Below, in pieces: positions 1 through 64,000 of a DNA stretch of 64,000 bases. Within the stretch, counting starts at the first letter, position 1; every line of letters starts with the position of its first letter. The notes beneath the pieces were generated by a model that was not told the origin of the DNA, ran no database searches, and saw only the letters and a program-made list of their open reading frames with translations. Origin of the DNA: Candidatus Desulfofervidus auxilii (GTDB lineage: Bacteria; Desulfobacterota; Desulfofervidia; Desulfofervidales; Desulfofervidaceae); assembly GCA_030262725.1 (NCBI GenBank), contig JAJSZS010000003.1, positions 90,867 to 154,866 on the forward strand, in the 5' to 3' direction. Position numbers and translations under genes: made by a program.

Positions 1-1
1 A

Positions 2-265
2 GAAATACTCTATCGCACGATTGATGAGCTTGATCTTTCTGTAAGGGCATTAAATTGTTTAAAAAATGCCAATATTAAATTAATAGGAGAATTAGTCCAG
101 AAAACAGAAGATGAATTGTTGAAGACAAAGAATTTTGGTCGTAAATCACTAAATGAAATAAAAACACTTCTTCAACAAATGGGTTTAACTTTAGGAATGA
201 AGTTAGAAAATTTTCCTGATCCACAAATGCTTGAAAAAATAAAAGGAGAACATCATGAGGCATAG
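2..265 (+). CDS. rpoA: RNA polymerase alpha subunit, C-terminal fragment
   Basis: An open frame enters from the left edge and gives about 87 residues of the alpha C-terminal domain, the part that contacts UP elements and activators. Recognisable pieces are [13 protein letters not shown], the helix-hairpin-helix stretch around [13 protein letters not shown] and a lysine-rich tail. The first part of the gene lies outside the window. Its stop codon overlaps the rplQ start by 11 bases, which fits the usual rpoA-rplQ order at the end of a ribosomal protein operon and suggests coupled translation. Confidence 0.93.
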
Positions 266-623
266 GAAAGTAGGAAGAAAATTAAGCCGCGTAGCTAGCC
301 ATCGCTGGGCTATGTTAAGAAATATGGTTACCTCTTTGTTTCAACATGAAAGGATTGAGACAACAGAAGCTAAAGCTAAGGAATTAAGAAAATTGGCAGA
401 AAAAATGATTACTCTGGCAAAAAGAGGAGATCTTCATGCCAGGCGTCAGGTATTAGAAGTAGTAAGAGATAAAAAAATAGTAAAAAGATTATTTGATGAA
501 ATAGCAACAAGATATAGAGAAGTTAATGGAGGATATACACGTATTATAAAACTTGGTATAAGACGAGGTGATGGAGCTCCTACTGCTCTTATAGAATTAG
601 TTAAAAAAGCAGAAACTAAGTGA
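255..623 (+). CDS. rplQ: 50S ribosomal protein L17
   Basis: A 122-residue protein starting [12 protein letters not shown], the hallmark N-terminus of bacterial L17, followed by the conserved stretch [22 protein letters not shown] and a [23 protein letters not shown] C-terminus. It binds 23S rRNA near the peptide exit tunnel. A Shine-Dalgarno AAAAGGAG (241-248) sits inside the end of rpoA. Length is normal. This is the last gene of the alpha operon; the next gene has its own promoter. Confidence 0.97.
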
Positions 624-656
624 AACTTTTAAAAATATCTTATATCCAGTAATTCC

Positions 657-685
657 TTGACTTATAAGGAGGCAGAAACTATAAT
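657..685 (+). promoter_or_regulatory. Consensus sigma-70 promoter for rpsU-yqeY
   Basis: TTGACT at 657-662 and TATAAT at 680-685 are separated by exactly 17 bases, close to the best possible vegetative promoter. Transcription should start near 692, leaving a leader of about 30 bases before the rpsU ATG. It separates rpsU from the ribosomal operon upstream. Confidence 0.8.
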
Positions 686-723
686 GCCTTTAGAAAATTT
701 GAATGAGAGAGGAGGGAAGTTAG

Positions 724-933
724 ATGGCAGGTGTGAGGGTAGAGCCAGATGAGCCCTTTGAGTTAGCTCTTAAGCGCTTCAAGAAGGAAGTAGAAAAGGA
801 AGGCATTCTTTCAGAATTAAAAAAAAGGCAGTTTTATGAAAAACCTAGTGTGCGTAGGAAAAAGAAAGCAATGGCTGCTCGTAAAAGATTGATGAAGCGC
901 TTAAAGCGCCTAGGGCTTTTACAAAAAGATTAG
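724..933 (+). CDS. rpsU: 30S ribosomal protein S21
   Basis: A 69-residue, very basic protein with the S21 pattern: an N-terminal [22 protein letters not shown] stretch, then [20 protein letters not shown]21 sits on the 30S platform near the anti-Shine-Dalgarno region. A strong ribosome site (AGAGGAGGG, 708-716) precedes the ATG. It is co-transcribed with yqeY, the classic partner; the dnaG and rpoD genes that often follow in other bacteria are absent here. Confidence 0.95.
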
Positions 934-943
934 AGGTCTAAAA

Positions 944-1393
944 ATGCCACTTTATGAAGACATTGATGCACATCTTAAAGAAGCTATGAAAGCAAAGAAC
1001 ACAATAGCTTTAAATGCTTTACGTAGCTTACGCACTGTTATTAAAAATAGAGAGATAGAGCTACGACGTAAACTTGAAGATAGTGAAATCATTCAACTTG
1101 TTGCCAAACAAATTAAACAAAGGGAAGAGGCGATTGCCTTATATAAAAAAGGTGATCGCCCTGACTTAGTTGAAAAAGAAGAAAAAGAAATAGAAGTACT
1201 TAAACAATTTATGCCACCGCCAATTTCTAAAGAAGAACTTTTAGAGACACTCAAATCTATTATTGCCGAAGTAGGTGCTACTGGGCCTCAGGATATGGGA
1301 AAGGTTATGAAGGTAGCTATGAGACGTCTTGCTGGACGTGCAGATGGAAAAGTAGTAAGTGAGAAAGTTAAAGAATTGTTAAGCCAAATTTAA
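944..1393 (+). CDS. yqeY: GatB/YqeY family protein
   Basis: A 149-residue helical protein of the YqeY family, related to the C-terminal tRNA-binding domain of GatB. Typical landmarks are the N-terminal MKAKN..ALNALRSLRTVIKNREIE, the FMPPPISKEEL centre, and the GxxGPQDMGKVMK..AGRADGKVVSEKVKELL end. It lies 10 bases after rpsU in the same transcript. Exact function is unknown; the family is thought to bind tRNA. Its last four bases overlap the convergent gene on the other strand. Confidence 0.9.
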   Translation: MPLYEDIDAHLKEAMKAKNTIALNALRSLRTVIKNREIELRRKLEDSEIIQLVAKQIKQREEAIALYKKGDRPDLVEKEEKEIEVLKQFMPPPISKEELLETLKSIIAEVGATGPQDMGKVMKVAMRRLAGRADGKVVSEKVKELLSQI

Positions 1394-2391
1394 TTTTTTA
1401 CTAAGCTGTACATCAAATAAACAATAAGAGCACCAGCAATATCATCAATTAAATAGTGATAACCCAAAATCAAACTACCTATTATAATAAGCCAAAGAAA
1501 CAAAAAGGAAATTATAACAACCCATTTTTTGCAAAAGTCTCGGGCTAATAAAAATATTTGTAAAGCATAACCTACATGGAAGCTAGGAAATGCAGCAATA
1601 GGTATAATAGCTTTACCTTTAAGTAGATTAAATGCCTCTATACCTTCTTTAAGAAATAATGTTTGTTGTTCAAGACAATAGTTATGATAATGCCAACTTA
1701 TAAGTCCTGAAGGCAAATAATTAAAATAATTTTTATCAACATAAATTGGAGAAATAGCTGGGAAAAGATAATGTAATATACTTCCTAACATAAGGCTAAG
1801 ACCATACACACCAAATAGTCTTTTTTTAAAAGTTTCATTCGAGGAAATTAGTCCTAAAAGGAAAAGCCAATGGGCAAATGCCCAACCAGGAACATAAACA
1901 ATATCTAAAAAGCGATATAACCAAGTTGGTAAAGAGGAAAAAATAGGATGTACTAAAATCCAAAAACCTTTTTCCCATTTCCATAAGGGTACATGATGAT
2001 TATAGATACTTCCGTAAACTTTAAGGGTGAAATAAATTTGAATAACAAATAAAAATGGAATTACCCATTTAAACCAATTGACAAGAATATTAACTTTCCA
2101 TTTATGTGGAAGGAAATAATATAATTTCTCCTTAAAGAAGGATTCTAAGATTAACAACATACTAATAATAATTAATGACCATTTAAACCAATGGCTTCGT
2201 AAAATAAATTTAAATAAATAACCTCGAAAATTCATGTATAAATAATATTGTCCTAGAAGGGTATTTTGACTTATTTCAAATAGAGCAAAGAAAAAATTAA
2301 AAAGAAGATATAAATAAAATACACATAAAACAGGTTCTTTAAACCAATCATCTAATTGAAAATAGCCTTCAAATGATTTTACCTTCTCCAT
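1390..2391 (-). CDS. PAP2-superfamily membrane protein (phosphatase or inositol-phosphotransferase type)
   Basis: A 333-residue integral membrane protein with many hydrophobic segments. The C-terminus has two PAP2 signatures: FPSFHVGYA (about residues 268-276, second motif with its histidine) and LGYHYLIDDIAGA (about 309-321, third motif). The arrangement resembles the PAP2_3/Aur1-like branch that moves phospho-head groups between lipids, but the substrate cannot be read from sequence. Its ATG lies 23 bases inside the end of polB, so it is probably the second gene of a polB transcript and translationally coupled. Confidence 0.72.
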   Translation of the reverse strand: MEKVKSFEGYFQLDDWFKEPVLCVFYLYLLFNFFFALFEISQNTLLGQYYLYMNFRGYLFKFILRSHWFKWSLIIISMLLILESFFKEKLYYFLPHKWKVNILVNWFKWVIPFLFVIQIYFTLKVYGSIYNHHVPLWKWEKGFWILVHPIFSSLPTWLYRFLDIVYVPGWAFAHWLFLLGLISSNETFKKRLFGVYGLSLMLGSILHYLFPAISPIYVDKNYFNYLPSGLISWHYHNYCLEQQTLFLKEGIEAFNLLKGKAIIPIAAFPSFHVGYALQIFLLARDFCKKWVVIISFLFLWLIIIGSLILGYHYLIDDIAGALIVYLMYSLVKN

Positions 2392-4801
2392 ATATATTAA
2401 AATCTGTTTCTCTTACCCCTAAAACTTGAAGTACTCTTAAAGCAGCAGGTATTATTTGATGATATATATAATAATCGCTATCTATTTGTTCTAAAGATGC
2501 AAACTCTACTGGTTCTGCTCTTTCTGAAATAGAACCAGCTCCTTTTGTAATGACAAACATTATAAGCATTCCCTCTCCTACTTCTCCGCCTCTTTCCTTT
2601 ATCTTTCTTGCTGCCATTACATGTGGCCCAATTTGCTTATAACTTTCAAGTGGTTTAGTTAATTCTTCATAAATAATTAAATCTCTTAATAAAATTTCTT
2701 TCCCCTTTACCTTTGCCACTATCTCTTTAACATAATCTTTTGCCTTCTCCACATCTTTTTCCTTTAAAACAAACTCAAGCACTTTTCTTTGTACTTCCTT
2801 TGCCAAATTGCACCAATCCCTTCTTACTGTCTCAAGTCCTCTAATTAAAAGCTCTCCTTTTTTATCAACTAAAGCATACCTTTTTTTAGCTGTTCCTGGT
2901 GCTGCCCCTTTTGGAATAAAAATACCTCTTTCATAATAGCCTTGAAGATCAAGCTCCAAAATACCTGGAAATTTTTTATTGATATAATCTAAAAAACTTT
3001 CAGTAACTTTCTCTATATCACCATTTTTTGTCTTTAAAAATAAAGAGTCAGTATCTGCGTAAATTACTGTAAATCCTTTATTTTCTGCCTCTTTAATAGC
3101 CTGCTTTATCCAATATCTGCCAAAAGCTGTACAACTCTCAGCACATTCTTTTGAATACCATTTTGAACCCGCAAAACCAAAATATCCATAAGTAGCATTA
3201 GCAATGATTTTTAAAGCATATTGTCTATTGTCAAAAACTCTATATTCTAAAGAAGATTTGTCCATTTCTTTCAATTTCTTTTTCAATTCAATTCTTTTCT
3301 TAATCAATTCCTTTACTACACTTGGAACAAAACCTTCTTTTTTGTTACAGAACCAATAATTTAATTCTGGCACTTTATGACCATCTTCTTTACAACACTC
3401 ACAATTAAAAGTTTCAGGAGAAATATTAAAACTCACAATCAAACTTGGATAAAGTGATCTAAAATCTAAAACAGATATATTTTCATGAATCCCAGGAATA
3501 GGTTCTTTAACAAAACCACCTACATAACTTACACGCTTTCTTTTCAAAATTTCTTCAAACTTTGGTTGATTTGGTATAATCTCATTTTTTTCATCAGCCT
3601 TTCGAGATAAATACCATTCTACAAGTTGTCCATAAGTCATCCTTGAAATATCAAAGATAATTTGACCCACTATTCTTGAAATTTCAAATGCCTGAGGTAA
3701 AAGAATTTCAGCCAATCTATATGTAAGTTCTGAATCTTTGAGACAATATTCTGCTAATTTAGTTAAATTTTTCCCTTTATGCCAAGCCTCTAACATTTCT
3801 TGATAATCAATTTCAATTTTTTTATCTCCCAAAATTTCACTTGAAACTGCATCAAGTGTTAAAACTTCTGTTTGGAGACCTGGTGATAAAATATTGTTGA
3901 TGAAATTAAAGATATCAATATGAACTATACCATTTAATCTAGCTGAACTAATCCTAGCCCTTCTAGTAAATTTAGTTTCTGTTTTATCTCTTGAAATAAC
4001 TAATTTTACTTTATTAATTTGACATCTTTCATTTAAAACTTGAAAATCAAAGGAATCACCATAATATGTCACAATAATATCTGGATTATATGTATTAAAA
4101 GTTTTTACTATTTCTTGTAAAAGTTCCTTTTCATCTTTAACCAAATAAACCCATTTTGGATAATCAGCCCTTTGATCAGTCAAAACCTTTTTAAAATCTT
4201 TTCCATAAAATGAAGCCATCACTATTTTCTTTTTTCCTGCAATTTCAACAGTTTCAATATCAAAGGCCAAAATATTAAGTTGAGGGATAAAAATGTCCTC
4301 TAAAATATTTATTTTTTTTGCATTTAAAGCTAAATCTACATTATAATTTGTATTTATCTTCTCCCCCTCTATCTCAAGCCAGCAATTTCCATCAATTCGA
4401 TTAGATATTAAGAATCTACGATAAAAATTTATTGCATATTCATACTCTTCAATAACAGAGCCACTTCCTCCCCTTTTTGCTTCTAATACCTTAATAAAAT
4501 CTCTAATCTTTTGAGTATCTTGAGGTCTAAAACAGATAATCTTTAAAAATTTCTTAAATTCACCATTTAATTTTTTCTTTACTTCCTCAATATTTTTAAT
4601 CTTTGCTTTTTTTCCTTTTAAAATTTTTTCTATCTCATCTTTTGCTTTTTTAACATCACTTGGTAAAACATAAAAATAAGGATCACTTTGAGCAAAAACA
4701 ACTGCATTTTTACCTTCCTCTGTCTTCCCCCAAAGCCTTATCCTTGCTGTATCCTTTACAGTAATATAATCTGTGTCTAATAGAAAAAACTTCACTTTCA
4801 T
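2369..4801 (-). CDS. polB: Family B DNA polymerase, archaeal type
   Basis: About 810 residues with every family B landmark in order: exonuclease motifs FDIET (about 182), YYGDSFDFQVL (about 248) and YCLKDSEL (about 354); then polymerase motifs LDFRSLYPSL (about 447), KIIANATYGYFGF (about 533) and YADTDSLF (about 583). Both catalytic centres look intact, so it should be a proofreading polymerase. No intein is present. The overall layout is like archaeal replicative PolB rather than E. coli Pol II. Bacterial replication normally uses DnaE, so this is an extra polymerase, probably acquired laterally. I chose ATG at 4801 over an upstream TTG because a TTTACA-N17-TATAAA promoter ends just before it. 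Confidence 0.93.
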   Translation of the reverse strand: MKVKFFLLDTDYITVKDTARIRLWGKTEEGKNAVVFAQSDPYFYVLPSDVKKAKDEIEKILKGKKAKIKNIEEVKKKLNGEFKKFLKIICFRPQDTQKIRDFIKVLEAKRGGSGSVIEEYEYAINFYRRFLISNRIDGNCWLEIEGEKINTNYNVDLALNAKKINILEDIFIPQLNILAFDIETVEIAGKKKIVMASFYGKDFKKVLTDQRADYPKWVYLVKDEKELLQEIVKTFNTYNPDIIVTYYGDSFDFQVLNERCQINKVKLVISRDKTETKFTRRARISSARLNGIVHIDIFNFINNILSPGLQTEVLTLDAVSSEILGDKKIEIDYQEMLEAWHKGKNLTKLAEYCLKDSELTYRLAEILLPQAFEISRIVGQIIFDISRMTYGQLVEWYLSRKADEKNEIIPNQPKFEEILKRKRVSYVGGFVKEPIPGIHENISVLDFRSLYPSLIVSFNISPETFNCECCKEDGHKVPELNYWFCNKKEGFVPSVVKELIKKRIELKKKLKEMDKSSLEYRVFDNRQYALKIIANATYGYFGFAGSKWYSKECAESCTAFGRYWIKQAIKEAENKGFTVIYADTDSLFLKTKNGDIEKVTESFLDYINKKFPGILELDLQGYYERGIFIPKGAAPGTAKKRYALVDKKGELLIRGLETVRRDWCNLAKEVQRKVLEFVLKEKDVEKAKDYVKEIVAKVKGKEILLRDLIIYEELTKPLESYKQIGPHVMAARKIKERGGEVGEGMLIMFVITKGAGSISERAEPVEFASLEQIDSDYYIYHQIIPAALRVLQVLGVRETDFNIYGEGKII

Positions 4802-4810
4802 AATCAAAAA

Positions 4811-4839
4811 ATTTATAATCCCTTTGACTTATTTTGTAA
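4811..4839 (-). promoter_or_regulatory. Promoter for polB, near-leaderless
   Basis: On the minus strand TTTACA is followed after 17 bases by TATAAA, and the polB ATG comes only 10 bases later with no Shine-Dalgarno site. A start site 6-8 bases after the -10 box would give a leader of only a few bases. Confidence 0.5.
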
Positions 4840-4872
4840 ATATTTTAATATAAAACAAAAAGGAGGACAAAA

Positions 4873-6634
<1,762 letters not shown>

Positions 6635-6637
6635 TCA

Positions 6638-7213
6638 ATGTTGCCAATTTTGATAGAAGTTGGTAAAGAAAATTCTATGATTAAAATACCATCTCCAGTA
6701 GAGTGTCTTAATTTGTTAAAAAAATATGGAACGTATCCACATATTATTGCCCATTCAAAACAAGTTGCTAAAATCGCTTTATTCTTAGCACATTCACTCA
6801 AAGATGTAGGAATTGATTTAAATTTATCTTTAATTGAGGCTGGTGCCCTTTTACATGATATTGCTAAGACTTATAGCCTCAAACATCCTAATATAAATCA
6901 TGCAGAAAAAGGTGCAGAATGGATAACTGCTTTAGGTTATCCAGAAGTAGCAGAAATTATAAGGTGGCATATAGAATTACCAAATGAATTAAAAATAGAA
7001 GAAAGAACAATTGTAAATTATTCAGATAAGCGTGTAAAACATCAAACTATTGTTTCACTTGAAGAAAGATTTGAAGATTTAATAAAACGGTATGGGAAAG
7101 ATGAAAAAAGCAGACAAAGGATTGAGGAATTTTACAATCGTACAAAGGCACTTGAAAAAATAATTTTTTCTCATTTACCATTTGGACCAGAATTTATCAA
7201 AACATTGGAGTAA
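6638..7213 (+). CDS. HD-domain phosphohydrolase
   Basis: A 191-residue HD superfamily protein. The metal-binding residues are visible as an early histidine in HIIAHSKQVAKIA (about residue 39), the HD doublet in AGALLHDIAKT (73-74), and later histidines in HPNINHAEKGAEW and IIRWHIELP. The family hydrolyses phosphoester bonds in nucleotides and other metabolites; the substrate here is unknown. An alternative start is the ATG 39 bases downstream (MIKIPSPVECL). It is divergent from serS and runs into ddl with 3 bases between them. Confidence 0.82.
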   Translation: MLPILIEVGKENSMIKIPSPVECLNLLKKYGTYPHIIAHSKQVAKIALFLAHSLKDVGIDLNLSLIEAGALLHDIAKTYSLKHPNINHAEKGAEWITALGYPEVAEIIRWHIELPNELKIEERTIVNYSDKRVKHQTIVSLEERFEDLIKRYGKDEKSRQRIEEFYNRTKALEKIIFSHLPFGPEFIKTLE

Positions 7214-7216
7214 GAA

Positions 7217-8161
7217 ATGAAAAAATTAACAATAGCATTACTCTGTGGAGGCAAATCAAACGAAAGAGAAATTTCTTTAAAAAGTTGTACACAAGTTAAA
7301 AATGCACTACCAAAAGAAAAATATGAAGTCATTATTTATGACCCAGCTACTGACATTCCTAAGCTTGTACAAGATGCTTCTAAAATTGATGTTGCTTTAA
7401 TAATGCTTCATGGACGTTATGGAGAAGATGGTACAATCCAAGGTTTGCTAGACCTTTTAGGTATCCCTTATCAGTGTTCTGGTGTCTTAGCAAGTGCTTT
7501 AGCAATGAATAAAATTATGGCAAAAAGGATATTTCGCTCAGTTGGTTTAAAAGTACCAAGAGATATTGTTATATCTCATTATGAAAAATATGATCTTAAT
7601 TATATTATTGATATGCTTGGACTTCCACTTATAGTAAAACCTTCGGATGGAGGATCAAGTATTGCATTAAGCCTTGTTGAAAATAAAGAGGAATTAAATT
7701 CAGCTATTGAAATTGCCTTTAAAGAGAGTGAAACTATCCTAATAGAAGAATATGTTAAAGGAAGAGAAATTACTGGTGGTGTTTTGGGAAATAAAGAATT
7801 ATTAGCATTACCTATTGTTGAAATTATTCCACAAGGAAAACATACTTTTTTTGATTATGAGGCAAAATATGTACCTGGTGTTACAAAAGAAATCTGTCCT
7901 GCTTTATTGCCACCCCATCTCACTGAAAAGGCAAAAAAATGTGCTATTACTGCTCATAAAGCTTTAGGATGTAAAGGTTATAGTCGCACAGATATGATTT
8001 TAAAGGATGAAGATATTTATGTGCTTGAAATAAATACTATTCCTGGTATGACTGAAACTAGCCTTTTTCCTCTAGCTGCTAAAAAATTAGGAATATCTTT
8101 CACACAACTTTTAGAAAAATTAATAAATTTAGCGTTAGAAAGTGCCTATGAAAAGAGATAA
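7217..8161 (+). CDS. ddl: D-alanine--D-alanine ligase
   Basis: A 314-residue ATP-grasp enzyme that makes D-Ala-D-Ala for peptidoglycan. Landmarks are the N-terminal LLCGGKSNEREISLKSC, the MLHGRYGEDGTIQGLLDLLGIPY segment, the phosphate-binding IVKPSDGGSSIALSLV loop, and the C-terminal YVLEINTIPGMTETSLFP metal site. Length is normal for Ddl. The 5' ribosome site is GGAGTAAG. It sits away from the mur/fts cluster, between an HD hydrolase and a DnaG-like protein. Confidence 0.95.
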   Translation: MKKLTIALLCGGKSNEREISLKSCTQVKNALPKEKYEVIIYDPATDIPKLVQDASKIDVALIMLHGRYGEDGTIQGLLDLLGIPYQCSGVLASALAMNKIMAKRIFRSVGLKVPRDIVISHYEKYDLNYIIDMLGLPLIVKPSDGGSSIALSLVENKEELNSAIEIAFKESETILIEEYVKGREITGGVLGNKELLALPIVEIIPQGKHTFFDYEAKYVPGVTKEICPALLPPHLTEKAKKCAITAHKALGCKGYSRTDMILKDEDIYVLEINTIPGMTETSLFPLAAKKLGISFTQLLEKLINLALESAYEKR

Positions 8162-8909
8162 GGAAATAAAACTGCTTAAAATGACTATTAATTTTTATCA
8201 CGAACTTTTTTATAAACAAAAAAAAGAAGAATTGTCTCCACAATGGGAAGCTTTAGCAAAATGGGATATTGAACAATTAGAAATAAAAAAATTTAAAATT
8301 GGTTATTGTCCAGAAACAGACGAATTTGTTAAACATTATGCTGAAATTTTAAATACTTATCCAGCTATTACAGAAACTTTATGTAATTTAGGATTTATTA
8401 AAAAAGAAAACAATAATATAAAAGATGCATTAAGAGGACATTTTCTGTTTCCTTGTTATGATGAAAAGGGGGAGCTATTAAATTTAGCAGTTTATCATCA
8501 AAAAACAGGTTGGAAACTACTCTATCCTTATGATCCTCTTGGTATATTTGGGCTTTGGCAAGTAAGTTATGAATTAACAGACTATGGACTTGCCTTTCTT
8601 TTACCAGACATAATAAGTTTTTTTGCTTTTAAAAAACTGCTCTATCCTACTGGTGTTAATCCTTGTCTTGCATGTTTAAAAGGGATAAATGCCCCTCTTT
8701 GGGAAAAATTAGAATCTCTTGGAGTAGGTCAAGTATTAGTTATTGGTCAGGAAGTACCTAAAGAACTTAATACTTATATGGAAGTATTAGTCTTCCCAGA
8801 TAAAGGTAATAGTCTTGCTAATTTAAAAGCCACTTTGCCACATTTGGCTAATCAACGCTTTCGTCGTTTAATTGAAGTAGGATTAGAAGTAATGAAAATA
8901 AAGGAGTAA
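8148..8909 (+). CDS. DnaG-core-like protein lacking zinc finger, function unknown
   Basis: About 253 residues. The stretch WEALAKWDIEQLEIKKFKIGYCPETD followed by LRGHFLFPCYDEKGELLNLAVYH resembles the part of DnaG primase just after its zinc finger (the 'YL..RGL...F.LGYAP' and 'RIIFPI.D..G.VVGFGGR' segments). There is no CHC2 zinc finger. The TOPRIM-equivalent part, around VGQVLVIGQEVPKELN and LVFPDKGNSL, lacks a clear acidic catalytic cluster. It may be a degenerate primase relative. The ATG at 8148 overlaps ddl; an in-frame GTG lies 6 bases upstream. Confidence 0.45.
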   Translation: MKRDKEIKLLKMTINFYHELFYKQKKEELSPQWEALAKWDIEQLEIKKFKIGYCPETDEFVKHYAEILNTYPAITETLCNLGFIKKENNNIKDALRGHFLFPCYDEKGELLNLAVYHQKTGWKLLYPYDPLGIFGLWQVSYELTDYGLAFLLPDIISFFAFKKLLYPTGVNPCLACLKGINAPLWEKLESLGVGQVLVIGQEVPKELNTYMEVLVFPDKGNSLANLKATLPHLANQRFRRLIEVGLEVMKIKE

Positions 8910-8912
8910 ATC

Positions 8913-9245
8913 ATGCGTCAGTTATTATTTGATGAAATAAGTGCAGTAGATATTAAAAAAATTAACAATTATCTTAAAAAACAAGCTGAATCAACACCCT
9001 TACACAATGTTTATTGGGTACATTTGCCAGAAGACCTATGGGATGATATCCAGAAAGAGCATAAAAATTGCCAACCTTATTATTTTGCAGTAGAAGTAGG
9101 ACAAAATTATATTCGTGTAGAATTATTAATTCGTAGCCGACAACGTCTCCATTGCAAATGTATAAAGTATGCTAATGAATCTCAACGTGCATTTATTTTA
9201 ACATTTGTAGATAAACTAATAGAAACTTTAAAAATACGTACATGA
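8913..9245 (+). CDS. Small conserved-looking protein of unknown function
   Basis: A 110-residue soluble protein that I do not recognise. It opens MRQLLFDEISAVDIKKINNYLKKQAESTPL and has a middle section with YWVHLPEDLW and two cysteines near CKCIKYANES. It has a good ribosome site (AAAGGAG) 7 bases upstream and follows the DnaG-like gene by 3 bases. Its stop overlaps the next gene (ATGA type), so it is part of the same transcript. Confidence 0.65.
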   Translation: MRQLLFDEISAVDIKKINNYLKKQAESTPLHNVYWVHLPEDLWDDIQKEHKNCQPYYFAVEVGQNYIRVELLIRSRQRLHCKCIKYANESQRAFILTFVDKLIETLKIRT

Positions 9246-9775
9246 ATAATTTAATTTTTTTAGATAAATTTATTCTTCTTTCACTAAATAAACTTGCTCA
9301 TCCTATTTTAGATATTTTCTTTTTATTTATCAGTTACTTAGGAGAATTTTGGATATTAACTATCCTTACTGCAATAGGGCTTTTATCTTATAGATGGAAT
9401 ATTTTTAAACATCATTGGCCTTGGTTAATGCTTGCTATGCTTTTAAGTCTCATAATGGTTTTAATTATTAAAGACTTAACAATGCGACCCCGTCCTCAAT
9501 TAACTATTGCTGACATTCGAACTTTAAAGCCATTACCAAAAACATATGCATTTCCTTCAGCTCATACACAGACAGCTTTTTCTGCTGCCACTTATCTATG
9601 TCTTCTTTTTAGAAAAAAAATATTAATTTTTATCTTTTTAGGGCTAGCATTTTTGGTAGGAATAGCAAGAATTTATATTGGCGTTCATTATCCTTCTGAT
9701 GTATTAGTTGGTGCTTTTATTGGCAGTGGTTTTAGTATTATAATATGGAAATTGCGGAAGTTTAAAGAGCACTAA
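9242..9775 (+). CDS. PAP2 family phosphatase (undecaprenyl-diphosphatase-like)
   Basis: A 177-residue membrane protein with about five hydrophobic segments and all three PAP2 motifs: KDLTMRPRP (first, KX6RP), FPSAHTQTA (second) and ARIYIGVHYPSDVLVGA (third, with the nucleophilic histidine). Family members dephosphorylate lipid diphosphates such as undecaprenyl-PP at the outer face of the inner membrane. With ddl in the same run of genes, a role in cell-wall carrier-lipid recycling is plausible. The 3' end overlaps a convergent small gene by 14 bases. Confidence 0.85.
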   Translation: MNNLIFLDKFILLSLNKLAHPILDIFFLFISYLGEFWILTILTAIGLLSYRWNIFKHHWPWLMLAMLLSLIMVLIIKDLTMRPRPQLTIADIRTLKPLPKTYAFPSAHTQTAFSAATYLCLLFRKKILIFIFLGLAFLVGIARIYIGVHYPSDVLVGAFIGSGFSIIIWKLRKFKEH

Positions 9776-9971
9776 TTTCTCCAATTTCTTCTATTTCCAC
9801 ATTAATACCCTCAACCTTATTAGGGATTAATTTTTCTATCTCTGTTGTTTTCTCTTTTACATAAACTTTAATACAAGACACACCATCTTTAGTTTTGCCA
9901 ATACCTACACCTACCACTCCATCTATTGCCATAAATTTAGATTCATATTTATTTTTTATTTCCTCAATCAT
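9762..9971 (-). CDS. Free-standing copy of the protease N-terminal domain
   Basis: A 69-residue protein whose whole length matches the first 90 or so residues of the trypsin-like protease two genes upstream. The shared pattern is VVGVGIG, then CIKVYV.K, then an IP..EGI segment, then IEEIGEI.A. It has no catalytic part. One possibility is a propeptide-like inhibitor, chaperone or decoy for the protease; another is a truncated duplicate. It has a ribosome site (AAGGTG) and is the last gene of the trio on the minus strand. Confidence 0.6.
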   Translation of the reverse strand: MIEEIKNKYESKFMAIDGVVGVGIGKTKDGVSCIKVYVKEKTTEIEKLIPNKVEGINVEIEEIGEISAL

Positions 9972-9984
9972 CTTTTCACCTTAT

Positions 9985-10029
9985 AAGAAGGATTGGCTTA
10001 ATTTTAAAAAATCAAAACCAATCCCTCTT
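9985..10029. repeat. Inverted repeat in the intergenic gap of the protease trio
   Basis: AAGAAGGATTGG at 9985-9996 pairs with CCAATCCCTCTT at 10018-10029 (11 of 12 positions) across a 21-base A/T-rich loop. A T-run follows on the plus-strand side, so it could end plus-strand transcripts from the PAP2 gene. On the minus strand it would form a hairpin just before the ribosome site of the 69-residue gene and could lower or protect that gene's message. Confidence 0.5.
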
Positions 10030-10035
10030 TTTTAT

Positions 10036-10983
10036 TTATCTTATTGCTATCATAGACGCACTGATAAAATCAGACCCTGTAAATGATAATTTTCCCCATG
10101 CATTTCTCCCTTCTGACTCAACACGAAGCTTTGTTGTAACTGTTATAATTACCCATTTATTTGGACCTACAGTTAAAGGATTTGCTTCAATAGTTGTATA
10201 ACGATCAATACGTCCTCTTTCATTAATATTATCATTAGACCTATTTTTTATATTAATCCATTTAGCACCTACCCAATAATTTTGATATACATTAATACCT
10301 ATATCTAGTTTAATTTTAGCCCATCTATGATTCCACCATTTATCATTGGAATATATTCCATAATAACCATGAATACTGACCCATGCCCTTGGTCTTACAA
10401 CTTCATAACCAGTAGGCCAATAAGCAAAATAAAGTGTATTATAAACAGTCACATCATTATCATCAGTATACCCCAATAGTCCATCCCCTTTTGCATATAC
10501 CCATGGATGCATTCTATTGCTTGAAATTGCATATTTTGGACATGAATACCCACCATTTGTTATACCTCCTTCATTATGTTTATGTATGCTTCCACAACAA
10601 TAATAAGGACTAGCACTGCCCCACCAATGGCTTTGAATACCCAACTCTACATTTGCCATAATGGAACTTATGCCTAATGCTTGCATATTCTGCAGCTGTT
10701 CTATTTCATTAATTAGCACTTCATCTGGTGTGCCTTCTAACTTTTCTGTCTCTTCTAAAGCTTTTATTGAAATTTTTTCTACTTCTTCATTTGTTTTTTC
10801 TAAAGTTTCTTTAGAAATATTCAAATTTTTAAGAAACTCAATCATTTCTTCTTCTTTTAGCCTACCCATCTCTATTTCACGAGCAATTGCTGCTTCCTTA
10901 ATTGCATATTCTGCATCTGCTTCCCTTTTTATCTCAGCTTCAAGCATTTCTATTTCTTTTTTTAACAATTCCATATTAAACAT
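10036..10983 (-). CDS. Coiled-coil plus aromatic-rich beta domain protein, unknown
   Basis: A 315-residue protein I do not recognise. Residues about 1-100 are highly charged and predicted by eye to be helical/coiled coil (repeated K/E with A and L). Residues about 115-315 are rich in W, Y, G and N, with likely beta strands (SHWWGSASPYYCC, GYYGIYSNDKWWNHRWAKIKL, WVIITVTTKLRVESEG). No signal peptide or membrane segment is visible. It lies 11 bases after the trypsin-like protease with a strong AAAGGAGG site, so it is likely its functional partner, perhaps a substrate or effector. Confidence 0.6.
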   Translation of the reverse strand: MFNMELLKKEIEMLEAEIKREADAEYAIKEAAIAREIEMGRLKEEEMIEFLKNLNISKETLEKTNEEVEKISIKALEETEKLEGTPDEVLINEIEQLQNMQALGISSIMANVELGIQSHWWGSASPYYCCGSIHKHNEGGITNGGYSCPKYAISSNRMHPWVYAKGDGLLGYTDDNDVTVYNTLYFAYWPTGYEVVRPRAWVSIHGYYGIYSNDKWWNHRWAKIKLDIGINVYQNYWVGAKWINIKNRSNDNINERGRIDRYTTIEANPLTVGPNKWVIITVTTKLRVESEGRNAWGKLSFTGSDFISASMIAIR

Positions 10984-10994
10984 TTTTTCCTCCT

Positions 10995-11912
10995 TTAATT
11001 TTTAATAAGCTTAATCCTTAAAGCCATTAAAACATTCTGAATCTTATTATGAACAGTTACGCGAGATGAACCTGCAAATAAAAGACCAACCACCCTCCCG
11101 TCCGTATCTAATAAAATAGAGCCTGAATCCCCACCTGCTGACATATTAGTCGTGAGAATTTGGTCTCTAAAATAGGCAATTCTACCTCCTCCATAATTAA
11201 CAACTATACTGACATCAGTCCCAATAACCTTTCCGATTGTTGTTTGAGTAGTCCTTCCGCTTTTTTTAACACTCATACCTAAAGCAACCTCAGCACATCC
11301 ATTTGGTATACCAATATTAATAATATCTGCTCTTACCATCCTTATTTCAATTGGTTTGGCAATAGCAGCATCCACTAAATTGTATCTATCTCTATCTCCA
11401 AAATTTATACGTACAAATCTTCTTAGATTGGCAATTAAATCATTAGGAAGACTCCCCCCATCATACCGACCAGGCTGTAAAATAGGATCTCCAATTCTAG
11501 CTATATTTGAATTAGCAAGAACATGATTGTTACTTAAGATATAAATTTCAGAACAACAAACATCTTTTACCAAACAACCAAATGTTCCTGCTGTGATGCG
11601 ATAATGCCCTATACTATATCCAGGTCTAGCAGGTCTTAGTCTTGTTTTAAAGACCTGTGCCTCTATTTTACCAACTTCTTCTACATCAAGGGGGATCCCT
11701 TCATATTCAGCAGGAATAATAGCCTCTGCTGCTAGTTCTGCTTGTGGTAATTTCTTCTCTACATAAACTTTAATACAAATTTCTTCAGTAATTTGACCTC
11801 CTACTGTTTTAAATCCAATACCAACACCTACTACATTTGGAAATAAAAATACCTCTTCCTCAGCAGCTTCACGCACCATAGCCATTTTTAACAAATTTTC
11901 TTTTTCTACCAT
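10995..11912 (-). CDS. Trypsin-like serine protease with N-terminal regulatory domain
   Basis: A 305-residue protein. Residues about 1-95 form a small domain (PNVVGVGIGFKTVGG..CIKVYVEKK..EGIPLDVEEVGKIEA). The remainder is a trypsin-fold core with a visible catalytic triad: His in ILSNNHVLANSN, Asp in YNLVDAAIAKP and Ser in SAGGDSGSILLD. There is no signal peptide, so it probably acts in the cytoplasm. It is the first gene of a three-gene unit with a strong ribosome site (AAAGGAGG); the third gene repeats its N-terminal domain alone. The natural substrate is unknown. Confidence 0.78.
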   Translation of the reverse strand: MVEKENLLKMAMVREAAEEEVFLFPNVVGVGIGFKTVGGQITEEICIKVYVEKKLPQAELAAEAIIPAEYEGIPLDVEEVGKIEAQVFKTRLRPARPGYSIGHYRITAGTFGCLVKDVCCSEIYILSNNHVLANSNIARIGDPILQPGRYDGGSLPNDLIANLRRFVRINFGDRDRYNLVDAAIAKPIEIRMVRADIINIGIPNGCAEVALGMSVKKSGRTTQTTIGKVIGTDVSIVVNYGGGRIAYFRDQILTTNMSAGGDSGSILLDTDGRVVGLLFAGSSRVTVHNKIQNVLMALRIKLIKN

Positions 11913-12043
11913 TTTTAACCTCCTTTAAAAATAAAAAAAATGTTTACAAAAACTTCCTTTTCATTTATCACCTCCTTTCCAATTCTCTTTTAACATAAAA
12001 AGGGGACAAAAAAGGAACAAAATATTTTTTATTTTTGCACCCC

Positions 12044-12071
12044 TTGACATTCTTTTTTAATCATGTAAAGA
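12044..12071 (+). promoter_or_regulatory. Promoter for the polyamine operon
   Basis: TTGACA (12044-12049) is a perfect -35 box. A weaker -10-like TAAAGA follows after 16 bases (12066-12071). The leader then runs about 35 bases to a strong GAGAGGAGG site before the TTG start of bpsA. The same gap also holds the upstream region of the protease trio on the other strand. Confidence 0.5.
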
Positions 12072-12114
12072 TGACGCTCGCTATGATTTATGATCGAAGA
12101 GAGAGGAGGCGAGA

Positions 12115-13152
12115 TTGGCCAAGGCAAGGGTTAGGCATTTGGCATTGCGAATTTTATTAGCCAAGCCCTTGAGCTATTGGCAACTCCTCAAGCAAATAGA
12201 TGTTGATATACCCACTACTCAAAAGGTTTTAAAAGAACTTCTTGAAGAAGGTTTATTAGAATATCAAAATAATCTTTTTTCAGTTACTCCCAAAGGAAAA
12301 GAAGAAGCAAAAATTTTGGGTCTTTCCCCTTTTGTCTCAATTAGATGTCCTACATGTCAAGGTAAAGGTATTACATTTTCTTCATTTCAAGAATTATTAG
12401 AATTTTTTCAAGAATTAATTGTTGGACGTCCAAAAGCTATTTCTGAATATGACCAAGGATATGTAACACCTGCTGATACAGTTGCACGTGTATTATTTAT
12501 GTATCAATTAGGAGATATAGAAGGAAAACAAATCTTTTTATTAGGTGATGATGACCTTACTTCTCTTGCTTTATTAGCATCTGGTTGGCCAAAGGAAGTA
12601 ACAGTATTAGAAATAGATGAAAGAATTTTAAAATTTCTTGAAAAGAAAGCTGCTTCAAAAGGTTGGACTAATTTAAACATCTTTCATTATGATGCTCGTT
12701 ATCCTATCCCTGAAGAATTAAGACAAAAATTTGATGTCTTTTTAACTGATCCAGTAGAAACAGTTGGTGGACTACGTTTATTTCTTTCTCGCTGTGTTGA
12801 AGCATTAAAAGGAGAAGGGGGAGTTGGCTATTTTGGCTTAACCCATCTTGAAGCTTCTCGCAGAAAATGGTGGCAAGTGCAAAGAGATATTTTAGATATG
12901 GGATTTACAATCACTGATATTCTTCGTAATTTTCACACTTATCTTTTAGAAAGAGATGATATATTGAATTTAGAATTACGGGTAGCTAAAGAAGCGCCAG
13001 TAGAAGTAAAAAGACCAGAAATAGATTTTTATACCTCTAATCTCTTTCGAATTTATGCTGCAGAATTACCCAGACCATTAGTAAAAGGCAAAGTAGATTG
13101 GGAAAGAGAACTTTATTATGATGAGGAGGCCTATGTAACCTGTCCTTATTAA
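12115..13152 (+). CDS. bpsA: N4-bis(aminopropyl)spermidine synthase (branched polyamine synthase)
   Basis: A 345-residue protein of the BpsA family, which adds aminopropyl groups to spermidine to make branched polyamines found in thermophiles. It has an N-terminal winged-helix-like region (about 1-65), a CPTC pair (about 78), the family-specific loop LLGDDDLTSLALLA (about 142-155) that replaces the glycine-rich loop of SpeE, and a FDVFLTDPVET motif. The start is TTG at 12115, chosen for its GAGAGGAGGC ribosome site. It leads the speD-speE operon, which supplies decarboxylated SAM and spermidine. Confidence 0.85.
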   Translation: MAKARVRHLALRILLAKPLSYWQLLKQIDVDIPTTQKVLKELLEEGLLEYQNNLFSVTPKGKEEAKILGLSPFVSIRCPTCQGKGITFSSFQELLEFFQELIVGRPKAISEYDQGYVTPADTVARVLFMYQLGDIEGKQIFLLGDDDLTSLALLASGWPKEVTVLEIDERILKFLEKKAASKGWTNLNIFHYDARYPIPEELRQKFDVFLTDPVETVGGLRLFLSRCVEALKGEGGVGYFGLTHLEASRRKWWQVQRDILDMGFTITDILRNFHTYLLERDDILNLELRVAKEAPVEVKRPEIDFYTSNLFRIYAAELPRPLVKGKVDWERELYYDEEAYVTCPY

Positions 13153-13175
13153 AAAATAATTAATAGGGGGGTGAA

Positions 13176-13523
13176 ATGGCATGTGCGGGGAAGCATTTGA
13201 TATTAGAATTATGGGGATGTAAGGGAGAAGTACTTGATTCTGAAAAATTAATAAAAGAAATGCTTGAAAAGGGAGTTAAAACCTGTGGAGCTAGAGTGAT
13301 AGAAATAAAAACACATAAGTTTAATCCGCAAGGGTTAAGTGCAGTTGCTCTTCTTAATGAATCTTATATGAGTATTCACTCTTGGCCTGAAATAGGTTAT
13401 GCAGCAATTGACATTTATACCTGTGCTCCGTATCTAAATCCAGAAAAGGTGGTAGAAGTGATTAAATCGTACTTAAAGCCTCAAAAAATGCATCTGCTCA
13501 ATTTTCATAGAGGTATAGATTAG
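13176..13523 (+). CDS. speD: S-adenosylmethionine decarboxylase proenzyme
   Basis: A 115-residue class 1B SpeD that provides the aminopropyl donor for polyamine synthesis. The self-cleavage site is visible as NESYMSIHSWPE: Ser63 after Glu62 would become the pyruvoyl group, and His68 and Cys83 of the DIYTCAP segment match conserved processing and catalytic residues. Length is normal for the prokaryotic short form. It sits between bpsA and speE with spacing that implies one transcript. Confidence 0.93.
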   Translation: MACAGKHLILELWGCKGEVLDSEKLIKEMLEKGVKTCGARVIEIKTHKFNPQGLSAVALLNESYMSIHSWPEIGYAAIDIYTCAPYLNPEKVVEVIKSYLKPQKMHLLNFHRGID

Positions 13524-13526
13524 TAG

Positions 13527-14381
13527 ATGGGAAAGAAAAAACCCTTTTTCTGGTTTTATGAAGATGTAGATGGATTACAGTTAGGATTGCCAGTAGAAAA
13601 TGTTTTATATCATGGACGATCTCGTTATCAGGAGATTTATGTATTAAAAGCAAAAGGGGTGGGAAGGGTTTTGGTACTAGATGGTTGTATTCAATTAACA
13701 GAAAAAGATGAATTTATTTATCATGAATTGATCGTTCATCCTATTCTATTTACTCATCCTTGTCCAAGACAGGTATTAGTAATTGGTGGAGGAGATGGTG
13801 GGAGTGTTCGTGAAATACTTAAACACTCTACAGTAGAACATATTGATTTAGTAGAAATAGATGCGGAAGTTATTGAAGTTGCTCAAAGATACCTTCCACG
13901 TATAAGTAAAGGATTAAAGGATAAACGAGTAAGCATTCATATTGCCAATGGTATTGAATATGTAAAAAATACTAATCAAAAATATGATGTGGTTATTATT
14001 GACTCTACTGACCCAATAGGTTTAGCAAAAGCACTTTATGAGAAAGAATTTCATCTAAATTTAAAACAAACTTTAGCTTCTGATGGTCTTATGGTACTTC
14101 AAACTCAATGTCCATATTACCAAGAAAAAGCACTAAAACAACTACATCAATGTCTAAAAGAAATCTATCCAATTGTTCGGATTTATGTTTATACTATGCC
14201 TACTTATCCAGGAGCATTATGGAGCTTTACATGTGGTAGTTTAAAATATGACCCTTTAGCTGTAGACGAAAAAACTATCCAAAACCGTTGGCAAGGCATG
14301 AAAACACGTTATTATAATCCTAAAGTTCATTTAGGGGTATTTCTTGTATTACCCCAATTTATGTTAGAGGAGGTAACATGA
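13527..14381 (+). CDS. speE: Spermidine synthase (polyamine aminopropyltransferase)
   Basis: A 284-residue aminopropyltransferase with an N-terminal beta domain and a methyltransferase-like fold. Landmarks are LDGCIQLTEKDEFIYHELIVHP, the cofactor loop VIGGGDGGSVREILKH, VEIDAEVIEVAQRYLP, and the gatekeeping DVVIIDSTDPIG segment. It transfers aminopropyl from decarboxylated SAM (made by SpeD) to putrescine or a related acceptor, and BpsA then extends the product. It starts 3 bases after speD, and its stop overlaps the NifU-like start (ATGA). Confidence 0.95.
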   Translation: MGKKKPFFWFYEDVDGLQLGLPVENVLYHGRSRYQEIYVLKAKGVGRVLVLDGCIQLTEKDEFIYHELIVHPILFTHPCPRQVLVIGGGDGGSVREILKHSTVEHIDLVEIDAEVIEVAQRYLPRISKGLKDKRVSIHIANGIEYVKNTNQKYDVVIIDSTDPIGLAKALYEKEFHLNLKQTLASDGLMVLQTQCPYYQEKALKQLHQCLKEIYPIVRIYVYTMPTYPGALWSFTCGSLKYDPLAVDEKTIQNRWQGMKTRYYNPKVHLGVFLVLPQFMLEEVT

Positions 14382-14605
14382 GTAAATTAAAAGAGAAGGT
14401 TCAAATGGTCATAGACCGCATCAGACCTTATCTACAGGCTGATGGTGGGGATATAGAATTGGTAGATGTTGTTGATGATGTTGTTAAAGTAAGATTAAAA
14501 GGTGCATGTGTTGGTTGTCCAATGGCTCAACTTACTTTAAAAAAAGGTGTAGAAGCTTATATAAAAAAAGAATTACCTGAAATAAAAGCAGTAGAATCAG
14601 TATAA
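14378..14605 (+). CDS. NifU C-terminal-domain (Nfu-type) iron-sulfur carrier
   Basis: A 75-residue protein consisting only of the NifU C-terminal domain: IRPYLQADGGDIELVDV then GACVGCPMAQLTLKKGVE. The CXXC motif (Cys-Val-Gly-Cys) would bridge a [4Fe-4S] cluster between two subunits for delivery to apo-proteins. Translation is coupled to speE by an ATGA overlap, although no functional tie to polyamines is known. A sulfate reducer has many Fe-S enzymes needing such a carrier. Confidence 0.9.
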   Translation: MSKLKEKVQMVIDRIRPYLQADGGDIELVDVVDDVVKVRLKGACVGCPMAQLTLKKGVEAYIKKELPEIKAVESV

Positions 14606-14665
14606 AATTCATGTTGTTTTTCATAAAGGATTTATTTTATTTATCATTTGCAGTAAAATATTTTT

Positions 14666-16018
14666 ATGAAAAAGTATGGAATATTTTTTCTTATTTTTTT
14701 CCTTTTATGGCCACAAACAGCTTTCCCTCTTACCATTGATCAAGAAAAAGAAATGGGTAGAAAATTCTTCATTGAAGTTAAGCGTCAATTACCCATTATA
14801 TCTGATCCTGTGCTCAATCGTTATTACAATGAGCTTGGTCAATATTTAGTAAATCATTTAGAAGAGAGACATTTTAATTATCATTTTTATTTAATTGATA
14901 ATCCTACTTTAAATGCTTTTTCTGGACCAGCAGGATATGTTTTTATGTATAGAGGACTTTTTCTTATTTTTGATACAGAAGATGAACTTGCAGCTGTTAC
15001 AGCACATGAAATTGCTCATGTAAAATGTCGGCATATTGCTAAAAGATTAACACGAGGAAAAAAAATTGGGTTAGCTACTTTGGTAGCAATACTTGCTGGA
15101 GCTTTACTTGCTAGTGAAGGGGAAGCAACTAGTGCTATTACTACTACTTCTATGGCAGCAAGTATGGCTATTTCTTTGAAATATAGTCGTCAAGATGAAG
15201 AAGAGGCAGATAGACATGGTTTAGATTTGCTTTTAAAGGCAGGTTATGAAGGAAAAGCTATGGTAAGTGCTTTTAGAAAGCTTGCACGCTTTAGTCTAGA
15301 AAGCCCTGGAAGGATACCTGCTTATTTAAAAACACACCCAGATATAGGCATTAGAATAGTTTACATATCCAATACTTTAAAGCATCTTGCTCATAAAAGT
15401 ATAGCTATACAACGCCCACGTTTTCATCTCATGCAGGCAAGATTACGTGCCCTTTATACTGATAAAGAAGCAGCTAAAAATTTTTTTAAACAAAAATTAT
15501 GTGGAAATAAAAAAGAACCTTCAAATTATTATGGACTTGCTTTATGTCTTATGCAGGAAAGAAATTGGCAGAAAGCTGTTGAATATTTAAAAAAAGCTTT
15601 AAAATTAGAGCCAAATGAAACTTTATTCTTACGTGAACTTGGTATTTGTTATACTGAAATAGGAAAATTTAAAGAAGCAATTGATTCTTTAAAGAAAGTA
15701 CCTATTGATTTAGAAGTAGCCTTTCATTTAGGACGGGCTTATAAAGAATTAGGAAAAAAAGAAGAAGCTATAAAAATATGGAATAAAACGATAGAAATGT
15801 TTTCAAAAAAAGAAATTTTAAATATATCATATCTTTCACGTTTATATTATGCTTTAGCACAGTGTTATGCAGAAAATAAACAAATGGATTGGGCACATTA
15901 TTATCTTGGCTGTTATTTTGAATCAAAAGCAAAATCAAAACAGGCTCACTATCATTATAATAAGGCTTTGACTTTAACCCATGATAAAAAATTAAAAACA
16001 AAGATTAAAAAGAAATGA
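14666..16018 (+). CDS. M48 family metalloprotease with TPR repeats, periplasmic (BepA-like)
   Basis: A 450-residue exported protein. It has a signal peptide (MKKYGIFFLIFFLLWPQTAFP), a zinc metalloprotease domain with HEIAH (about 114-118) and the downstream glutamate in DEEEADRHGLDLL, then TPR repeats from about residue 285 to the end. This matches the BepA family, which handles outer-membrane protein quality control. No ribosome site is visible; a TAAAAT hexamer lies 6 bases before the ATG. Its stop overlaps the next gene's start (ATGA). Confidence 0.85.
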   Translation: MKKYGIFFLIFFLLWPQTAFPLTIDQEKEMGRKFFIEVKRQLPIISDPVLNRYYNELGQYLVNHLEERHFNYHFYLIDNPTLNAFSGPAGYVFMYRGLFLIFDTEDELAAVTAHEIAHVKCRHIAKRLTRGKKIGLATLVAILAGALLASEGEATSAITTTSMAASMAISLKYSRQDEEEADRHGLDLLLKAGYEGKAMVSAFRKLARFSLESPGRIPAYLKTHPDIGIRIVYISNTLKHLAHKSIAIQRPRFHLMQARLRALYTDKEAAKNFFKQKLCGNKKEPSNYYGLALCLMQERNWQKAVEYLKKALKLEPNETLFLRELGICYTEIGKFKEAIDSLKKVPIDLEVAFHLGRAYKELGKKEEAIKIWNKTIEMFSKKEILNISYLSRLYYALAQCYAENKQMDWAHYYLGCYFESKAKSKQAHYHYNKALTLTHDKKLKTKIKKK

Positions 16019-16854
16019 TTCTTTCTTTTTATCAAATGGTAAAAGGTGATGTGTCTTTTCGTCTACCTCAAGGTATGTTTTCACCAGAGCAAATATCTCT
16101 TATGAAACAAGCAAAGTGTATTATTTTGCCACCTATTTGTAGAAGTGTACATTATTGGTTTTGCAAAAAATTTGCTCCAGTTTTCCCATGCATGGATACT
16201 CGTTTTCATTTTCCAGGAAAAGTAGGACATATCTTTTTATTTGAATTAGCAGGTATACCTTATCCACCAACAAAAGTATATCATGGTTTAGAGGAATTTA
16301 AGAAAAGGCAGGCAGAAGGAGAAAAGTTATTTGAATATCCATTTGTTGTTAAATGGAGTAAAGGGGGAGGAGGGGTTTTTGTACATTTAGTGAAAAATGA
16401 GAAAGAATTGTTTTATATATTGGAGCAGTTTCGAGGATATGAAAAAAAGGGACCTTCTTTTATTATTCAACCCTATATTGAGCATGATCATTGTGATTTA
16501 AGAGTAGTAGTTATAGGCAATCGTTTTTTAACTTATTGGCGTTGTCAACAAACACCAGGTGAATTTAGAAGCAATGTAAGCAGGGGAGCTAAAATATTTT
16601 ATAATTTAAATCCAAAGCTTGAGCAAAAGGCAATTTCTCTTACAAAAAAACTTTGCCAAAAAACAGGTATTAATTTAGCTGCTATGGATATTATGTTTTC
16701 TAAAGATAAAAAACCGTTTTTTTTAGAAATTAATTATGGTTTTGGTGTCCATGGTCTTGGAGGATTTCAGCGTTATAAAGAAATTTTAAATGAAGAAGTA
16801 AAGACATGGATTAATTCTGTTTTAAAAAATAATGACAAAAAAAGTGTTATTTGA
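16015..16854 (+). CDS. ATP-grasp (RimK-like) ligase
   Basis: A 279-residue ATP-grasp protein. The nucleotide loop is FPFVVKWSKGGGGVFVHLV-like (about residues 111-128), with FIIQPYIEHDHCDLRVVVIGNRFLTYW and the metal-binding end FFLEINYGFGVHG. RimK-type enzymes join an amino acid or small acid to a carboxylate, but the substrate here is not predictable. The N-terminal 90 residues have several cysteines and no obvious family match. It is translationally coupled to the M48 peptidase. Confidence 0.72.
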   Translation: MILSFYQMVKGDVSFRLPQGMFSPEQISLMKQAKCIILPPICRSVHYWFCKKFAPVFPCMDTRFHFPGKVGHIFLFELAGIPYPPTKVYHGLEEFKKRQAEGEKLFEYPFVVKWSKGGGGVFVHLVKNEKELFYILEQFRGYEKKGPSFIIQPYIEHDHCDLRVVVIGNRFLTYWRCQQTPGEFRSNVSRGAKIFYNLNPKLEQKAISLTKKLCQKTGINLAAMDIMFSKDKKPFFLEINYGFGVHGLGGFQRYKEILNEEVKTWINSVLKNNDKKSVI

Positions 16855-16866
16855 TATATTTTGGTC

Positions 16867-17268
16867 ATGAAATATTTAAAATTATTTTTCCTTTTTATTT
16901 TCTTAACAGCTCAAGGAGAGGCTTTTGATATTATTTATCAAAAGAATCTTTTTAGTGAAAAAAGAAGTTTTGAAGAAGGTGAAATGAACAAACAGTTGCC
17001 TATGATTCCAAACATGGAGAAAAAGGTCAGTTTACTTGGGGTAATAGTTATAGATGATTTTAAAAAAGCAATTATTAAAATTAATGTACCTAGAAAAGGG
17101 AAAAAGGTATTTAGTGTAACTGTTGGAGAAAAATTAGGTAATATGTGGATAAAAGATATTAAAAAAGATTCTCTTATTCTTGTTCAGGGAGATCAAGAGT
17201 ATGTTATTCCGCTAATCAAATCTCCCCAAAAAGATAAATTATATAAAAATAAAAAGGAGAAAAAATAA
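16867..17268 (+). CDS. GspC/PilP-like inner-membrane protein of type II secretion
   Basis: About 133 residues with an N-terminal hydrophobic segment (MKYLKLFFLFIFLTAQGEAF) and a short domain (VSLLGVIVIDDFKKAIIKI...KVFSVTVGEKLGNMWIKDIKKDSLIL) resembling the homology region of GspC or PilP, which contacts the secretin. ATG at 16867 is preferred over a TTG six bases upstream. It ends with TAATG shared with the gspG start. Assignment rests on short similarity plus context. Confidence 0.6.
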   Translation: MKYLKLFFLFIFLTAQGEAFDIIYQKNLFSEKRSFEEGEMNKQLPMIPNMEKKVSLLGVIVIDDFKKAIIKINVPRKGKKVFSVTVGEKLGNMWIKDIKKDSLILVQGDQEYVIPLIKSPQKDKLYKNKKEKK

Positions 17269-17678
17269 TGTCAAAAAAAGAAAAAGGATTTACCCTTATA
17301 GAACTTCTTATTGTAATGATTATTCTTGGATTGCTTGCTGCGCTTGTTGGTCCTACTTTGTTTAAAAAAGTAGAAAAATCAAAACAACAAGCAGCAAAAA
17401 CACAAATAGAATTATTTGGTGCAGCCTTAGATGCATTCCGTTTAGATGTAGGCAGGTATCCAACAACAGAAGAAGGCTTAGAAGCATTAGTAACTAATCC
17501 AGGTATAGAAAAATGGGATGGGCCTTATTTGAAAAAAAAGATACCATTAGATCCATGGGGACATCCTTATGTATACAAGTGCCCAGGAGAACATGGAGAG
17601 TATGATTTATATTCATTAGGTGCTGATGGACAAATAGGTGGGGAAGGTAAAAATAAAGATATTGTAAGCTGGGAATAA
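17268..17678 (+). CDS. gspG: Type II secretion major pseudopilin GspG
   Basis: A 136-residue prepilin-like protein. KKEKGFTLIELLIVMIILGLLAALVGP is the prepilin peptidase site plus transmembrane helix, with the conserved Glu5 after cleavage. The C-terminus LDPWGHPYVYKCPGEHGEYDLYSLGADGQIGGEG carries the GspG signature and the calcium-binding loop. GspG is the main subunit of the pseudopilus piston. It has a good AAAAGGAG site. It lies back to back with the rest of the gsp genes, which are on the other strand and end one base away. Confidence 0.93.
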   Translation: MSKKEKGFTLIELLIVMIILGLLAALVGPTLFKKVEKSKQQAAKTQIELFGAALDAFRLDVGRYPTTEEGLEALVTNPGIEKWDGPYLKKKIPLDPWGHPYVYKCPGEHGEYDLYSLGADGQIGGEGKNKDIVSWE

Positions 17679-19676
17679 TTAATAAGAACCTTTTTCTAAT
17701 ACATCTTTTAAGTGTTTTATTTTATTTAAAAATTCTTGACCAATAGTCATTTTTGGTTTTTCTGGTACTACATGAGGAGTAATAGCAACAATTAATTCAG
17801 TCCTTTCTTCTGTTTTTTCCCAAGAACCAAAGAGAAAACCAATTAAAGGGATATCTTTTAACAGCGGAATACCTTTTTTTACTTTATTTACCTTTGTCTG
17901 AATAAGACCGCCAATTACTACTGTCTGACCATCCTTGGCAACAAGTTTTGTCTTTACTGACCTCTCTATAAATGCAGGTGTAGTAAGACCAGCATATGTT
18001 TCTCTAGATACATCAGTATATTCCTGTGTAACATCAAGTCGAACAAGACCACCAGAGCTTATTCTTGGTGTGACTTTTAATATAATTCCATAAGTCTGAT
18101 ATTGTACACTTTGAACAATCTGACCAGCTGCTTCAACTGTTGTTAGTGTCTGTGTTAAAGTAGGTACCTTTCCACCTACTGTAATTTCTGCTTCCTGTTG
18201 ATCAGTAGCTAATACAGTAGGAGAAGAAAGAATCCTTACCTTTGTTTTTGTAGAAAGGGCAGTAAGTAACGATGTTATACTTTGAGAAAGGGTAGCATAA
18301 TAAATGGAAAGCCCTTTTTGTGCTGCCTCTCCTAAAGCAGCTTCTGGATTAAAAGTATAACCAAAATCTTGTATAGCGCTGATGCGACCTGTTTCAATCC
18401 CGCGATTCTTTAAATACCATTCAACTCCATAAGTTATTTCTCCTTTAAGTGTTACTTCAGCCACCACTACATCAATCAAAACCTGTCTTGGCAAAATATC
18501 TAATTGTTTTATTGCCTTTTCAATAGTTTGATAATCCTGAGGATTAGCAAGAATAACTAAAGCATTATTAACTTCATCAGCAATAATCTTTACTCTACCT
18601 GTTAAAACACCACTTATTTCACCTTTCATTAAAGGAACCTTAGCTTCTACAATTTTTTTCTTTTTAGATTCTGGTCTCACACCAGTTTCATAAAGTTGAT
18701 TTAGTATGTCAGCAATATCTTTTGCCTGTGCGTTTTTTATAAAACGTACATAAATTCTTTCTTCTTGAGTCACTTCAATACTGTCAAGAATCTTTATCCA
18801 TCGTTTTACTTCATTAAGCAATTCTTGTGTAAGGGCTGCTACTAAAAGATAGTTTGTTTTTTCTAGAGGAATAATAACAATGCTTTCTTTAATTTTTGGA
18901 TTATTTTTTAGGATACTTAAATCATTAAATATGGTTTTTATATTCTCTGCAATAATATTAGCATCTATATGTTTCAAAGGGATAGTTTCTATATAAATGT
19001 TACCTAAAAGAAAACTATCAATTGTTTGAAGAATCTGTAATATTGTTTTTATATTTTCTTTTTCATCTGCTAATATAAGTCCTGAAATGGCAGGATTAAC
19101 AATAATTGGAGCTTTTTGAGATAAGAATGGCTTAATTGTATTTAAAGCAATTTTTGGCTCTATATATGAAAGTCGATAAATAAGTATTACTATGCCTTCT
19201 TTTTTGGGTATTGCTTGTTTGGTAATTGGTAAACCTAATTGAGATGCCTTTTCTTTACGTACTACCAAAAAAACATTATTTTTTTCTATAAGCTCAATCC
19301 CATATAGTCTTAAAGCTTGACAAAGCAATGTAAGTAATGCTCCATTTGTATATTCACCTTGGACATACAAACTTAAACCAGGATTTAATCCAGGTTCAAT
19401 AATATAGCTCTTTTTTAAATATTCACCCATAATTGTTCGTAATACTTCACTAAGAGGTGCTTGTTCAAAGTTTAATTCAATCTTACGAGATTGTTTATTT
19501 TTTTGTTTTAAATTTGGAGATGGGTTACCTATTTTCTTAAATTTTTTAATTATTTTTTGGGAATTTTTAGAAACAGATGGTTTTGAAACATGTTGAGGAA
19601 CTAATTGCACTTCTGTTTGTGCATACACATTAACACTTAAAACAACTATAATTAACCATAATATAATTTTGTACAT
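17679..19676 (-). CDS. gspD: Type II secretion secretin GspD
   Basis: A 665-residue secretin. A signal peptide (MYKIILWLIIVVLSVNVYA) is followed by an N0-like domain (about 70-140), several N-domains with LDSIEVTQEERIYVRFIKNAQAKDIADIL, and the secretin core from about 390: PRQVLIDVVVAEVTL, SSPTVLATDQQEAEITVGGKVP and VVIGGLIQTKVNKVKKGIPLLKDIPLIGFLFG. It forms the outer-membrane channel of the secretion system. The start overlaps the gspM gene by 25 bases. Confidence 0.93.
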   Translation of the reverse strand: MYKIILWLIIVVLSVNVYAQTEVQLVPQHVSKPSVSKNSQKIIKKFKKIGNPSPNLKQKNKQSRKIELNFEQAPLSEVLRTIMGEYLKKSYIIEPGLNPGLSLYVQGEYTNGALLTLLCQALRLYGIELIEKNNVFLVVRKEKASQLGLPITKQAIPKKEGIVILIYRLSYIEPKIALNTIKPFLSQKAPIIVNPAISGLILADEKENIKTILQILQTIDSFLLGNIYIETIPLKHIDANIIAENIKTIFNDLSILKNNPKIKESIVIIPLEKTNYLLVAALTQELLNEVKRWIKILDSIEVTQEERIYVRFIKNAQAKDIADILNQLYETGVRPESKKKKIVEAKVPLMKGEISGVLTGRVKIIADEVNNALVILANPQDYQTIEKAIKQLDILPRQVLIDVVVAEVTLKGEITYGVEWYLKNRGIETGRISAIQDFGYTFNPEAALGEAAQKGLSIYYATLSQSITSLLTALSTKTKVRILSSPTVLATDQQEAEITVGGKVPTLTQTLTTVEAAGQIVQSVQYQTYGIILKVTPRISSGGLVRLDVTQEYTDVSRETYAGLTTPAFIERSVKTKLVAKDGQTVVIGGLIQTKVNKVKKGIPLLKDIPLIGFLFGSWEKTEERTELIVAITPHVVPEKPKMTIGQEFLNKIKHLKDVLEKGSY

Positions 19677-20215
19677 ACTAATCTCACCCTTAAATCAAAT
19701 TTTTGTCTATACCCAAATTTTGTAATACTAAGTTCACTTACATAAATACCCTTTACCTTTTCTATTTTAGAAAGTATTTCAGTTAATCCTTGAATATGAG
19801 TTCTTATTTCAAAGCGAATTTTTATTTCTTTAAAACCTTCTCTTTTTTTCTCAGGCAAAATTTGATAATTTATTATTTCTAGTTTACCTTGCTCAACCAA
19901 CGATTTTAAAAGCTGTTCAAGAGAGGCAGCAAGCTTATAAGACTCTTGCGGCTTTAGCCAAATTTCCTCTTTTTTTAATGCTTCAAGTTCTCTTTTAAGC
20001 TTTGGAAGTTTTTTCTGGTATAATTTAATTTTTGTTTTATATTTTTCAACTAATAAATTTTTTCTTTCTATTTCATTTTTTAAATTTTTAACTTCACTGC
20101 TTAATGGAGCTACATATATAAGGTGAAAAACAACTAAAATGACTAAGACAAAAAGTGCAATAATCAATAAATACTTTTTTTCCTTTATTTTTAACTGTTT
20201 TTTCAATTGATTCAT
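19652..20215 (-). CDS. gspM: GspM/PilO-like assembly protein
   Basis: A 187-residue protein with one N-terminal transmembrane segment (YLLIIALFVLVILVVFHLIYV), then a coiled coil (about 38-85), then a ferredoxin-like domain. This is the architecture of GspM or PilO, which pairs with GspL/PilN to anchor the inner-membrane platform. Sequence similarity in this family is weak, so the call is mainly from architecture and position between gspD and gspL. Confidence 0.7.
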   Translation of the reverse strand: MNQLKKQLKIKEKKYLLIIALFVLVILVVFHLIYVAPLSSEVKNLKNEIERKNLLVEKYKTKIKLYQKKLPKLKRELEALKKEEIWLKPQESYKLAASLEQLLKSLVEQGKLEIINYQILPEKKREGFKEIKIRFEIRTHIQGLTEILSKIEKVKGIYVSELSITKFGYRQKFDLRVRLVCTKLYYG

Positions 20216-21444
20216 TTCAACTTTATACGAATATGAAATCTTTCTTGATGACTCCTTGGATTCTTTCGCACAGGTGAAACAAGCTTTACTTCTTCAAAAG
20301 CAGGCACTTGTGTAAGCATCTCCATATAACTCACCACTGATGCTGATTCACCTCTAATAATAAGCTCTTTTTCTTTTAACTTAAAATATGAAATCCAAGT
20401 ATCATTAGGCGTAATTTCTGTTAATATTTTTAAAACTTCTAGGGGAGAAACCACTTTCCCTTTTAAAGCATCTAATTTATTATATAAAGACTTGAGTGTT
20501 TCAATTTCCTTTTCTACTTTTTCAATAGGCTCCCACTTTCTTTGCAGTTGTTTTACTTCTTGAGAAATAATTGTTAGTTTTTGATTTAAATGTTTTTTTT
20601 CTAAATGTAAAAAAACAGGGTATAAAAGATAGAAAATAATAATAATAACTATTGAAACATAAGCTAGAATAAATTTATCCATTTTTAATCGTACACCTTG
20701 TGGCCAACCATAGATTTCTGTCTTGTTTATTAAATATGGAAGAAAATTTTCTAAAACTTTTTCTTTCAAATTGATTTTTTTAATCTTAAATTCTTTTAAT
20801 AAATCATTAGTAGAATTACCAAGAAAAAAGACCTCTTTTATATTTAAAATTTCCAAATAACTCTTGAAATATGCAATATTTTCTCTCTCTACAATAAAAA
20901 CATCCCGAAGTACACCATTTATATAAATAGATGCTTCATAACTATTTCCATTTAATGGGAAAAGAATAACACAAGTTGATTTTTGTATTAAATATGGATA
21001 AAAAAAAGCTAAAGGTACAGCACTTATTTGTAAAAAACCTTCAAATCCCTTTATTAAAGTCTGATATTGAAGTTTTGTTTGATAAAAAACAGGTAAAATA
21101 AATCTATCTTCTGCTTCAAAAGCTTCACCTAATATAAAAAAAGTTTCTTCTCCTGTTGGAAAAATTTCTTCTAAATCATAATGGATAACTTTTAATAAAT
21201 CTTCTCCTACACCTTTTGGATAAGATACTTGATGCATTTGGTATTTATCTCTTGTAAGCAGCCAAAGAACTGCAGTTTTTTTTCTTTCAATTCCCCTTAT
21301 TTCAGGGTTATTTTCCTCATAAGTTTGAAATTGATAAAGCATCCACTTATACCAACGTCTTTTTAAGATAGCCATCTCTAATCGGCCCTTATTTTCAAAA
21401 AAAACAATAAGATTTTTAGGACGTTTAGGATTTATAGTATTCAT
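20212..21444 (-). CDS. gspL: GspL/PilN-like inner-membrane assembly protein
   Basis: A 410-residue protein with a cytoplasmic actin-like half (1-245), one transmembrane segment (KFILAYVSIVIIIIFYLLYPVF, about 250-270), a coiled coil, and a C-terminal periplasmic ferredoxin-like part (EITPNDTWISYFKLKEKELIIRGES). GspL links the GspE ATPase to GspM. The PilN-like C-terminal wording (WISYF..KE..L.I.G.A) is clear. It overlaps gspM by 4 bases and gspK by 20. Confidence 0.78.
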   Translation of the reverse strand: MNTINPKRPKNLIVFFENKGRLEMAILKRRWYKWMLYQFQTYEENNPEIRGIERKKTAVLWLLTRDKYQMHQVSYPKGVGEDLLKVIHYDLEEIFPTGEETFFILGEAFEAEDRFILPVFYQTKLQYQTLIKGFEGFLQISAVPLAFFYPYLIQKSTCVILFPLNGNSYEASIYINGVLRDVFIVERENIAYFKSYLEILNIKEVFFLGNSTNDLLKEFKIKKINLKEKVLENFLPYLINKTEIYGWPQGVRLKMDKFILAYVSIVIIIIFYLLYPVFLHLEKKHLNQKLTIISQEVKQLQRKWEPIEKVEKEIETLKSLYNKLDALKGKVVSPLEVLKILTEITPNDTWISYFKLKEKELIIRGESASVVSYMEMLTQVPAFEEVKLVSPVRKNPRSHQERFHIRIKLK

Positions 21445-22168
21445 TGCGATAAACTATCCGATGCCGACCATGCCCTAAGTAATAAGTAATAATTACAAAA
21501 AAGTGGTTTTTTATCTCACAGACAAATCGATAATAATGACCCTTTACCATAATAGGTTCCTTTTCCTCTTTCTTAGGATACTTAACATTTTTTCCATAAA
21601 CTGTCAAAAAATTGTAAAGACTCCAAAAAATTTCTGGTGTAATACCCTTTACAAAAAGCAATTCTTCTAAGGTTTTAAAAGCTGAATTGGCAGGTTTATA
21701 TGGTGGAGAAAGAGAAAGATAATAATCCTCTTCAGCACCATAAGGGCGTGGGACATTATCAGCATCTCGATAATCTAATATACAATCAACTAATTCTTCT
21801 GCTTTTTCAGAAGGAAATCCAATTTTTTCTGTAAGAAAAGAAAAAAGTGTTTCAGCATCAACAAGATTAATATTTATTTTTTCTTCTTCATCTTCAACTC
21901 TAATCTTTGCCCTTTGATTATCAAATGAAAGCTCAATTTCCTGACCATTAGGCAAGATTCTTCTTTCATCATCTTCTGGTAAGGATAATCTAACTATTGC
22001 TTCTTGTATAAGACTGTATGCAGTAAAATAATCTTTTTTTGCTTCCAATATACGACTAGCTGTTTTTGCCTTTAGATGTACTTCACGTCCAAATTCCATC
22101 ACAATAAAAGAAAGAAAAGCAATAACCCAGAGAAGAAAAATAAGAATTGAACCTTTTTGTTTTTTCAT
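21425..22168 (-). CDS. gspK: Minor pseudopilin GspK, short form
   Basis: A 247-residue protein starting MKKQKGSILIFLLWVIAFLSFIVMEFGREVHLKAK, the GspK type leader in which the usual FTL is replaced by S-I-L and Glu5 is missing, as is typical for the pilus-tip protein GspK. The helix-hairpin-helix part (KININLVDAETLFSFLTEKIGFP..AEELVDCILDYRDADNVPRPYGAEEDYY) confirms it. It is shorter than the usual 300-plus residues, so part of the alpha domain seems reduced. Confidence 0.88.
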   Translation of the reverse strand: MKKQKGSILIFLLWVIAFLSFIVMEFGREVHLKAKTASRILEAKKDYFTAYSLIQEAIVRLSLPEDDERRILPNGQEIELSFDNQRAKIRVEDEEEKININLVDAETLFSFLTEKIGFPSEKAEELVDCILDYRDADNVPRPYGAEEDYYLSLSPPYKPANSAFKTLEELLFVKGITPEIFWSLYNFLTVYGKNVKYPKKEEKEPIMVKGHYYRFVCEIKNHFFVIITYYLGHGRHRIVYRNEYYKS

Positions 22169-22740
22169 CTTAAAGGAAATAAAAATTTATATATTTTTCC
22201 TTTTAAATTAGCTTCAATCTCTATTGCTTCAGGCAAATTATTCTTTTCCTTTGGCCAATTATTTTTCGCATCCCCACCTTCATAATAAACACAATGCCAA
22301 GTAAGAGGAATTTTTAATTTAATTGGTTTAGTACTATCTAATGCTTTTAAAGATGTTTCTATTTTTTCTGCATAAGTAAATGGAATCTCACGATAAAAAA
22401 TCTTCCCATTTTCTAGTTCATATTTAACTAATACAGGAGCAGCCTTATTAGCTGTAAGCAATGAATAGTTAGTGACAAAACAAAATTTATCTTCTTCTCC
22501 TATAAAAAGCCCACGAGTATGAAAAATTTTAAAAGTTGAAATATATTTTAATTGTTTTTCCAAAAGATGTGTGATTTTAAAAAAATCAATCTCTTCTTCT
22601 TGACCTCCTATTCCTTTCCACCACATTCCAAGAGAAAACCTTAAAGCTAAAGCTAAAGTAAGAATTACAAGAGTAGAAAGGGACATAGCTAAAAGCAATT
22701 CTAATAGTGTAAATCCTTTATTAAAGCGCATTTGCTTCAA
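22165..22740 (-). CDS. gspJ: Minor pseudopilin GspJ
   Basis: A 191-residue prepilin-like protein with the cleavage site and helix FNKGFTLLELLLAMSLSTLVILTLALALRF. The downstream beta-rich part contains YELENGKIFYREIPF, as in GspJ. It belongs to the tip complex with GspI and GspK. The gene overlaps gspI by 20 bases and gspK by 4, consistent with a tightly packed operon. An in-frame ATG three codons later could also serve as start. Confidence 0.82.
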   Translation of the reverse strand: MKQMRFNKGFTLLELLLAMSLSTLVILTLALALRFSLGMWWKGIGGQEEEIDFFKITHLLEKQLKYISTFKIFHTRGLFIGEEDKFCFVTNYSLLTANKAAPVLVKYELENGKIFYREIPFTYAEKIETSLKALDSTKPIKLKIPLTWHCVYYEGGDAKNNWPKEKNNLPEAIEIEANLKGKIYKFLFPLR

Positions 22741-23050
22741 GAAAACAAAGACTTCTTTTATTTACTTTTACACAAACTTTATAAAGTAAAAAATCTTCAT
22801 ATTCTTCTATTCGTTGAATATTTACTTTATAATTTATATTTCCCCACTTTCCTGTACTTTCTCCTTCTTCTAACTTTTTTCCTTGAAATTGAATAGCAAT
22901 TTGTTCCAAAACATAAATTTCTTTTAATGCTTTTAAAGCCCTATCTAAAAGTCGCAAATTCTGTCCTATTACACCCATAAGTACTGCTAAAACAGTAGCC
23001 ATAATAAAAACCGCTACTACTACTTCTATAAGGGTAAAGCCTTTTTTCAT
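22721..23050 (-). CDS. gspI: Minor pseudopilin GspI
   Basis: A roughly 109-residue prepilin-like protein, MKKGFTLIEVVVAVFIMATVLAVLMGVIGQN, followed by a short globular part. I placed the start at 23050, where ATG overlaps the gspH stop as ATGA; an upstream in-frame ATG lies inside gspH. Its size and position between gspH and gspJ match GspI, the hub of the tip complex. Confidence 0.82.
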   Translation of the reverse strand: MKKGFTLIEVVVAVFIMATVLAVLMGVIGQNLRLLDRALKALKEIYVLEQIAIQFQGKKLEEGESTGKWGNINYKVNIQRIEEYEDFLLYKVCVKVNKRSLCFLEANAL

Positions 23051-23484
23051 CCTACTTCTTTCCATCTAATAGCAGATGTTAAAGGATTGATATTAATAAT
23101 ATACTTTTTTCTACCATAAATAATTTCTATTTCTGCCTGATTAGCAGTACCATCAGGATAAAAATAAATATAATAGAGACCAGGAGTAATTTCTTTTAAA
23201 CCACTAGCATAAATTTCAACATTTTCAGGGATAGAATAAACTTTTTCTGAAAGACCATATGTGCGATTGTGACCATCAATAAAAAAATAAATTGGTTTAT
23301 TAAAAGAAATTGCATTAGTAGCTGCTAATGAAATAGTATGTACAAATTGATGTAAAAATTTTTTCTGTTCCAATTTTAAAACAATACTAGAAAAGTGAGG
23401 TAAAGTAAATGTAAAAAGCAAAGAAATGATAAAAGTTACTACTAATATTTCAATTAGAGTAAATCCTTTAAAATTTGATTTCAT
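23047..23484 (-). CDS. gspH: Minor pseudopilin GspH
   Basis: A 145-residue prepilin-like protein starting MKSNFKGFTLIEILVVTFIISLLFTFTLPHF, with a GspH/FimT-type body (ATNAISFNKPIYFFIDGHNRTYGL, then IYFYPDGTANQAEIEI). It is the minor pseudopilin linking the tip to the GspG shaft. It is packed between gspF and gspI with overlaps on both sides. Confidence 0.85.
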   Translation of the reverse strand: MKSNFKGFTLIEILVVTFIISLLFTFTLPHFSSIVLKLEQKKFLHQFVHTISLAATNAISFNKPIYFFIDGHNRTYGLSEKVYSIPENVEIYASGLKEITPGLYYIYFYPDGTANQAEIEIIYGRKKYIININPLTSAIRWKEVG

Positions 23485-24649
23485 TTATCCCTAAGATAGC
23501 AGAAAACATGCTAAAAATAATCAATCCAATTATAATACCCATAATTACAATAACTGTTGGTTCTATTAAACTTAATCCTCTTTTAAGAAAACGCTGCATC
23601 TCATTTTCTAAACTTTTATTTACATTAAGAAATCCTCCACCTAGATCCCCAGTTTCTTCAGATACTGCTAAAATTGTGCTCATTTTAGGTGGAAATATTT
23701 CTTTTTTAAAATATAAGCTTATATTTTTCCCACTTCTTACTTCTTGTTTCAACTGAGTAATGTTTTTTTTCAAAATCTCATTTGTCATTACATCTTTTGC
23801 TATTTCAATTGCTTCTAAAATATCTACACCTGCATGAAGTAGTATCCCCATTGTTCTTGTAAATTTTATCAATTCAATTTTTATTATAATTTCTCTTAAA
23901 TATGGCACTTTTAACAACATCTCATGAATCCGATAACGACTGTGTGGATGATTAGTCAAACGTTTTGAAATAAAAAAAAGGAGGATAAGAATAAAAGGGA
24001 AAATCCAACCATAATGATTTAAGAAATAACCTAATTTTAAAAGAAATTTCATAAATATAGGAACTTCTTGATGCAATTCAGAAAAAATTTGAGAAAAGCG
24101 TGGTACAACATAGCCTAATAAGATAAAAATCGAGATAATACCAATTGTAAGTAAAATGGATGGATAAATAGCTACTGAAATCAAATTTTCTTTAAGTTTT
24201 TGGCGTGCTTCTAAATAATCTCCTATTAATTTTAGCACTTGTGTTAAACTTCCTGTCATTTCTCCTACTCTTATCATTTGAATATAGAAGCGACCAAATA
24301 CTGAATGATGTTGGCTTAAAGCCTCAGAAAAACTTTTTCCTGCCTTTACTGACTCAAGCAAATCAGCAATAAGATGTTTTATTTCAAGCTTTTCTGCTGA
24401 ATTCATAAGCATTTCCAATGCTCGATCAAGAGAAAGACCACCCTCAAGTAAATCTTTTAAATCTATCGTAAAATCAATAATCTTTTGTGAACTAATGCGT
24501 ATTTTTTTTCTCTTAGCAATGTAAATTTTTACTGGAATAAGCTGACGTTCTTTTAAACGGCGAATTGCTTCCTTTTCTTCTTTTGCTTCAATGAAACCTT
24601 TAACTAATTGACCAGAAATGGTCCTCGCTTGATATTTAAAGGTAGCCAT
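23468..24649 (-). CDS. gspF: Type II secretion inner-membrane platform protein GspF
   Basis: A 393-residue protein of the GspF/PilC family: N-terminal FKYQARTISGQLVKGFIEAKEEKEAIRRLKERQLIPV, then two cytoplasmic T2SSF repeats (about 60-180 and 260-385) separated by transmembrane helices. Typical phrases are LSQHHSVFGRFYIQMIRVGEMTGSL and AVSEETGDLGGGFLNVNKSLENEMQ. It is the rotary or plunger platform acted on by GspE. Its start overlaps the gspE stop by one base. Confidence 0.93.
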   Translation of the reverse strand: MATFKYQARTISGQLVKGFIEAKEEKEAIRRLKERQLIPVKIYIAKRKKIRISSQKIIDFTIDLKDLLEGGLSLDRALEMLMNSAEKLEIKHLIADLLESVKAGKSFSEALSQHHSVFGRFYIQMIRVGEMTGSLTQVLKLIGDYLEARQKLKENLISVAIYPSILLTIGIISIFILLGYVVPRFSQIFSELHQEVPIFMKFLLKLGYFLNHYGWIFPFILILLFFISKRLTNHPHSRYRIHEMLLKVPYLREIIIKIELIKFTRTMGILLHAGVDILEAIEIAKDVMTNEILKKNITQLKQEVRSGKNISLYFKKEIFPPKMSTILAVSEETGDLGGGFLNVNKSLENEMQRFLKRGLSLIEPTVIVIMGIIIGLIIFSMFSAILGINEIKF

Positions 24650-26337
24650 TATAATCTTGTGACTCTTAAAACCTCTTCTAGTGTAGTAATACCGCTAATA
24701 ACTTTTTGTAAACCATCTACTGTCATTGTAGTCATACCTTCAGCAATAGCCCTTTGACGAATAGTATCTGCATCTGCACCTTCAATGATAAGAGAACGAA
24801 TCCTTTCACTTATCTCCATTACTTCAAAAATACCTATACGTCCTCTATAACCAGTATAAGCACACTCTTCACAGCCAACACTTCGATAAAGCACTAAATT
24901 TTTCCAATCAATCTGAGTTTGAAATTGAGGTGGAAAATAACTGATCATTCTTTTAACAAGAGCTTTTTCTGGTTCAAATGGTACTTTACAATGAGGGCAA
25001 AGCACCCTTACTAACCTTTGAGCAATTACTAAAAGAATTGAAGAAGAAATAAGATAAGGTTCTACTTGTAAATCTATTAATCTAGTAATTGCAGTAGGAG
25101 CATCATTTGTATGAAGAGTAGAAAAAACCAAATGTCCAGTGAGGGCAGATTGAATGGCAATCTCTGCTGTTTCGGTATCTCTAATCTCACCAATAAGCAG
25201 CACATCCGGATCCTGTCTTACAATAGAACGAAGTACCTTAGCAAAATTTAAATCTAAATCATGCCTTACTTGAATTTGATTAATGCCTTCAATCTGATAC
25301 TCAACAGGATCCTCTACAGTAATAATCTTTTTTTCAGGTGATTTAATCTCTTTTAAAATTGCATAAAGAGTAGTAGTCTTACCTGAACCTGTTGGGCCTG
25401 TAACAAGAATAATACCATGTGGATAATAAATTTTTTCCTGAAGAAGATTAAAATCTCTTAAATTTAAGCCAAGTGTATCTAATTTGAATTCACGACCTTC
25501 TGGATAAAGCAATCTTAAAACCACACTTTCTCCAAAAATAGTAGGCACTGTAGAAACACGAATATCTATTTCTTGTCCACCTAATCTAAGTTTAATTCTT
25601 CCATCTTGAGGTAAACGTCTTTCTGCAATATTCATGCCTGCTATGAGTTTAATTCGAGAAATAATAGCTGGCTGCAATCTTTTTGGTGGAGCTTCTGCTT
25701 CATGAAGGATACCATCAATTCGATAACGTACTTTAAATTCTTTTTCAAAAGGTTCAAAGTGAATATCAGAAGCGCGCATTTCCACACCCCGTGTAATAAT
25801 CATATTCACTAATCGCACAATTGGAGCTTCTAAAGCCATATCACGTAAGTTTTCTTCCTCCCATTCCCTAATCTCACTTTCTGCCTCTTCCATCGCCTCT
25901 TGAATCTCATTTTCATTCCCATAAAGTCTATCAATAGCTTCTTGAATATCCTCTGATAATCCTAAATAAAATTTTACCTTTAAGGGCTGAAAATATTGTT
26001 TGAGATTAGTAATAAGTGAAAGATTAAAAGGATCAGAAATAGCTATTATTACTTCATCTCTTGTCCGTCTTATAGGCAAAATACAATGTCTTTTCAAAAA
26101 AGATACAGAAATTTCTTCCAAAATTAAAGGTTCTTTTGGATAATGCTTCCTTTCTAAAAAAGGAATATCAAAATATTTTGCTATCAATTCCATTAAACGT
26201 TTTTCTTCAATTCCTATATTTTTTAAAATTTTTGTGAGAGTTAATTTTGTCTCTTCTGTTTTAGCTAAAATTTTAGTCCTTTCCTCTGGTTTTATTCCCA
26301 ATTGAGAAAATAAAAATTCACTAAATGACTCACTCAT
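24649..26337 (-). CDS. gspE: Type II secretion ATPase GspE
   Basis: A 562-residue secretion ATPase. Landmarks are the N-terminal MshEN-like domain (about 50-140), Walker A GPTGSGKTTTLYAIL (about 318), the Asp box VEDPVEYQIEGINQIQV, Walker B LLIGEIRDTETAEIAIQSALTGHLVFSTLHTND, and a four-cysteine zinc site (CPHC ... CEECAYTGYRGR). It powers pseudopilus assembly. It is the first gsp gene of the minus-strand run and follows the DRTGG gene with a 4-base overlap. Confidence 0.94.
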   Translation of the reverse strand: MSESFSEFLFSQLGIKPEERTKILAKTEETKLTLTKILKNIGIEEKRLMELIAKYFDIPFLERKHYPKEPLILEEISVSFLKRHCILPIRRTRDEVIIAISDPFNLSLITNLKQYFQPLKVKFYLGLSEDIQEAIDRLYGNENEIQEAMEEAESEIREWEEENLRDMALEAPIVRLVNMIITRGVEMRASDIHFEPFEKEFKVRYRIDGILHEAEAPPKRLQPAIISRIKLIAGMNIAERRLPQDGRIKLRLGGQEIDIRVSTVPTIFGESVVLRLLYPEGREFKLDTLGLNLRDFNLLQEKIYYPHGIILVTGPTGSGKTTTLYAILKEIKSPEKKIITVEDPVEYQIEGINQIQVRHDLDLNFAKVLRSIVRQDPDVLLIGEIRDTETAEIAIQSALTGHLVFSTLHTNDAPTAITRLIDLQVEPYLISSSILLVIAQRLVRVLCPHCKVPFEPEKALVKRMISYFPPQFQTQIDWKNLVLYRSVGCEECAYTGYRGRIGIFEVMEISERIRSLIIEGADADTIRQRAIAEGMTTMTVDGLQKVISGITTLEEVLRVTRL

Positions 26338-27395
26338 TCTAAAATCTGTTCTAATTGTTTAAAATTTAAATGTTTTTGCACAAGTGCCAATCCTCTTTCT
26401 ACTTTCTCTTTCCCCTCTAAACTCAAACGAGCAGAAATATCTTGAACTTTCTTAGCTACTGTATAAGTGTCATCTCTTACAAGGACAATTGGCACATTTT
26501 TTTGATCTGCTTTAGAGAGAATAATCTCATTAGGAATAAAATTACCTGTAAGCACTAAACATTTTGCCCCTTCCTCAATCGCTACTAATTGAATATCTGC
26601 CCTATCTCCTCCTACAATTACAGCTGGGTCAATCGAACGGCGGATGTATTCAACAAACCTACTTACCTCCATACCACCAATTAGATAATTTTGAATAAAT
26701 TTGTTAAGGCCTTCGTGCCCTGAAAGGATTTGTCCTCCTAACCTTTCGCTTAATTCAGCCACTGTTATAGCATTAAGAAGATTGTCATAAGGAATAAGCC
26801 CCAACACTAAAATACCTTTTTGCTCTAACCAAGGAACAATCAATTCTTCAATATCTCGTTTTTGCTCCTCCTTTACCCAGTTTAATATTATCCCACAAAG
26901 TTTATCTTTCAATGCCTTTTTTACTTCAGTAATACCATCTAAAAATGGCTCTCCTATATATTTATTAACTAAGATAACTTTTGCATTTAATGTATTTATT
27001 ACCTCAAGTCCAGAAATTCCTAAAAAACTTCCTAACCATACTGTTTCTGCCCCACCAATTATAACTATATCCTTTCCAGTAGAAATGGTTTCAAATGCCT
27101 TTTTCACTTTTGACATCAATTCTTCTATCTCCCCCCGTAAAACCTTTACCGTCAATTCATAATCTAAAATAACAGGACATAAATATGATAAATCATCTTT
27201 AAGTCCCAAACTCTGATAAATGAAATAAGCAACTCTATCAGTAATAATATTGTTTTTTACCCGTAAAGGAACTTTGCCAAGCGGTTTAAAGTAGCCAAGT
27301 TTAAGCCCCTTTTCAAGAAAATACTTTCCTACTCCTAAGGTAATGAGTCCCTTACCTGAAAATGGGATAGTTGAACCAATATAAATTATCTTCAT
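26334..27395 (-). CDS. P-loop and DRTGG-domain protein (phosphotransacetylase N-terminal-like)
   Basis: A 353-residue protein. The N-terminus (IYIGSTIPFSGKGLITLGVGKYF) is a dethiobiotin-synthetase-like P-loop domain, and residues about 215-320 form a DRTGG domain (GGDRADIQLVAIEEGAKCLVLTGN). Together they match the regulatory half of long phosphotransacetylases, here without the catalytic part. Its neighbour is the ADP-forming acetyl-CoA synthetase, so a role in sensing or regulating acetyl-CoA/acetate flow is a reasonable inference. It starts 5 bases after that gene. Confidence 0.75.
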   Translation of the reverse strand: MKIIYIGSTIPFSGKGLITLGVGKYFLEKGLKLGYFKPLGKVPLRVKNNIITDRVAYFIYQSLGLKDDLSYLCPVILDYELTVKVLRGEIEELMSKVKKAFETISTGKDIVIIGGAETVWLGSFLGISGLEVINTLNAKVILVNKYIGEPFLDGITEVKKALKDKLCGIILNWVKEEQKRDIEELIVPWLEQKGILVLGLIPYDNLLNAITVAELSERLGGQILSGHEGLNKFIQNYLIGGMEVSRFVEYIRRSIDPAVIVGGDRADIQLVAIEEGAKCLVLTGNFIPNEIILSKADQKNVPIVLVRDDTYTVAKKVQDISARLSLEGKEKVERGLALVQKHLNFKQLEQILE

Positions 27396-27399
27396 TTTT

Positions 27400-29496
27400 T
27401 TACTCCTTTTTTATAGTCAGCCGGGCATCAACAGCAATAGCGCCCTGGCCAGCTGATTTAACTAAAAAAGGATTAATTTCTATCTCAAGAATTTCTGGGA
27501 AATCAAGAGCAAGCTGAGAAAGGGCAAGTATACCATTTACTAAGGCTGATATATCTGCTGGTGGCTCACCCCTCATTCCCCTTAACAAAGGATAGGCCTT
27601 AACTTCTCTTATCATCTCCATAGCTTCTCTTTTATCTATAGGTGCTATTCGAAAGGTTACATCCTTTAATACCTCAACATAAATACCACCAAGTCCGAAC
27701 ATAAGCAAAGGACCAAATTGTGGGTCATGAGTAAACCCAATAATGGTTTCCTTTGCCCCTTGGACCATTTCCTGCACAGATACACCATAAATTACTGCCT
27801 TTGGCTGCCTTTCTTTTACTTTCACCATCATTTCAGTAAAGGCTTCTTCCACTGCTTGAGGGGTTTCAAGATTTAAAATAACACCTCCAACATCTGTTTT
27901 ATGAGAAATATCAGGGGAAACAATCTTTAATACTACAGGAAAACCAATCTCTTTAGCAGATTTTACTGCTTCTTCTTTTGTTCTTGCTAATTTTGTTTTA
28001 GGTAGATTAAATCCATATGCTTTAAGTACTTCCTTCGCTTCAGTTTCTGTAAGATGAAATCTACCTTCTCTCTTTGCCATCTCCAAAAGATATTTTACAC
28101 GACTACGGTCAGCCATAATTTGTGAATATTGAGGTAAGGGTTGTGAAAGCCAATGTTTTCTAAGCCACATTTTTTCTAAAGCACTTACTGCATCCTCTGG
28201 ACAAAAATAATTAGGTATACCGTGTTTTTTTAAAAATTTTATCCCCTTTTCTACCTGATTTTTTCCCATAAAAGAGCAAAGAATGGGCTTAGTAGTATTT
28301 TTTGAATATGTCACAATAACTTTTGCTGTTTCTTTTACCTCTATTGTAGCAGTAGGTGTTAAAAGCACTAAAATTGCATCTACATTTTCATCTTCTACCA
28401 ATATTTTTAAAGCCTTTTCATAACGATCAAAATGAGCATCTCCTAAAATATCTACTGGATTAAAAAAAGAAGCCATTGAAGGCAAAAAACTCCTCAATTT
28501 TTCTATAGTCTCTACTTTAAGTCTAGCTAATTGTAATGCAGACTGATCACAGGCATCAGCAGCCACAATCCCAGGCCCTCCAGAATTAGTGAGAATTGCT
28601 ACTTTTGGCCCTTTTGGTAAAGGTTGTCGAACAAAAGCTAAAGCATAATTAAAAAGTTCATCAATTGTTTTAGCTCTGATAATACCACTTTGTTTAAAAG
28701 CAGCTTTATAAGCAGCTTCTGAACCTGCTAATGAACCTGTATGAGAAGAAACTGCTTTAGCGCCAGCTGAAGTTACACCTGCCTTTATAAGAATGATAGG
28801 TTTTTTCTTTGATACTTCTGTAGCTACTTGAATAAAAGTATGTCCATTCTCTATACCTTCAAGATACCCTAAAATAACCTTTGTTTTTTCATCTTCTCCT
28901 AAAGCAATAAGCATATCTATTTCTGATATATCAGCTTTATTACCAAGGCTAATAAATTTTGAAAAACCTATTTTTTCTCCTAAAGTCCAATCTAATACTG
29001 CAATACACATAGCCCCTGATTGAGAGAAAAACCCAATTTCTCCCTTTTCTGGCATACCATTTGCGAAAGAGGCATTTAGACAGCTATAAGTATCTATTAA
29101 TCCTAAACAATTTGGGCCAAGAACACGTACACAATTCTCTTTTGCCAATCTTTTCAATTCTTCCTCAAGGCGTGCCCCTTCTGGGCCTGCTTCTTTAAAG
29201 CCAGCAGAAATTACTATAGCTGCAGGAATACCCTTTTCCCCACAGATTTTTATAGTCTCCAATACATCTGGTGGACGCACTGCAATAACAGCCAAATCTA
29301 TCTTTTCAGGAACATCTATAAGACTTGGATAAACTTTTAAACCAAGAATTTCAGAAACTTTTGGATTAATAGGAAAAATTTTTCCTTTAAAATTGTACTG
29401 CAATAAATTTTGAACAAGAATATGACCAATTTTGCCTTCATGAGCAGAAGCACCTACAACAGCTACTGATTTTGGTTGAAATAATTTTTCTAACAT
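27400..29496 (-). CDS. Acetate/acyl--CoA ligase, ADP-forming (fused alpha-beta)
   Basis: About 698 residues. The order is a CoA-binding Rossmann domain (FQPKSVAVVGASAHEGKIG), a succinyl-CoA-ligase-like domain with the phospho-histidine loop SHTGSLAGSEAAYKAAFKQSG, then a C-terminal ATP-grasp domain (FPVVLKIVSPDISHKTDVGGVIL). This fused form makes ATP from acyl-CoA, typical of archaea and some anaerobic bacteria. I moved the start to ATG at 29496 (MLEKLFQPKSVAVVG), because an upstream frame extension crosses a clear promoter and operator. Confidence 0.9.
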   Translation of the reverse strand: MLEKLFQPKSVAVVGASAHEGKIGHILVQNLLQYNFKGKIFPINPKVSEILGLKVYPSLIDVPEKIDLAVIAVRPPDVLETIKICGEKGIPAAIVISAGFKEAGPEGARLEEELKRLAKENCVRVLGPNCLGLIDTYSCLNASFANGMPEKGEIGFFSQSGAMCIAVLDWTLGEKIGFSKFISLGNKADISEIDMLIALGEDEKTKVILGYLEGIENGHTFIQVATEVSKKKPIILIKAGVTSAGAKAVSSHTGSLAGSEAAYKAAFKQSGIIRAKTIDELFNYALAFVRQPLPKGPKVAILTNSGGPGIVAADACDQSALQLARLKVETIEKLRSFLPSMASFFNPVDILGDAHFDRYEKALKILVEDENVDAILVLLTPTATIEVKETAKVIVTYSKNTTKPILCSFMGKNQVEKGIKFLKKHGIPNYFCPEDAVSALEKMWLRKHWLSQPLPQYSQIMADRSRVKYLLEMAKREGRFHLTETEAKEVLKAYGFNLPKTKLARTKEEAVKSAKEIGFPVVLKIVSPDISHKTDVGGVILNLETPQAVEEAFTEMMVKVKERQPKAVIYGVSVQEMVQGAKETIIGFTHDPQFGPLLMFGLGGIYVEVLKDVTFRIAPIDKREAMEMIREVKAYPLLRGMRGEPPADISALVNGILALSQLALDFPEILEIEINPFLVKSAGQGAIAVDARLTIKKE

Positions 29497-29507
29497 AATT
29501 TTAAAAC

Positions 29508-29538
29508 ATTTTAACACAAAATTGTGTTGAAATGTCAA
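29508..29538 (-). promoter_or_regulatory. Promoter with operator-like dyad for the acyl-CoA ligase
   Basis: On the minus strand TTGACA (29533-29538) precedes TAAAAT (29508-29513) with 19 bases between, or TTAAAA with 18. The spacer contains AACACAATTTTGTGTT (29513-29528), a perfect 7+2+7 inverted repeat, a natural spot for a repressor. The ATG at 29496 is 11 bases after the -10 box and has no ribosome site. Confidence 0.6.
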
Positions 29539-29589
29539 GTTAAAATAGCTGCCACACATCTAGTGAGGCAAAACTTTAACACTAAGACC

Positions 29590-29976
29590 TTATTTTTTCA
29601 TAATCAATCTACTGACTATAACATCTAGTAAGGCAACAACTCCAATTACTTTCCTCCCTCTGGTTACAAAGATCCTTGCAATATTAAACTTTTCCATTAA
29701 TTTCACAACGTGTTCCATCTCCATCTCCTCATCAACACAGATTAATGGCTTTGATGCAATATCTTCTACCTTTACCTTATTTAAATCAAGATTTTTCTTT
29801 ATAACCTTAAAGACCACATCCCTTACTGTAATAACCCCATATACATCCCTTTCATCTTTTGGCCTTACAACTAAAGATCTGATCCTCTTATCAACCATCT
29901 TCTCTATAGCCTCATAAATATTTGCATCATGGTCTATATACTCTACCTTGTCAGTCATTATCTCTCCTACCTTCAT
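29590..29976 (-). CDS. CBS-domain pair protein
   Basis: A 128-residue protein made of two CBS motifs (MKVGEIMTDKVEYIDHDANIYEAIEKMVDKRIRSLVV and ASKPLICVDEEMEMEHVVKLMEKFNIARIFV). Such pairs bind adenine nucleotides and act as energy sensors. ATG at 29976 has AGGAGG five bases upstream; an in-frame GTG two codons earlier sits inside that ribosome site and is unlikely to be used. The neighbouring acyl-CoA ligase and GAPDH suggest a role in central energy metabolism, by inference only. Confidence 0.85.
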   Translation of the reverse strand: MKVGEIMTDKVEYIDHDANIYEAIEKMVDKRIRSLVVRPKDERDVYGVITVRDVVFKVIKKNLDLNKVKVEDIASKPLICVDEEMEMEHVVKLMEKFNIARIFVTRGRKVIGVVALLDVIVSRLIMKK

Positions 29977-30081
29977 ATCCACCTCCTTTTATAAGTTTAT
30001 AAAATTATAAATGCAATTATCATGCCTTTAATATAAGACTACTGGTATAAATTTTGCTAACTATAAAATATAAAAAGGGTC

Positions 30082-31089
30082 ATGAGTATAAAGGTAGCTA
30101 TAAACGGATTTGGTAGGATTGGACGTTGCTTTTTAAGGAGGGCAATGGAATATAAGGATATAGAGGTGGTTGTTATAAATGACCTTATGGCAACCCCTGA
30201 GGCGGCAGCCTATTTATTTAAGTATGATTCTGTCTATCGCAAATACAAGGGTAGTGTTAGCTATGAAAATAATTCTCTAATTGTAGATGGAAAAAACATC
30301 ACTATTACAAGGGAAAGAGACCCTGAAGTCCTCCCATGGAAAAGGTTGGATATCGATGTAGTAGTTGAATGTACAGGCTGTTTTACAGACAAGGAGGCAG
30401 CAGAAAGGCATCTTAAAGCAGGGGCAAAAAAGGTAATTATCAGTGCCCCTTCTAAAAACGCAGATGCAACTGTTGTATTGGGAGTAAATGAAGATATCTA
30501 CAATCCAGAAAAACACAACATCATCTCTTTGGCCTCCTGCACTACAAATTCTCTAGCGCCTGTAGCTAAGGTGTTAAATGATTCATTCGGTATTGAAAGC
30601 TTAATTATAACTGCTATCCATGCCTATACAGCAGGGCAAGCCCTTGTTGACTCCTTTGGCAAAAGGCTTCGTCGGGCAAGGGCAGCTGGTGTTTCAATCA
30701 TCCCTACTAGTACTGGAGCAACTATAGCCACTGAACAAGTTTTGCCAGAGCTAAAAGGAAAGATGACAGGTCTGGCCATGAGGGTACCTATAATCTGTGG
30801 TTCTGTAACTGATATTGTAGCCATTCTTAGAAGGGAGGTAACAGCAGAGGAAATAAACAATACCCTAAGGATGTACTCAAAAGAAAGGATGAAGGGTATA
30901 CTTGAAGTAACCGATGATAGAATAGTCTCTAGCGACATAATAGGAAATTCACACTCTGCCATTGTAGATGCAGTCTCAACCATGGTATTGCAAAAAAGGG
31001 TTGTTAAGGTTCTATCATGGTATGACAATGAGTGGGCATATGCATGTAGACTGGTTGATTTTACAAAGTTAATAGGAAGGTTATTATAA
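30082..31089 (+). CDS. gap: Glyceraldehyde-3-phosphate dehydrogenase
   Basis: A 335-residue GAPDH with the NAD loop VAINGFGRIGRCFLRRA, catalytic cysteine in SLASCTTNSLAPVAKVL (about 155), catalytic histidine in IITAIHAYTAGQ and the C-terminal SWYDNEWAYACRLVDF. It oxidises glyceraldehyde 3-phosphate in glycolysis or runs in the gluconeogenic direction. A weak AAAGGG site precedes the ATG. It is divergent from the CBS gene and followed after 10 bases by a 62-residue unknown protein. Confidence 0.95.
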   Translation: MSIKVAINGFGRIGRCFLRRAMEYKDIEVVVINDLMATPEAAAYLFKYDSVYRKYKGSVSYENNSLIVDGKNITITRERDPEVLPWKRLDIDVVVECTGCFTDKEAAERHLKAGAKKVIISAPSKNADATVVLGVNEDIYNPEKHNIISLASCTTNSLAPVAKVLNDSFGIESLIITAIHAYTAGQALVDSFGKRLRRARAAGVSIIPTSTGATIATEQVLPELKGKMTGLAMRVPIICGSVTDIVAILRREVTAEEINNTLRMYSKERMKGILEVTDDRIVSSDIIGNSHSAIVDAVSTMVLQKRVVKVLSWYDNEWAYACRLVDFTKLIGRLL

Positions 31090-31099
31090 GGAGTAAAAG

Positions 31100-31288
31100 A
31101 TGATTAACTCTCAAAAAGAAAAACAAATCAAGGAATTTTATAGTCAGGCTACAAAATTGCTCGTAAACATGGGGATTTTAAAAAATGTAAACCCTAGCTG
31201 GACTGAATTATTGGAGGCCATAGAACATATGGCAGAATTGATAGACATCTATTCAGAGGAATACCACCCAGATGACATTACTGAATAA
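31100..31288 (+). CDS. Small acidic helical protein, unknown
   Basis: A 62-residue protein (MINSQKEKQIKEFYSQATKLLVNMGILKN ... MAELIDIYSEEYHPDDITE) that I cannot assign. It is probably all helical and acidic. It has a good GGAG site and follows gap by 10 bases, so it is likely co-transcribed. It ends just before the convergent response-regulator gene. Confidence 0.55.
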   Translation: MINSQKEKQIKEFYSQATKLLVNMGILKNVNPSWTELLEAIEHMAELIDIYSEEYHPDDITE

Positions 31289-31296
31289 TTCATAGT

Positions 31297-32685
31297 TTAA
31301 TCGCGAAATGAAGAAGATTTAAGATTGGCAATCTTCATTAGACGGTGAAGATACTGCCTCTTCACACCACATATCTTTGCGGCTTCAGAAACATTGCCTT
31401 TACATTGTCTTAAGACATAGCTTAAATATTGATGATAGAAATCTACCAATATTTGGCGTTTTGCCTTTTTGAGTGGTATACTCCATATCTCTTCAGTAGA
31501 ACTCTCAGATTGTAAAGAGGTCATGGGATCAATCTCTGATGCCTGGATGTATTCTCCCTGACAGATAATCACTGCTCTCTCAATCACATTTTGTAACTCC
31601 CTTATATTGCCCGGCCAATCTCTTGTCATTAATTTTGACATAGCAGCTTGCGAAAATCCCTTAATAGACTTCTTATTTGCTTTTGCATACTTTTCCAGAA
31701 AATAGTGTGCCAAAATAGGGATATCTTCTCTCCTCTCCCTTAATGGAGGCAAGTGGATACTAATCACATTAAGTCGATAATACAGATCTTCTCTAAATCT
31801 TCCCTGTTTTACTAGTTCTAACAAATTCCTATTTGTGGCGGCAATGATACGTGTATCTGCCCTCTTATTCTTTGTGCTACCAACGGGGCGAAATTCACCA
31901 TCTTGTAAAAAACGCAAAAGCTTTGTTTGCATAAGTAGGTTTAAATCACTTACCTCATCCAGAAAGAGTGTCCCACCATTAGCCTCTTCTACTAGTCCAA
32001 TTTTATCTCTAATTGCCCCAGAAAAGGCACCTCTTACGTGTCCAAAAAACTCACTCTCAATCAAGGTTTCAGGGATGGCACTACAGTTTACAGGGACAAA
32101 TGGTTTATCACTGCGCAGACTATGACGGTGCAAGGCTCTGGCTACAAGCTCTTTACCAGTACCACTTTCCCCACTAATAACTACTGTAGCTGATGTCTTT
32201 GCCACTTGGAGGATGTATCTGTAAATGGATTGCATAACCTTGCTTTTTCCTATAATAAAATCAACTTCCTTTTCCTTGGCCAATTCCTCTTTTAATGCCT
32301 TATTTTCCCTCTTTAACTTTTGCAAATCCATAGTCCTTTGGATAGTAAGAAGAATCTGCTCCGGTTTAAATGGTTTTGTAATAAAATCAATAGCCCCAAT
32401 CTTCATGGCTTCTACAGCAGATTCTATTGTTCCGTAGGCAGTAATGATAATTACAGCAGTATCAGGCTCTATTTCCTTTATCTTCCTTAGAACCTCCATC
32501 CCACTCATACCTGGCATCTTCAAATCCAAAAGCACTAGATCAAAGTAGGTATCTTGAATAAGCCTTATTGCCCTCTTTGGTTCAGGGGTAACTGTTACCT
32601 CATAATCTGTCTTGCCTTCAATAATCCTTTTTAGCAAGGAAAGCATGTCTATCTCATCATCTATAATCAAGATTTTACCTAACAT
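31297..32685 (-). CDS. Sigma-54-dependent response regulator, NtrC family
   Basis: A 462-residue regulator. The receiver domain has the phospho-acceptor region LVLLDLKMPGMSG. The AAA+ domain has GESGTGKELVARALH (Walker A), the sigma-54 contact loop GAFSGA (a known variant of GAFTGA) and GTLFLDEVSDLN. The C-terminus has a Fis-type helix-turn-helix (GNVSEAAKICGVKRQYLHRLMK). It is paired with the sensor kinase directly upstream. The sigma-54 promoter at 34968-34982, with an upstream dyad, is its most likely target. Confidence 0.93.
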   Translation of the reverse strand: MLGKILIIDDEIDMLSLLKRIIEGKTDYEVTVTPEPKRAIRLIQDTYFDLVLLDLKMPGMSGMEVLRKIKEIEPDTAVIIITAYGTIESAVEAMKIGAIDFITKPFKPEQILLTIQRTMDLQKLKRENKALKEELAKEKEVDFIIGKSKVMQSIYRYILQVAKTSATVVISGESGTGKELVARALHRHSLRSDKPFVPVNCSAIPETLIESEFFGHVRGAFSGAIRDKIGLVEEANGGTLFLDEVSDLNLLMQTKLLRFLQDGEFRPVGSTKNKRADTRIIAATNRNLLELVKQGRFREDLYYRLNVISIHLPPLRERREDIPILAHYFLEKYAKANKKSIKGFSQAAMSKLMTRDWPGNIRELQNVIERAVIICQGEYIQASEIDPMTSLQSESSTEEIWSIPLKKAKRQILVDFYHQYLSYVLRQCKGNVSEAAKICGVKRQYLHRLMKIANLKSSSFRD

Positions 32686-32689
32686 CTCC

Positions 32690-34711
32690 TTATTCCTCAG
32701 CTATGGGTAAACTAACAATAAATGTTACTCCTTTCTTTTGATTTTTACAAATAATTGTCCCACCATATTTTTTTACAATCCCATAGCTAATGGAAAGACC
32801 AAGGCCTGTCCCTTTTTCTTTGGTAGTAAAAAATGGGTCAAAAATCCTTTCTATTAATTCCTCTCTAATACCACAACCTGTATCCTGAAAGGATATCTCT
32901 ACACACCTTGTATCTAGATTAAACTTTGTACTAATAAAAAGTCTCCCTTTGCTGTCCATGGCATCCATAGCATTTGTAATAAGGTTCAAAAATACCTGTT
33001 GCAGTTCCTGTTCATCCCCCCTTACTAGCGGTAAATTTTTGGCAAAGTCTGTGTGAAGTTCAATATTATTTACCTCTAATGTATGTTTGACAATGTTTAA
33101 AAGACCTTCCAAACTTTTATTTACATCTGCTATTTTATACCCATCATCCTTTGTCCGTGCAAAATTTAGTAAGTTTTCTACAATATTCTTACAGTGTAAG
33201 GCATGTTTTTCTATGGTCTTAAGGTCTTTATATGACTGTGATTCTTTGGGTGTATTTTCCATAAGTAGATTACAAAAACCAATAATGATCCCCAGTGGAT
33301 TATTGATTTCATGAGCAACCCCTGCAGCCAATGTACCTATGGAAGCCAATTTTTCAGCATTTACCAATTGTTCCTCTGCCTGTTTAATCTCTGTGATATC
33401 CCTAGCAATACACAGAATCTCTTTAATATCTCCTAGATTAAGGGGCATAAACTTTGTATTTAACCAATATTTTTGACTATTTACCTCAATTGTATGTTCC
33501 ATATTTACAGTTTGCCCACGGGAGAGTTGTTCTAGAACCCCTTTACTCTGCTGTTCTGACCAATGAAAAAGCATCCTAAAATCCATACCCAAAATTTCCT
33601 TATCTTTTGAGAAAAAGCTTAAAGTCGCCTTATTTGCAGAAATGAGTCTTCCATTTAAATCTAAGGTAAAGATCAAGTCATCTGCCCCCTCTATAAGGAG
33701 TCTGTATCTTTTTTCTGATTTTTTTAGAATTTCTGTTTTTCTGGCTACTTCTTCTTTTAATAGATTACTAAATCTTCTTTCAGAGATAAGCAAAAAAAGA
33801 CCTACTAATAATAATGCAAAGATTACCGCACCCTGCAAAAAGAAGTGCCTAAGGTAAGCTCTATGGATAACAGCATTTACCTCCTGTTCTGGGGCACAAA
33901 CAGCTACAGACCATATAGTTGATGTATAAGGTAGGTGTATAGGCGTATAGGCAACAAGTTTATTAAAGTATTTTTTTGTTTCTCCATGCCATAGGGAAGC
34001 ATATTCTCCTGTACCTTCTTCTCCATTAAGCATCTTTTTCTGTAGTATATCTATCTTTTTAAAGGGAAAATATGGAGCTTCCTCATGCCTTGCCTTAAAT
34101 GCATTCTTTCCTACAAATTTCTTGATAGGGTGAAAGATAAAATATCCATTTTGATCAATTACCCATGCATAGCCGGTCTTGCCAGAACGAATCTTATCTA
34201 CATGGCCCTTTACCAATTTGTAGACATCTACCAAAAAGACTGCTATTTTATCTTCAGTTAAAGGACAAGCCAAAACCAAAATTTGATTTTTCTTTAGTGT
34301 CAAAAAATGCAAAAAGGGACCAGTTAGTCTTTTTTTCTGAAACAAAGAGGAAAGGTTCTTGATTAAGTCTCTTCCTGCACTTATCAATGTCTTACCATTT
34401 ATATCTACTATCCCCACACTATCTATACCTTTTTCTTTTACACGTTCATAGACCCCCTCTAACAATGTTTTAGAAATAGGCATACCCTGTTGAACAATAT
34501 ATCTAATAGATATCAATTCCTGCATAGCATAATTTAGGCTATTCTCTATCTCATGCGCTGCTTGACGGGCCAAAATGAGTTGCTGTCCATTAAACTGCTC
34601 ACTTACAATCCTCTTTAAATCCCTTGCAGAATACAGACCAAAAAAGAATGCAATTATAAGAACCACACAAATACACAAACCAACAATAACCAAGAAGCCT
34701 TTTCTACGCAT
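32690..34711 (-). CDS. Sensor histidine kinase with dCache-like sensor and PAS domain
   Basis: A 673-residue membrane kinase. A transmembrane helix at about 6-27, a periplasmic Cache-type sensor (about 28-290, with RSGKTGYAWVIDQNGYFIFHPIKKFVG), a second membrane helix (about 294-314), a PAS domain (about 335-440), HisKA with GVAHEINNPLGIIIGF, and an ATPase domain (NLITNAMDAMD, DTGCGI, KGTGLGLSIS). The Cache domain suggests a small carboxylate or similar ligand. The partner regulator begins 4 bases after its stop. Confidence 0.93.
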   Translation of the reverse strand: MRRKGFLVIVGLCICVVLIIAFFFGLYSARDLKRIVSEQFNGQQLILARQAAHEIENSLNYAMQELISIRYIVQQGMPISKTLLEGVYERVKEKGIDSVGIVDINGKTLISAGRDLIKNLSSLFQKKRLTGPFLHFLTLKKNQILVLACPLTEDKIAVFLVDVYKLVKGHVDKIRSGKTGYAWVIDQNGYFIFHPIKKFVGKNAFKARHEEAPYFPFKKIDILQKKMLNGEEGTGEYASLWHGETKKYFNKLVAYTPIHLPYTSTIWSVAVCAPEQEVNAVIHRAYLRHFFLQGAVIFALLLVGLFLLISERRFSNLLKEEVARKTEILKKSEKRYRLLIEGADDLIFTLDLNGRLISANKATLSFFSKDKEILGMDFRMLFHWSEQQSKGVLEQLSRGQTVNMEHTIEVNSQKYWLNTKFMPLNLGDIKEILCIARDITEIKQAEEQLVNAEKLASIGTLAAGVAHEINNPLGIIIGFCNLLMENTPKESQSYKDLKTIEKHALHCKNIVENLLNFARTKDDGYKIADVNKSLEGLLNIVKHTLEVNNIELHTDFAKNLPLVRGDEQELQQVFLNLITNAMDAMDSKGRLFISTKFNLDTRCVEISFQDTGCGIREELIERIFDPFFTTKEKGTGLGLSISYGIVKKYGGTIICKNQKKGVTFIVSLPIAEE

Positions 34712-34718
34712 TATAATT

Positions 34719-34731
34719 ATTTTAACACAAA
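34719..34731 (-). promoter_or_regulatory. Kinase promoter region sharing a 13-mer with the acyl-CoA ligase promoter
   Basis: The minus strand reads TTTGTGTTAAAAT here, identical to the same 13 bases at 29508-29520. TAAAAT could be the -10 box; the kinase ATG follows 7 bases later with no ribosome site. The left half of the dyad seen at the ligase promoter is only partly kept here. Confidence 0.4.
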
Positions 34732-34886
34732 TTAGTTTGGTCTAAAAGCTTTGCGTTTTTTCTCTATTTAATTCAAAAAATGTGCTAACAAAAAAGTGAC
34801 ATTGGTAAATTTTTTAATTTTGCAATGATAAAATTATCTCCCAGAACAATCTTGGACTTTGGGTTTACCTTTAGTCTTGTCTCCTT

Positions 34887-34919
34887 TTTGTAGACACTTA
34901 ACAAAGGTGTGTCCACAAA
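34887..34919 (+). promoter_or_regulatory. Putative upstream activator site (11-bp inverted repeat)
   Basis: TTTGTAGACAC (34887-34897) and GTGTCCACAAA (34909-34919) form an inverted repeat with one mismatch in eleven, separated by 11 bases. The centres of the half-sites are two helical turns apart and the dyad lies about 50-80 bases upstream of the sigma-54 box. That is the normal location and geometry for an NtrC-type regulator's enhancer. The regulator gene is next door on the other strand. Confidence 0.6.
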
Positions 34920-34967
34920 TGTTTGACGTCTGTCTATTGATTTGGTGTATTCTTATAACTTTTTAAT

Positions 34968-34982
34968 TGGCACACTTTTTGA
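34968..34982 (+). promoter_or_regulatory. Sigma-54 promoter of the TSUP-sat operon
   Basis: TGGCAC at 34968-34973, five bases, then TTGA at 34979-34982 match the sigma-54 -24/-12 pattern TGGCAC-N5-TTGC in all but the last base. Transcription would start near 34994, with the TSUP gene's AGGAGG site at 35003-35008 and ATG at 35018. The 34712-35017 gap is otherwise free of genes. Confidence 0.72.
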
Positions 34983-35017
34983 GTAAGTTCAAAAAGAAAA
35001 ACAGGAGGAAATGTCAG

Positions 35018-35983
35018 ATGATTAAGAAAGGATTTTTGATATTTCTGATTCTAATTTTTAGTGCAGTCACAGCCTATGCAGCAGAGGTAGCACAACAAAC
35101 AACAGGAATGAATCCAGTATTGTTTTTCTTTATATTCCTTATTGTGTGCATAATCATAGGCATCTTCGCTGTGCTGGCAGGCGTTGGTGGGGGCGTTATA
35201 TTCACACCAGTTATGATGGGATTTACCCCTATAGATTCATTTATTGTCAGGGCTACAGGGCTTTTTGTAGCCATGTCAGGTGCACTTGTAGCAGCAAGGC
35301 CATTTTTGAGAAGGGGTATTGCCAATATAAAGATCTTGTTTTGGTCAGCAGCACCTTATGCAGTTTGTTGTGTCATTGGTGCTCTGCTTGCAGGGTATGT
35401 GAAGGCTACCATGGGCATAAAGGGTGAGGCATTTGTCAGAGGTGCACTAGGTCTTCTTGTAATTGGGATAGGTCTTCTATTTATATTTGCAGGAAAGAGA
35501 ATAGAGTATCCAGAAGTAAAGAATGTGGACAGCTTTACAGAAAGGATTGGACTTGCCATGGCCTATTGGGAAGAGTCACTAAAAACTGTAGTGGACTATA
35601 AGGTGAAAAATTCTCATATTGCACTTCTTCTCTTCTGTGGTACTGGTCTAATCTCTGGTTTTTTTGGACTTGGTGCAGGCTGGGCCATGGTTCCTGTATT
35701 TAATCTGGTAATGCTTGCACCACTAAAGGTAGCCGCTACATGCAGCAAGGTATTGATTGGAATAGGAGATACAGCAGCTATCTGGCCATATATTATGGGT
35801 GGGGGTATATTTCCACTCTTTGCTGTACCATGCATGATTGGTCTTATAGTTGGCACCCTTATAGGGGCAAAGATTATGCTTAAGGTAAAGGCTGGATTTG
35901 TTAGGTGGATAATCATAGTAATCATGTTCTTTGCAGGCATAAGGTTGATATTAAAAGCCATAAAATTATGGGGTATGGCATAG
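35018..35983 (+). CDS. TauE/SafE (TSUP) family membrane transporter
   Basis: A 321-residue membrane protein, the first gene of the sigma-54 unit. After a hydrophobic leader (MIKKGFLIFLILIFSAVTAYA) come two TSUP repeats: IGIFAVLAGVGGGVIFTPVMMGF and TGLISGFFGLGAGWAMVPVFNLVM. The family moves sulfite, sulfonates or related anions. With sat in the same operon, a sulfur oxyanion is a likely substrate. I chose ATG at 35018, which has AGGAGG 9 bases upstream; a longer reading would start inside the promoter. Confidence 0.85.
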   Translation: MIKKGFLIFLILIFSAVTAYAAEVAQQTTGMNPVLFFFIFLIVCIIIGIFAVLAGVGGGVIFTPVMMGFTPIDSFIVRATGLFVAMSGALVAARPFLRRGIANIKILFWSAAPYAVCCVIGALLAGYVKATMGIKGEAFVRGALGLLVIGIGLLFIFAGKRIEYPEVKNVDSFTERIGLAMAYWEESLKTVVDYKVKNSHIALLLFCGTGLISGFFGLGAGWAMVPVFNLVMLAPLKVAATCSKVLIGIGDTAAIWPYIMGGGIFPLFAVPCMIGLIVGTLIGAKIMLKVKAGFVRWIIIVIMFFAGIRLILKAIKLWGMA

Positions 35984-35993
35984 GAGGTGGATT

Positions 35994-36425
35994 ATGGAAG
36001 AGAGACCAAAACCACCATTAGCAGGCATTGTCTATGGGGACTTTGCTTACTGGATAGCCATTGCTGGAATGATAATTGGTATCATTGGGATAGTCCTTTA
36101 TCTTGGAGGGATACACCAATTTATAAATGCAAAATTCCTCTTGTCACAGCTTTGGTCAGGCAAGACCGCCCCTGAGATATGGAAGATGGCTACTGGAAAG
36201 ATGGTCCATGGGCATTGGTATCTGCATAAACTCTCATATAGTGATGCAATCGCCATGCTTGGTGTAGGTATATGCTGTCTTTCAGCGGTTTTTGGAATGT
36301 GGGCAGCTTGCATAACAATGCTTACTAGTAAAGGGAAAATAGGGACTTTATTTTTCATTTTAGCAGCAACGGTTACAGTGATATTGACATTAAGTGCCTT
36401 GGGAATAATTTCACTTCGTCATTAG
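35994..36425 (+). CDS. Three-helix membrane protein paired with TSUP (DUF1634-like)
   Basis: A 143-residue membrane protein with three hydrophobic segments (about 18-42, 84-110 and 116-138) and a conserved-looking loop (GGIHQFINAKFLLSQLWSGKTAPEIWKMATGKMVHGHWYLHKLSYSD). TSUP genes are often followed by DUF1634 proteins of similar topology, and this may be a longer relative. It lies 10 bases after the transporter and is probably its accessory subunit. Confidence 0.6.
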   Translation: MEERPKPPLAGIVYGDFAYWIAIAGMIIGIIGIVLYLGGIHQFINAKFLLSQLWSGKTAPEIWKMATGKMVHGHWYLHKLSYSDAIAMLGVGICCLSAVFGMWAACITMLTSKGKIGTLFFILAATVTVILTLSALGIISLRH

Positions 36426-36434
36426 GAGGATAAG

Positions 36435-36638
36435 ATGGAAGAAAAAAAACAAAAAATAATAGATTTTTTGAAGAGTATTGGAGGAAAAGGAGTGGCTACC
36501 CAAGCAGAGATTGCTAAAGGTACTGGGATAGACAGACGCATTGTCATGAAATTAATAAAGGAACTAGAAAAGGAAGGGAAGGTAACCAGTGGGGGCAGGG
36601 CGGCTGGTGTAGGAGGATATAAACTGGTTGACTCATAG
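36435..36638 (+). CDS. Winged-helix DNA-binding-like small protein
   Basis: A 67-residue protein made of one winged helix: MEEKKQKIIDFLKSIGGKGVATQAEIAKGTGIDRRIVMKLIKELEKEGKV, then a glycine-rich wing. The size and opening recall DsrD, the small allosteric winged-helix activator of dissimilatory sulfite reductase, but the middle differs, so I do not assign it. It may regulate the operon or an enzyme in it. It sits between the membrane gene and sat. Confidence 0.65.
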   Translation: MEEKKQKIIDFLKSIGGKGVATQAEIAKGTGIDRRIVMKLIKELEKEGKVTSGGRAAGVGGYKLVDS

Positions 36639-36679
36639 AAAATGAGATTTTTTTAAAAAAATAATTGAGGAGGTATACA

Positions 36680-38044
36680 ATGCTAAAGATTGAAAGACCT
36701 TTGCCTCATGGGGGAAGGCTAGTAGAAAGGGTTGTAAGAAATCCTGAGCTGGCAAAAAAGATGGCAAAAGGTTGTCCGGTTTATGATATTAAGCCCACGC
36801 TTCACTTTGAGACAGGTGTGCCTGTAAGAAATGTCTATAGGGAAATAATGTCTATATGCTATGGATTTTTTAGCCCTGTTGAGGGGTCTATGACACAGGC
36901 AGAGGTTGAGAGGATATTAAAGGAAAGGAGGCTTCTGAATGATTGGGTATTCCCTTATCCATTGGTCTTTGACATCAGTGAAGAGGACTACAAAAAGCTG
37001 GGTGTAACATCAGGGGATAGGGTGCTCCTTAGGCTTAAAGGAGAGCCCTTTGCCGTACTTGATGTTGAAGAGGTATGGAGGATTGATAACCCAGAAGAAC
37101 TTGCCCATAAAACATTTGGTACACCTGAAGATAACCCAGAAGTTGTAAGACAACGATTTGATAAAAAACATCCAGGTTGGGTTATTTATAGGAGCCTTAA
37201 CCCAGTGGTGCTTGCTGGAAAATATACAATAATAAATGAGCCTAAATTTAAGCCACCTTTTGATAGATTTTGGTATCCCCCTAGAAAATCAAGGGAGGAA
37301 TATGATAAGAGGGGATGGAGAACTGTCATAAATCATCAGACAAGAAATGTCCCACATGTTGGTCATGAGTTCCTCATGAAGAATGCCGCTTATATGGGAG
37401 ATATAGAGCCATGCCATGGTATACAGGTAAATGCCATAATTGGTGTTAAAAGGAGAGGAGATTATCCAGATGAGGCTATAGTTGAAGGTCATGAAATGTT
37501 ACACCTTGCAGGTTATATAAAGCCAGAAAGGCACCTAGTAACAATATGCCTGTGGGATATGAGGTATGGGAACCCTCTTGAATCTATTTTGCATGGGATA
37601 ATAAGGCAGAATATGGGTTGCACACATCATATGTTTGGAAGAGACCATGCAGCTGTCGGTGAGTACTATGATATGTATGCAACACAGATACTTTGGGGTA
37701 AGGGGATACCTAGCTTTGGATTTCCCGCACCCATTACAGATGTTCCATATGGCCTTCAGATAAGACCTCAGAATATGGCTGAGTTCTGGTACTGCCCTAA
37801 GTGTGGAGAGATTGCATACAGTGGAACTTGTAATCATACAAAAGAAAAACAAAAATTTAGCGGTAGTTTTGTAAGGGGCATGGTGGCAGAAGGTGTCTTT
37901 CCACCTAAGGTTATCTTTAGACCTGAAGTATATAAGGTGATTGTTAAATGGTGGAAAAAATTTGGTTATCCTTTCTGTAATGAAGAATATGTAAAGAAAA
38001 AGGAAAAAGAATTAGAAGTAGACTTACCACATATGGAAATTTAA
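36680..38044 (+). CDS. sat: Sulfate adenylyltransferase (ATP sulfurylase)
   Basis: A 454-residue homo-oligomeric ATP sulfurylase that activates sulfate to APS, the first step of dissimilatory sulfate reduction. Key motifs are the phosphate-binding VINHQTRNVPHVGHEFLMK (QTRN and HVGH type) and GCTHHMFGRDHAAVG with its GRDHA motif, plus a C-terminal zinc-binding set CPKCGE..TCNH. ATG at 36680 has GAGGAGG at 36667-36673. No aprBA or qmo genes follow, unlike many sulfate reducers. Confidence 0.95.
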   Translation: MLKIERPLPHGGRLVERVVRNPELAKKMAKGCPVYDIKPTLHFETGVPVRNVYREIMSICYGFFSPVEGSMTQAEVERILKERRLLNDWVFPYPLVFDISEEDYKKLGVTSGDRVLLRLKGEPFAVLDVEEVWRIDNPEELAHKTFGTPEDNPEVVRQRFDKKHPGWVIYRSLNPVVLAGKYTIINEPKFKPPFDRFWYPPRKSREEYDKRGWRTVINHQTRNVPHVGHEFLMKNAAYMGDIEPCHGIQVNAIIGVKRRGDYPDEAIVEGHEMLHLAGYIKPERHLVTICLWDMRYGNPLESILHGIIRQNMGCTHHMFGRDHAAVGEYYDMYATQILWGKGIPSFGFPAPITDVPYGLQIRPQNMAEFWYCPKCGEIAYSGTCNHTKEKQKFSGSFVRGMVAEGVFPPKVIFRPEVYKVIVKWWKKFGYPFCNEEYVKKKEKELEVDLPHMEI

Positions 38045-38066
38045 AAAATCCAGTAAGGAGGGAAAA

Positions 38067-38465
38067 ATGGCTCATTTTATTGCCATTCTTTTAGATGAAA
38101 AAAGGTTAGATGCATTAAAAGGGACTGGGCTTGAAGATAAAATTTCAGACCTCTTTGGAGGTGCACTAAAAGCTCTTAATATAGAGGTACCTGAGGATGC
38201 TGAGAAATGGATAATGGAAGCATTTACTTCATCTAGAATTGATACCAGAGGAGCGATTACGGATCTGCCTATAGCATTTAATAGGGTACTTTTTGAAGAG
38301 ATTGTAAAACATAAATCTATTGGTAAAGAGGTATTTGATAGTGTCTTGGCTCGGGCTGATGAGATAAAAAAAGCAGCGGCAAAGGAGAGTTCATATCTAC
38401 CTCCACCAGATGTAGACCTCTCTGATATAGAAAAGCTTCAAAAAAAGCCATATCAAACTGCTTAA
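38067..38465 (+). CDS. Unknown soluble protein downstream of sat
   Basis: A 132-residue, mostly helical protein (MAHFIAILLDEKRLDALKGTGLEDKISDLFGGALKALNIEVPEDAEKWIM...). I do not recognise a family. It follows sat by 22 bases, has a strong AAGGAGGG site and is the last gene before a strong terminator, so it is an integral member of the sat operon. The proline-rich tail (YLPPPDVDLSDIEKLQKKP) looks like a flexible docking segment. A role with Sat is inference only. Confidence 0.6.
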   Translation: MAHFIAILLDEKRLDALKGTGLEDKISDLFGGALKALNIEVPEDAEKWIMEAFTSSRIDTRGAITDLPIAFNRVLFEEIVKHKSIGKEVFDSVLARADEIKKAAAKESSYLPPPDVDLSDIEKLQKKPYQTA

Positions 38466-38472
38466 TAGTTAT

Positions 38473-38508
38473 AAATCCCCTCAGTCTAAGCAGACTGAGG
38501 GGATTTTT
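38473..38508 (+). terminator. Intrinsic terminator of the sat operon
   Basis: AAATCCCCTCAGTCT (38473-38487) and AGACTGAGGGGATTT (38492-38506) form a perfect 15-bp stem with the four-base loop AAGC, followed by TTTTT (38504-38508). It is the clearest terminator in the window and closes the unit that begins at the sigma-54 promoter. Confidence 0.93.
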
Positions 38509-38521
38509 GAACCTGATAAAA

Positions 38522-39052
38522 ATGAACCTTTTGGTTATATCTCTTTCAGTATTATGCATATTTTCTTCAATTGCGCTTTCTCAACCACTGAAGATTGGAA
38601 AAACTCTATTTTATATAACTTTTATTGCAAAACCAAATAGACCTCAAACATATCATCTGTTTTTTTCTGATAAACCCCAAGTCAAAGGAAATGACCCCAT
38701 TGTTGATGATGAGGATATAGAAGAACCTGATTTCCCTGAATACAGACGGGCAGGAGAAATAAAAAGACAAGGTCTAGATTTAGGTAAGGTCAGTGTTAAA
38801 GAAAAAACGAGTTTTGTCTTTGATGTTACTGGTTTTATCAATGATCATCCATCAAAATGCTATTTTTTGGCAGTAAAAAGAGAGGGAGCTGATTATTTTG
38901 TGCCCATGGAGACTTGGTTTAACAGAGAGGGAAAGGTTTCAGGCAAAACTAAAATTGTTTTTCAAACAGGTATTTTGGGTAGCTTCTTGGATCAGAAACT
39001 CCGTATTAAAGAAGATACCTTAGAATTTAGCGTTAGGAGTCCTGAAAAATGA
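38522..39052 (+). CDS. Exported protein of unknown function
   Basis: About 176 residues with a signal peptide (MNLLVISLSVLCIFSSIALSQ) and a soluble mature part containing an acidic patch (PIVDDEDIEEPDFPEYRRAGE) and a late beta-type section. No family recognised. I moved the start to ATG at 38522 because the upstream TTG lies in the terminator tail. Its last four bases overlap the porin-like gene, so the two are likely one unit and may work together in the envelope. Confidence 0.6.
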   Translation: MNLLVISLSVLCIFSSIALSQPLKIGKTLFYITFIAKPNRPQTYHLFFSDKPQVKGNDPIVDDEDIEEPDFPEYRRAGEIKRQGLDLGKVSVKEKTSFVFDVTGFINDHPSKCYFLAVKREGADYFVPMETWFNREGKVSGKTKIVFQTGILGSFLDQKLRIKEDTLEFSVRSPEK

Positions 39053-40269
39053 AGCGTTTTTTTATTTTTTTGTTTATTATTACCTTTTTTGGGGTAAATT
39101 TGACCTATGGGTATAGAATCCAAATTTCTAAAGATACTTGGGCTGATTTTGCTATAAGGGGGCAGTTGTTTTATTTCAATTGGGATAAAAGAAGCGATGA
39201 GATAGATTATCGTCAAAATTATTTTGAAATGACAGAGGCAGAATTTTATGTTAAAGGTCAGATTAACAAATTGGTTCAATTCTTTACCCAATGGGAGTGT
39301 TATTACAAACCATATAAACTAAGTGGTAAAAAAAGGGAGGATAGCACTAAAGCTTTTATGAAAGAGACAGGTGTAAATCTTCTATTTTGTTCTGAGTTTA
39401 GGATAAGATTTGGCAGGCAGCGTATACCTGTTAGCAGATATCATCAAAGGTCTGATTATAAAAAACTCATTCCTACTGACTATTTTTATAGGTATGATAT
39501 CCATAGCGTATTTAAAGGTAATGTCAATAAATACCTTAACACAAAAGAAACCTGTCTTCAAATTAGACATCCAGGCATTACGGTCTTTGGATACTTCTTT
39601 AATGGGATGCTTGAATATCACCTAGGTTTATTTAATCAGCCAAACAACAAGCCTCTTGGCGCAGATGAGGGTGGTTTTAAAGGTGTTAGACCCACATTAA
39701 GGCTTGTCTTTACTCCTGTTTGGTTGGGATATAAACCCGAAAAGTCCATTAAAGGGACAAGGGGAGATTCTTATCTTGGGAAAAAGGACGTATTTAATAT
39801 TGGTATAGGATATTCTAGAGAAGAGATATGGGATGGTCTTGATAATGAGATGTTTGCTATTGATGGTTTTTGGGAGAAGAGATTTGGCAGTAAAAATAGA
39901 TATGTCCCTATGTTACAATTTGGATACATTTACTCAAAAGAGACTCATAAAGTTGATGGTAAGTCAGAAGATAGTCAATTCTGGTGGATTGCAGGGCAAT
40001 TCCTTTATAATAAATTTATTGGTTATGGAAGGCCTGCTATTGCAGTGAGATTTGAGCAGATGAACGCAGATAATGCTTATAATAATGAAGATGTTACCTA
40101 TAATCGTGTCTCAATTTTTCTTAATTACTTCATCAAAGGATACTCTGCCTGGTTAGCAGTTGGTGTTGATCAGGTATGGTATACTAATGGTGCAAAAGAT
40201 TACTGTTTAGCCCATGGCAAACAACGCAATATGACTGACTTCAGCACTTACTTTCAATTTAGATTCTAA
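39049..40269 (+). CDS. Porin-like outer-membrane beta-barrel protein
   Basis: A 406-residue protein with a signal peptide (MKRFFIFLFIITFFGVNLTYG), alternating aromatic/hydrophobic strands throughout, and a C-terminal phenylalanine (TYFQFRF), the usual signal for outer-membrane insertion. Phrases such as EFRIRFGRQRIPVSRYHQRSD resemble phosphate-selective porin (O/P) family proteins. Placed beside the sulfate-activation and anion-transport genes it may be an oxyanion porin, but that is inference. Confidence 0.72.
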   Translation: MKRFFIFLFIITFFGVNLTYGYRIQISKDTWADFAIRGQLFYFNWDKRSDEIDYRQNYFEMTEAEFYVKGQINKLVQFFTQWECYYKPYKLSGKKREDSTKAFMKETGVNLLFCSEFRIRFGRQRIPVSRYHQRSDYKKLIPTDYFYRYDIHSVFKGNVNKYLNTKETCLQIRHPGITVFGYFFNGMLEYHLGLFNQPNNKPLGADEGGFKGVRPTLRLVFTPVWLGYKPEKSIKGTRGDSYLGKKDVFNIGIGYSREEIWDGLDNEMFAIDGFWEKRFGSKNRYVPMLQFGYIYSKETHKVDGKSEDSQFWWIAGQFLYNKFIGYGRPAIAVRFEQMNADNAYNNEDVTYNRVSIFLNYFIKGYSAWLAVGVDQVWYTNGAKDYCLAHGKQRNMTDFSTYFQFRF

Positions 40270-40273
40270 AGAA

Positions 40274-40836
40274 ATGAATTTCCCTCTTTTTATATTACCC
40301 TTGATATCCTTTATCATTGCTACTCTTACTTCACAGGCTGGGGTTTCAGGGGCATTTCTGCTTATGCCTGTTCAAATAAGCCTTTTGGGCATTACTTCTC
40401 CTATAGCAAGTGCTACCAATCCCAAACCCTTTAAATTATTTATAAGAAAAAAGAAAATACAGGTGGTTACTGAAATTCAAATTAAACAGATGTCTTTTAA
40501 AAATGTCACATTTTCTTTTGCTTATGAAGATTTTTCTTTTTCACCTATTGTTATCTTTTTACTTACTCTTTTTACTGGAACTATCTCTGGAGCTTATGGA
40601 ATTGGGGGTGGGGCATTATTAGCCCCTATCCTTATTTCGGTATTTATGTTACCACCCTTACAGGCACATTTACTACTTCTATAATGGGTGTATGTTTTTA
40701 CTACTTGTTAGGTTATCCACCCAATTGGAAAATTGCTATTTCAAGAACACAAAAATATATTCCTGAAAGAGTAATAAAAATCATACTTGCCTTTCTCATT
40801 TTTATCCCAGCAGCAAAGTATATTTTAAGGTTATAG
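40274..40836 (+). pseudogene. Decayed TSUP transporter gene
   Basis: The first frame (136 codons) matches a TSUP protein with a large internal deletion after SATNP: the text jumps directly to PFKLFI and then RKKKIQVV. The second repeat (SFSPIVIFLLTLFTGTISGAYGIGGGALLAPILIS) is present, then the frame is lost. In another frame the sequence continues TFTTSIMGVCFYYLLGYPPNW...KYIPERVIKIILAFLIFIP to a stop at 40834-40836, again with a deletion. At least one frameshift plus two deletions make function very unlikely. Confidence 0.85.
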
Positions 40837-40888
40837 CTTCCACCATTAAGAGATAATCTTTTGGTTTATACCTTCTATCAAAACTTTA

Positions 40889-42100
40889 TTATAGCATACA
40901 AGATTTTTGGGAGGCTGTTTTAAAGAATAATTCTATTAAATGATGACCTGGCTTAACAAAGATACCTGATGTCTTAGCACTTTCTTCAGAAAATGGGCGA
41001 AAAGAAACATTGGATTTTCTTTCATAAAAAATAGCAAATGGCACTGGCATAGCAACATGTGTTCTTACTGAAATAGGAGTATAGTGATCAGTAGTAACGA
41101 GAATTTTTATATCTTTTTCTTTTGTTTCTCTTAATATTGTACCAACTACAAATTCATCAAATGCTTCAATTGATTCTATTTTTGCCTTTAAATTACCTTC
41201 ATGACCTGCTTCATCTGGTGCTTCAACATGAACATAAACAAAATCTAACTTTTCTAATGCTGAAAGTGCATATTCTGCTTTTCCTTTATAATTTGTATCA
41301 AAATAACCTGTTGCCCCAGGTACATTTATTATTTTCAATCCTGCTAAGATACCAATACCTTTAATTAAATCTACCGCTGAAATTACTGCCCCTTTTAATC
41401 CAAATTTTTCTTCAAATTTAGGCATATCTGGTATTTCCCCCTGTCCCCAAGGCCATATACTATTAGCTGGCTTTAATCCTCTATTTATACGAGAAATGTT
41501 TATAGGATGTTTTTTTAAAATAAATCTTGCTTTACCCATTAAACTCCTTATTTCTTCTGGTAAAGAGAAGAAATAATCTGTAACATCCTTTTCTATAACA
41601 TCATGCGGAGGTAATGTTTCAAATTCTTTTTTCCCTTTATACCAGATAAGAATATGCCTATAACTTACACCAGCAAAAAATTTAAATTTTTCATCATTTA
41701 TACCTTCATTCAATGCTTCTATTAAAATCTTTGCCTCTTCTGATGAAATATGCTCAGCACTATAATCAGCCATAAAGAAACGACCTCTTTCTTCTGTCAA
41801 TGTAACAAGATTACACCTAAAAATAATATCTTCTTTAGAAGCTTTTATACCAAGACTTGCTGCCTCTATCGGCCCTCTGCCTGTATGATAGATTTTAGGG
41901 TCAAATCCCATAAGCGTCATATTAGCAACATCACTGCCAGGTGGCATACCTTCTGGCACTGTTTCTACCAAACCTATTGAACCATGAGTGGCAATAAAAT
42001 CCATGTTTGGTGTCTTAGCAGCCATTAAAGGGGTCTTCCTATTTAAAACATCTATAGGATAATCTCCCATTCCATCACCAACAAGAAAGACAAATTTCAT
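40889..42100 (-). CDS. ApgM-type phosphoglycerate mutase / possible homoserine kinase
   Basis: A 403-residue alkaline-phosphatase-superfamily protein of the archaeal cofactor-independent phosphoglycerate mutase group. It has the metal ligands and catalytic serine region FLVGDGMGDYP and GMPPGSDVANMTLMG, and VTTDHYTPISVRTHVAMPVPFAI near the end. In several bacteria lacking ThrB this family sits beside hom and is thought to phosphorylate homoserine. Here hom starts at its 5' edge with a one-base overlap, so that role is at least as likely as glycolysis. Confidence 0.85.
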   Translation of the reverse strand: MKFVFLVGDGMGDYPIDVLNRKTPLMAAKTPNMDFIATHGSIGLVETVPEGMPPGSDVANMTLMGFDPKIYHTGRGPIEAASLGIKASKEDIIFRCNLVTLTEERGRFFMADYSAEHISSEEAKILIEALNEGINDEKFKFFAGVSYRHILIWYKGKKEFETLPPHDVIEKDVTDYFFSLPEEIRSLMGKARFILKKHPINISRINRGLKPANSIWPWGQGEIPDMPKFEEKFGLKGAVISAVDLIKGIGILAGLKIINVPGATGYFDTNYKGKAEYALSALEKLDFVYVHVEAPDEAGHEGNLKAKIESIEAFDEFVVGTILRETKEKDIKILVTTDHYTPISVRTHVAMPVPFAIFYERKSNVSFRPFSEESAKTSGIFVKPGHHLIELFFKTASQKSCML

Positions 42101-43416
42101 TATTCAATCCTTAATTCGTCTTCAATACGAATAAAAATAGGTTTTGCTTTTACTACTTCAAGTTTTTCTATTTCCTTTAATGCTTTTTTCACATTTGCCT
42201 CCTTTGCCTCATGGGTAAGCATAACAATAGGCACTTTACCATTTATTTCTCTACCTTTTTGCACTACTGAAGAAATACTTATATCATTATTACCTAATAC
42301 ACCAGAAATCTTTGAAAGTACACCAGGTTTATCTACTGCAAAAAAACGGAAATAGTATTTACAAATAATTTCATCCATAGAAATAATTGGCTTTTTTTCT
42401 CTTTCACTAGGGAGAAAAGAAAGAGATGGAACTCTTTGGCTAATACCTTTAATTATATTTCTTGCTAAATCAACTACATCACTTACTACAGCACTACCTG
42501 CTGGCATCATACCTGCCCCTAAACCATAAAAAAGCACATTGCCTACTGCATCACCCTTTACTAAAAGGGCATTATAAGCCCAATTAACATTGGCAAGAGG
42601 GTGCTCTATAGGAATCATTGTAGGATGTACTCTTGCTTCAATACCATTATCATTATATCGAGAAATAGCCAAAAGTTTTATGCAATAACCAAATTCTTTA
42701 GCAAACTCAATATCAAGTGGTTCAATGTTTGTTATTCCTTCAATATAAACTTTATCAAATGTTATAGGCATTCCATAGGCTAATGCAATAAGAATAGCAA
42801 GTTTATGAGCACTATCAATGCCTTCAACATCAAAAAAAGGATCTGCTTCAGCATAACCTCTTTTTTGAGCCTCTTTTAAAGCCTTATCAAAGGGAATACA
42901 TTCCTTTGTCATTTTAGTTAAAATAAAATTGGCTGTGCCATTTAATATACCAAACAAACAAAGAATCTTATTTCCAGCAAGCCCCTCCTTTATCCCCTTT
43001 ATTAAAGGGATACCACCTCCAACACTTGCTTCAAAAGCTACATCTACACCATAATGAGCTGCTAAAGAAAAAATTTCTTCTCCATGAACAGCTAACAAAG
43101 CCTTATTAGCTGTAACAACATGTTTTTTCTGTTTAATAGCATTTAAAATAAATGTCTTTGCTGGCTCATAACCACCAATAAGTTCAATAACAATATGAAT
43201 TTCAGGATCATTTACAATATCATTTGCATCTTCTGTCAGAATAATGCCAGCCAAATCAACAGGTCTAGGACGTTTCAAATCTTTATCTGCTATTTTTTTC
43301 AATACCAAAGGCACACCAACTTGTTTTAATAATAAATCCTTATTTTCAATAAGGATTTTTGCTACACCTGTACCAACTGTACCAAGACCAATAAGTCCAA
43401 TGTTGATAGCATCCAT
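42100..43416 (-). CDS. hom: Homoserine dehydrogenase
   Basis: A 438-residue enzyme with an NAD(P) loop (IGLIGLGTVGTGVAKIL), the catalytic domain signature (KGILNGTANFILTKM-like; here LFGILNGTANFILTKM) and GYAEADPFFDVEGIDSAHKLAIL. A C-terminal ACT domain (about 355-430; FRFFAVDKPGVLSKISGVLG) gives threonine feedback. It reduces aspartate semialdehyde to homoserine for threonine and methionine. It lies between an aminotransferase and the ApgM-like gene, forming an amino-acid operon. Confidence 0.95.
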   Translation of the reverse strand: MDAINIGLIGLGTVGTGVAKILIENKDLLLKQVGVPLVLKKIADKDLKRPRPVDLAGIILTEDANDIVNDPEIHIVIELIGGYEPAKTFILNAIKQKKHVVTANKALLAVHGEEIFSLAAHYGVDVAFEASVGGGIPLIKGIKEGLAGNKILCLFGILNGTANFILTKMTKECIPFDKALKEAQKRGYAEADPFFDVEGIDSAHKLAILIALAYGMPITFDKVYIEGITNIEPLDIEFAKEFGYCIKLLAISRYNDNGIEARVHPTMIPIEHPLANVNWAYNALLVKGDAVGNVLFYGLGAGMMPAGSAVVSDVVDLARNIIKGISQRVPSLSFLPSEREKKPIISMDEIICKYYFRFFAVDKPGVLSKISGVLGNNDISISSVVQKGREINGKVPIVMLTHEAKEANVKKALKEIEKLEVVKAKPIFIRIEDELRIE

Positions 43417-44604
43417 CTATCCCCTCTCAAGAAATCTTCTTATACCTCTTATAGCTTGACGAATCCTGTGAGGATTTTCTACTAAAGCAAAACGCACATA
43501 TTCATCTCCATATTCACCAAAACCAATACCTGGTGAGACAGCTACTTTTGCCTCTCGAATAAGTCTTAAAGAAAATTCTACTGAACCTAAATGTCTAAAC
43601 TTTTCAGGTATTTTAGCCCAAACAAACATAGTAGCTTTTGGTTTTTCTACTGACCAACCAATCCGATTTAAACCCTCTACTAAAACATCTCTTCTTTCTT
43701 TATAAATTTGTACAGTTTGTTGAACACATTCTTGAGAACCATTTAAAGCAATAATAGAGGCAATTTGAATTGGTTGAAATATACCATAGTCTAAATAACT
43801 TTTTATGCGAGTAAGTGCACTTATAATTTTTGCATTACCTACACAATAACCTACACGCCAACCAGGCATATTATAACTTTTGGACATAGAAAAAAATTCA
43901 ACACCAACATCCTTTGCCCCTTTTGCTTGAAGAAAACTTGGTGCTACATAACCATCATAAACAAGATCAGCATAAGCAAAATCATGAATTATCCAAATCT
44001 TATTTTCTTTAGCAAAATCAACAATTTTTTGAAAAAATTCAAGGTCTACTACTTTTGTTGTAGGATTGTGTGGAAAAGAAATAACTAATAACTTTGGACG
44101 TGGCCATGCTTTCTTAACTGCCTTTATAAGCTCTTCAAAAAAATCACAGTTTTCAATAAGAGGTACACTATGAACATCTGCATTAGCAATAACAATGCCA
44201 TAACTATGAATAGGATAGGTAGGATTGGGAACTAAAGCTGAATCGCCAGGGCCAAGCATAACAAGCATTAGATGAGCAAATCCTTCTTTACTACCAATAG
44301 TTACTACTGCTTCTGTTTCAGGATCAATATCTACATCAAACCTTCTTTTATACCAGTTAGCAATAGCTTCACGCAGTTTTCTAATACCACGAGAAGCAGA
44401 ATAACGATGATTATGTGGTTTTTGCGCTGCTTCAATCAATTTATCTACAATATGACGAGGTGTAGGGAGATCTGGATTGCCCATACCTAAATCAATAATA
44501 TCCTCTCCCCGCCTTCTTGCTTCCATCTTTAAATTATTTACTTCTGCAAAGACATAAGGAGGCAATCTTTTAATTCTGGGAAAGACTTCTTCCAAATCAT
44601 TCAT
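43417..44604 (-). CDS. Class I aminotransferase (alanine/aspartate transaminase-like, AlaC type)
   Basis: A 395-residue PLP enzyme. The opening [20 protein letters not shown], the aspartate region [15 protein letters not shown] and the PLP-binding lysine in [21 protein letters not shown] are typical of fold-type I transaminases close to AlaC. It probably supplies or uses pyruvate/alanine or related amino acids. A clear GAGGTGATAAT site precedes the start, and it ends directly before hom, so they share a transcript. Confidence 0.88.
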
Positions 44605-44608
44605 ATTA

Positions 44609-46477
44609 TCACCTCACCTCTGCTCCAGATTTAATATCACCATCTATTGTTGTTAAAACCATATTTTCACCATCTGATGCAGCTAAAATCATTCCTTCTG
44701 AAATTACTCCACGCAATTTAGCAGGTTTTAAATTTACAACTATTAATACTTTTTTACCAATTAAATCCTGTGGTTTATAAAATTTAGCAATACCTGCTAC
44801 AACAGTGCGTTTTTCTCCACCTAAATCAACCCTTAATTTCAATAATTTTTCTGTATTAGGCAATCTTTCTGCTTCAATTATCTCACCTACACGAATATCT
44901 ATACGAGAAAATTCTTCAATAGTAATCAATTTTCCCTTTTCTACTTTTATCTCTTTTGGCAATTCCTTTCTTGGAAAAAGAGGAATTGGCTTTTGCACTT
45001 TTATACCTGGTCTTATCTGCCCCCATTTAATAGCCTCATCCCAGGATAAATCTTCTTTTAAACTTAATAATTCATTCATTTTTTTACTTGCATCAGGCAT
45101 TATGGGCTTTAATAAAAAGGCAATTAAACGTAATCCCTCCATTAATGTATAAAGTACAGCATTCAATCTTTCCTTTTGACCAGTTTTTGCCAAAGTCCAA
45201 GGGGCTGAAGAATCAATATATTTATTTAAAGCATTTATAAATTCCCAAAGATTTGTTAATGCTTTATGAAAATTAAAATTTTTCATTTCTTGAACATATA
45301 TTTCTATCATATTTTGCGCTTGTTCCCTAATTTTTTTCTCTGCATCAGTCTCTATATAAGATTCTGGAATAATTCCTTTGTTATATTTATGAAGCATACT
45401 TAAAGAACGACTAAATAAATTCCCCAAATCATTAGCCAAATCAGCATTAAAACGTTCTATCATCCCTTCTTCGCTAAAATTGGCATCCAAACCAAATGGC
45501 ATCTCACGCAAAAGAAAGTAACGAAAGGCATCTAAACCATATTTTTCAGTAATCTCTAAAGGAGAAATTACATTGCCTAAAGATTTAGACATCTTTTGCT
45601 CCCTCACATTCCAATAACCATGCACATGCAGATGTTGATATGGCTCAATACCTACTGCATGTAACATAATAGGCCAATAAATTCCATGTGGTTTTAAAAT
45701 ATCTTTGGCAATAATATGGTTTGCTACTGGCCAAAACTTTTTAAATAATTCTCCATCTGGAAAATCAATGGCAGATAAATAATTCAGTAAGGCATCAAAC
45801 CATACATAAGTAACAAAATTTTTATCAAATGGTAAAGTTATACCCCAACTAAGCCTTTTTTTAGGTCTTGAGATACATAAGTCTTCTAAAGGTTCACGCA
45901 AAAAACCTAAAACTTCATTTCTATATCTTTCTGGTTGAATGAAATCAGGATGAGTTTTAATATAATCAATCAACCAATCTTGATATTTGCTCATACGGAA
46001 AAAATAATTTGCCTCTTTTAACAAAACAGGTTCTATTTTGTGGTCAGGACACTTACCATCTACTAATTCTTTTTCTGTAAGAAATCTCTCGCAACCAAAA
46101 CAATATTTCCCTTCATATTCACTTAAATAAATTTCACCTTTTTCATAAAGTCTTTGTAAAACATATTGCACTACTTTTTTATGATATTCAAAGGTAGTGC
46201 GGATAAATTTATTATACTGAATATTTAAATCAGCCCATGTCTTACGAAAACAATCACTTATCTCATCCACATACTCCTTTGGCGTTTTGCCCACTTCTTT
46301 AGCTGCTTGAACAATTTTATCTCCATGCTCATCAGTACCTGTAAGAAAAAATGTTTCATAACCCATTAATTTGTAAAATCTATTTATAGTATCAGCAACA
46401 ATAGTAGTATAGGCATGACCAAGATGTGGTTTAGCATTTACATAATAAATTGGTGTAGTTACATAAAAGCGATTCAT
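44609..46477 (-). CDS. metG: Methionyl-tRNA synthetase with C-terminal tRNA-binding domain
   Basis: A 622-residue class I synthetase. HIGH-type motif is PHLGHAYT, the KMSKS loop is [14 protein letters not shown], and the zinc knuckle is CFGCERF...CPDH. The C-terminal 100 residues ([32 protein letters not shown]) are the EMAP/Trbp111-type tRNA-binding domain. The start overlaps ricT by 4 bases. Length and domain order are standard for bacterial MetG with a fused tail. Confidence 0.96.
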
Positions 46478-47262
46478 AAATCACACACTCCTTTTAATTC
46501 TTCAAGTTTTATTTCTATCTCTCTTCCTTCTTTTGTCTCAATAAACATTGAATTTCTAGGAAGGCTATACCTTATTATTTTCCCTTCAATATCTCCTACT
46601 TTAATAATTTCACCGCATGCAGGCAAACCTTTTTTAAATGCTTGATAAATTGGAAATTCATAATTAAGACAACACATTAATCGACCACAAACACCAGATA
46701 TTTTTTCTGGATTAAGAGAAACATGTTGTTCTTTTGCCATTTTTACAGAAACTGTAGCAAAACTTTTTAAAAAAAGACTACAACACAATTCTCTTCCACA
46801 TGGCCCTATCCCACCAATCATCTGTGTTTCATTTCTCACACCTATTTGACGCAATTCTATTCTCATTCGAAATCTTTTAACTAAATCTTTCAATAATTCT
46901 CTAAAATCTACCCTTCCATCTGCTGTGTAATAAAATATAAGCTTGCTTCTATCAAAAAGACATTCTACTCTAACTAATTTCATCTCAAGTCCATGCGCTA
47001 AAACTCGCTCAGAACAAAATTGAAATGCTGTTTTTTCTAATTCAGCATTTTTTTGATCTTTTTTAATATCACTTTTTGTAGCCTTCCTTTCAATCTTAGG
47101 AAATGAAAAATTATCAGGCACTTCAAACAACTCAATTACCTTTCCAATACATTCACCTTTTTCCAATTTTATAATAACATAATCCCCCTTTTTTATATCC
47201 TCATCAGCACTAAATTTATAAATGCGATTATCTCCTCTTAACTTTATGCCAATTAATTTCAT
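46474..47262 (-). CDS. ricT: PSP1-domain protein, RicT-like
   Basis: A 262-residue PSP1 protein. Its signature is the cysteine-rich run GGIGPCGRELCCSLFL, then KISGVCGRLMCCLNYEFP, matching RicT (YaaT) of the Y-complex that assists RNA processing in Firmicutes and is widespread elsewhere. The cysteines can hold an Fe-S cluster. It sits between an FmdB-like zinc-ribbon gene and metG with overlaps on both sides. Confidence 0.88.
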   Translation of the reverse strand: MKLIGIKLRGDNRIYKFSADEDIKKGDYVIIKLEKGECIGKVIELFEVPDNFSFPKIERKATKSDIKKDQKNAELEKTAFQFCSERVLAHGLEMKLVRVECLFDRSKLIFYYTADGRVDFRELLKDLVKRFRMRIELRQIGVRNETQMIGGIGPCGRELCCSLFLKSFATVSVKMAKEQHVSLNPEKISGVCGRLMCCLNYEFPIYQAFKKGLPACGEIIKVGDIEGKIIRYSLPRNSMFIETKEGREIEIKLEELKGVCDL

Positions 47263-47573
47263 ATTTGTTTCTTTTTCTCAAGCTTCTTTTGAATACTTTC
47301 CTGCATCCTTTTAATCTTATCATGTTTTAAATATTGAGCAGCCTTATCAGCAAATTTGGCTGCATCCTTATATTTCCCCCATCTAATATAATCCTTAAAT
47401 CGTTTTTCCACACGTTTAATAGCCTCATCTGTAGCTACTTTAAAAAATATAGATGATATTAATTTTTTTGTTTTACCTCCACATATTGGACAATTTGGTG
47501 CAGGGGCATCTATGCCTTGAATAATCTCAAAGGTATGTCCACATTGCTCACAAAAAAATTCATATATAGGCAT
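47259..47573 (-). CDS. FmdB-type zinc-ribbon protein
   Basis: A 104-residue protein starting MPIYEFFCEQCGHTFEIIQGIDAPAPNCPICGGKTKKLIS, the putative regulatory FmdB zinc ribbon with two CXXC pairs. The second half is basic and helical (RWGKYKDAAKFADKAAQYLKHDKIKRMQ). Such proteins are common in anaerobes; their function is not established. It overlaps ricT by 4 bases and follows hemL by one base. Confidence 0.85.
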   Translation of the reverse strand: MPIYEFFCEQCGHTFEIIQGIDAPAPNCPICGGKTKKLISSIFFKVATDEAIKRVEKRFKDYIRWGKYKDAAKFADKAAQYLKHDKIKRMQESIQKKLEKKKQI

Positions 47574-47574
47574 A

Positions 47575-48861
47575 TTACCCCTCCTTTATCTCTTTAAAGG
47601 TTTTATCTACTGCCTCAATTGTTTTATCAATATCCTCATCAGTATGGGCAATAGAGACAAAACTAGCTTCATAAGCTGAAGGGGCTAAATAAATCCCTCT
47701 TTTTAACATACCATAAAAATATTTAATAAACATTTCATTATCACTCTTTAAGGCAGTTTCATAATTTTTTACTGGATTTTTATTAAAGAAAATAGAAAAC
47801 ATTGAAGCAATCTGATTAATTTGTAAAGGGATGTCATATTTTTTTGCTGCCTCTTTAATACCATTTACTAATCTTTTTGTCTTTTTTTCAAGATTTTCAT
47901 ATACTCCAGACCTTTTTAAAATCTTTAAAGTAGCAATACCAGCACTCATAGCCAATGGATTACCAGAAAGTGTTCCTGCTTGATAAACATCTCCTTCTGG
48001 AGCAATAAGAGACATAATCTCTTTTTTTCCACCATAGGCTCCAACTGGCAATCCTCCACCAATAATCTTACCTAAACAAGTTAAATCAGGTTCAATATTA
48101 TAATATGCTTGAGCACCACCAAAACTAATGCGAAATCCCGTTATAACCTCATCAAAAATTAGGACACTTTTATATTTTTGTGTAATTTTACGTAATCCTT
48201 GCAAAAAACCATCTTCTGGCAAGATTACCCCCATATTACCTGCAACAGGTTCAACAATGACACAGGCAATCTCTTCTCCTATTTGCTCAAAGGTTTTTTC
48301 TACAGCAGAAATATCATTATAAGGTAAAGAAATAGTATGCTTTGTCAAATCTTCTGGCACACCTGGAGAGGCTGGTATACCAAAAGTAGCTAAACCAGAA
48401 CCTGCTTTTACTAAAAAACTGTCTGCATGACCATGATAACATCCATTAAATTTAACTACTTTATCCCTACCAGTATAAGCCCTAGCCAATCTCAATGCAC
48501 TCATTGTTGCTTCGGTTCCAGAATTTACCATCCTCACTTTTTCTATTGAGGGAAATGCCTCAGTAATTATTTCTGCTAATTCTACTTCTAAAACAGTTGG
48601 AGCGCCAAAACTTGTTCCTTTTTTTGCAGTCTTTTCAATTGCCTCTATCACTTCATCATTTGCATGACCAACAATCATTGGCCCCCATGAGCAGACATAA
48701 TCAATATATTCATTACCATCTACATCATAAACCTTTGACCCCTTTGCCCTTTCTATAAAAAGAGGTTCCCCTCTTACAGATCCCCATGCCCTAACAGGGC
48801 TATTTACCCCTCCTGGCAATAATGTTTTTGCCTTTTCCCATAATAATTCTGACCTAGACAT
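47575..48861 (-). CDS. hemL: Glutamate-1-semialdehyde 2,1-aminomutase
   Basis: A 428-residue PLP enzyme of the C5 pathway to 5-aminolevulinate. Landmarks are [62 protein letters not shown], and the PLP lysine in [20 protein letters not shown] chose the ATG at 48861 ([11 protein letters not shown]) because GAAGGAGGG lies just before it; the longer frame starts 21 bases earlier. It follows the siroheme synthase gene, making a tetrapyrrole pair. Confidence 0.95.
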
Positions 48862-48885
48862 AATCCCTCCTTCAAAAATCATAAT

Positions 48886-49542
48886 CTAAAAGTCTTTTCC
48901 AAACAAGCTATCTGATTCTGGAATAATCTTTTTAAGATATTTTTTAATTGCTTCTAAATCCTTTTTCTTAAAATAATCTAATAATTCAGAATCCACAAGC
49001 TTTGCAAAAATAATTTCTCTTTGTTTTTGATCAGGTATTTTCTTTTTTATTATATCCCTAATTTTCCCTAATAAATTTAAAAAATGGGCATATTCTTCAC
49101 CAAACTCCTTTTCCAATCTTAAACGCAATCTTTTAGCTAAAGCTGGACTCTTTCCACTAGTAGATATAGCAATAATCAAATCACCCCTTACTACCACTGA
49201 GGGAACAATAAAATTACATTTTTCTGGCTGATCTACAATATTACAAAGGATATTGATATTATTTGCCTCTATGCTTAATTTTTGATTAAGTTCTTCATCA
49301 TCAGTAGCCCCAATAACTAAAAATGTATCTTTTAAAAACTCTGATTTATATTCTTTCCCTAAATATATCACATTTTTTTTATCAATTGCCTCTTTTAATT
49401 CAGGTAAAACTTCTCTAGCAACTACTTTCACTTTTGCTCCACAATCTAAGAGCCTTTTAATCTTACGCCAAGCAACCTGTCCACCTCCTACTACAAGACA
49501 ATTTTTCCCTTTCAAATCAAGTAAAATAGGATAATAACGCAT
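48886..49542 (-). CDS. Precorrin-2 dehydrogenase / siroheme synthase (CysG N-terminal type)
   Basis: A 218-residue protein with YPILLDLKGKNCLVVGGGQVAWRKIKRLLDCGAKVKVV, the NAD-binding start of precorrin-2 dehydrogenase, and SGKSPALAKRLRLRLEKEFG from the dimerisation domain. It oxidises precorrin-2 to sirohydrochlorin and may insert iron. Siroheme is needed by dissimilatory sulfite reductase and is also the entry to the alternative haem pathway used by sulfate reducers. Next to hemL this is a consistent tetrapyrrole operon. Confidence 0.9.
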   Translation of the reverse strand: MRYYPILLDLKGKNCLVVGGGQVAWRKIKRLLDCGAKVKVVAREVLPELKEAIDKKNVIYLGKEYKSEFLKDTFLVIGATDDEELNQKLSIEANNINILCNIVDQPEKCNFIVPSVVVRGDLIIAISTSGKSPALAKRLRLRLEKEFGEEYAHFLNLLGKIRDIIKKKIPDQKQREIIFAKLVDSELLDYFKKKDLEAIKKYLKKIIPESDSLFGKDF

Positions 49543-49546
49543 TTTA

Positions 49547-50641
49547 TTACCCCAAAATGGATTTAACTAAATTATAATGTTTGGCAAAAGGTAACCATAA
49601 ATAATTTAAAAATAATATAAAACCATATCCAGAAAGAAGTTGAAGTAAAAATGCATTCATTATTTTATTTCGATTATAAAAGAAAAATCCAAAATAAGAG
49701 TTTAAAATTGGTAAAAAACCAAAAAATGAAATCCAAGCAAGTTTTGGTTCAAGATGGGCAAAAAATGCACCTCCAACAAATAGCAAAAGAAGACCTAAAA
49801 ATGCATTAAAATAAAGAAGTATTTTTATTGCCCAATCAGTCATTTTTTCCAAAGAAATAGCTAAAAGAAAGCTTATACTTGGTAAAATGACACTAAAAAA
49901 ATATATGGATTGAGAAGTGGAAAAGAAAAAGATGATAAATAATAAAAGCCAAAGCCAAAAGAAAATCTCTGAATTTGTCAATTGTTTATTAATCATTTGT
50001 TTATAACCAATAAACAAAAGATGAGGTAAAAGACCAATCCAAGGGAAGCAAAATAATGGGAGAAAAAGATAGAGATAAAATTTTTCATTGCCTCTTTTAA
50101 ATTCTAATAACTGATAAAAATTTGGAATCTCTCTTGTTTTATAAAATAAAAATCCACACCAAATTAAAATAATAATAAAAAAGAAAAAAAGTCCTTTAAT
50201 GAATTTCATTTCTTTTAAAAATTTAAAGTCCTTTATAAGAATAAAAAGAAAAGCAATTAAAAAGGGCAAAATAAAACCTATTATTCCTTTTGCCATCACT
50301 GCAAAAGCCATGGAGATATAAAAAAGATAAATAAAAATGTCTTTTCTTTTTTCATAACCTAAAATAAAGCTAAAAAGGGAAAGATTTATAAAAAAGGCAA
50401 AGGCAGTTATTGATGGAATCTTACAGACAGTGAGATTAAATAAAAGGGTAGAGGGTAAAATTAAACTAGTAAAAAAACCTATTTTAAAGGAATATAAAAA
50501 AGCACTTGCAAAAAAAACAAAAATAACAATTCCAATACCAAAAATAAAAGAAAAAATGCTTTTTTCTAAGGTAAATAAAAATAAAAGACTACTTAATAAA
50601 AAAATTAAAATTGTTGCTGCCAATTTTTTAAGGAATAGCAT
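49547..50641 (-). CDS. Polytopic membrane protein, N-terminally truncated GT-C (ArnT-like) relative
   Basis: A 364-residue protein that is almost entirely hydrophobic, with about ten membrane segments. ISMAFAVMAKGIIGFILPFLI matches the 'A.L.KGP.G..LP' segment of ArnT/PMT family glycosyltransferases, and FFFSTSQSIYFFSVILPSISFLLA resembles their 'S.S....Y..P..P.LA' segment. The catalytic N-terminal region with the acidic residues of the first periplasmic loop is missing. It may be a truncated, non-catalytic or decaying gene. Confidence 0.6.
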   Translation of the reverse strand: MLFLKKLAATILIFLLSSLLFLFTLEKSIFSFIFGIGIVIFVFFASAFLYSFKIGFFTSLILPSTLLFNLTVCKIPSITAFAFFINLSLFSFILGYEKRKDIFIYLFYISMAFAVMAKGIIGFILPFLIAFLFILIKDFKFLKEMKFIKGLFFFFIIILIWCGFLFYKTREIPNFYQLLEFKRGNEKFYLYLFLPLFCFPWIGLLPHLLFIGYKQMINKQLTNSEIFFWLWLLLFIIFFFSTSQSIYFFSVILPSISFLLAISLEKMTDWAIKILLYFNAFLGLLLLFVGGAFFAHLEPKLAWISFFGFLPILNSYFGFFFYNRNKIMNAFLLQLLSGYGFILFLNYLWLPFAKHYNLVKSILG

Positions 50642-50722
50642 GAGCCATTATTTAACAAAAACAAAAAAGCAAAGCAATGCTTAATGATGGCAAAGCAATA
50701 ATTTTGTGATAAAATCCAAAAA

Positions 50723-51730
50723 ATGGTCAAACAGGAAAAGTTTGAAGCCTTAAAAAAACTGATTCAAAGTGGTAATTTGATAGAAGCAGAACAAGCCATA
50801 TTAGAAGCAATGTTAAAAGAACCAGAAGAGCATCGCTATAAATTTCTTTTGGCGGAATTAGCTTTAAAGAGAAATACAATTGAAAAGGCAGAAAGACTTT
50901 GTAAGGAAGCATTAAGTAAATTGCCTACAGAAAGATATGGTCTTTTTTTAAAAGGAAAAATCCTTTTAGCAAAAGGAACAAAAAAAGCAGCTAAAGAGGC
51001 AATGGAGATATTTGAATATTTATTTAATCAATCAAAAACAAAATCTACCCTTTACTGGCTCCTTCAAGCCTATCTAAAGGCTAAAGAACCTAAAAAAGCT
51101 TGGGAAATTTTGCAAAGTGTCCCCTTTTCTCTTCAAGATACCCCTGCTTTACGTCTCCTTCAGGCAAAAATTCTTATTGCTTTAAAAAGATATAAAGAGG
51201 CATTAAAAGTTTATGAACTTTTATTAAAAGAATCACCTCAAGATATGAAATTAAAAAGAAAAATCCTTTTATTAAAAAAGCAGATAAAAGGAAAAGAAAA
51301 ATGGCAGAAAGAAATGGAAATCATTGCCCGCTTACCATCAGCAGAAAAGGATATTATTTTGCTTTTGGCTCAAGCAGAAACAGCTAAAGAACAGGGAAAA
51401 ATTAAAGAAGCTATATCTTTTTATGAAAAGGTATTAAAGATTGACCCAGAAAATAGGGAAGCAAATCTAAATTTGGGTTTTGTTTTAATAAAATCTGAAG
51501 ATCCAAATTTGATAGATGCTGGAATTGAAAAATTAAAACAATTTTTTTTGGAAGAGCCTTATTTTCACCCAGTTAGAAGTGCCCTTTTTTCTGCCTGTGA
51601 GCGTTATGGAAAGATAGATTATTTATTGCGTATATTAGAAGATGCTTTAAATCTCCATCCTGAAAAAGTAAAAATTTTTGGTTGGATAAAAAGATATCAA
51701 AAAAAGATAAAAAATGCAGCGCATTGCTGA
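50723..51730 (+). CDS. TPR-repeat protein preceding the ATPase-PglZ gene
   Basis: A 335-residue soluble protein built of TPR-like helical pairs ([58 protein letters not shown]). It is cytoplasmic, with no signal peptide. TAAAAT lies 7 bases before the ATG and there is no ribosome site. The 3' end overlaps the giant ATPase gene by 17 bases, indicating coupled expression and a likely physical partner, perhaps an adaptor. Confidence 0.8.
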
Positions 51731-54700
51731 TTTAATCAGTTTGCCAGAGATTAAAACTGTTATTCATTTAAATGATGCATTTTCTCCTTATGCAAGAAAT
51801 TTTTTAAAAGAAATTGTATTTACAAAAGAAGTAAATCAAGCATTTAGGGCTATTTATCACAGTCTTTCTGAAGAAAAAGGAAAAGGTTTTTTTATTGAAG
51901 GTGGTTATGGCAGTGGAAAGTCACATTTCCTTGTAAGTCTTTATCTTTATCTTACTACCCAGAAAATCCCGCCTGTGCCTGGTTTACCTGAAATTAAGGG
52001 CTCTTGGCTAGTAGTACCTATTTCTCTTTTAGACTATAGTAATGAAATTCGCTTGCAAGAAATTGTTTTAGATGCTTTTAATCAAGTTTTAGAAAAAAAA
52101 TTTAAAAAAGGTATCATCCCATCTCAATTCATAGAGCAGTTAAAAAAACTGCTTTCATCCTATAAATCAGAGCTTTCTCAGTTTACAAAAGAACTAGGTA
52201 TATCAGAAGATGATTTTTTTGACTTAAAATATTGGCCGTACTTACGGCAATTTTTTGAAAAATTAAATCTCCCTTATCGTCCAGTTTTAGAAAGACACAG
52301 CATAATGGAAAAACTTCATCAGGTATTAAAAGAAGAAGGTTATAAAGGGGCAATATTGTTAATTGATGAGTTATCTGAATTTCTAAAATCAAAGCCTACA
52401 ATCTCTGACTTTCAAGAAGATATTAGATTTTTGCAATTTTTGGGTGAAACAGCAACAAATATACCCCTTTGGATCATTGCTACATTGCAAGAGCAATTAG
52501 AAACCACAGGTGATGTTCCCCAAGATGCTTATGCCAAAATTAAAGACAGATACCCGATACGTTTTGTGTTTTCTGGCACTCACATAGAGGAGATTGTCAG
52601 TGAACGTTTGGTGAAAAAAAATCCACAAGCCAGAGCATACCTTGAAGAGCTTTTTTTAGAATTTAAAAAGACTTTTAATTATTTACCATTTAATGAGGAG
52701 CAATGGATAAGACTTTATCCAGTGCATCCCTTAACTATCCAATTATTAGATGAATTAAGAGGACTCTTTTCACAACATCGAGGTGCAATTGACTTTGTTT
52801 ATAGCCGTTTAAAAGGAGATAAAAAAAGGAATATTCCTGCACTTTTAGATGCACCTCCTAAAACTTTGCTTTCTCCTACCCTTATCTTTGATCATTTTCT
52901 TGACCGCATCAGAGAAACCTTAGAAACAAATCCTTATTATGAAAAAGTGTATCGGTTTTATGAAAAAATTGTTCCTCGTCTTTTTGATGATATAGAAATG
53001 CAAAAAATAGCTATTTCTCTTATTAAATTATTAATCCTTTTAGCCATTTCACCTATAAAACACAAACCTACAATAAAAGATTTAACTTTGGCACTACTTT
53101 ACCCCTTTACAGATTTAGATCCAACTCTTAATTTTAGATTTATTCACGACATATTGATTCGCCTTCAGCAAGAAGGGGCTTATTTACGTCATGAGACAGG
53201 CAATGAATGGATAGAAGATAGATTTTATTTAGATTTAGAAGAAGACACTCAATTTCTCATTCGTACACGTTTTCATCAGTTAAAACAAAGCATTTTACCA
53301 GGTGATGAACGCATTTATAACTTTGTTTTTGAAAATGCTGTTTCTTCTGTTATTCCTTTTAAGGAATTAAAAGAAATACAAGAAGTAAACATTATTTGGA
53401 AAAATACAAGGCGTAATGGAGTTATTTATTTTTTACCTGCTAAAGAACTTTCTCATTTTTTAAAAAATATAGATAACACAAAAGATTTTCATCTTTTTAT
53501 TTTACGTCTTCCTGTTCCAGAAAACTTTATTTTGCCATCTTTACCTAAAGGAGTCGGGGTTTGGATACCAGAAAAAGCAGATGAAAAAGTGCTTAAAGCT
53601 GCTTTTATTTATGGACAACTAGTAGAGAGATATCAAGCTGAAACAACAAGAGAAAAAAAACTAAGAGAGGCTGCTAAAGCACACTATGAAGAAGCTATAA
53701 AGCAGGCTACACAAGAGATAGTTTGGGCATATAGGAAAGGTACACTTTATTTTTCAGAAAAAGAAAATACCCAAATATTACTTCTTGATGCAAGTCAATG
53801 GTTACGTTTATTGGAAGGCATTTCTGCCTTTATATTAGAAAAACGCTATCCATTGCATCATTTAATTGCACCTCATATGTTACCCCCTCCCCTTTTTCAA
53901 CGTCAGCAATTGGTAGATGCCCTTATTATACCAGGAGAAATTATCCTAAAACGAGAAGATAAACCAATTAAGATATTAATTGAAGGGCTATTAAGACCTC
54001 TTGGCATTTTAAAAAAAATTCCAGGAGGCTATCGGGTAATAATTGAGAGCTCTCGTTCTCCTTTAGTAAAATTTCTTCTTTCTGCCTTTGAAGACAAAAA
54101 CATCCACACAAAAGATGAGATTTTTAATTATTTGCGCTTTAGTGAATTTGGCTTATGTTTAGAACAATGTGAATTACTTTTATTAGCGTTTATCCATAGA
54201 GGTCTTTTAGCTCCATATCGACAAGGTAAATACTTAACACCAGCTAAAATAAATTTAACTACTTTAGACAAAATAGATAAACTGGAAATCACAAAAACCC
54301 TTTCTTCAGAAGATATAAATCTATTAGTCAATTTGCCTTTTTTGCCTGAAAGACTTAAAGGTATAGAACTCACAGTTACCCAACAAATTACACTTTGGGA
54401 TGAGATAAAAAGATTTAAAGAAAATTTATTTCCTCTATTTCAAGGATTAAAAGACTTACTTACAAGACATCATCCAGCCCTTGTTTCTTCAGATTTGACT
54501 TTAGCAAAAGAAACTTTAGAACAGTTTGAAAATATCTTAAATAGCATTAAGGTTTCTCTTCCAGCTACAGAGGGGCTAAAACGATTAGCAAGCACTTTAA
54601 AAGAAATTACATTTATTGATATTCTTTATGCCCGTTTGCAAGCTATGCTTAAGTTTTATGAAAAAAGAGAAAGGATATTTTTTATTTATGATTATCTTCA

Positions 54701-56663
54701 TCATCCAGATTTACAGATTCCATCAAATGAAACCAAATTAAATCAAATTTATGAGGAAACACGTTCTATATTTAAAAAAAATTTGCTTTTTAATCCCTCT
54801 TTGCTTGAAAGTTTAGAAGAAAAATTTAATAGATTTTACGAATACTATGTAAATATTTATGAAGAAAGCCATAATTTGGCATTTTCACAAGAGCGTTTTC
54901 ATCCCTATCTTACTTTGCGTCAGGATGAAACATATAAACTGCTTAAAAACTGGGCAACGCTTCCAGTTTTGCCAGCCAGGGCATATCTTGAAGAAATAGA
55001 AGCTGAGCTAAATCAGGTATTAAAAAGATTTTGTCAATTGGATGTAAAAGAGCAACTGAAACAAAAACCTATTTGTAGTTGTAATTTTAAACTTGGTGAA
55101 GTCATTGAGCTTCCACCTGCCTCTGTATTTTTGTCAAAGATGCAACAAGGCATCAATGCCTGTTTTGAAGCATTAAAAACGCCTCCTTTAAAGTCTCGTC
55201 TTGAATCCTATATGGAAGGGCTTAAAGAAATTGGTAAAAAAGAACAAGCTAAACAAATTAAAGCACTTTTAAGTGGAAAAGGAGAAATAAAGGATTGGTT
55301 AAAGCTTACCTCTGAATTAAAAAAAGCATTATCAGAAGGGATAAAAATCGTAGAAAGAAATCTTGATGTCCTTATTGCCAGACTTAAAGGGCAAAGTCTA
55401 CCAAAGGCAAAGCTTGAAGCCATATTTAAAGATTGGCTTGAAGGAAAAGAAGGAATTTTGCCAGATACTTATATCCGTGTTACTGCTTCTACTACAGGTG
55501 TACCACCTGCATTAGAGCTTGCCTTAAGAGAACGAGAACCTGATTTTTTGCCTTTAGCGCAAAAATGGAAAGAACGATTTTATGCACTTTTAGTCTATAT
55601 TGCCTGGTGTCATTTACATCAATTACCCATTACAGTAGCAGCAGAGCTTTCAGGATTACCTGAAACAGAATGGATAGAAAAACAAACAAGCCTTTTAAAA
55701 TTAGCCATAAAGCTTTTAGAAGAAGAGACATTTATACAATGGGCACAAGGATTAGAAGATGAAGATGCCCTTTGGCAACATTTAAGAATCTATCAACCAA
55801 AACTTTCTTTGGCTTTAGAGCGAGAAAGACTTTTTCCACATCTTAAAAGTCGCATACTTGCTCATTTACTTGAAAGTGGAGAAAAAATTTCTATTTCATC
55901 ATTAGATGAAGAAACAAAAAATCTAGTTAAAGCCTATCAATTCTTAGAAAGTTTAATAAATGAACCTTTAAGTGAAATTCCCACTTCCTCTCAATGGGAA
56001 AAATTTTATCAAAAAAAGATTTTCTACATGGAGTGGCAATTAGGGATTGTTTTTGAAAGTAATTTACCGCAAGAATTGAAAAAGAAAATTTTGCAAAAAA
56101 TTATAAATTTTAGAAAAAAACTAGATACACAGTTTAAAGCATTTTATGAAAGACAAAGTTTTAAAAATCCCTCTTTACCTTCGCAAGGAACAGGTCTTCT
56201 TTTAGATGGATTACGTTATGACATTTATCTTATATTAAAAGAAAAGCTTTTTCCTACTTTAGGCTACAAAGTAAAAGAAGAGAAATTTTACTGGGCAAAA
56301 TCTCCAACAGATACATATACACAATTAACTTCCCTTAATTTGGATAATTTTTTAGAAAATATTTCACCTGGATTACATCTTCTTAAAAAAGGAAACTTAA
56401 AAATATTTAAAGTTGATTTAATTGATACCTACTTTCACCAAACACACCTTTTCCCACATCAAGTAGCAAATGAAATCGTCATACAATTAAAAAATATTTT
56501 AAAACCATTGCTTAAAGGAACAAAAAAAATTTATCTTTTTTCTGACCATGGCTTCCGTTTAAAACTCTCTGCCCTTTCAAAACACACTTACAAAGAGCCC
56601 CTTTATACTCATGGAAATATCTCTTTAGAAGAAGTCCTTGTCCCTTGGGCAGTGCTTGAATGA
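51714..56663 (+). CDS. BrxC/PglY-like ATPase (DUF6079-type) fused to a C-terminal PglZ domain
   Basis: A 1649-residue protein. Walker A is GGYGSGKSH (about 63-71) and Walker B is [11 protein letters not shown] (Asp about 218), in a region resembling the BrxC/PglY ATPases of BREX phage defence. The last 160 residues look like a PglZ alkaline-phosphatase-superfamily domain: [19 protein letters not shown] (metal Asp about 1498), LFSDHGF (about 1611) and [18 protein letters not shown] at the end. BREX keeps these in separate genes; here they are one polypeptide, with no methyltransferase or BrxL nearby. Function could be defence or something else; PglZ domains also occur in signalling proteins. 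Confidence 0.8.
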
Positions 56664-56718
56664 GATTTCTTGACAATGCATATTACCCCGTGATAAAAAG
56701 AAAAAATTGTAGAATAAC
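56664..56718 (+). promoter_or_regulatory. Promoter-like sequence after the fusion gene, related to the cassette module
   Basis: TTTCTTGACAATGCATA is shared with the repeat at 62377-62391. TTGACA (56670-56675) is followed after 16 bases by GATAAA (56692-56697). A further part (TTGTAGAATAA) resembles the mini-ORF region of the copy at 60.3 kb. It would drive the toxin-antitoxin genes downstream. Confidence 0.5.
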
Positions 56719-56754
56719 CTTTCCGAACCAAACAAAAAGTGATAAAAAGGAATA

Positions 56755-56775
56755 AAATCCTGTTTCGCAGGATTT
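56755..56775 (+). repeat. Hairpin before the first toxin-antitoxin operon
   Basis: AAATCCTG (56755-56762), loop TTTCG, then CAGGATTT (56768-56775): a perfect 8-bp stem with no following T-run. It lies just upstream of the antitoxin gene's AAAAGGGG site, so it may be a leader structure rather than a terminator. Confidence 0.5.
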
Positions 56776-56799
56776 AAAACCAAAAAGGGGATTAAAAAT

Positions 56800-57006
56800 A
56801 TGAAAACAAAAAAAATATCTATTTCCATAGACATAATTATTGAGTTGCTGAAGCAATTAAATGAAGAAGCTAAAGAAGAAATTTTTGAAAAAGTATTTTT
56901 AGAAGAAGATACAAATCCTCTAACAGATGAAGAAAAACAAGCAATAAAGATTGCAGAAAAAGAATTAAAAAATAAAGAAACTATCTCATGGCCTTTTGGC
57001 GAATAG
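56800..57006 (+). CDS. Antitoxin of a RelE/ParE-type module
   Basis: A 68-residue acidic protein (MKTKKISISIDIIIELLKQLNEEAKEEIFEKVF ... ENPLTDEEKQA-like middle, ending ISWPFGE). Its 3' end overlaps the toxin gene by 19 bases, the usual antitoxin-first order. The WPFGE end immediately before a RelE-type start is a pattern of this antitoxin type. The toxin is frameshifted, so the antitoxin may now be an orphan. Confidence 0.65.
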   Translation: MKTKKISISIDIIIELLKQLNEEAKEEIFEKVFLEEDTNPLTDEEKQAIKIAEKELKNKETISWPFGE

Positions 57007-57281
57007 AGTTCTCTAAACAAGCCTATAAAAGCTATCAAAGGTTAAATAAAACTTATCAAAAGAAAATAGATAAAATTTTAAACCTTTTGATGACTAAAGA
57101 AAGAGTTGATATAAAATCAGTAGAAGGAGAAAGAGATATTTATAGATTACGAATTGGCAAGTATAGGTGCTGATTAAGGTTAATAAAAAAGAAAGAGTCA
57201 TTTTAGTCGTAAAAATAGGACCTAGAGGTGACATTTACAAAAAATAAAAATCTATCAAATGATGGACAGCTATCAAGATAA
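56988..57281 (+). pseudogene. RelE/ParE-family toxin, frameshifted
   Basis: The start MAFWRIEFSKQAYKSYQRLNKTYQKKIDKILNLL and RDIYRLRIGKYR are typical of RelE/ParE toxins, but the frame ends at a TGA (57171-57173). Adding one base in TATAGGTGC restores VLIKVNKKERVILVVKIGPRGDIYK, the normal ending of the family. So a one-base deletion has broken the gene. The restored frame then runs to a stop at 57279-57281. The partner antitoxin is intact. Confidence 0.78.
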
Positions 57282-57975
57282 GATCTTAGACATACTCATC
57301 AATGCTGAAAAATATCACGACAAATTTTATGAAGTTGAGAAGTTTCACGGCCCAAGCCTTTATTTTCATAGAAGAACACTTGAAATGATTAACTCACCTA
57401 ATTTTGAATTATATTTAGAATTTATATATGCAACTTTAGCCTCATGGGGAATGCATAGAATGGGACAAGGCGGTTCCAAAATGCAAAGTTTTAATATTTT
57501 CAAAAGCAGCGTAATGCAAGTAAAAAAGCAAATTGAAAAGGCAAGAAAAATTGATTATCAAAATATGAAAGAGGTAGATTGGGAGATTCTTAAAAAGATT
57601 TTTTGTAACATTAAAGTTATGGCAAGTAAAACAAGGCTTGTTGGTAACTCAAAAGTTATGGCTCACCTGTGTCCTAATATAGTCCCTCCAATAGACCGTG
57701 AATATACATTAAGATATTTGAAAGGTAATACAAATGTTAAAAATGGAATAAATGTTGAATGGAGTCTAATGAGAGAAATTATAGAAAATTTCTTTATTCC
57801 TGTAGCAAAAAATTCTAATTTTAAAAATAAAGCAAGCAATTGGATAGATAACCAATCAAAATATCCGTGGGATACATCTATTTTTAAGGTTATAGATAAT
57901 TTAATCATAGGAGCAGGTTTGATAGCCAAAGAGAAAAAAACAGAAGTTAATAGTCGTTTAAAAACATCTCGTTAG
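57259..57975 (+). CDS. Unknown 238-residue protein in the accessory region
   Basis: A 238-residue soluble, basic protein I do not recognise. It opens MMDSYQDKILDILINAEKYHDKFYEVEKFHGPSLYFHRRTLEMI, with a conserved-looking centre (LASWGMHRMGQGGSKMQSF and LVGNSKVMAHLCPNIVPPIDREYTLRYL). Its start overlaps the reconstructed tail of the toxin pseudogene. Two adjacent ATGs are possible starts. Its end lies 25 bases before the next antitoxin. Codons are AT-rich like the rest of this section. Confidence 0.6.
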   Translation: MMDSYQDKILDILINAEKYHDKFYEVEKFHGPSLYFHRRTLEMINSPNFELYLEFIYATLASWGMHRMGQGGSKMQSFNIFKSSVMQVKKQIEKARKIDYQNMKEVDWEILKKIFCNIKVMASKTRLVGNSKVMAHLCPNIVPPIDREYTLRYLKGNTNVKNGINVEWSLMREIIENFFIPVAKNSNFKNKASNWIDNQSKYPWDTSIFKVIDNLIIGAGLIAKEKKTEVNSRLKTSR

Positions 57976-58000
57976 AAAAATTCTTGCTTTTGGGCCAGCT

Positions 58001-58216
58001 ATGACAACAATAAGAAAAAAAGTAAAAAGAAGTAAAAAAAGTATGTCTGAAGTTATTAGAGAGAGTTTAAGAAAAGTCCTTTTCCCTAAAAGTGAGTTGC
58101 TTATAAAAAACATGGAGAAAATATTTGGCTTATGGAGTCATAGAAAAGATTTAGATCCAGACCAATATGTGAGAGAAATTAGAAAGGGAAATAGGCTTGA
58201 TAGTTTTGGATACTGA
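58001..58216 (+). CDS. Ribbon-helix-helix-like antitoxin of a VapBC module
   Basis: A 71-residue basic protein with a ribbon-helix-helix end (KSMSEVIRESLRKVLF, about residues 13-28) and a charged tail that may bind the toxin. The usual N-terminal beta strand is short or missing. The 3' end overlaps the PIN-domain gene by 20 bases. Type II antitoxins of this kind autoregulate, although no operator is obvious in the 25-base gap upstream. Confidence 0.6.
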   Translation: MTTIRKKVKRSKKSMSEVIRESLRKVLFPKSELLIKNMEKIFGLWSHRKDLDPDQYVREIRKGNRLDSFGY

Positions 58217-58575
58217 TATTCTTATATGGTTATTGCGAGCTAGAGAGGATATAAAAATTAAGTTCATAAAAGTTACCAAAGAAACAGAAGGTAATCTTTA
58301 TATAACGCCTATTCGAATAGCAGAAATATATGCAGAGTTGAAACCAAAAGAGAAAGAGTTTGTAGAAAAAATTTATTGATAGCTTTTATTTGTTAGAAAT
58401 CAATGCAGAAGTAGGAAAGTTAGCAGGAGAATTTATGAATAAATATAGGAAGTCGCATTCTGTAGAAATTGCCGATGCTTTTATTGCTGCTGCGGTTAAG
58501 ATAAATAGTTGCAAGCTGTGGACATTAAATAAAAAGCACTATCCAATGCTCACCGAAGAAGAATTTTTTGGATAG
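58197..58575 (+). pseudogene. vapC: VapC-like PIN-domain toxin, frameshifted in a poly-A run
   Basis: Frame 1 gives MIVLDTDILIWLLRARED...ITPIRIAEIYAELKPKEKEFVEKIY then TGA. Removing one A from the six-A run near 58370 restores VEKFIDSFYLLEINAEVGKLAGEFMNKYRKSHSVEIADAFIAAAVKINSCKLWTLNKKHYPML, the complete PIN domain with acidic residues in LDTD, AEIY and EIADA. Start is TTG at 58197. Because the indel is in a homopolymer it could be a sequencing error or transcriptional slippage, so it may not be dead. Confidence 0.72.
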
Positions 58576-58579
58576 AAAA

Positions 58580-58706
58580 CTCTATTTTTTTCTGAATATG
58601 ATTTCTGCTTCTGTTCTTTCAAGACTCACTTATAAAGAGTTCTTTTATACTTATGGAAATTTTCTTTAGAGGAAGTTCTTGTTTCTTGGATAGTGCTTGG
58701 GTGAGA
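58580..58706 (+). repeat. Decayed duplicate of the 3' end of the ATPase-PglZ gene
   Basis: This stretch aligns with 56531-56665, the last 135 bases of the fusion gene, including its stop. Shared words include TTTTCTGA..ATG, CTTTCAA.AC.CACTTA, AAAGAG.....TTTATACT.ATGGAAAT, TCTTTAGA.GAAGT and TAGTGCTTG-type matches, at roughly three-quarters identity by eye with a 12-base gap. It is a non-coding remnant. A duplicated gene end around an inserted segment resembles integration or recombination at that end. Confidence 0.72.
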
Positions 58707-58713
58707 GAGATAC

Positions 58714-59003
58714 TTACTTATCAAGTGGGCTTCTTACTCCAAGCATATTTCTCTTTGCACATGGGTATAAATCATAGTTGTTTGAAGATACTTATGCCCA
58801 AGTAATTCTTGAACTAGTAAATGAGTAGCAAAACTGTGGCGAAGAGAGTGAAAGCTCGCGGGCTTGGTTATGCCGGCCATTTTAATCGCTTTATGAAAAG
58901 CTCGTTGTAAAGTTACAATATGAATGTGATGCCGACGAACTACATTTGTACGAGGATCAATAGAAAAAGATTTAGATGGAAAAAGCCAGAACCAGCCCCA
59001 CTG
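58714..59003 (-). pseudogene. intI: Integron integrase (IntI) C-terminal remnant
   Basis: Reverse-strand reading gives [17 protein letters not shown] then [16 protein letters not shown], the IntI-specific stretch, followed by [19 protein letters not shown] and TTMIYTHVQ: the Arg, His and Tyr active-site boxes of a tyrosine recombinase. About nine residues that normally link the Arg and His boxes are missing, and a one-base shift is needed to reach the typical end LGVRSPLDK and its stop. The N-terminal two-thirds of the gene is gone. It lies just left of the cassette array, on the opposite strand, as in normal integrons. Confidence 0.85.
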
Positions 59004-59160
59004 TCAAAAACTTTTTTCCTTTATTTGCCCTGATTTTTTAAAATAAACATCAAATAGCTTAAGCATTGTATAACCAAAAATTTTTTTATAAATGCGCTTG
59101 ATATTATTTTAAATTATCATATGTCAAGCAACTAATAACTAGTAAAATTAAATAATGTAT
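59004..59160. other. Non-coding gap between the intI remnant and first cassette
   Basis: AT-rich sequence with no gene. In a normal integron this is where the attI site and the start of intI would be. I cannot identify a reliable attI here; presumably it was lost with the 5' part of intI. Confidence 0.5.
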
Positions 59161-59257
59161 ATTTTAAACAATTCCCCAGAAACACAACATTTTTCTTGAC
59201 AAGATATGCCATCCATGGTAGAGGGAAAATAATGCAGAGTAATAAAATAAAGTTATG
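59161..59257 (+). repeat. Cassette expression module, copy 1
   Basis: About 97 bases shared with copies at 60203 and 62345. Contents in order: an AAACAATTCC..AGAAA.ACAACATTT upstream part, TTGACA (59196-59201), a 17-base spacer holding the dyad TGCCATCCATGGTA, TAGAGGG (a weak -10-like hexamer and Shine-Dalgarno), and a mini-ORF from ATG at 59232. The mini-ORF stop TGA (59256-59258) overlaps the ATG of the following gene. Confidence 0.8.
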
Positions 59258-59258
59258 A
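59232..59258 (+). CDS. Mini-ORF of module copy 1, coupled to the next gene
   Basis: Eight codons, MQSNKIKL, preceded by GAGGG six bases upstream. Its TGA overlaps the ATG of the membrane-protein gene (ATGA). A near-identical mini-ORF with the same overlap is found in copy 3, so it is conserved by position and start. Likely role: translation coupling rather than a functional peptide. Confidence 0.5.
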   Translation: MQSNKIKL

Positions 59259-60073
59259 GGAAAGACCCAACTATACAAATAAAAGATATGGTTTCGGATG
59301 CTCTAAAAAGATTCATAAAATTAGTATGTCGTCCGAATATACCAATAGGTGATATTGAAGGAACTGATTTGTATTTTGTATATCATGATTTTATCTATTC
59401 TCTTAGTATCATTAGTATACTAGTAGTAACAATAAAAGGATTATTGCCAAATTATTTTGTCATTAATCCTGCTTCTTTAATTAATTGGCCTATTTTTCTT
59501 TTATTATTAGCATTAAATGCATTAATTCCAAGTCTTATTATATTCGCTCTATTGTCAGTACCACTTCACTATAAGACACAAAAAATTCATGTATCTATTT
59601 TTTATCATGCATTAAGAAGTTATTCTGTAGAAATTATTTTAGTGGCCATTTTATTTGTAATTGGCATTAATAGAGTATTTATCAATAGCAGTTTAGTGCA
59701 ACCTATAAATACTTTTGACTTGATATTTGGATTAGTTATTTCTATTACCGTCTTATTTTTTCTTTTTTGGTTAATTGCCTATCCTATATCCAAATATCTC
59801 AAAAACTTTTTTAGTAAAAAGACTGCTTATTTATTAGGACTTAGCTCAACAATATTATGTCTACTTATAAATCCATCACTTTCTTTCAAATATTTTGATA
59901 ACATATTAGACTATAAAGAATTTTGCTATCAGTATATTTCGTATAAATATCAAAAAGAAATAGCAAAAGGTATATATAATAAAGAATGTTTAATCGGAAA
60001 ATGTATTGAATTGAAAAAAATTTTTCATCATAACAAATCGCTTCAGCAAACGGGCAATACTGTCCGCCGCTGA
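59255..60073 (+). CDS. Cassette-encoded polytopic membrane protein, unknown
   Basis: A 272-residue membrane protein with five or six hydrophobic segments (for example FIYSLSIISILVVTIKGLLP, WPIFLLLLALNALIPSLIIFALL, VEIILVAILFVIGI, LIFGLVISITVLFFLFWLIAYP). No family recognised. The last residues (NKSLQQTGNTVRR) are coded by the attC site itself, a common feature of integron cassette genes. It starts by translation coupling to the mini-ORF. It is the first cassette after the intI remnant. Confidence 0.68.
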   Translation: MRKDPTIQIKDMVSDALKRFIKLVCRPNIPIGDIEGTDLYFVYHDFIYSLSIISILVVTIKGLLPNYFVINPASLINWPIFLLLLALNALIPSLIIFALLSVPLHYKTQKIHVSIFYHALRSYSVEIILVAILFVIGINRVFINSSLVQPINTFDLIFGLVISITVLFFLFWLIAYPISKYLKNFFSKKTAYLLGLSSTILCLLINPSLSFKYFDNILDYKEFCYQYISYKYQKEIAKGIYNKECLIGKCIELKKIFHHNKSLQQTGNTVRR

Positions 60074-60088
60074 GTTTTGATGTTATGT
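60028..60088 (+). repeat. attC site 1
   Basis: 61 bases from TCATAAC (R'' side) to GTTATGT (R' side), with the central CGGGCAATACTGTCCGCCGCTGAG part that folds back on the left arm. It overlaps the 3' end of the membrane-protein gene and closes the first cassette. Confidence 0.75.
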
Positions 60089-60117
60089 CTAATATAGTTA
60101 CCGTAAGCATATAACAA

Positions 60118-60160
60118 GGGTCAAAATCAGGTCTTGACAAGCTGTTGAAATATAACATTT
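60118..60160 (+). repeat. Dispersed GGTCAGGTCTTG-type element, copy A
   Basis: A variant of a short element also found at 61839-61890 and 62268-62310. This copy has TCAGGTCTTG followed, after a 9-base insertion, by TTGAAATATAACATTT. It lies between attC 1 and module copy 2. It resembles sequences seen beside REP-associated transposases, an inference from memory. Confidence 0.6.
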
Positions 60161-60202
60161 CTATATGAGTTATGATGTAAAATGCTAGATTTTTAAAAAT
60201 AT

Positions 60203-60307
60203 TTTTTAAACAATTCCTCAAAAATACAACATTTTCTTGACAATGTATACTATCCATGATAGAGGAGGAACAATGTAGAATAATAAAATTCAGTTAGAAG
60301 CTTTATG
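60203..60307 (+). repeat. Cassette expression module, copy 2
   Basis: Same layout as copies 1 and 3: TTGACA at 60237-60242, spacer with the weaker dyad TACTATCCATGATA, a strong GAGGAGG site, and the mini-ORF position. Here the mini-ORF begins ATG TAG, so it ends at once. The later codons still read in frame to a TGA that overlaps an ATG at 60305 (ATGA), the layout of the intact copies. Confidence 0.78.
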
Positions 60308-60315
60308 AAAAAAGA

Positions 60316-61035
60316 ATGATTTTTGACTTAAGTAAACAGCTTGCTAATTGTTGTGAAAAGAAATTAAATTTAAAAAACGCATGCTTAAGTGAAGAATACT
60401 ATTATTTCCATTTACCTTTATGTGTTATTGATGCTATTTTTTCAATAGGTGTTCAATATTCCTCCACTAGAAATACAGTTATAAGATTTTGCAACTATTT
60501 TGGATTAAAACGTACAAGACCAAAGGGAAGTGGATATCCTCCTAAGAGCAAGCAATTGTCTATTCAAGATTTTATAAAGATTTATGAAAAAATTGGTATA
60601 ACCAACATGGCAGAAAAAGTATATTGTAATCGTCAAAGGACTTCAACGAAAAATGGTATTTTAAAATCAGAGGCAGTTTTAAGATTTAGCAAAGTTCTTA
60701 ATAAATACAAGGTTCAATACCTTCAAGATGTTTACAAAATCGTTGAAAATCGAAAGTTTGAACAGGAAATAAAGCAAATTCCTGGTCAAAGAAGTGGAAT
60801 TTCATTGAGATATTTTTATATGCTTGCAGGTAAGGATAATTTTATTAAACCAGATAGGATGATAATTAGGTTTGTAGAATCTTGTCTTAGGCGCCCAGTC
60901 AACGTTGATGAGGTATCATTACTAATTAAAGATACATGTAAAATTTTACAGAAACGCTTTCCAAGTCTTACTCCAAGGTTGCTTGACCATGAAATTTGGA
61001 AATATCAAAGAAAAAGAAGAAATTTAAATCTATAA
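60316..61035 (+). CDS. Cassette-encoded protein of unknown function
   Basis: A 239-residue soluble, basic protein. It opens MIFDLSKQLANCCEKKLNLKNACLSEEYYYFHLPLCVIDAIFSIGVQYSSTRN and has a second half that resembles a helix-hairpin-helix or base-excision-type core (GISLRYFYMLAGKDNFIKPDRMIIRFVE). I do not assign an activity. A four-residue frame (MKKE) from ATG at 60305 ends in TGA overlapping this gene's ATG, giving a second ATGA link after the module. It is the cargo of cassette 2. Confidence 0.65.
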   Translation: MIFDLSKQLANCCEKKLNLKNACLSEEYYYFHLPLCVIDAIFSIGVQYSSTRNTVIRFCNYFGLKRTRPKGSGYPPKSKQLSIQDFIKIYEKIGITNMAEKVYCNRQRTSTKNGILKSEAVLRFSKVLNKYKVQYLQDVYKIVENRKFEQEIKQIPGQRSGISLRYFYMLAGKDNFIKPDRMIIRFVESCLRRPVNVDEVSLLIKDTCKILQKRFPSLTPRLLDHEIWKYQRKRRNLNL

Positions 61036-61091
61036 ATCGTGGAAATGGATGAAGGTTTTGTCTTTTGTCAGCAAAAAGAAAATATAATAAA

Positions 61092-61150
61092 CTCTAACAA
61101 ATCACTCCAATGGACGGCGATTCCGCCGCCGCTGAGTTTAGGCGTTAGAA
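61092..61150 (+). repeat. attC site 2
   Basis: 59 bases from CTCTAAC to GTTAGAA, with the imperfect dyad around GGACGGCGATTCCGCCGCC and the typical CTGAGTTTAGGCGTTA right arm. It is a classic short attC and closes cassette 2. Confidence 0.9.
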
Positions 61151-61190
61151 GGAAAATCTTAAAAAAATTAAAATTCGCAGGAGGTAAGTT

Positions 61191-61349
61191 ATGAGTAAAA
61201 TTTTTGGATTCTCTTTGCTTTTAATTTTATTACTATCTCAATCGGTTCTAGCAGATTCTTACCAAAAAAGCTATGGAGCTCAAAGTCCAAATATAATTGC
61301 AGGTGGAGATGTTAAAATTAAATATAATAATAAACAGAAATTACTTTAA
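61191..61349 (+). CDS. Small secreted or periplasmic peptide in a cassette
   Basis: A 52-residue protein with a clear signal peptide (MSKIFGFSLLLILLLSQSVLA) and a short mature part (DSYQKSYGAQSPNIIAGG and DVKIKYNN). The QSPNI..GG.V.I.Y wording recalls other small integron-encoded exported peptides. It has a strong AGGAGG site (61179-61184). The cassette is only about 240 bases. Function unknown. Confidence 0.7.
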   Translation: MSKIFGFSLLLILLLSQSVLADSYQKSYGAQSPNIIAGGDVKIKYNNKQKLL

Positions 61350-61374
61350 AATTTGAAAAAAAGATTAATGCAAA

Positions 61375-61390
61375 AGTTTAAGTGTTAGGA
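61375..61390 (+). repeat. attC site 3, right half only
   Basis: AGTTTAAGTGTTAGGA matches the right end of attC 2 (AGTTTAGGCGTTAGAA) at most positions. No matching left arm is visible upstream, so it is a remnant that probably no longer recombines. It separates cassettes 3 and 4. Confidence 0.6.
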
Positions 61391-61431
61391 GGAAAAATTT
61401 AAAAAAAATTAAAATTTACGGGAGGTAAACA

Positions 61432-61767
61432 ATGAGTAATTTACAATCCTTTCAACAAGCTTTACAGAACGCTCAAACCTTTATTTTTCAACAAAACAAT
61501 CCACCTTATTTTATATATTTTAATTTTACGAATAAATATTGTGCTATTCACTCTTCTAGTTCACCTAATTTACCTCAAAATCGGCCCGGTCAATGTACGA
61601 AGTTTGAATGTACTGATAATGGTTTTTGGTATGGACCTTTTAATACATATAGTGAAGCTCTAGCTTTTTGTATTATTATGAGTGATTTTCATCATATCGA
61701 TTATGGAGAATATGTATCTGTTTCAAACGGCAGTGGAATAAATTACGTTCCTAAAAGACCAAGATAA
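61432..61767 (+). CDS. Cassette-encoded protein of unknown function
   Basis: A 111-residue soluble protein, aromatic and polar (MSNLQSFQQALQNAQTFIFQQNNPPYFIYFNFTNKYCAIHSS...DNGFWYGPFNTYSEALAF). The GPFNTYSEALAF part suggests a small alpha/beta fold of the kind seen in SPOR-like or WGR-like domains, but this is weak. It has a GGGAGG site (61420-61425) and shares its leader with cassette 3. Confidence 0.65.
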   Translation: MSNLQSFQQALQNAQTFIFQQNNPPYFIYFNFTNKYCAIHSSSSPNLPQNRPGQCTKFECTDNGFWYGPFNTYSEALAFCIIMSDFHHIDYGEYVSVSNGSGINYVPKRPR

Positions 61768-61791
61768 AAAATGGTTAGAAAACTAAGACCT

Positions 61792-61842
61792 TCCTAACAA
61801 ACTCTCCAGCAGATGGGTAATACTGTCCGCCGCTGGATGGGG
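61792..61842 (+). repeat. attC site 4, broken by a dispersed repeat
   Basis: The left arm TCCTAACAAACTCTCCAGC and the centre GGGTAATACTGTCCGCCGCTGGA are present, matching attC 1 well. The right end is missing; the sequence passes straight into the GGGGCAAAATTGGGGTC repeat. The junction at about 61839 looks like an insertion or a recombination point. Confidence 0.78.
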
Positions 61843-61890
61843 CAAAATTGGGGTCAAAAATTGGGGTCAGGTCTTGAAATATAACATTTT
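61839..61890 (+). repeat. Dispersed GGTCAGGTCTTG-type element, copy B
   Basis: Starts at the truncated attC 4 with two tandem AAATTGGGGTC words, then CAGGTCTTGAAATATAACAT. A 32-base stretch ending at 61889 is identical to 62279-62310 (copy C), separated by about 400 bases. The pair brackets the AbrB gene. Confidence 0.8.
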
Positions 61891-61931
61891 TTAAATTGCC
61901 AATTTCTTTCTAAAAAATCATAATTTGCTTC

Positions 61932-61972
61932 TTAAAATAGATTTGGCTAAGCATTAAAAGGATCTATTTTAA
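61932..61972. repeat. Perfect 11-bp inverted repeat upstream of the AbrB gene
   Basis: TTAAAATAGAT (61932-61942) and ATCTATTTTAA (61962-61972) are exact complements with a 19-base loop. It lies between the dispersed element and the AbrB promoter and could be a mobile-element end, a binding site or a leader structure. Confidence 0.6.
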
Positions 61973-61991
61973 TACTTGATTTTCTGCCAGT

Positions 61992-62019
61992 TTGTCTTAC
62001 TATTTTAGTAAGTTAAGAT
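61992..62019 (+). promoter_or_regulatory. Promoter and operator-like dyad for the AbrB gene
   Basis: TTGTCT (61992-61997) and TAAGAT (62014-62019) are 16 bases apart. Within them CTTACT-N5-AGTAAG (61996-62012) is a perfect inverted repeat, a plausible autoregulatory operator for the AbrB-type protein it precedes. Confidence 0.5.
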
Positions 62020-62033
62020 GAAGAGGTAAGTAT

Positions 62034-62339
62034 ATGAAAACAATATTAAGCCAAAAAGGGCAGGTAGTTATTCCAAAGGAGATCAGAGAAAAGCTAAAAC
62101 TTGAAAAAGGCAGTGTATTTGAGATAGAACTTCAAGATAATTTGATAATTCTTAAACCTGTTGGGAAAACTCTGAAAGTTAGGCACTGGAAAGAATTAAG
62201 AGGACTTCTGAAGGGCAAGTATTCAACTCGACAGTTTCTTGAAGAAAGAAGGACAGAGAAAGAGAAAGGGGGTCATCAAAATTGGGGTCAGGTCTTGAAA
62301 TATAACATTTACCTATGTCGTAAACGCGGTGGTTTTTAA
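62034..62339 (+). CDS. AbrB/MazE-family DNA-binding protein with repeat-derived tail
   Basis: A 101-residue protein. Residues 1-47 are a standard SpoVT/AbrB swapped-hairpin domain (ILSQKGQVVIPKEIREKLKLEKGSVFEIEL). A typical antitoxin ending is lost after ERRTEKEKG, and the last 22 or so residues (HQNWGQVLKYNIYLCRKRGGF) are coded by the dispersed repeat. So a repeat has replaced the normal end. No toxin gene follows in the expected place, so any partner was probably lost. Confidence 0.72.
   Translation: MKTILSQKGQVVIPKEIREKLKLEKGSVFEIELQDNLIILKPVGKTLKVRHWKELRGLLKGKYSTRQFLEERRTEKEKGGHQNWGQVLKYNIYLCRKRGGF
62268..62310 (+). repeat. Dispersed GGTCAGGTCTTG-type element, copy C
   Basis: Lies inside the 3' end of the AbrB frame. 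It is identical to copy B across 32 bases from 62279. It precedes module copy 3, as copy A precedes module copy 2, so the two kinds of repeat tend to be neighbours. Confidence 0.8.
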
Positions 62340-62344
62340 GAAGT

Positions 62345-62447
62345 ATTTTTTAAACAATTCCTCAGAAATACAACATTTCTTGACAATGCATACCATCCAT
62401 GGTAGAGGGGAAATAATGCAGAATAATAAAATAAAGTTTAGAAAATG
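62345..62447 (+). repeat. Cassette expression module, copy 3
   Basis: The best-formed copy. TTGACA (62380-62385), a spacer with the perfect 6+2+6 dyad TACCATCCATGGTA (62391-62404), AGAGGGG as ribosome site, and a mini-ORF from ATG at 62416. The mini-ORF TGA (62446-62448) overlaps the ATG of the HEPN gene as ATGA. Confidence 0.82.
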
Positions 62448-62448
62448 A
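62416..62448 (+). CDS. Mini-ORF of module copy 3, coupled to the HEPN gene
   Basis: Ten codons, MQNNKIKFRK, preceded by GAGGGG. Compared with copy 1 the first seven codons differ only at the third (AAT for AGT). Copy 3 then adds bases before the ATGA junction, yet the overlap is kept, which argues that the coupling itself matters. Confidence 0.5.
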   Translation: MQNNKIKFRK

Positions 62449-62834
62449 AAAAAGAAGAACATATAAATTATTGGTTAAAAAGTGCTGAACATGATTTAGA
62501 AGTAGCGGAAACTCTTTTCCAAAATGAAAAATTTGATTGGTGCCTTTTTATTGCTCATTTAGTATTAGAAAAAACTTTAAAAGCCTACTTTGTAAAGCAA
62601 TATAATAAGTTACCTCCTAAAATCCATAATTTAGTAAGATTGGCAGAAATATCTGGTCTTGAACTTACAGAAGAACAAAAATTATTTTTGGATGAAGTAA
62701 ATGATTTCAATCTTGAAATTCGTTATCCTGACTATAAATTTGAATTTTATAAAAAATGCACCAAGGAATTTACTAAAAAATATTTTGAAAAAATTAAGGA
62801 TTTTTACAAATGGTTACTATCCCAGATAAAATAA
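62445..62834 (+). CDS. HEPN-domain protein of a HEPN-MNT pair
   Basis: A 129-residue HEPN domain: INYWLKSAEHDLEVAETLFQNEKFDWCLFIAHLVLEKTLKAYFV, then FNLEIRYPDYKFEFYKKCTKEFTKKYFEKIKDFYKWL. Many HEPN toxins use an R-X4-6-H motif for RNase activity; here the RYPD arginine is not followed by the histidine, so ribonuclease activity is doubtful. It overlaps the MNT gene by 25 bases, the usual arrangement of this toxin-antitoxin-like pair. Confidence 0.82.
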   Translation: MKKEEHINYWLKSAEHDLEVAETLFQNEKFDWCLFIAHLVLEKTLKAYFVKQYNKLPPKIHNLVRLAEISGLELTEEQKLFLDEVNDFNLEIRYPDYKFEFYKKCTKEFTKKYFEKIKDFYKWLLSQIK

Positions 62835-63157
62835 AAGAGATTATTTTCAAATGTATCAATGAATTAGAAAAAAATAATATTCCTATAGATGAAGTGATTT
62901 TATTTGGTAGTTATGCAAAAGGTAATTATACGGAATATAGTGATATAGATCTCCTAATAGTATCACCAATATTTGAAGGAGATAGGATAGAAGATAGAAA
63001 AAAAATTAGAAAATATATTTTAAAAATTAGTTCTTATTTAGAAATTATTCCGTGTTCACGAAAAGAATTTCAAGAGAAAAATCCATTTATTGAAGAAATA
63101 ATAAAAAGTGGTTTAAAAATTACTTTTTCTAACAAATCTCTTCAGCGGACGGGCTAA
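62810..63157 (+). CDS. Minimal nucleotidyltransferase (MNT) of the HEPN-MNT pair
   Basis: A 115-residue pol-beta-fold nucleotidyltransferase with the signature VILFGSYAKGNYTEYSDIDLLIVS, containing GS and two metal-binding Asp residues (D-I-D). In HEPN-MNT pairs this subunit can nucleotidylate the HEPN partner. The final residues (SNKSLQRTG) are read from the attC site, showing the cassette boundary cuts the gene's end. Confidence 0.85.
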   Translation: MVTIPDKIKEIIFKCINELEKNNIPIDEVILFGSYAKGNYTEYSDIDLLIVSPIFEGDRIEDRKKIRKYILKISSYLEIIPCSRKEFQEKNPFIEEIIKSGLKITFSNKSLQRTG

Positions 63158-63185
63158 CCGCCGCCGCTGAGTTTGGGCGTTAGAA
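63127..63185 (+). repeat. attC site 5
   Basis: 59 bases from TTCTAAC to GTTAGAA with central GCGGACGGGCTAACCGCCGC and right arm TGAGTTTGGGCGTTA. A complete, typical attC that closes the HEPN-MNT cassette. Confidence 0.9.
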
Positions 63186-63325
63186 ATGAAAAAATATAAA
63201 TTTACCAAATATTTTGAAAATGAAGCTTTAAGGAAAAGACCCTATATCAAAAGGAATGGTATATAAAAGTAATAGAAAATCCCATAAAAGTTGAAAACTT
63301 TGACAATAGTAAAATTACCGTTTGA
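63186..63325 (+). pseudogene. Small decayed cassette gene (toxin-like, frameshifted)
   Basis: ATG at 63186, immediately after attC 5, gives 26 codons (MKKYKFTKYFENEALRKRPYIKRNGI). Adding one base near AGGAATGG restores EWYIKVIENPIKVENF and ENFDNSKITV before a TGA. This resembles a small family of toxin-like or DUF4258-like proteins that begin YKFTK.FE...LRKRPY. A frameshift and an early stop make it non-functional. Confidence 0.55.
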
Positions 63326-63348
63326 ACAAAAGGGGATAAAAAATTTAA

Positions 63349-63407
63349 TCCTAACAAATCCTTCCACCCAATCCACCATATGGCGGGCAGTAAACTTGGC
63401 GTTGGAA
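63349..63407 (+). repeat. attC site 6
   Basis: 59 bases from TCCTAAC to GTTGGAA, with central CCACCCAATCCACCATATGG and a CAGTAAACTTGGCGTTGG right arm. It is more diverged from the other sites, so it likely came with a cassette of different origin. Confidence 0.75.
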
Positions 63408-63472
63408 GAAAAATAAAAAAATCAGAAAAGTGGCATCTTGGAATTATAAAGTAATAAAACTATTAACCATGG

Positions 63473-63739
63473 ATGAATCCTATTTTGGAATTAAAAGAAG
63501 AAAATGACAAAGAAGAATTAATAGAAATTAAAGAGGAACAACCGTTTAATTATGGACATTATTTTGAATTTTTAGATAGGACATTTATAGCAATGGAATA
63601 TATCTATCAGTTTTTAGAATACCATCCTGTTTTACGAAAGGAAAAGAAATTAAGGAAGATATATCAAAAAGTAGAAAAGCTTGTGGCAGAATTATATCAA
63701 GAGGCTGGAAGATTAGAGTTTGAAAATGAAAAGAAATAA
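63473..63739 (+). CDS. Cassette-encoded small acidic protein, unknown
   Basis: An 88-residue, highly charged protein (MNPILELKEENDKEELIEIKEEQPFNYGHYFEFLDRTFIAMEYIYQFLEYHPVLRKEKK...). Probably helical, with an acidic N-terminus and basic middle. No family recognised. No strong ribosome site is visible; another ATG 4 bases upstream is in a different, short frame. It ends just before attC 7. Confidence 0.6.
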   Translation: MNPILELKEENDKEELIEIKEEQPFNYGHYFEFLDRTFIAMEYIYQFLEYHPVLRKEKKLRKIYQKVEKLVAELYQEAGRLEFENEKK

Positions 63740-63744
63740 GGTTC

Positions 63745-63805
63745 GGTTAACGACTTCTTCTAGAGGACAGGCGTAACCGCCGGCCGCTGAGTTTAGGCAT
63801 TAAAT
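63745..63805 (+). repeat. attC site 7 with altered crossover base
   Basis: 61 bases from GGTTAAC to ATTAAAT, with centre GACAGGCGTAACCGCCGGCCGC and right arm CTGAGTTTAGGC. The R' box reads ATTAAAT where the consensus is GTTRRRY, so the base at the recombination point has changed. Activity may be reduced. Confidence 0.78.
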
Positions 63806-63841
63806 GATATTAAACTAAATTTAAGGAGTCAACTATAAGCA

Positions 63842-64000
63842 ATGAGTTGGATTAAAGAGCATCCTTTTAGTAAGCAAGGCATAGATAACTCTAACAAGTT
63901 TATGAACTACAGCAAAGATGGCTTTTTTAAAGGGCAGACCCTGAGAAAGGCGTCTTTTAAAATAGTTTTTAAAAACACAGTTAAATCTAATTCCTTTATG
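63842..64000 (+). CDS. Cassette-encoded protein, partial at the window edge
   Basis: An open frame from ATG at 63842 runs to the end of the window (53 codons: MSWIKEHPFSKQGIDNSNKF...KGQTLRKASFKIVFKNTVKSNSFM). An AAGGAG site lies about 13 bases upstream. It would be the eighth cassette. The reading is incomplete and no family is recognised. Confidence 0.45.
   Translation, partial: MSWIKEHPFSKQGIDNSNKFMNYSKDGFFKGQTLRKASFKIVFKNTVKSNSFM

Follow-up and report, generated by a model that had tools for sequence, protein, structure and literature searches.

A repeat found at three places in this DNA is very probably attI, the cassette-insertion site of an integron, which it matches in position, boundary, and cassette fit. 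Within the window (the whole stretch of 64,000 nt that was analyzed), one copy of this attI would adjoin a broken integrase gene and two more would stand within the cassette array, each with a predicted cassette promoter. In copies 1 and 3, translation of the cassette gene would likely be coupled to that of a short leader frame.

The sequence-only reading had described three related copies of a repeat with TTGACA (starting at 59196, 60237, and 62380), and a search of the whole assembly bore this out. When a 117-base query from copy 3 was compared with the 2.27-Mb assembly, 41 matches were obtained at E <= 10, and the only strong ones were the three copies themselves (E 4e-56 to 6e-30); the fourth-best match, at 56665-56717, had an E value of 0.01. 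We read the three copies as follows.

59161..59254, + strand: copy 1, the probable resident attI; TTGACA 59196-59201, predicted -10 box TAGAGG 59219-59224, crossover GTT 59252-59254
60200..60295, + strand: copy 2, a probable extra attI head within the array; TTGACA 60237-60242, TAGAGG 60260-60265, crossover GTT 60293-60295
62344..62438, + strand: copy 3, a probable extra attI head within the array; TTGACA 62380-62385, TAGAGG 62403-62408, crossover GTT 62436-62438

All three copies end on the right exactly at GTT. Over the 60 bases that finish with this triplet, ungapped identity between copies is 47, 54, and 51 of 60, and over the 60 bases past it the values are 16, 25, and 25 of 60. This boundary, which was missing from the sequence-only reading, is the key to the identity of the repeat. 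On the left, copies 2 and 3 have related flanks (0 of 500 shuffles scored as high), while those of copies 1 and 2 show no detectable kinship (335 of 500 shuffles scored as high), so an intI remnant before copies 2 and 3 is without support. Rfam gave zero matches at E <= 1 across 50000-64000, and plasmid and phage records gave zero matches at E <= 0.01 to 105 bases of copy 3.

A profile search over 32 genomes pointed to 12 places in eight genomes, of which nine were accepted as copies. Seven of the nine had built the profile and so match it by construction; the two new ones are G004 C7 and G002 C99. Matches in G012 C30 (E 5e-5) and G015 C11 (E 0.004) were rejected as they resemble ordinary promoters without the core, and a match in G003 C13 (E 0.004) was left out of the nine. 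Pattern scans returned 26 stretches of genome contigs, two of which were accepted and the other 24 judged from 45 letters each, and six stretches of viral contigs, one of which (L078) was inspected with nothing alike seen.

The position of the repeat is clearest in G004, a genome of the same family, where it stands 160 bp upstream of an intact integron integrase gene in divergent orientation. In the window, copy 1 adjoins a relic of such a gene, 186 bp from the relic start.

58717..59066, - strand: intI relic (integron integrase); residues 1-20 lie at 59066-59007 and the C-terminal part, interrupted by an 8-residue gap and a change of frame, at 59003-58717

In tblastn comparisons with the G004 integrase, the relic aligned to residues 305-400 (71.9% identity, E 6e-41) and, in another frame, to residues 394-408 (E 0.004); the alignment to residues 1-20 (50% identity, E 0.07) is weak alone. 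The relic also matches TIGR02249, with one TGA inside. Relics likewise adjoin the G002 C186 and G004 C7 copies. No neighboring intI was seen at copies 2 and 3 or at the G001 and G002 C99 copies, and the G037 copy starts a contig. Two attributes of an attI site are present: the repeat adjoins and diverges from an integron integrase gene (intact in G004, relics elsewhere), and it ends at a GTT crossover with differing cassettes to its right. The G004 integrase scores 434.9 bits against TIGR02249 (cut-off 265) and 341 bits against the class 1 model NF011946, under the cut-off of 435, which places it outside class 1 (IntI1). The sequence AAATAAAGTT, present in four of the nine copies, differs by one base from the attI1 minimum AAACAAAGTT given in the excerpts of PMC12901181.

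Three attC sites were accepted out of 11 candidates, and their R'' arms were compared with the cores that precede them.

60028..60088, + strand: attC of cassette 1, outer arms TCATAAC / GTTATGT
61092..61150, + strand: attC of cassette 2
63127..63185, + strand: attC of the copy 3 (HEPN) cassette

The arm of cassette 1 fits its preceding core at 7/7, with the reservation that arms of seven bases can match certain other cores just as well. Cassette 2 has an arm that fits the copy 2 core at 6/7 and the attC end upstream of the repeat at 4/7, and it fits two attC ends at 6/7 as well. For the copy 3 cassette, the fit to its own core is 4/7 as read and 7/7 only with one T dropped. In other genomes, the arm of the G037 cassette fits at 7/7 and that of the G001 cassette at 5/7.

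These results bear on the proposal of the sequence-only reading that the repeat is a portable, regulated unit borne by cassettes, each with its own promoter, operator, and coupling leader. Copies 2 and 3 do sit between attC sites in the array, and promoters carried by cassettes are well known, the excerpts of PMC8876359 and PMC2945992 naming cmlA, qac, and Vibrio toxin-antitoxin cassettes. As in those cases, a promoter within the array would make a gene independent of how far it lies from the integron promoter, but theirs lies within the cassette, whereas the predicted promoter here lies in attI, left of the crossover. The end of the repeat at the core and the 6/7 against 4/7 fit of the cassette 2 arm speak against a promoter to the right of the cassette's left boundary. 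Because of the intI neighbors, including the intact gene in G004, the GTT boundary, and the attC-arm fit, we reject the cassette-borne module as very unlikely. The dyad proposed as its operator is not conserved either; it is fully paired in copy 3 only, with 5/6 pairs in copy 1 and 4/6 in copy 2, and among the nine copies three have at least 5/6 pairs and the other six have two to four, which speaks against an operator-controlled promoter. Cassettes of the delta-attI type and attI1-delta-aacA4-attI1, both from class 1 and 2 integrons, also place attI sequence inside a cassette array, but according to the excerpts of PMC12901181 theirs replaces the attC downstream of the gene, whereas here near-full attI heads stand upstream and attC is kept at all three sites listed above, so the array does not match this type.

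Within the probable attI, TTGACA is predicted to belong to a cassette promoter, and RNA polymerase would start at TTGACA-17-TAGAGG. TTGAC is kept in all nine copies and, in related integrons, in five of the six readable attI sites, with a TATAAT-like box at the same place. A simple sigma-70 scan did not list the proposed promoter and found no excess of sites (27 vs 26.1 expected). In copies 1, 2, and 3 and in the G004 C24 and G037 copies, a mere 6-8 nt separate the predicted promoter from the leader ATG, so the transcript may start at or next to the AUG.

A leader mini-ORF whose stop overlaps the next start codon (ATGA) had been proposed for every copy. Among the three strong copies in the genome, this junction is found in two.

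59232..59258, + strand: leader mini-ORF of copy 1, MQSNKIKL then stop; TGA overlaps the ATG of the next gene
62416..62448, + strand: leader mini-ORF of copy 3, MQNNKIKFRK then stop; TGA overlaps the ATG of the HEPN gene

In copy 2 the mini-ORF is missing, as TAG directly follows the ATG at 60273. Another frame of four codons there (MKKE then stop, from 60305) lies wholly within the cassette and overlaps the ATG of the gene. In copies 1 and 3, the leader crosses the crossover and its stop is supplied by the cassette. Ribosome-site energies are -6.3 for the copy 1 leader and -8.2 for the copy 3 leader, and -2.4, -0.9, and -0.4 for the genes behind copies 1, 2, and 3. Since the genes behind copies 1 and 3 are without a ribosome site of their own, it is plausible from these features that the leader couples translation to the cassette gene, in that a ribosome would translate the leader and then restart on the overlapping ATG. 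For these two copies, the translational coupling put forward earlier, together with its comparison to the leader ORF of attI1, holds up, as a leader equipped with a ribosome site runs across the crossover into the start of a gene nearly devoid of its own site. Because its leader consists of ATG TAG, copy 2 would offer transcription plus at most start-stop ribosome loading.

The mini-ORF could also be an accident, its bases kept for integrase binding and its frame without a role, while the cassette genes use weak sites of their own or are hardly translated; we regard this as quite possible, if short of probable. The bases of the leader are largely those of the attI core, so selection for its translation stays putative. 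The leader is open across the core in six of the nine copies, including the intact G004 integron, and broken in copy 2, G001, and G002 C99; copies without the coupling junction, which the sequence-only reading had named as counting against its proposal, therefore exist. A leader crossing the core is also absent from six more distant attI sites, and the differences from leader to leader include amino-acid changes. Among the reference genes, the ribosome-site energy of 2 of 12 is no stronger than -0.9, and these two are presumably translated, which again suits an accidental frame. An accident fits less well with the leader of the intact G004 integron, which is open and has a good ribosome site (-9.1), with the G004 C7 leader, which has a GTG start and AGGAGG (-12.0), or with the genes of copies 1 and 3, which start at the leader stop and have weak sites of their own.

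Translational coupling from attI is known already in class 1 integrons, a clinical class, and the same architecture would appear here in a different integron lineage. The excerpts of PMC8876359 describe attI1 with ORF-11 and ORF-18. As with ORF-11, a short ORF inside attI has its own ribosome site and extends over the crossover, the cassette supplies the stop, the adjoining cassette gene is without a ribosome site, and the integron promoter lies upstream. The two systems differ in their integrases (that of G004 being under the NF011946 cut-off) and in leader sequence, and here the predicted promoter lies just 6-8 nt from the leader ATG and three heads share one array with a broken integrase gene. 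A bolder reading, which we consider less likely than not, is that Desulfofervidaceae have an attI with a leader ORF although their integron is not of class 1, in which a near-leaderless transcript and a cassette-terminated leader would load ribosomes onto any captured gene, with the head multiplied three times and three cassettes given first-position expression. If the class 1 architecture does recur in this lineage of uncultured Desulfobacterota-type bacteria, attI may more widely act as a ribosome-loading adaptor for genes arriving without signals. Several near-full attI heads per array would also sidestep the loss of expression that cassettes show further away from the integron promoter. 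In the open-licence literature, we found no report joining Desulfofervidus and integron and none of attI relics with toxin-antitoxin and promoter; searches there for multiple, tandem, duplicated, or second attI matched, by title, only work on Salmonella genomic islands.

If copies 2 and 3 are extra integron heads, as we propose, then three cassettes would stand in "first position." Most likely, these copies are the heads of decayed or duplicated integrons that were brought in with RAYT-flanked DNA. The surroundings of both contain RAYT ends or RAYT-end-like sequence.

60118..60160, + strand: RAYT-end-like sequence upstream of copy 2; imperfect, repeat family D6, missed by exact-type patterns
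61863..61889, + strand: RAYT end GGGGTCAGGTCTTGAAATATAACATTT, located past a truncated attC that starts at about 61793
62284..62310, + strand: RAYT end, second exact copy (exact pattern), upstream of copy 3

Such sequences upstream of copies 2 and 3, along with 12 identical bases of the RAYT-end-like sequence upstream of the G037 copy, might suggest that the repeat itself belongs to a promoter-spreading mobile element of the RAYT type (Y1 transposase), with the link to intI being secondary. We consider this extremely unlikely, as the stretches inspected around copy 1 and the G004 copies showed no end of this kind, contigs C8 and C9 of the same genome have RAYT ends without a strong copy of the module, and G004 retains an intact intI-attI pair.

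The genes that follow the three heads are varied.

59255..60073, + strand: gene of cassette 1, encoding a probable membrane protein of 272 aa without a Pfam family
60316..61035, + strand: gene of cassette 2, encoding 239 aa without a Pfam or NCBIfam family
62445..62834, + strand: HEPN-domain gene of the copy 3 cassette (PF05168, E 3.8e-21)
62810-63157, + strand: nucleotidyltransferase gene after the HEPN gene (PF01909, E 1.7e-15)

Among 395 genomes of the phylum, homologues of the cassette 1 gene were found only in its own genome, and its start agrees with those of its two homologues. The cassette 2 gene has 1048 homologues at E <= 0.001.

A repeat of about 95 bases carrying TTGACA, noted in a sequence-only reading of this DNA as three related copies, is indeed present three times in one cassette array, next to a broken gene for an integron integrase (intI):

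59161-59254, module copy 1
60200-60295, module copy 2
62344-62438, module copy 3
59066-58717, minus strand, broken intI, placed and oriented as expected beside copy 1

The three copies share TTGACA, a 17-base spacer, TAGAGG, an ATG 7 bases on, and AATAAAA...AGTT. The observation was real but partly misread: what we see is most probably a multiplied attI, the integron's cassette-insertion site, with a predicted promoter and a leader like ORF-11 of class 1 attI1, rather than a novel type of cassette module under regulation. In the 2.27-Mb assembly (72 contigs), 41 places matched the module at E <= 10, and only these three matched strongly. The fourth-best match (56665-56717; 75% identity, E 0.01) has TTTCTTGACAATGCAT, lacks the GTT core and stands about 80 bases ahead of a small gene pair (56800-57173). 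The window ends where its contig ends. From seven copies we built a sequence profile, which picked out 12 places at E <= 0.01 when run across 32 genomes. Nine of them were accepted as module, the seven source copies included; three are in this genome, two each in the relatives G002 and G004, and one each in G001 and G037, the last from another family. A BLAST-type search of 59 relatives found the module in four genomes, its own counted, and one of 395 genomes of the phylum, with two candidates scored per genome, found it in three and missed G001.

The boundary of the repeat and its neighbours point to attI. Ungapped identity among the three copies is 47, 54 and 51 of 60 bases through GTT, the integron crossover, and 16, 25 and 25 of 60 past it. 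The ten bases ending at GTT are AAATAAAGTT in four of the nine copies (copies 1 and 3, G001, and G002 contig C186) and differ from it by one to three bases in the other five; for attI1, PMC12901181 gives AAACAAAGTT as the minimum. In same-family G004 the integron integrase is intact (408 aa; TIGR02249, 434.9 bits against a cut-off of 265). The module lies divergently from it, 160 bases ahead of the integrase start, with the leader MQENKIELD*, and the contig ends soon after. Relics of this intI type adjoin the second G004 copy (C7) and the G002 C186 copy. The broken intI beside copy 1 is readily recognised in its C-terminal part, where 96 aligned residues are 71.9% identical (E 6e-41), and its first 20 residues match weakly when taken alone (E 0.07).

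The G004-type integrase has about 95 N-terminal residues ahead of its integron-integrase match (101-408) (loci L065, L066 and L088-L116). Two length types of integrase seem to exist in the phylum, since many others match only from residue ~95-100 onward. Just before the intI relic, at about 58590-58703, the last ~110 bases (56541-56663) of a 1649-aa gene (51714-56663) seem, by eye, to come back in diverged form, with small genes lying between.

The module had been proposed to be cassette-borne; the cassette boundaries speak against this. The outer arm R'' of a cassette's attC is expected to complement the junction at that cassette's left end. With the three attC sites accepted from 11 candidates, the cassette 1 arm fits the copy 1 core at 7/7, and the cassette 2 arm scores 6/7 on the copy 2 core but only 4/7 on the attC end that precedes copy 2. 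For the copy 3 cassette and its own core the score is 4/7 as read and 7/7 with one T dropped. Arms of the G037 and G001 cassettes score 7/7 and 5/7. This is moderate evidence that cassettes were probably inserted at these cores without carrying the module, moderate because so few bases are compared per arm and some arms match foreign cores as well as their own (the cassette 2 arm also reaches 6/7 on two attC ends).

For the promoter, the comparison drew on six attI sites from integrons whose IntI is 58-65% identical to that of G004, picked as readable among 30 upstream regions; several of the others are cut by a contig end or differ in appearance. TTGAC occurs in five of the six, and all six have a TATAAT-like box at 17 bases; TTGACA-17-TAGAGG occupies the corresponding place and is a predicted promoter. 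A simple promoter scan did not list it and found no excess of promoter-like sites (27 vs 26.1 expected). The proposed operator is unsupported, as pairing of the dyad arms ranges over the nine copies from six of six (copy 3) through five (copy 1, G037), four (copy 2) and three (G002 C186, G002 C99, both G004 copies) to two (G001). The right arm and the predicted -10 region overlap.

The mini-ORF with its proposed coupling junction holds for copies 1 and 3 and fails for copy 2, which reads ATG TAG. Across the nine copies, the leader is open over the crossover in six (copies 1 and 3, G002 C186, G037, G004 C24 and G004 C7, the last starting with GTG); copy 2 and G001 (ATG TAG) and G002 C99 (ATC) have lost it. 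The G037 leader, 27 codons long, enters its gene in a different frame. A leader-made ATGA or GTGA junction occurs in three of the eight copies with readable downstream sequence (copies 1, 3 and G002 C186), the last counting only if the 65-aa gene predicted there exists. The cassette 1 gene start matches that of both its homologues (n = 2). The leaders of copies 1 and 3 have ribosome-site energies of -6.3 and -8.2, and the ATG TAG of copy 2 has -12.0. The genes that follow copies 1, 2 and 3 have -2.4, -0.9 and -0.4, and a further two cassette frames in the array have -11.6 each. Weak sites are also found in ordinary genes, as 12 others in the window span -12.1 to 0.6. The leader's bases are mostly attI core bases, and none of the six attI sites from more distant integrons has such a leader across its core, so the open frame need not reflect selection for translation. 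Two further small cassette frames are preceded by a 51-base repeat (61148-61198 and 61389-61439, 241 bases apart) in which the ribosome site is strong (GGAGGTAA).

In ORF-11 of attI1, the cassette provides the stop and translation is coupled, according to PMC8876359; the leader here shares that architecture and may work alike. The integron is not of class 1, the G004 integrase scoring below the NF011946 cut-off (341 vs 435 bits). Pieces of attI within arrays are already known: PMC12901181 counts delta-attI cassettes (96 in 1,685 class 1 and 14 in 57 class 2 integrons) and gives one case of a complete attI1 downstream of a gene, and cassette-borne promoters are described in PMC8876359 and PMC2945992. 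Searches of open-licence papers turned up no description of a single array in which several attI-promoter heads precede genes, and none of an integron from Desulfofervidus. The interest lies in another integron lineage with ORF-11-like architecture and in an array with three heads.

The left flanks of copies 2 and 3 are related (0/500 shuffles reach the score), and no relation to the left flank of copy 1 was detected for copy 2 (335/500) or copy 3 (285/500). An exact GGGGTCAGGTCTTGAAATATAACATTT lies upstream of copy 3, and an interrupted relative, absent from the pattern-search matches, upstream of copy 2; such sequence, which at L123 bounds a Y1_Tnp gene, is here called RAYT-type. We infer that attI-headed pieces came in or were duplicated with RAYT-flanked DNA. 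Upstream of the G037 module lie 12 bases identical to part of this RAYT-type sequence, although its 27-base pattern finds no match in G037. No intI was seen beside the copies of G001 and G002 C99, which suggests that attI heads can outlast intI.

Elsewhere, a Y1_Tnp transposase gene is bounded by inverted ends of GGGGTCAGGTCTTGAAATATAACATTT type (L123, 532-1871), and in G002 (L125) several ends of this kind are interspersed with small gene modules. At 61863-62310, a 33-base sequence that includes GGGGTCAGGTCTTGAAATATAACATTT occurs in two exact copies, one on either side of a gene for a MazE/AbrB-type antitoxin (62034-62339 or shorter). HEPN and nucleotidyltransferase genes form a toxin-antitoxin-like pair as a cassette at 62445-63157, the MntA model scoring under its cut-off. 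The stretch 58001-58575 begins with a frame of ribbon-helix-helix type (RHH_1, just under cut-off at E 0.0007), followed by two frames that together look like a PIN-type toxin gene split by a frame change. The module copies of G002 C99 (L136) and G001 (L032) precede small gene pairs that by eye resemble toxin-antitoxin genes.
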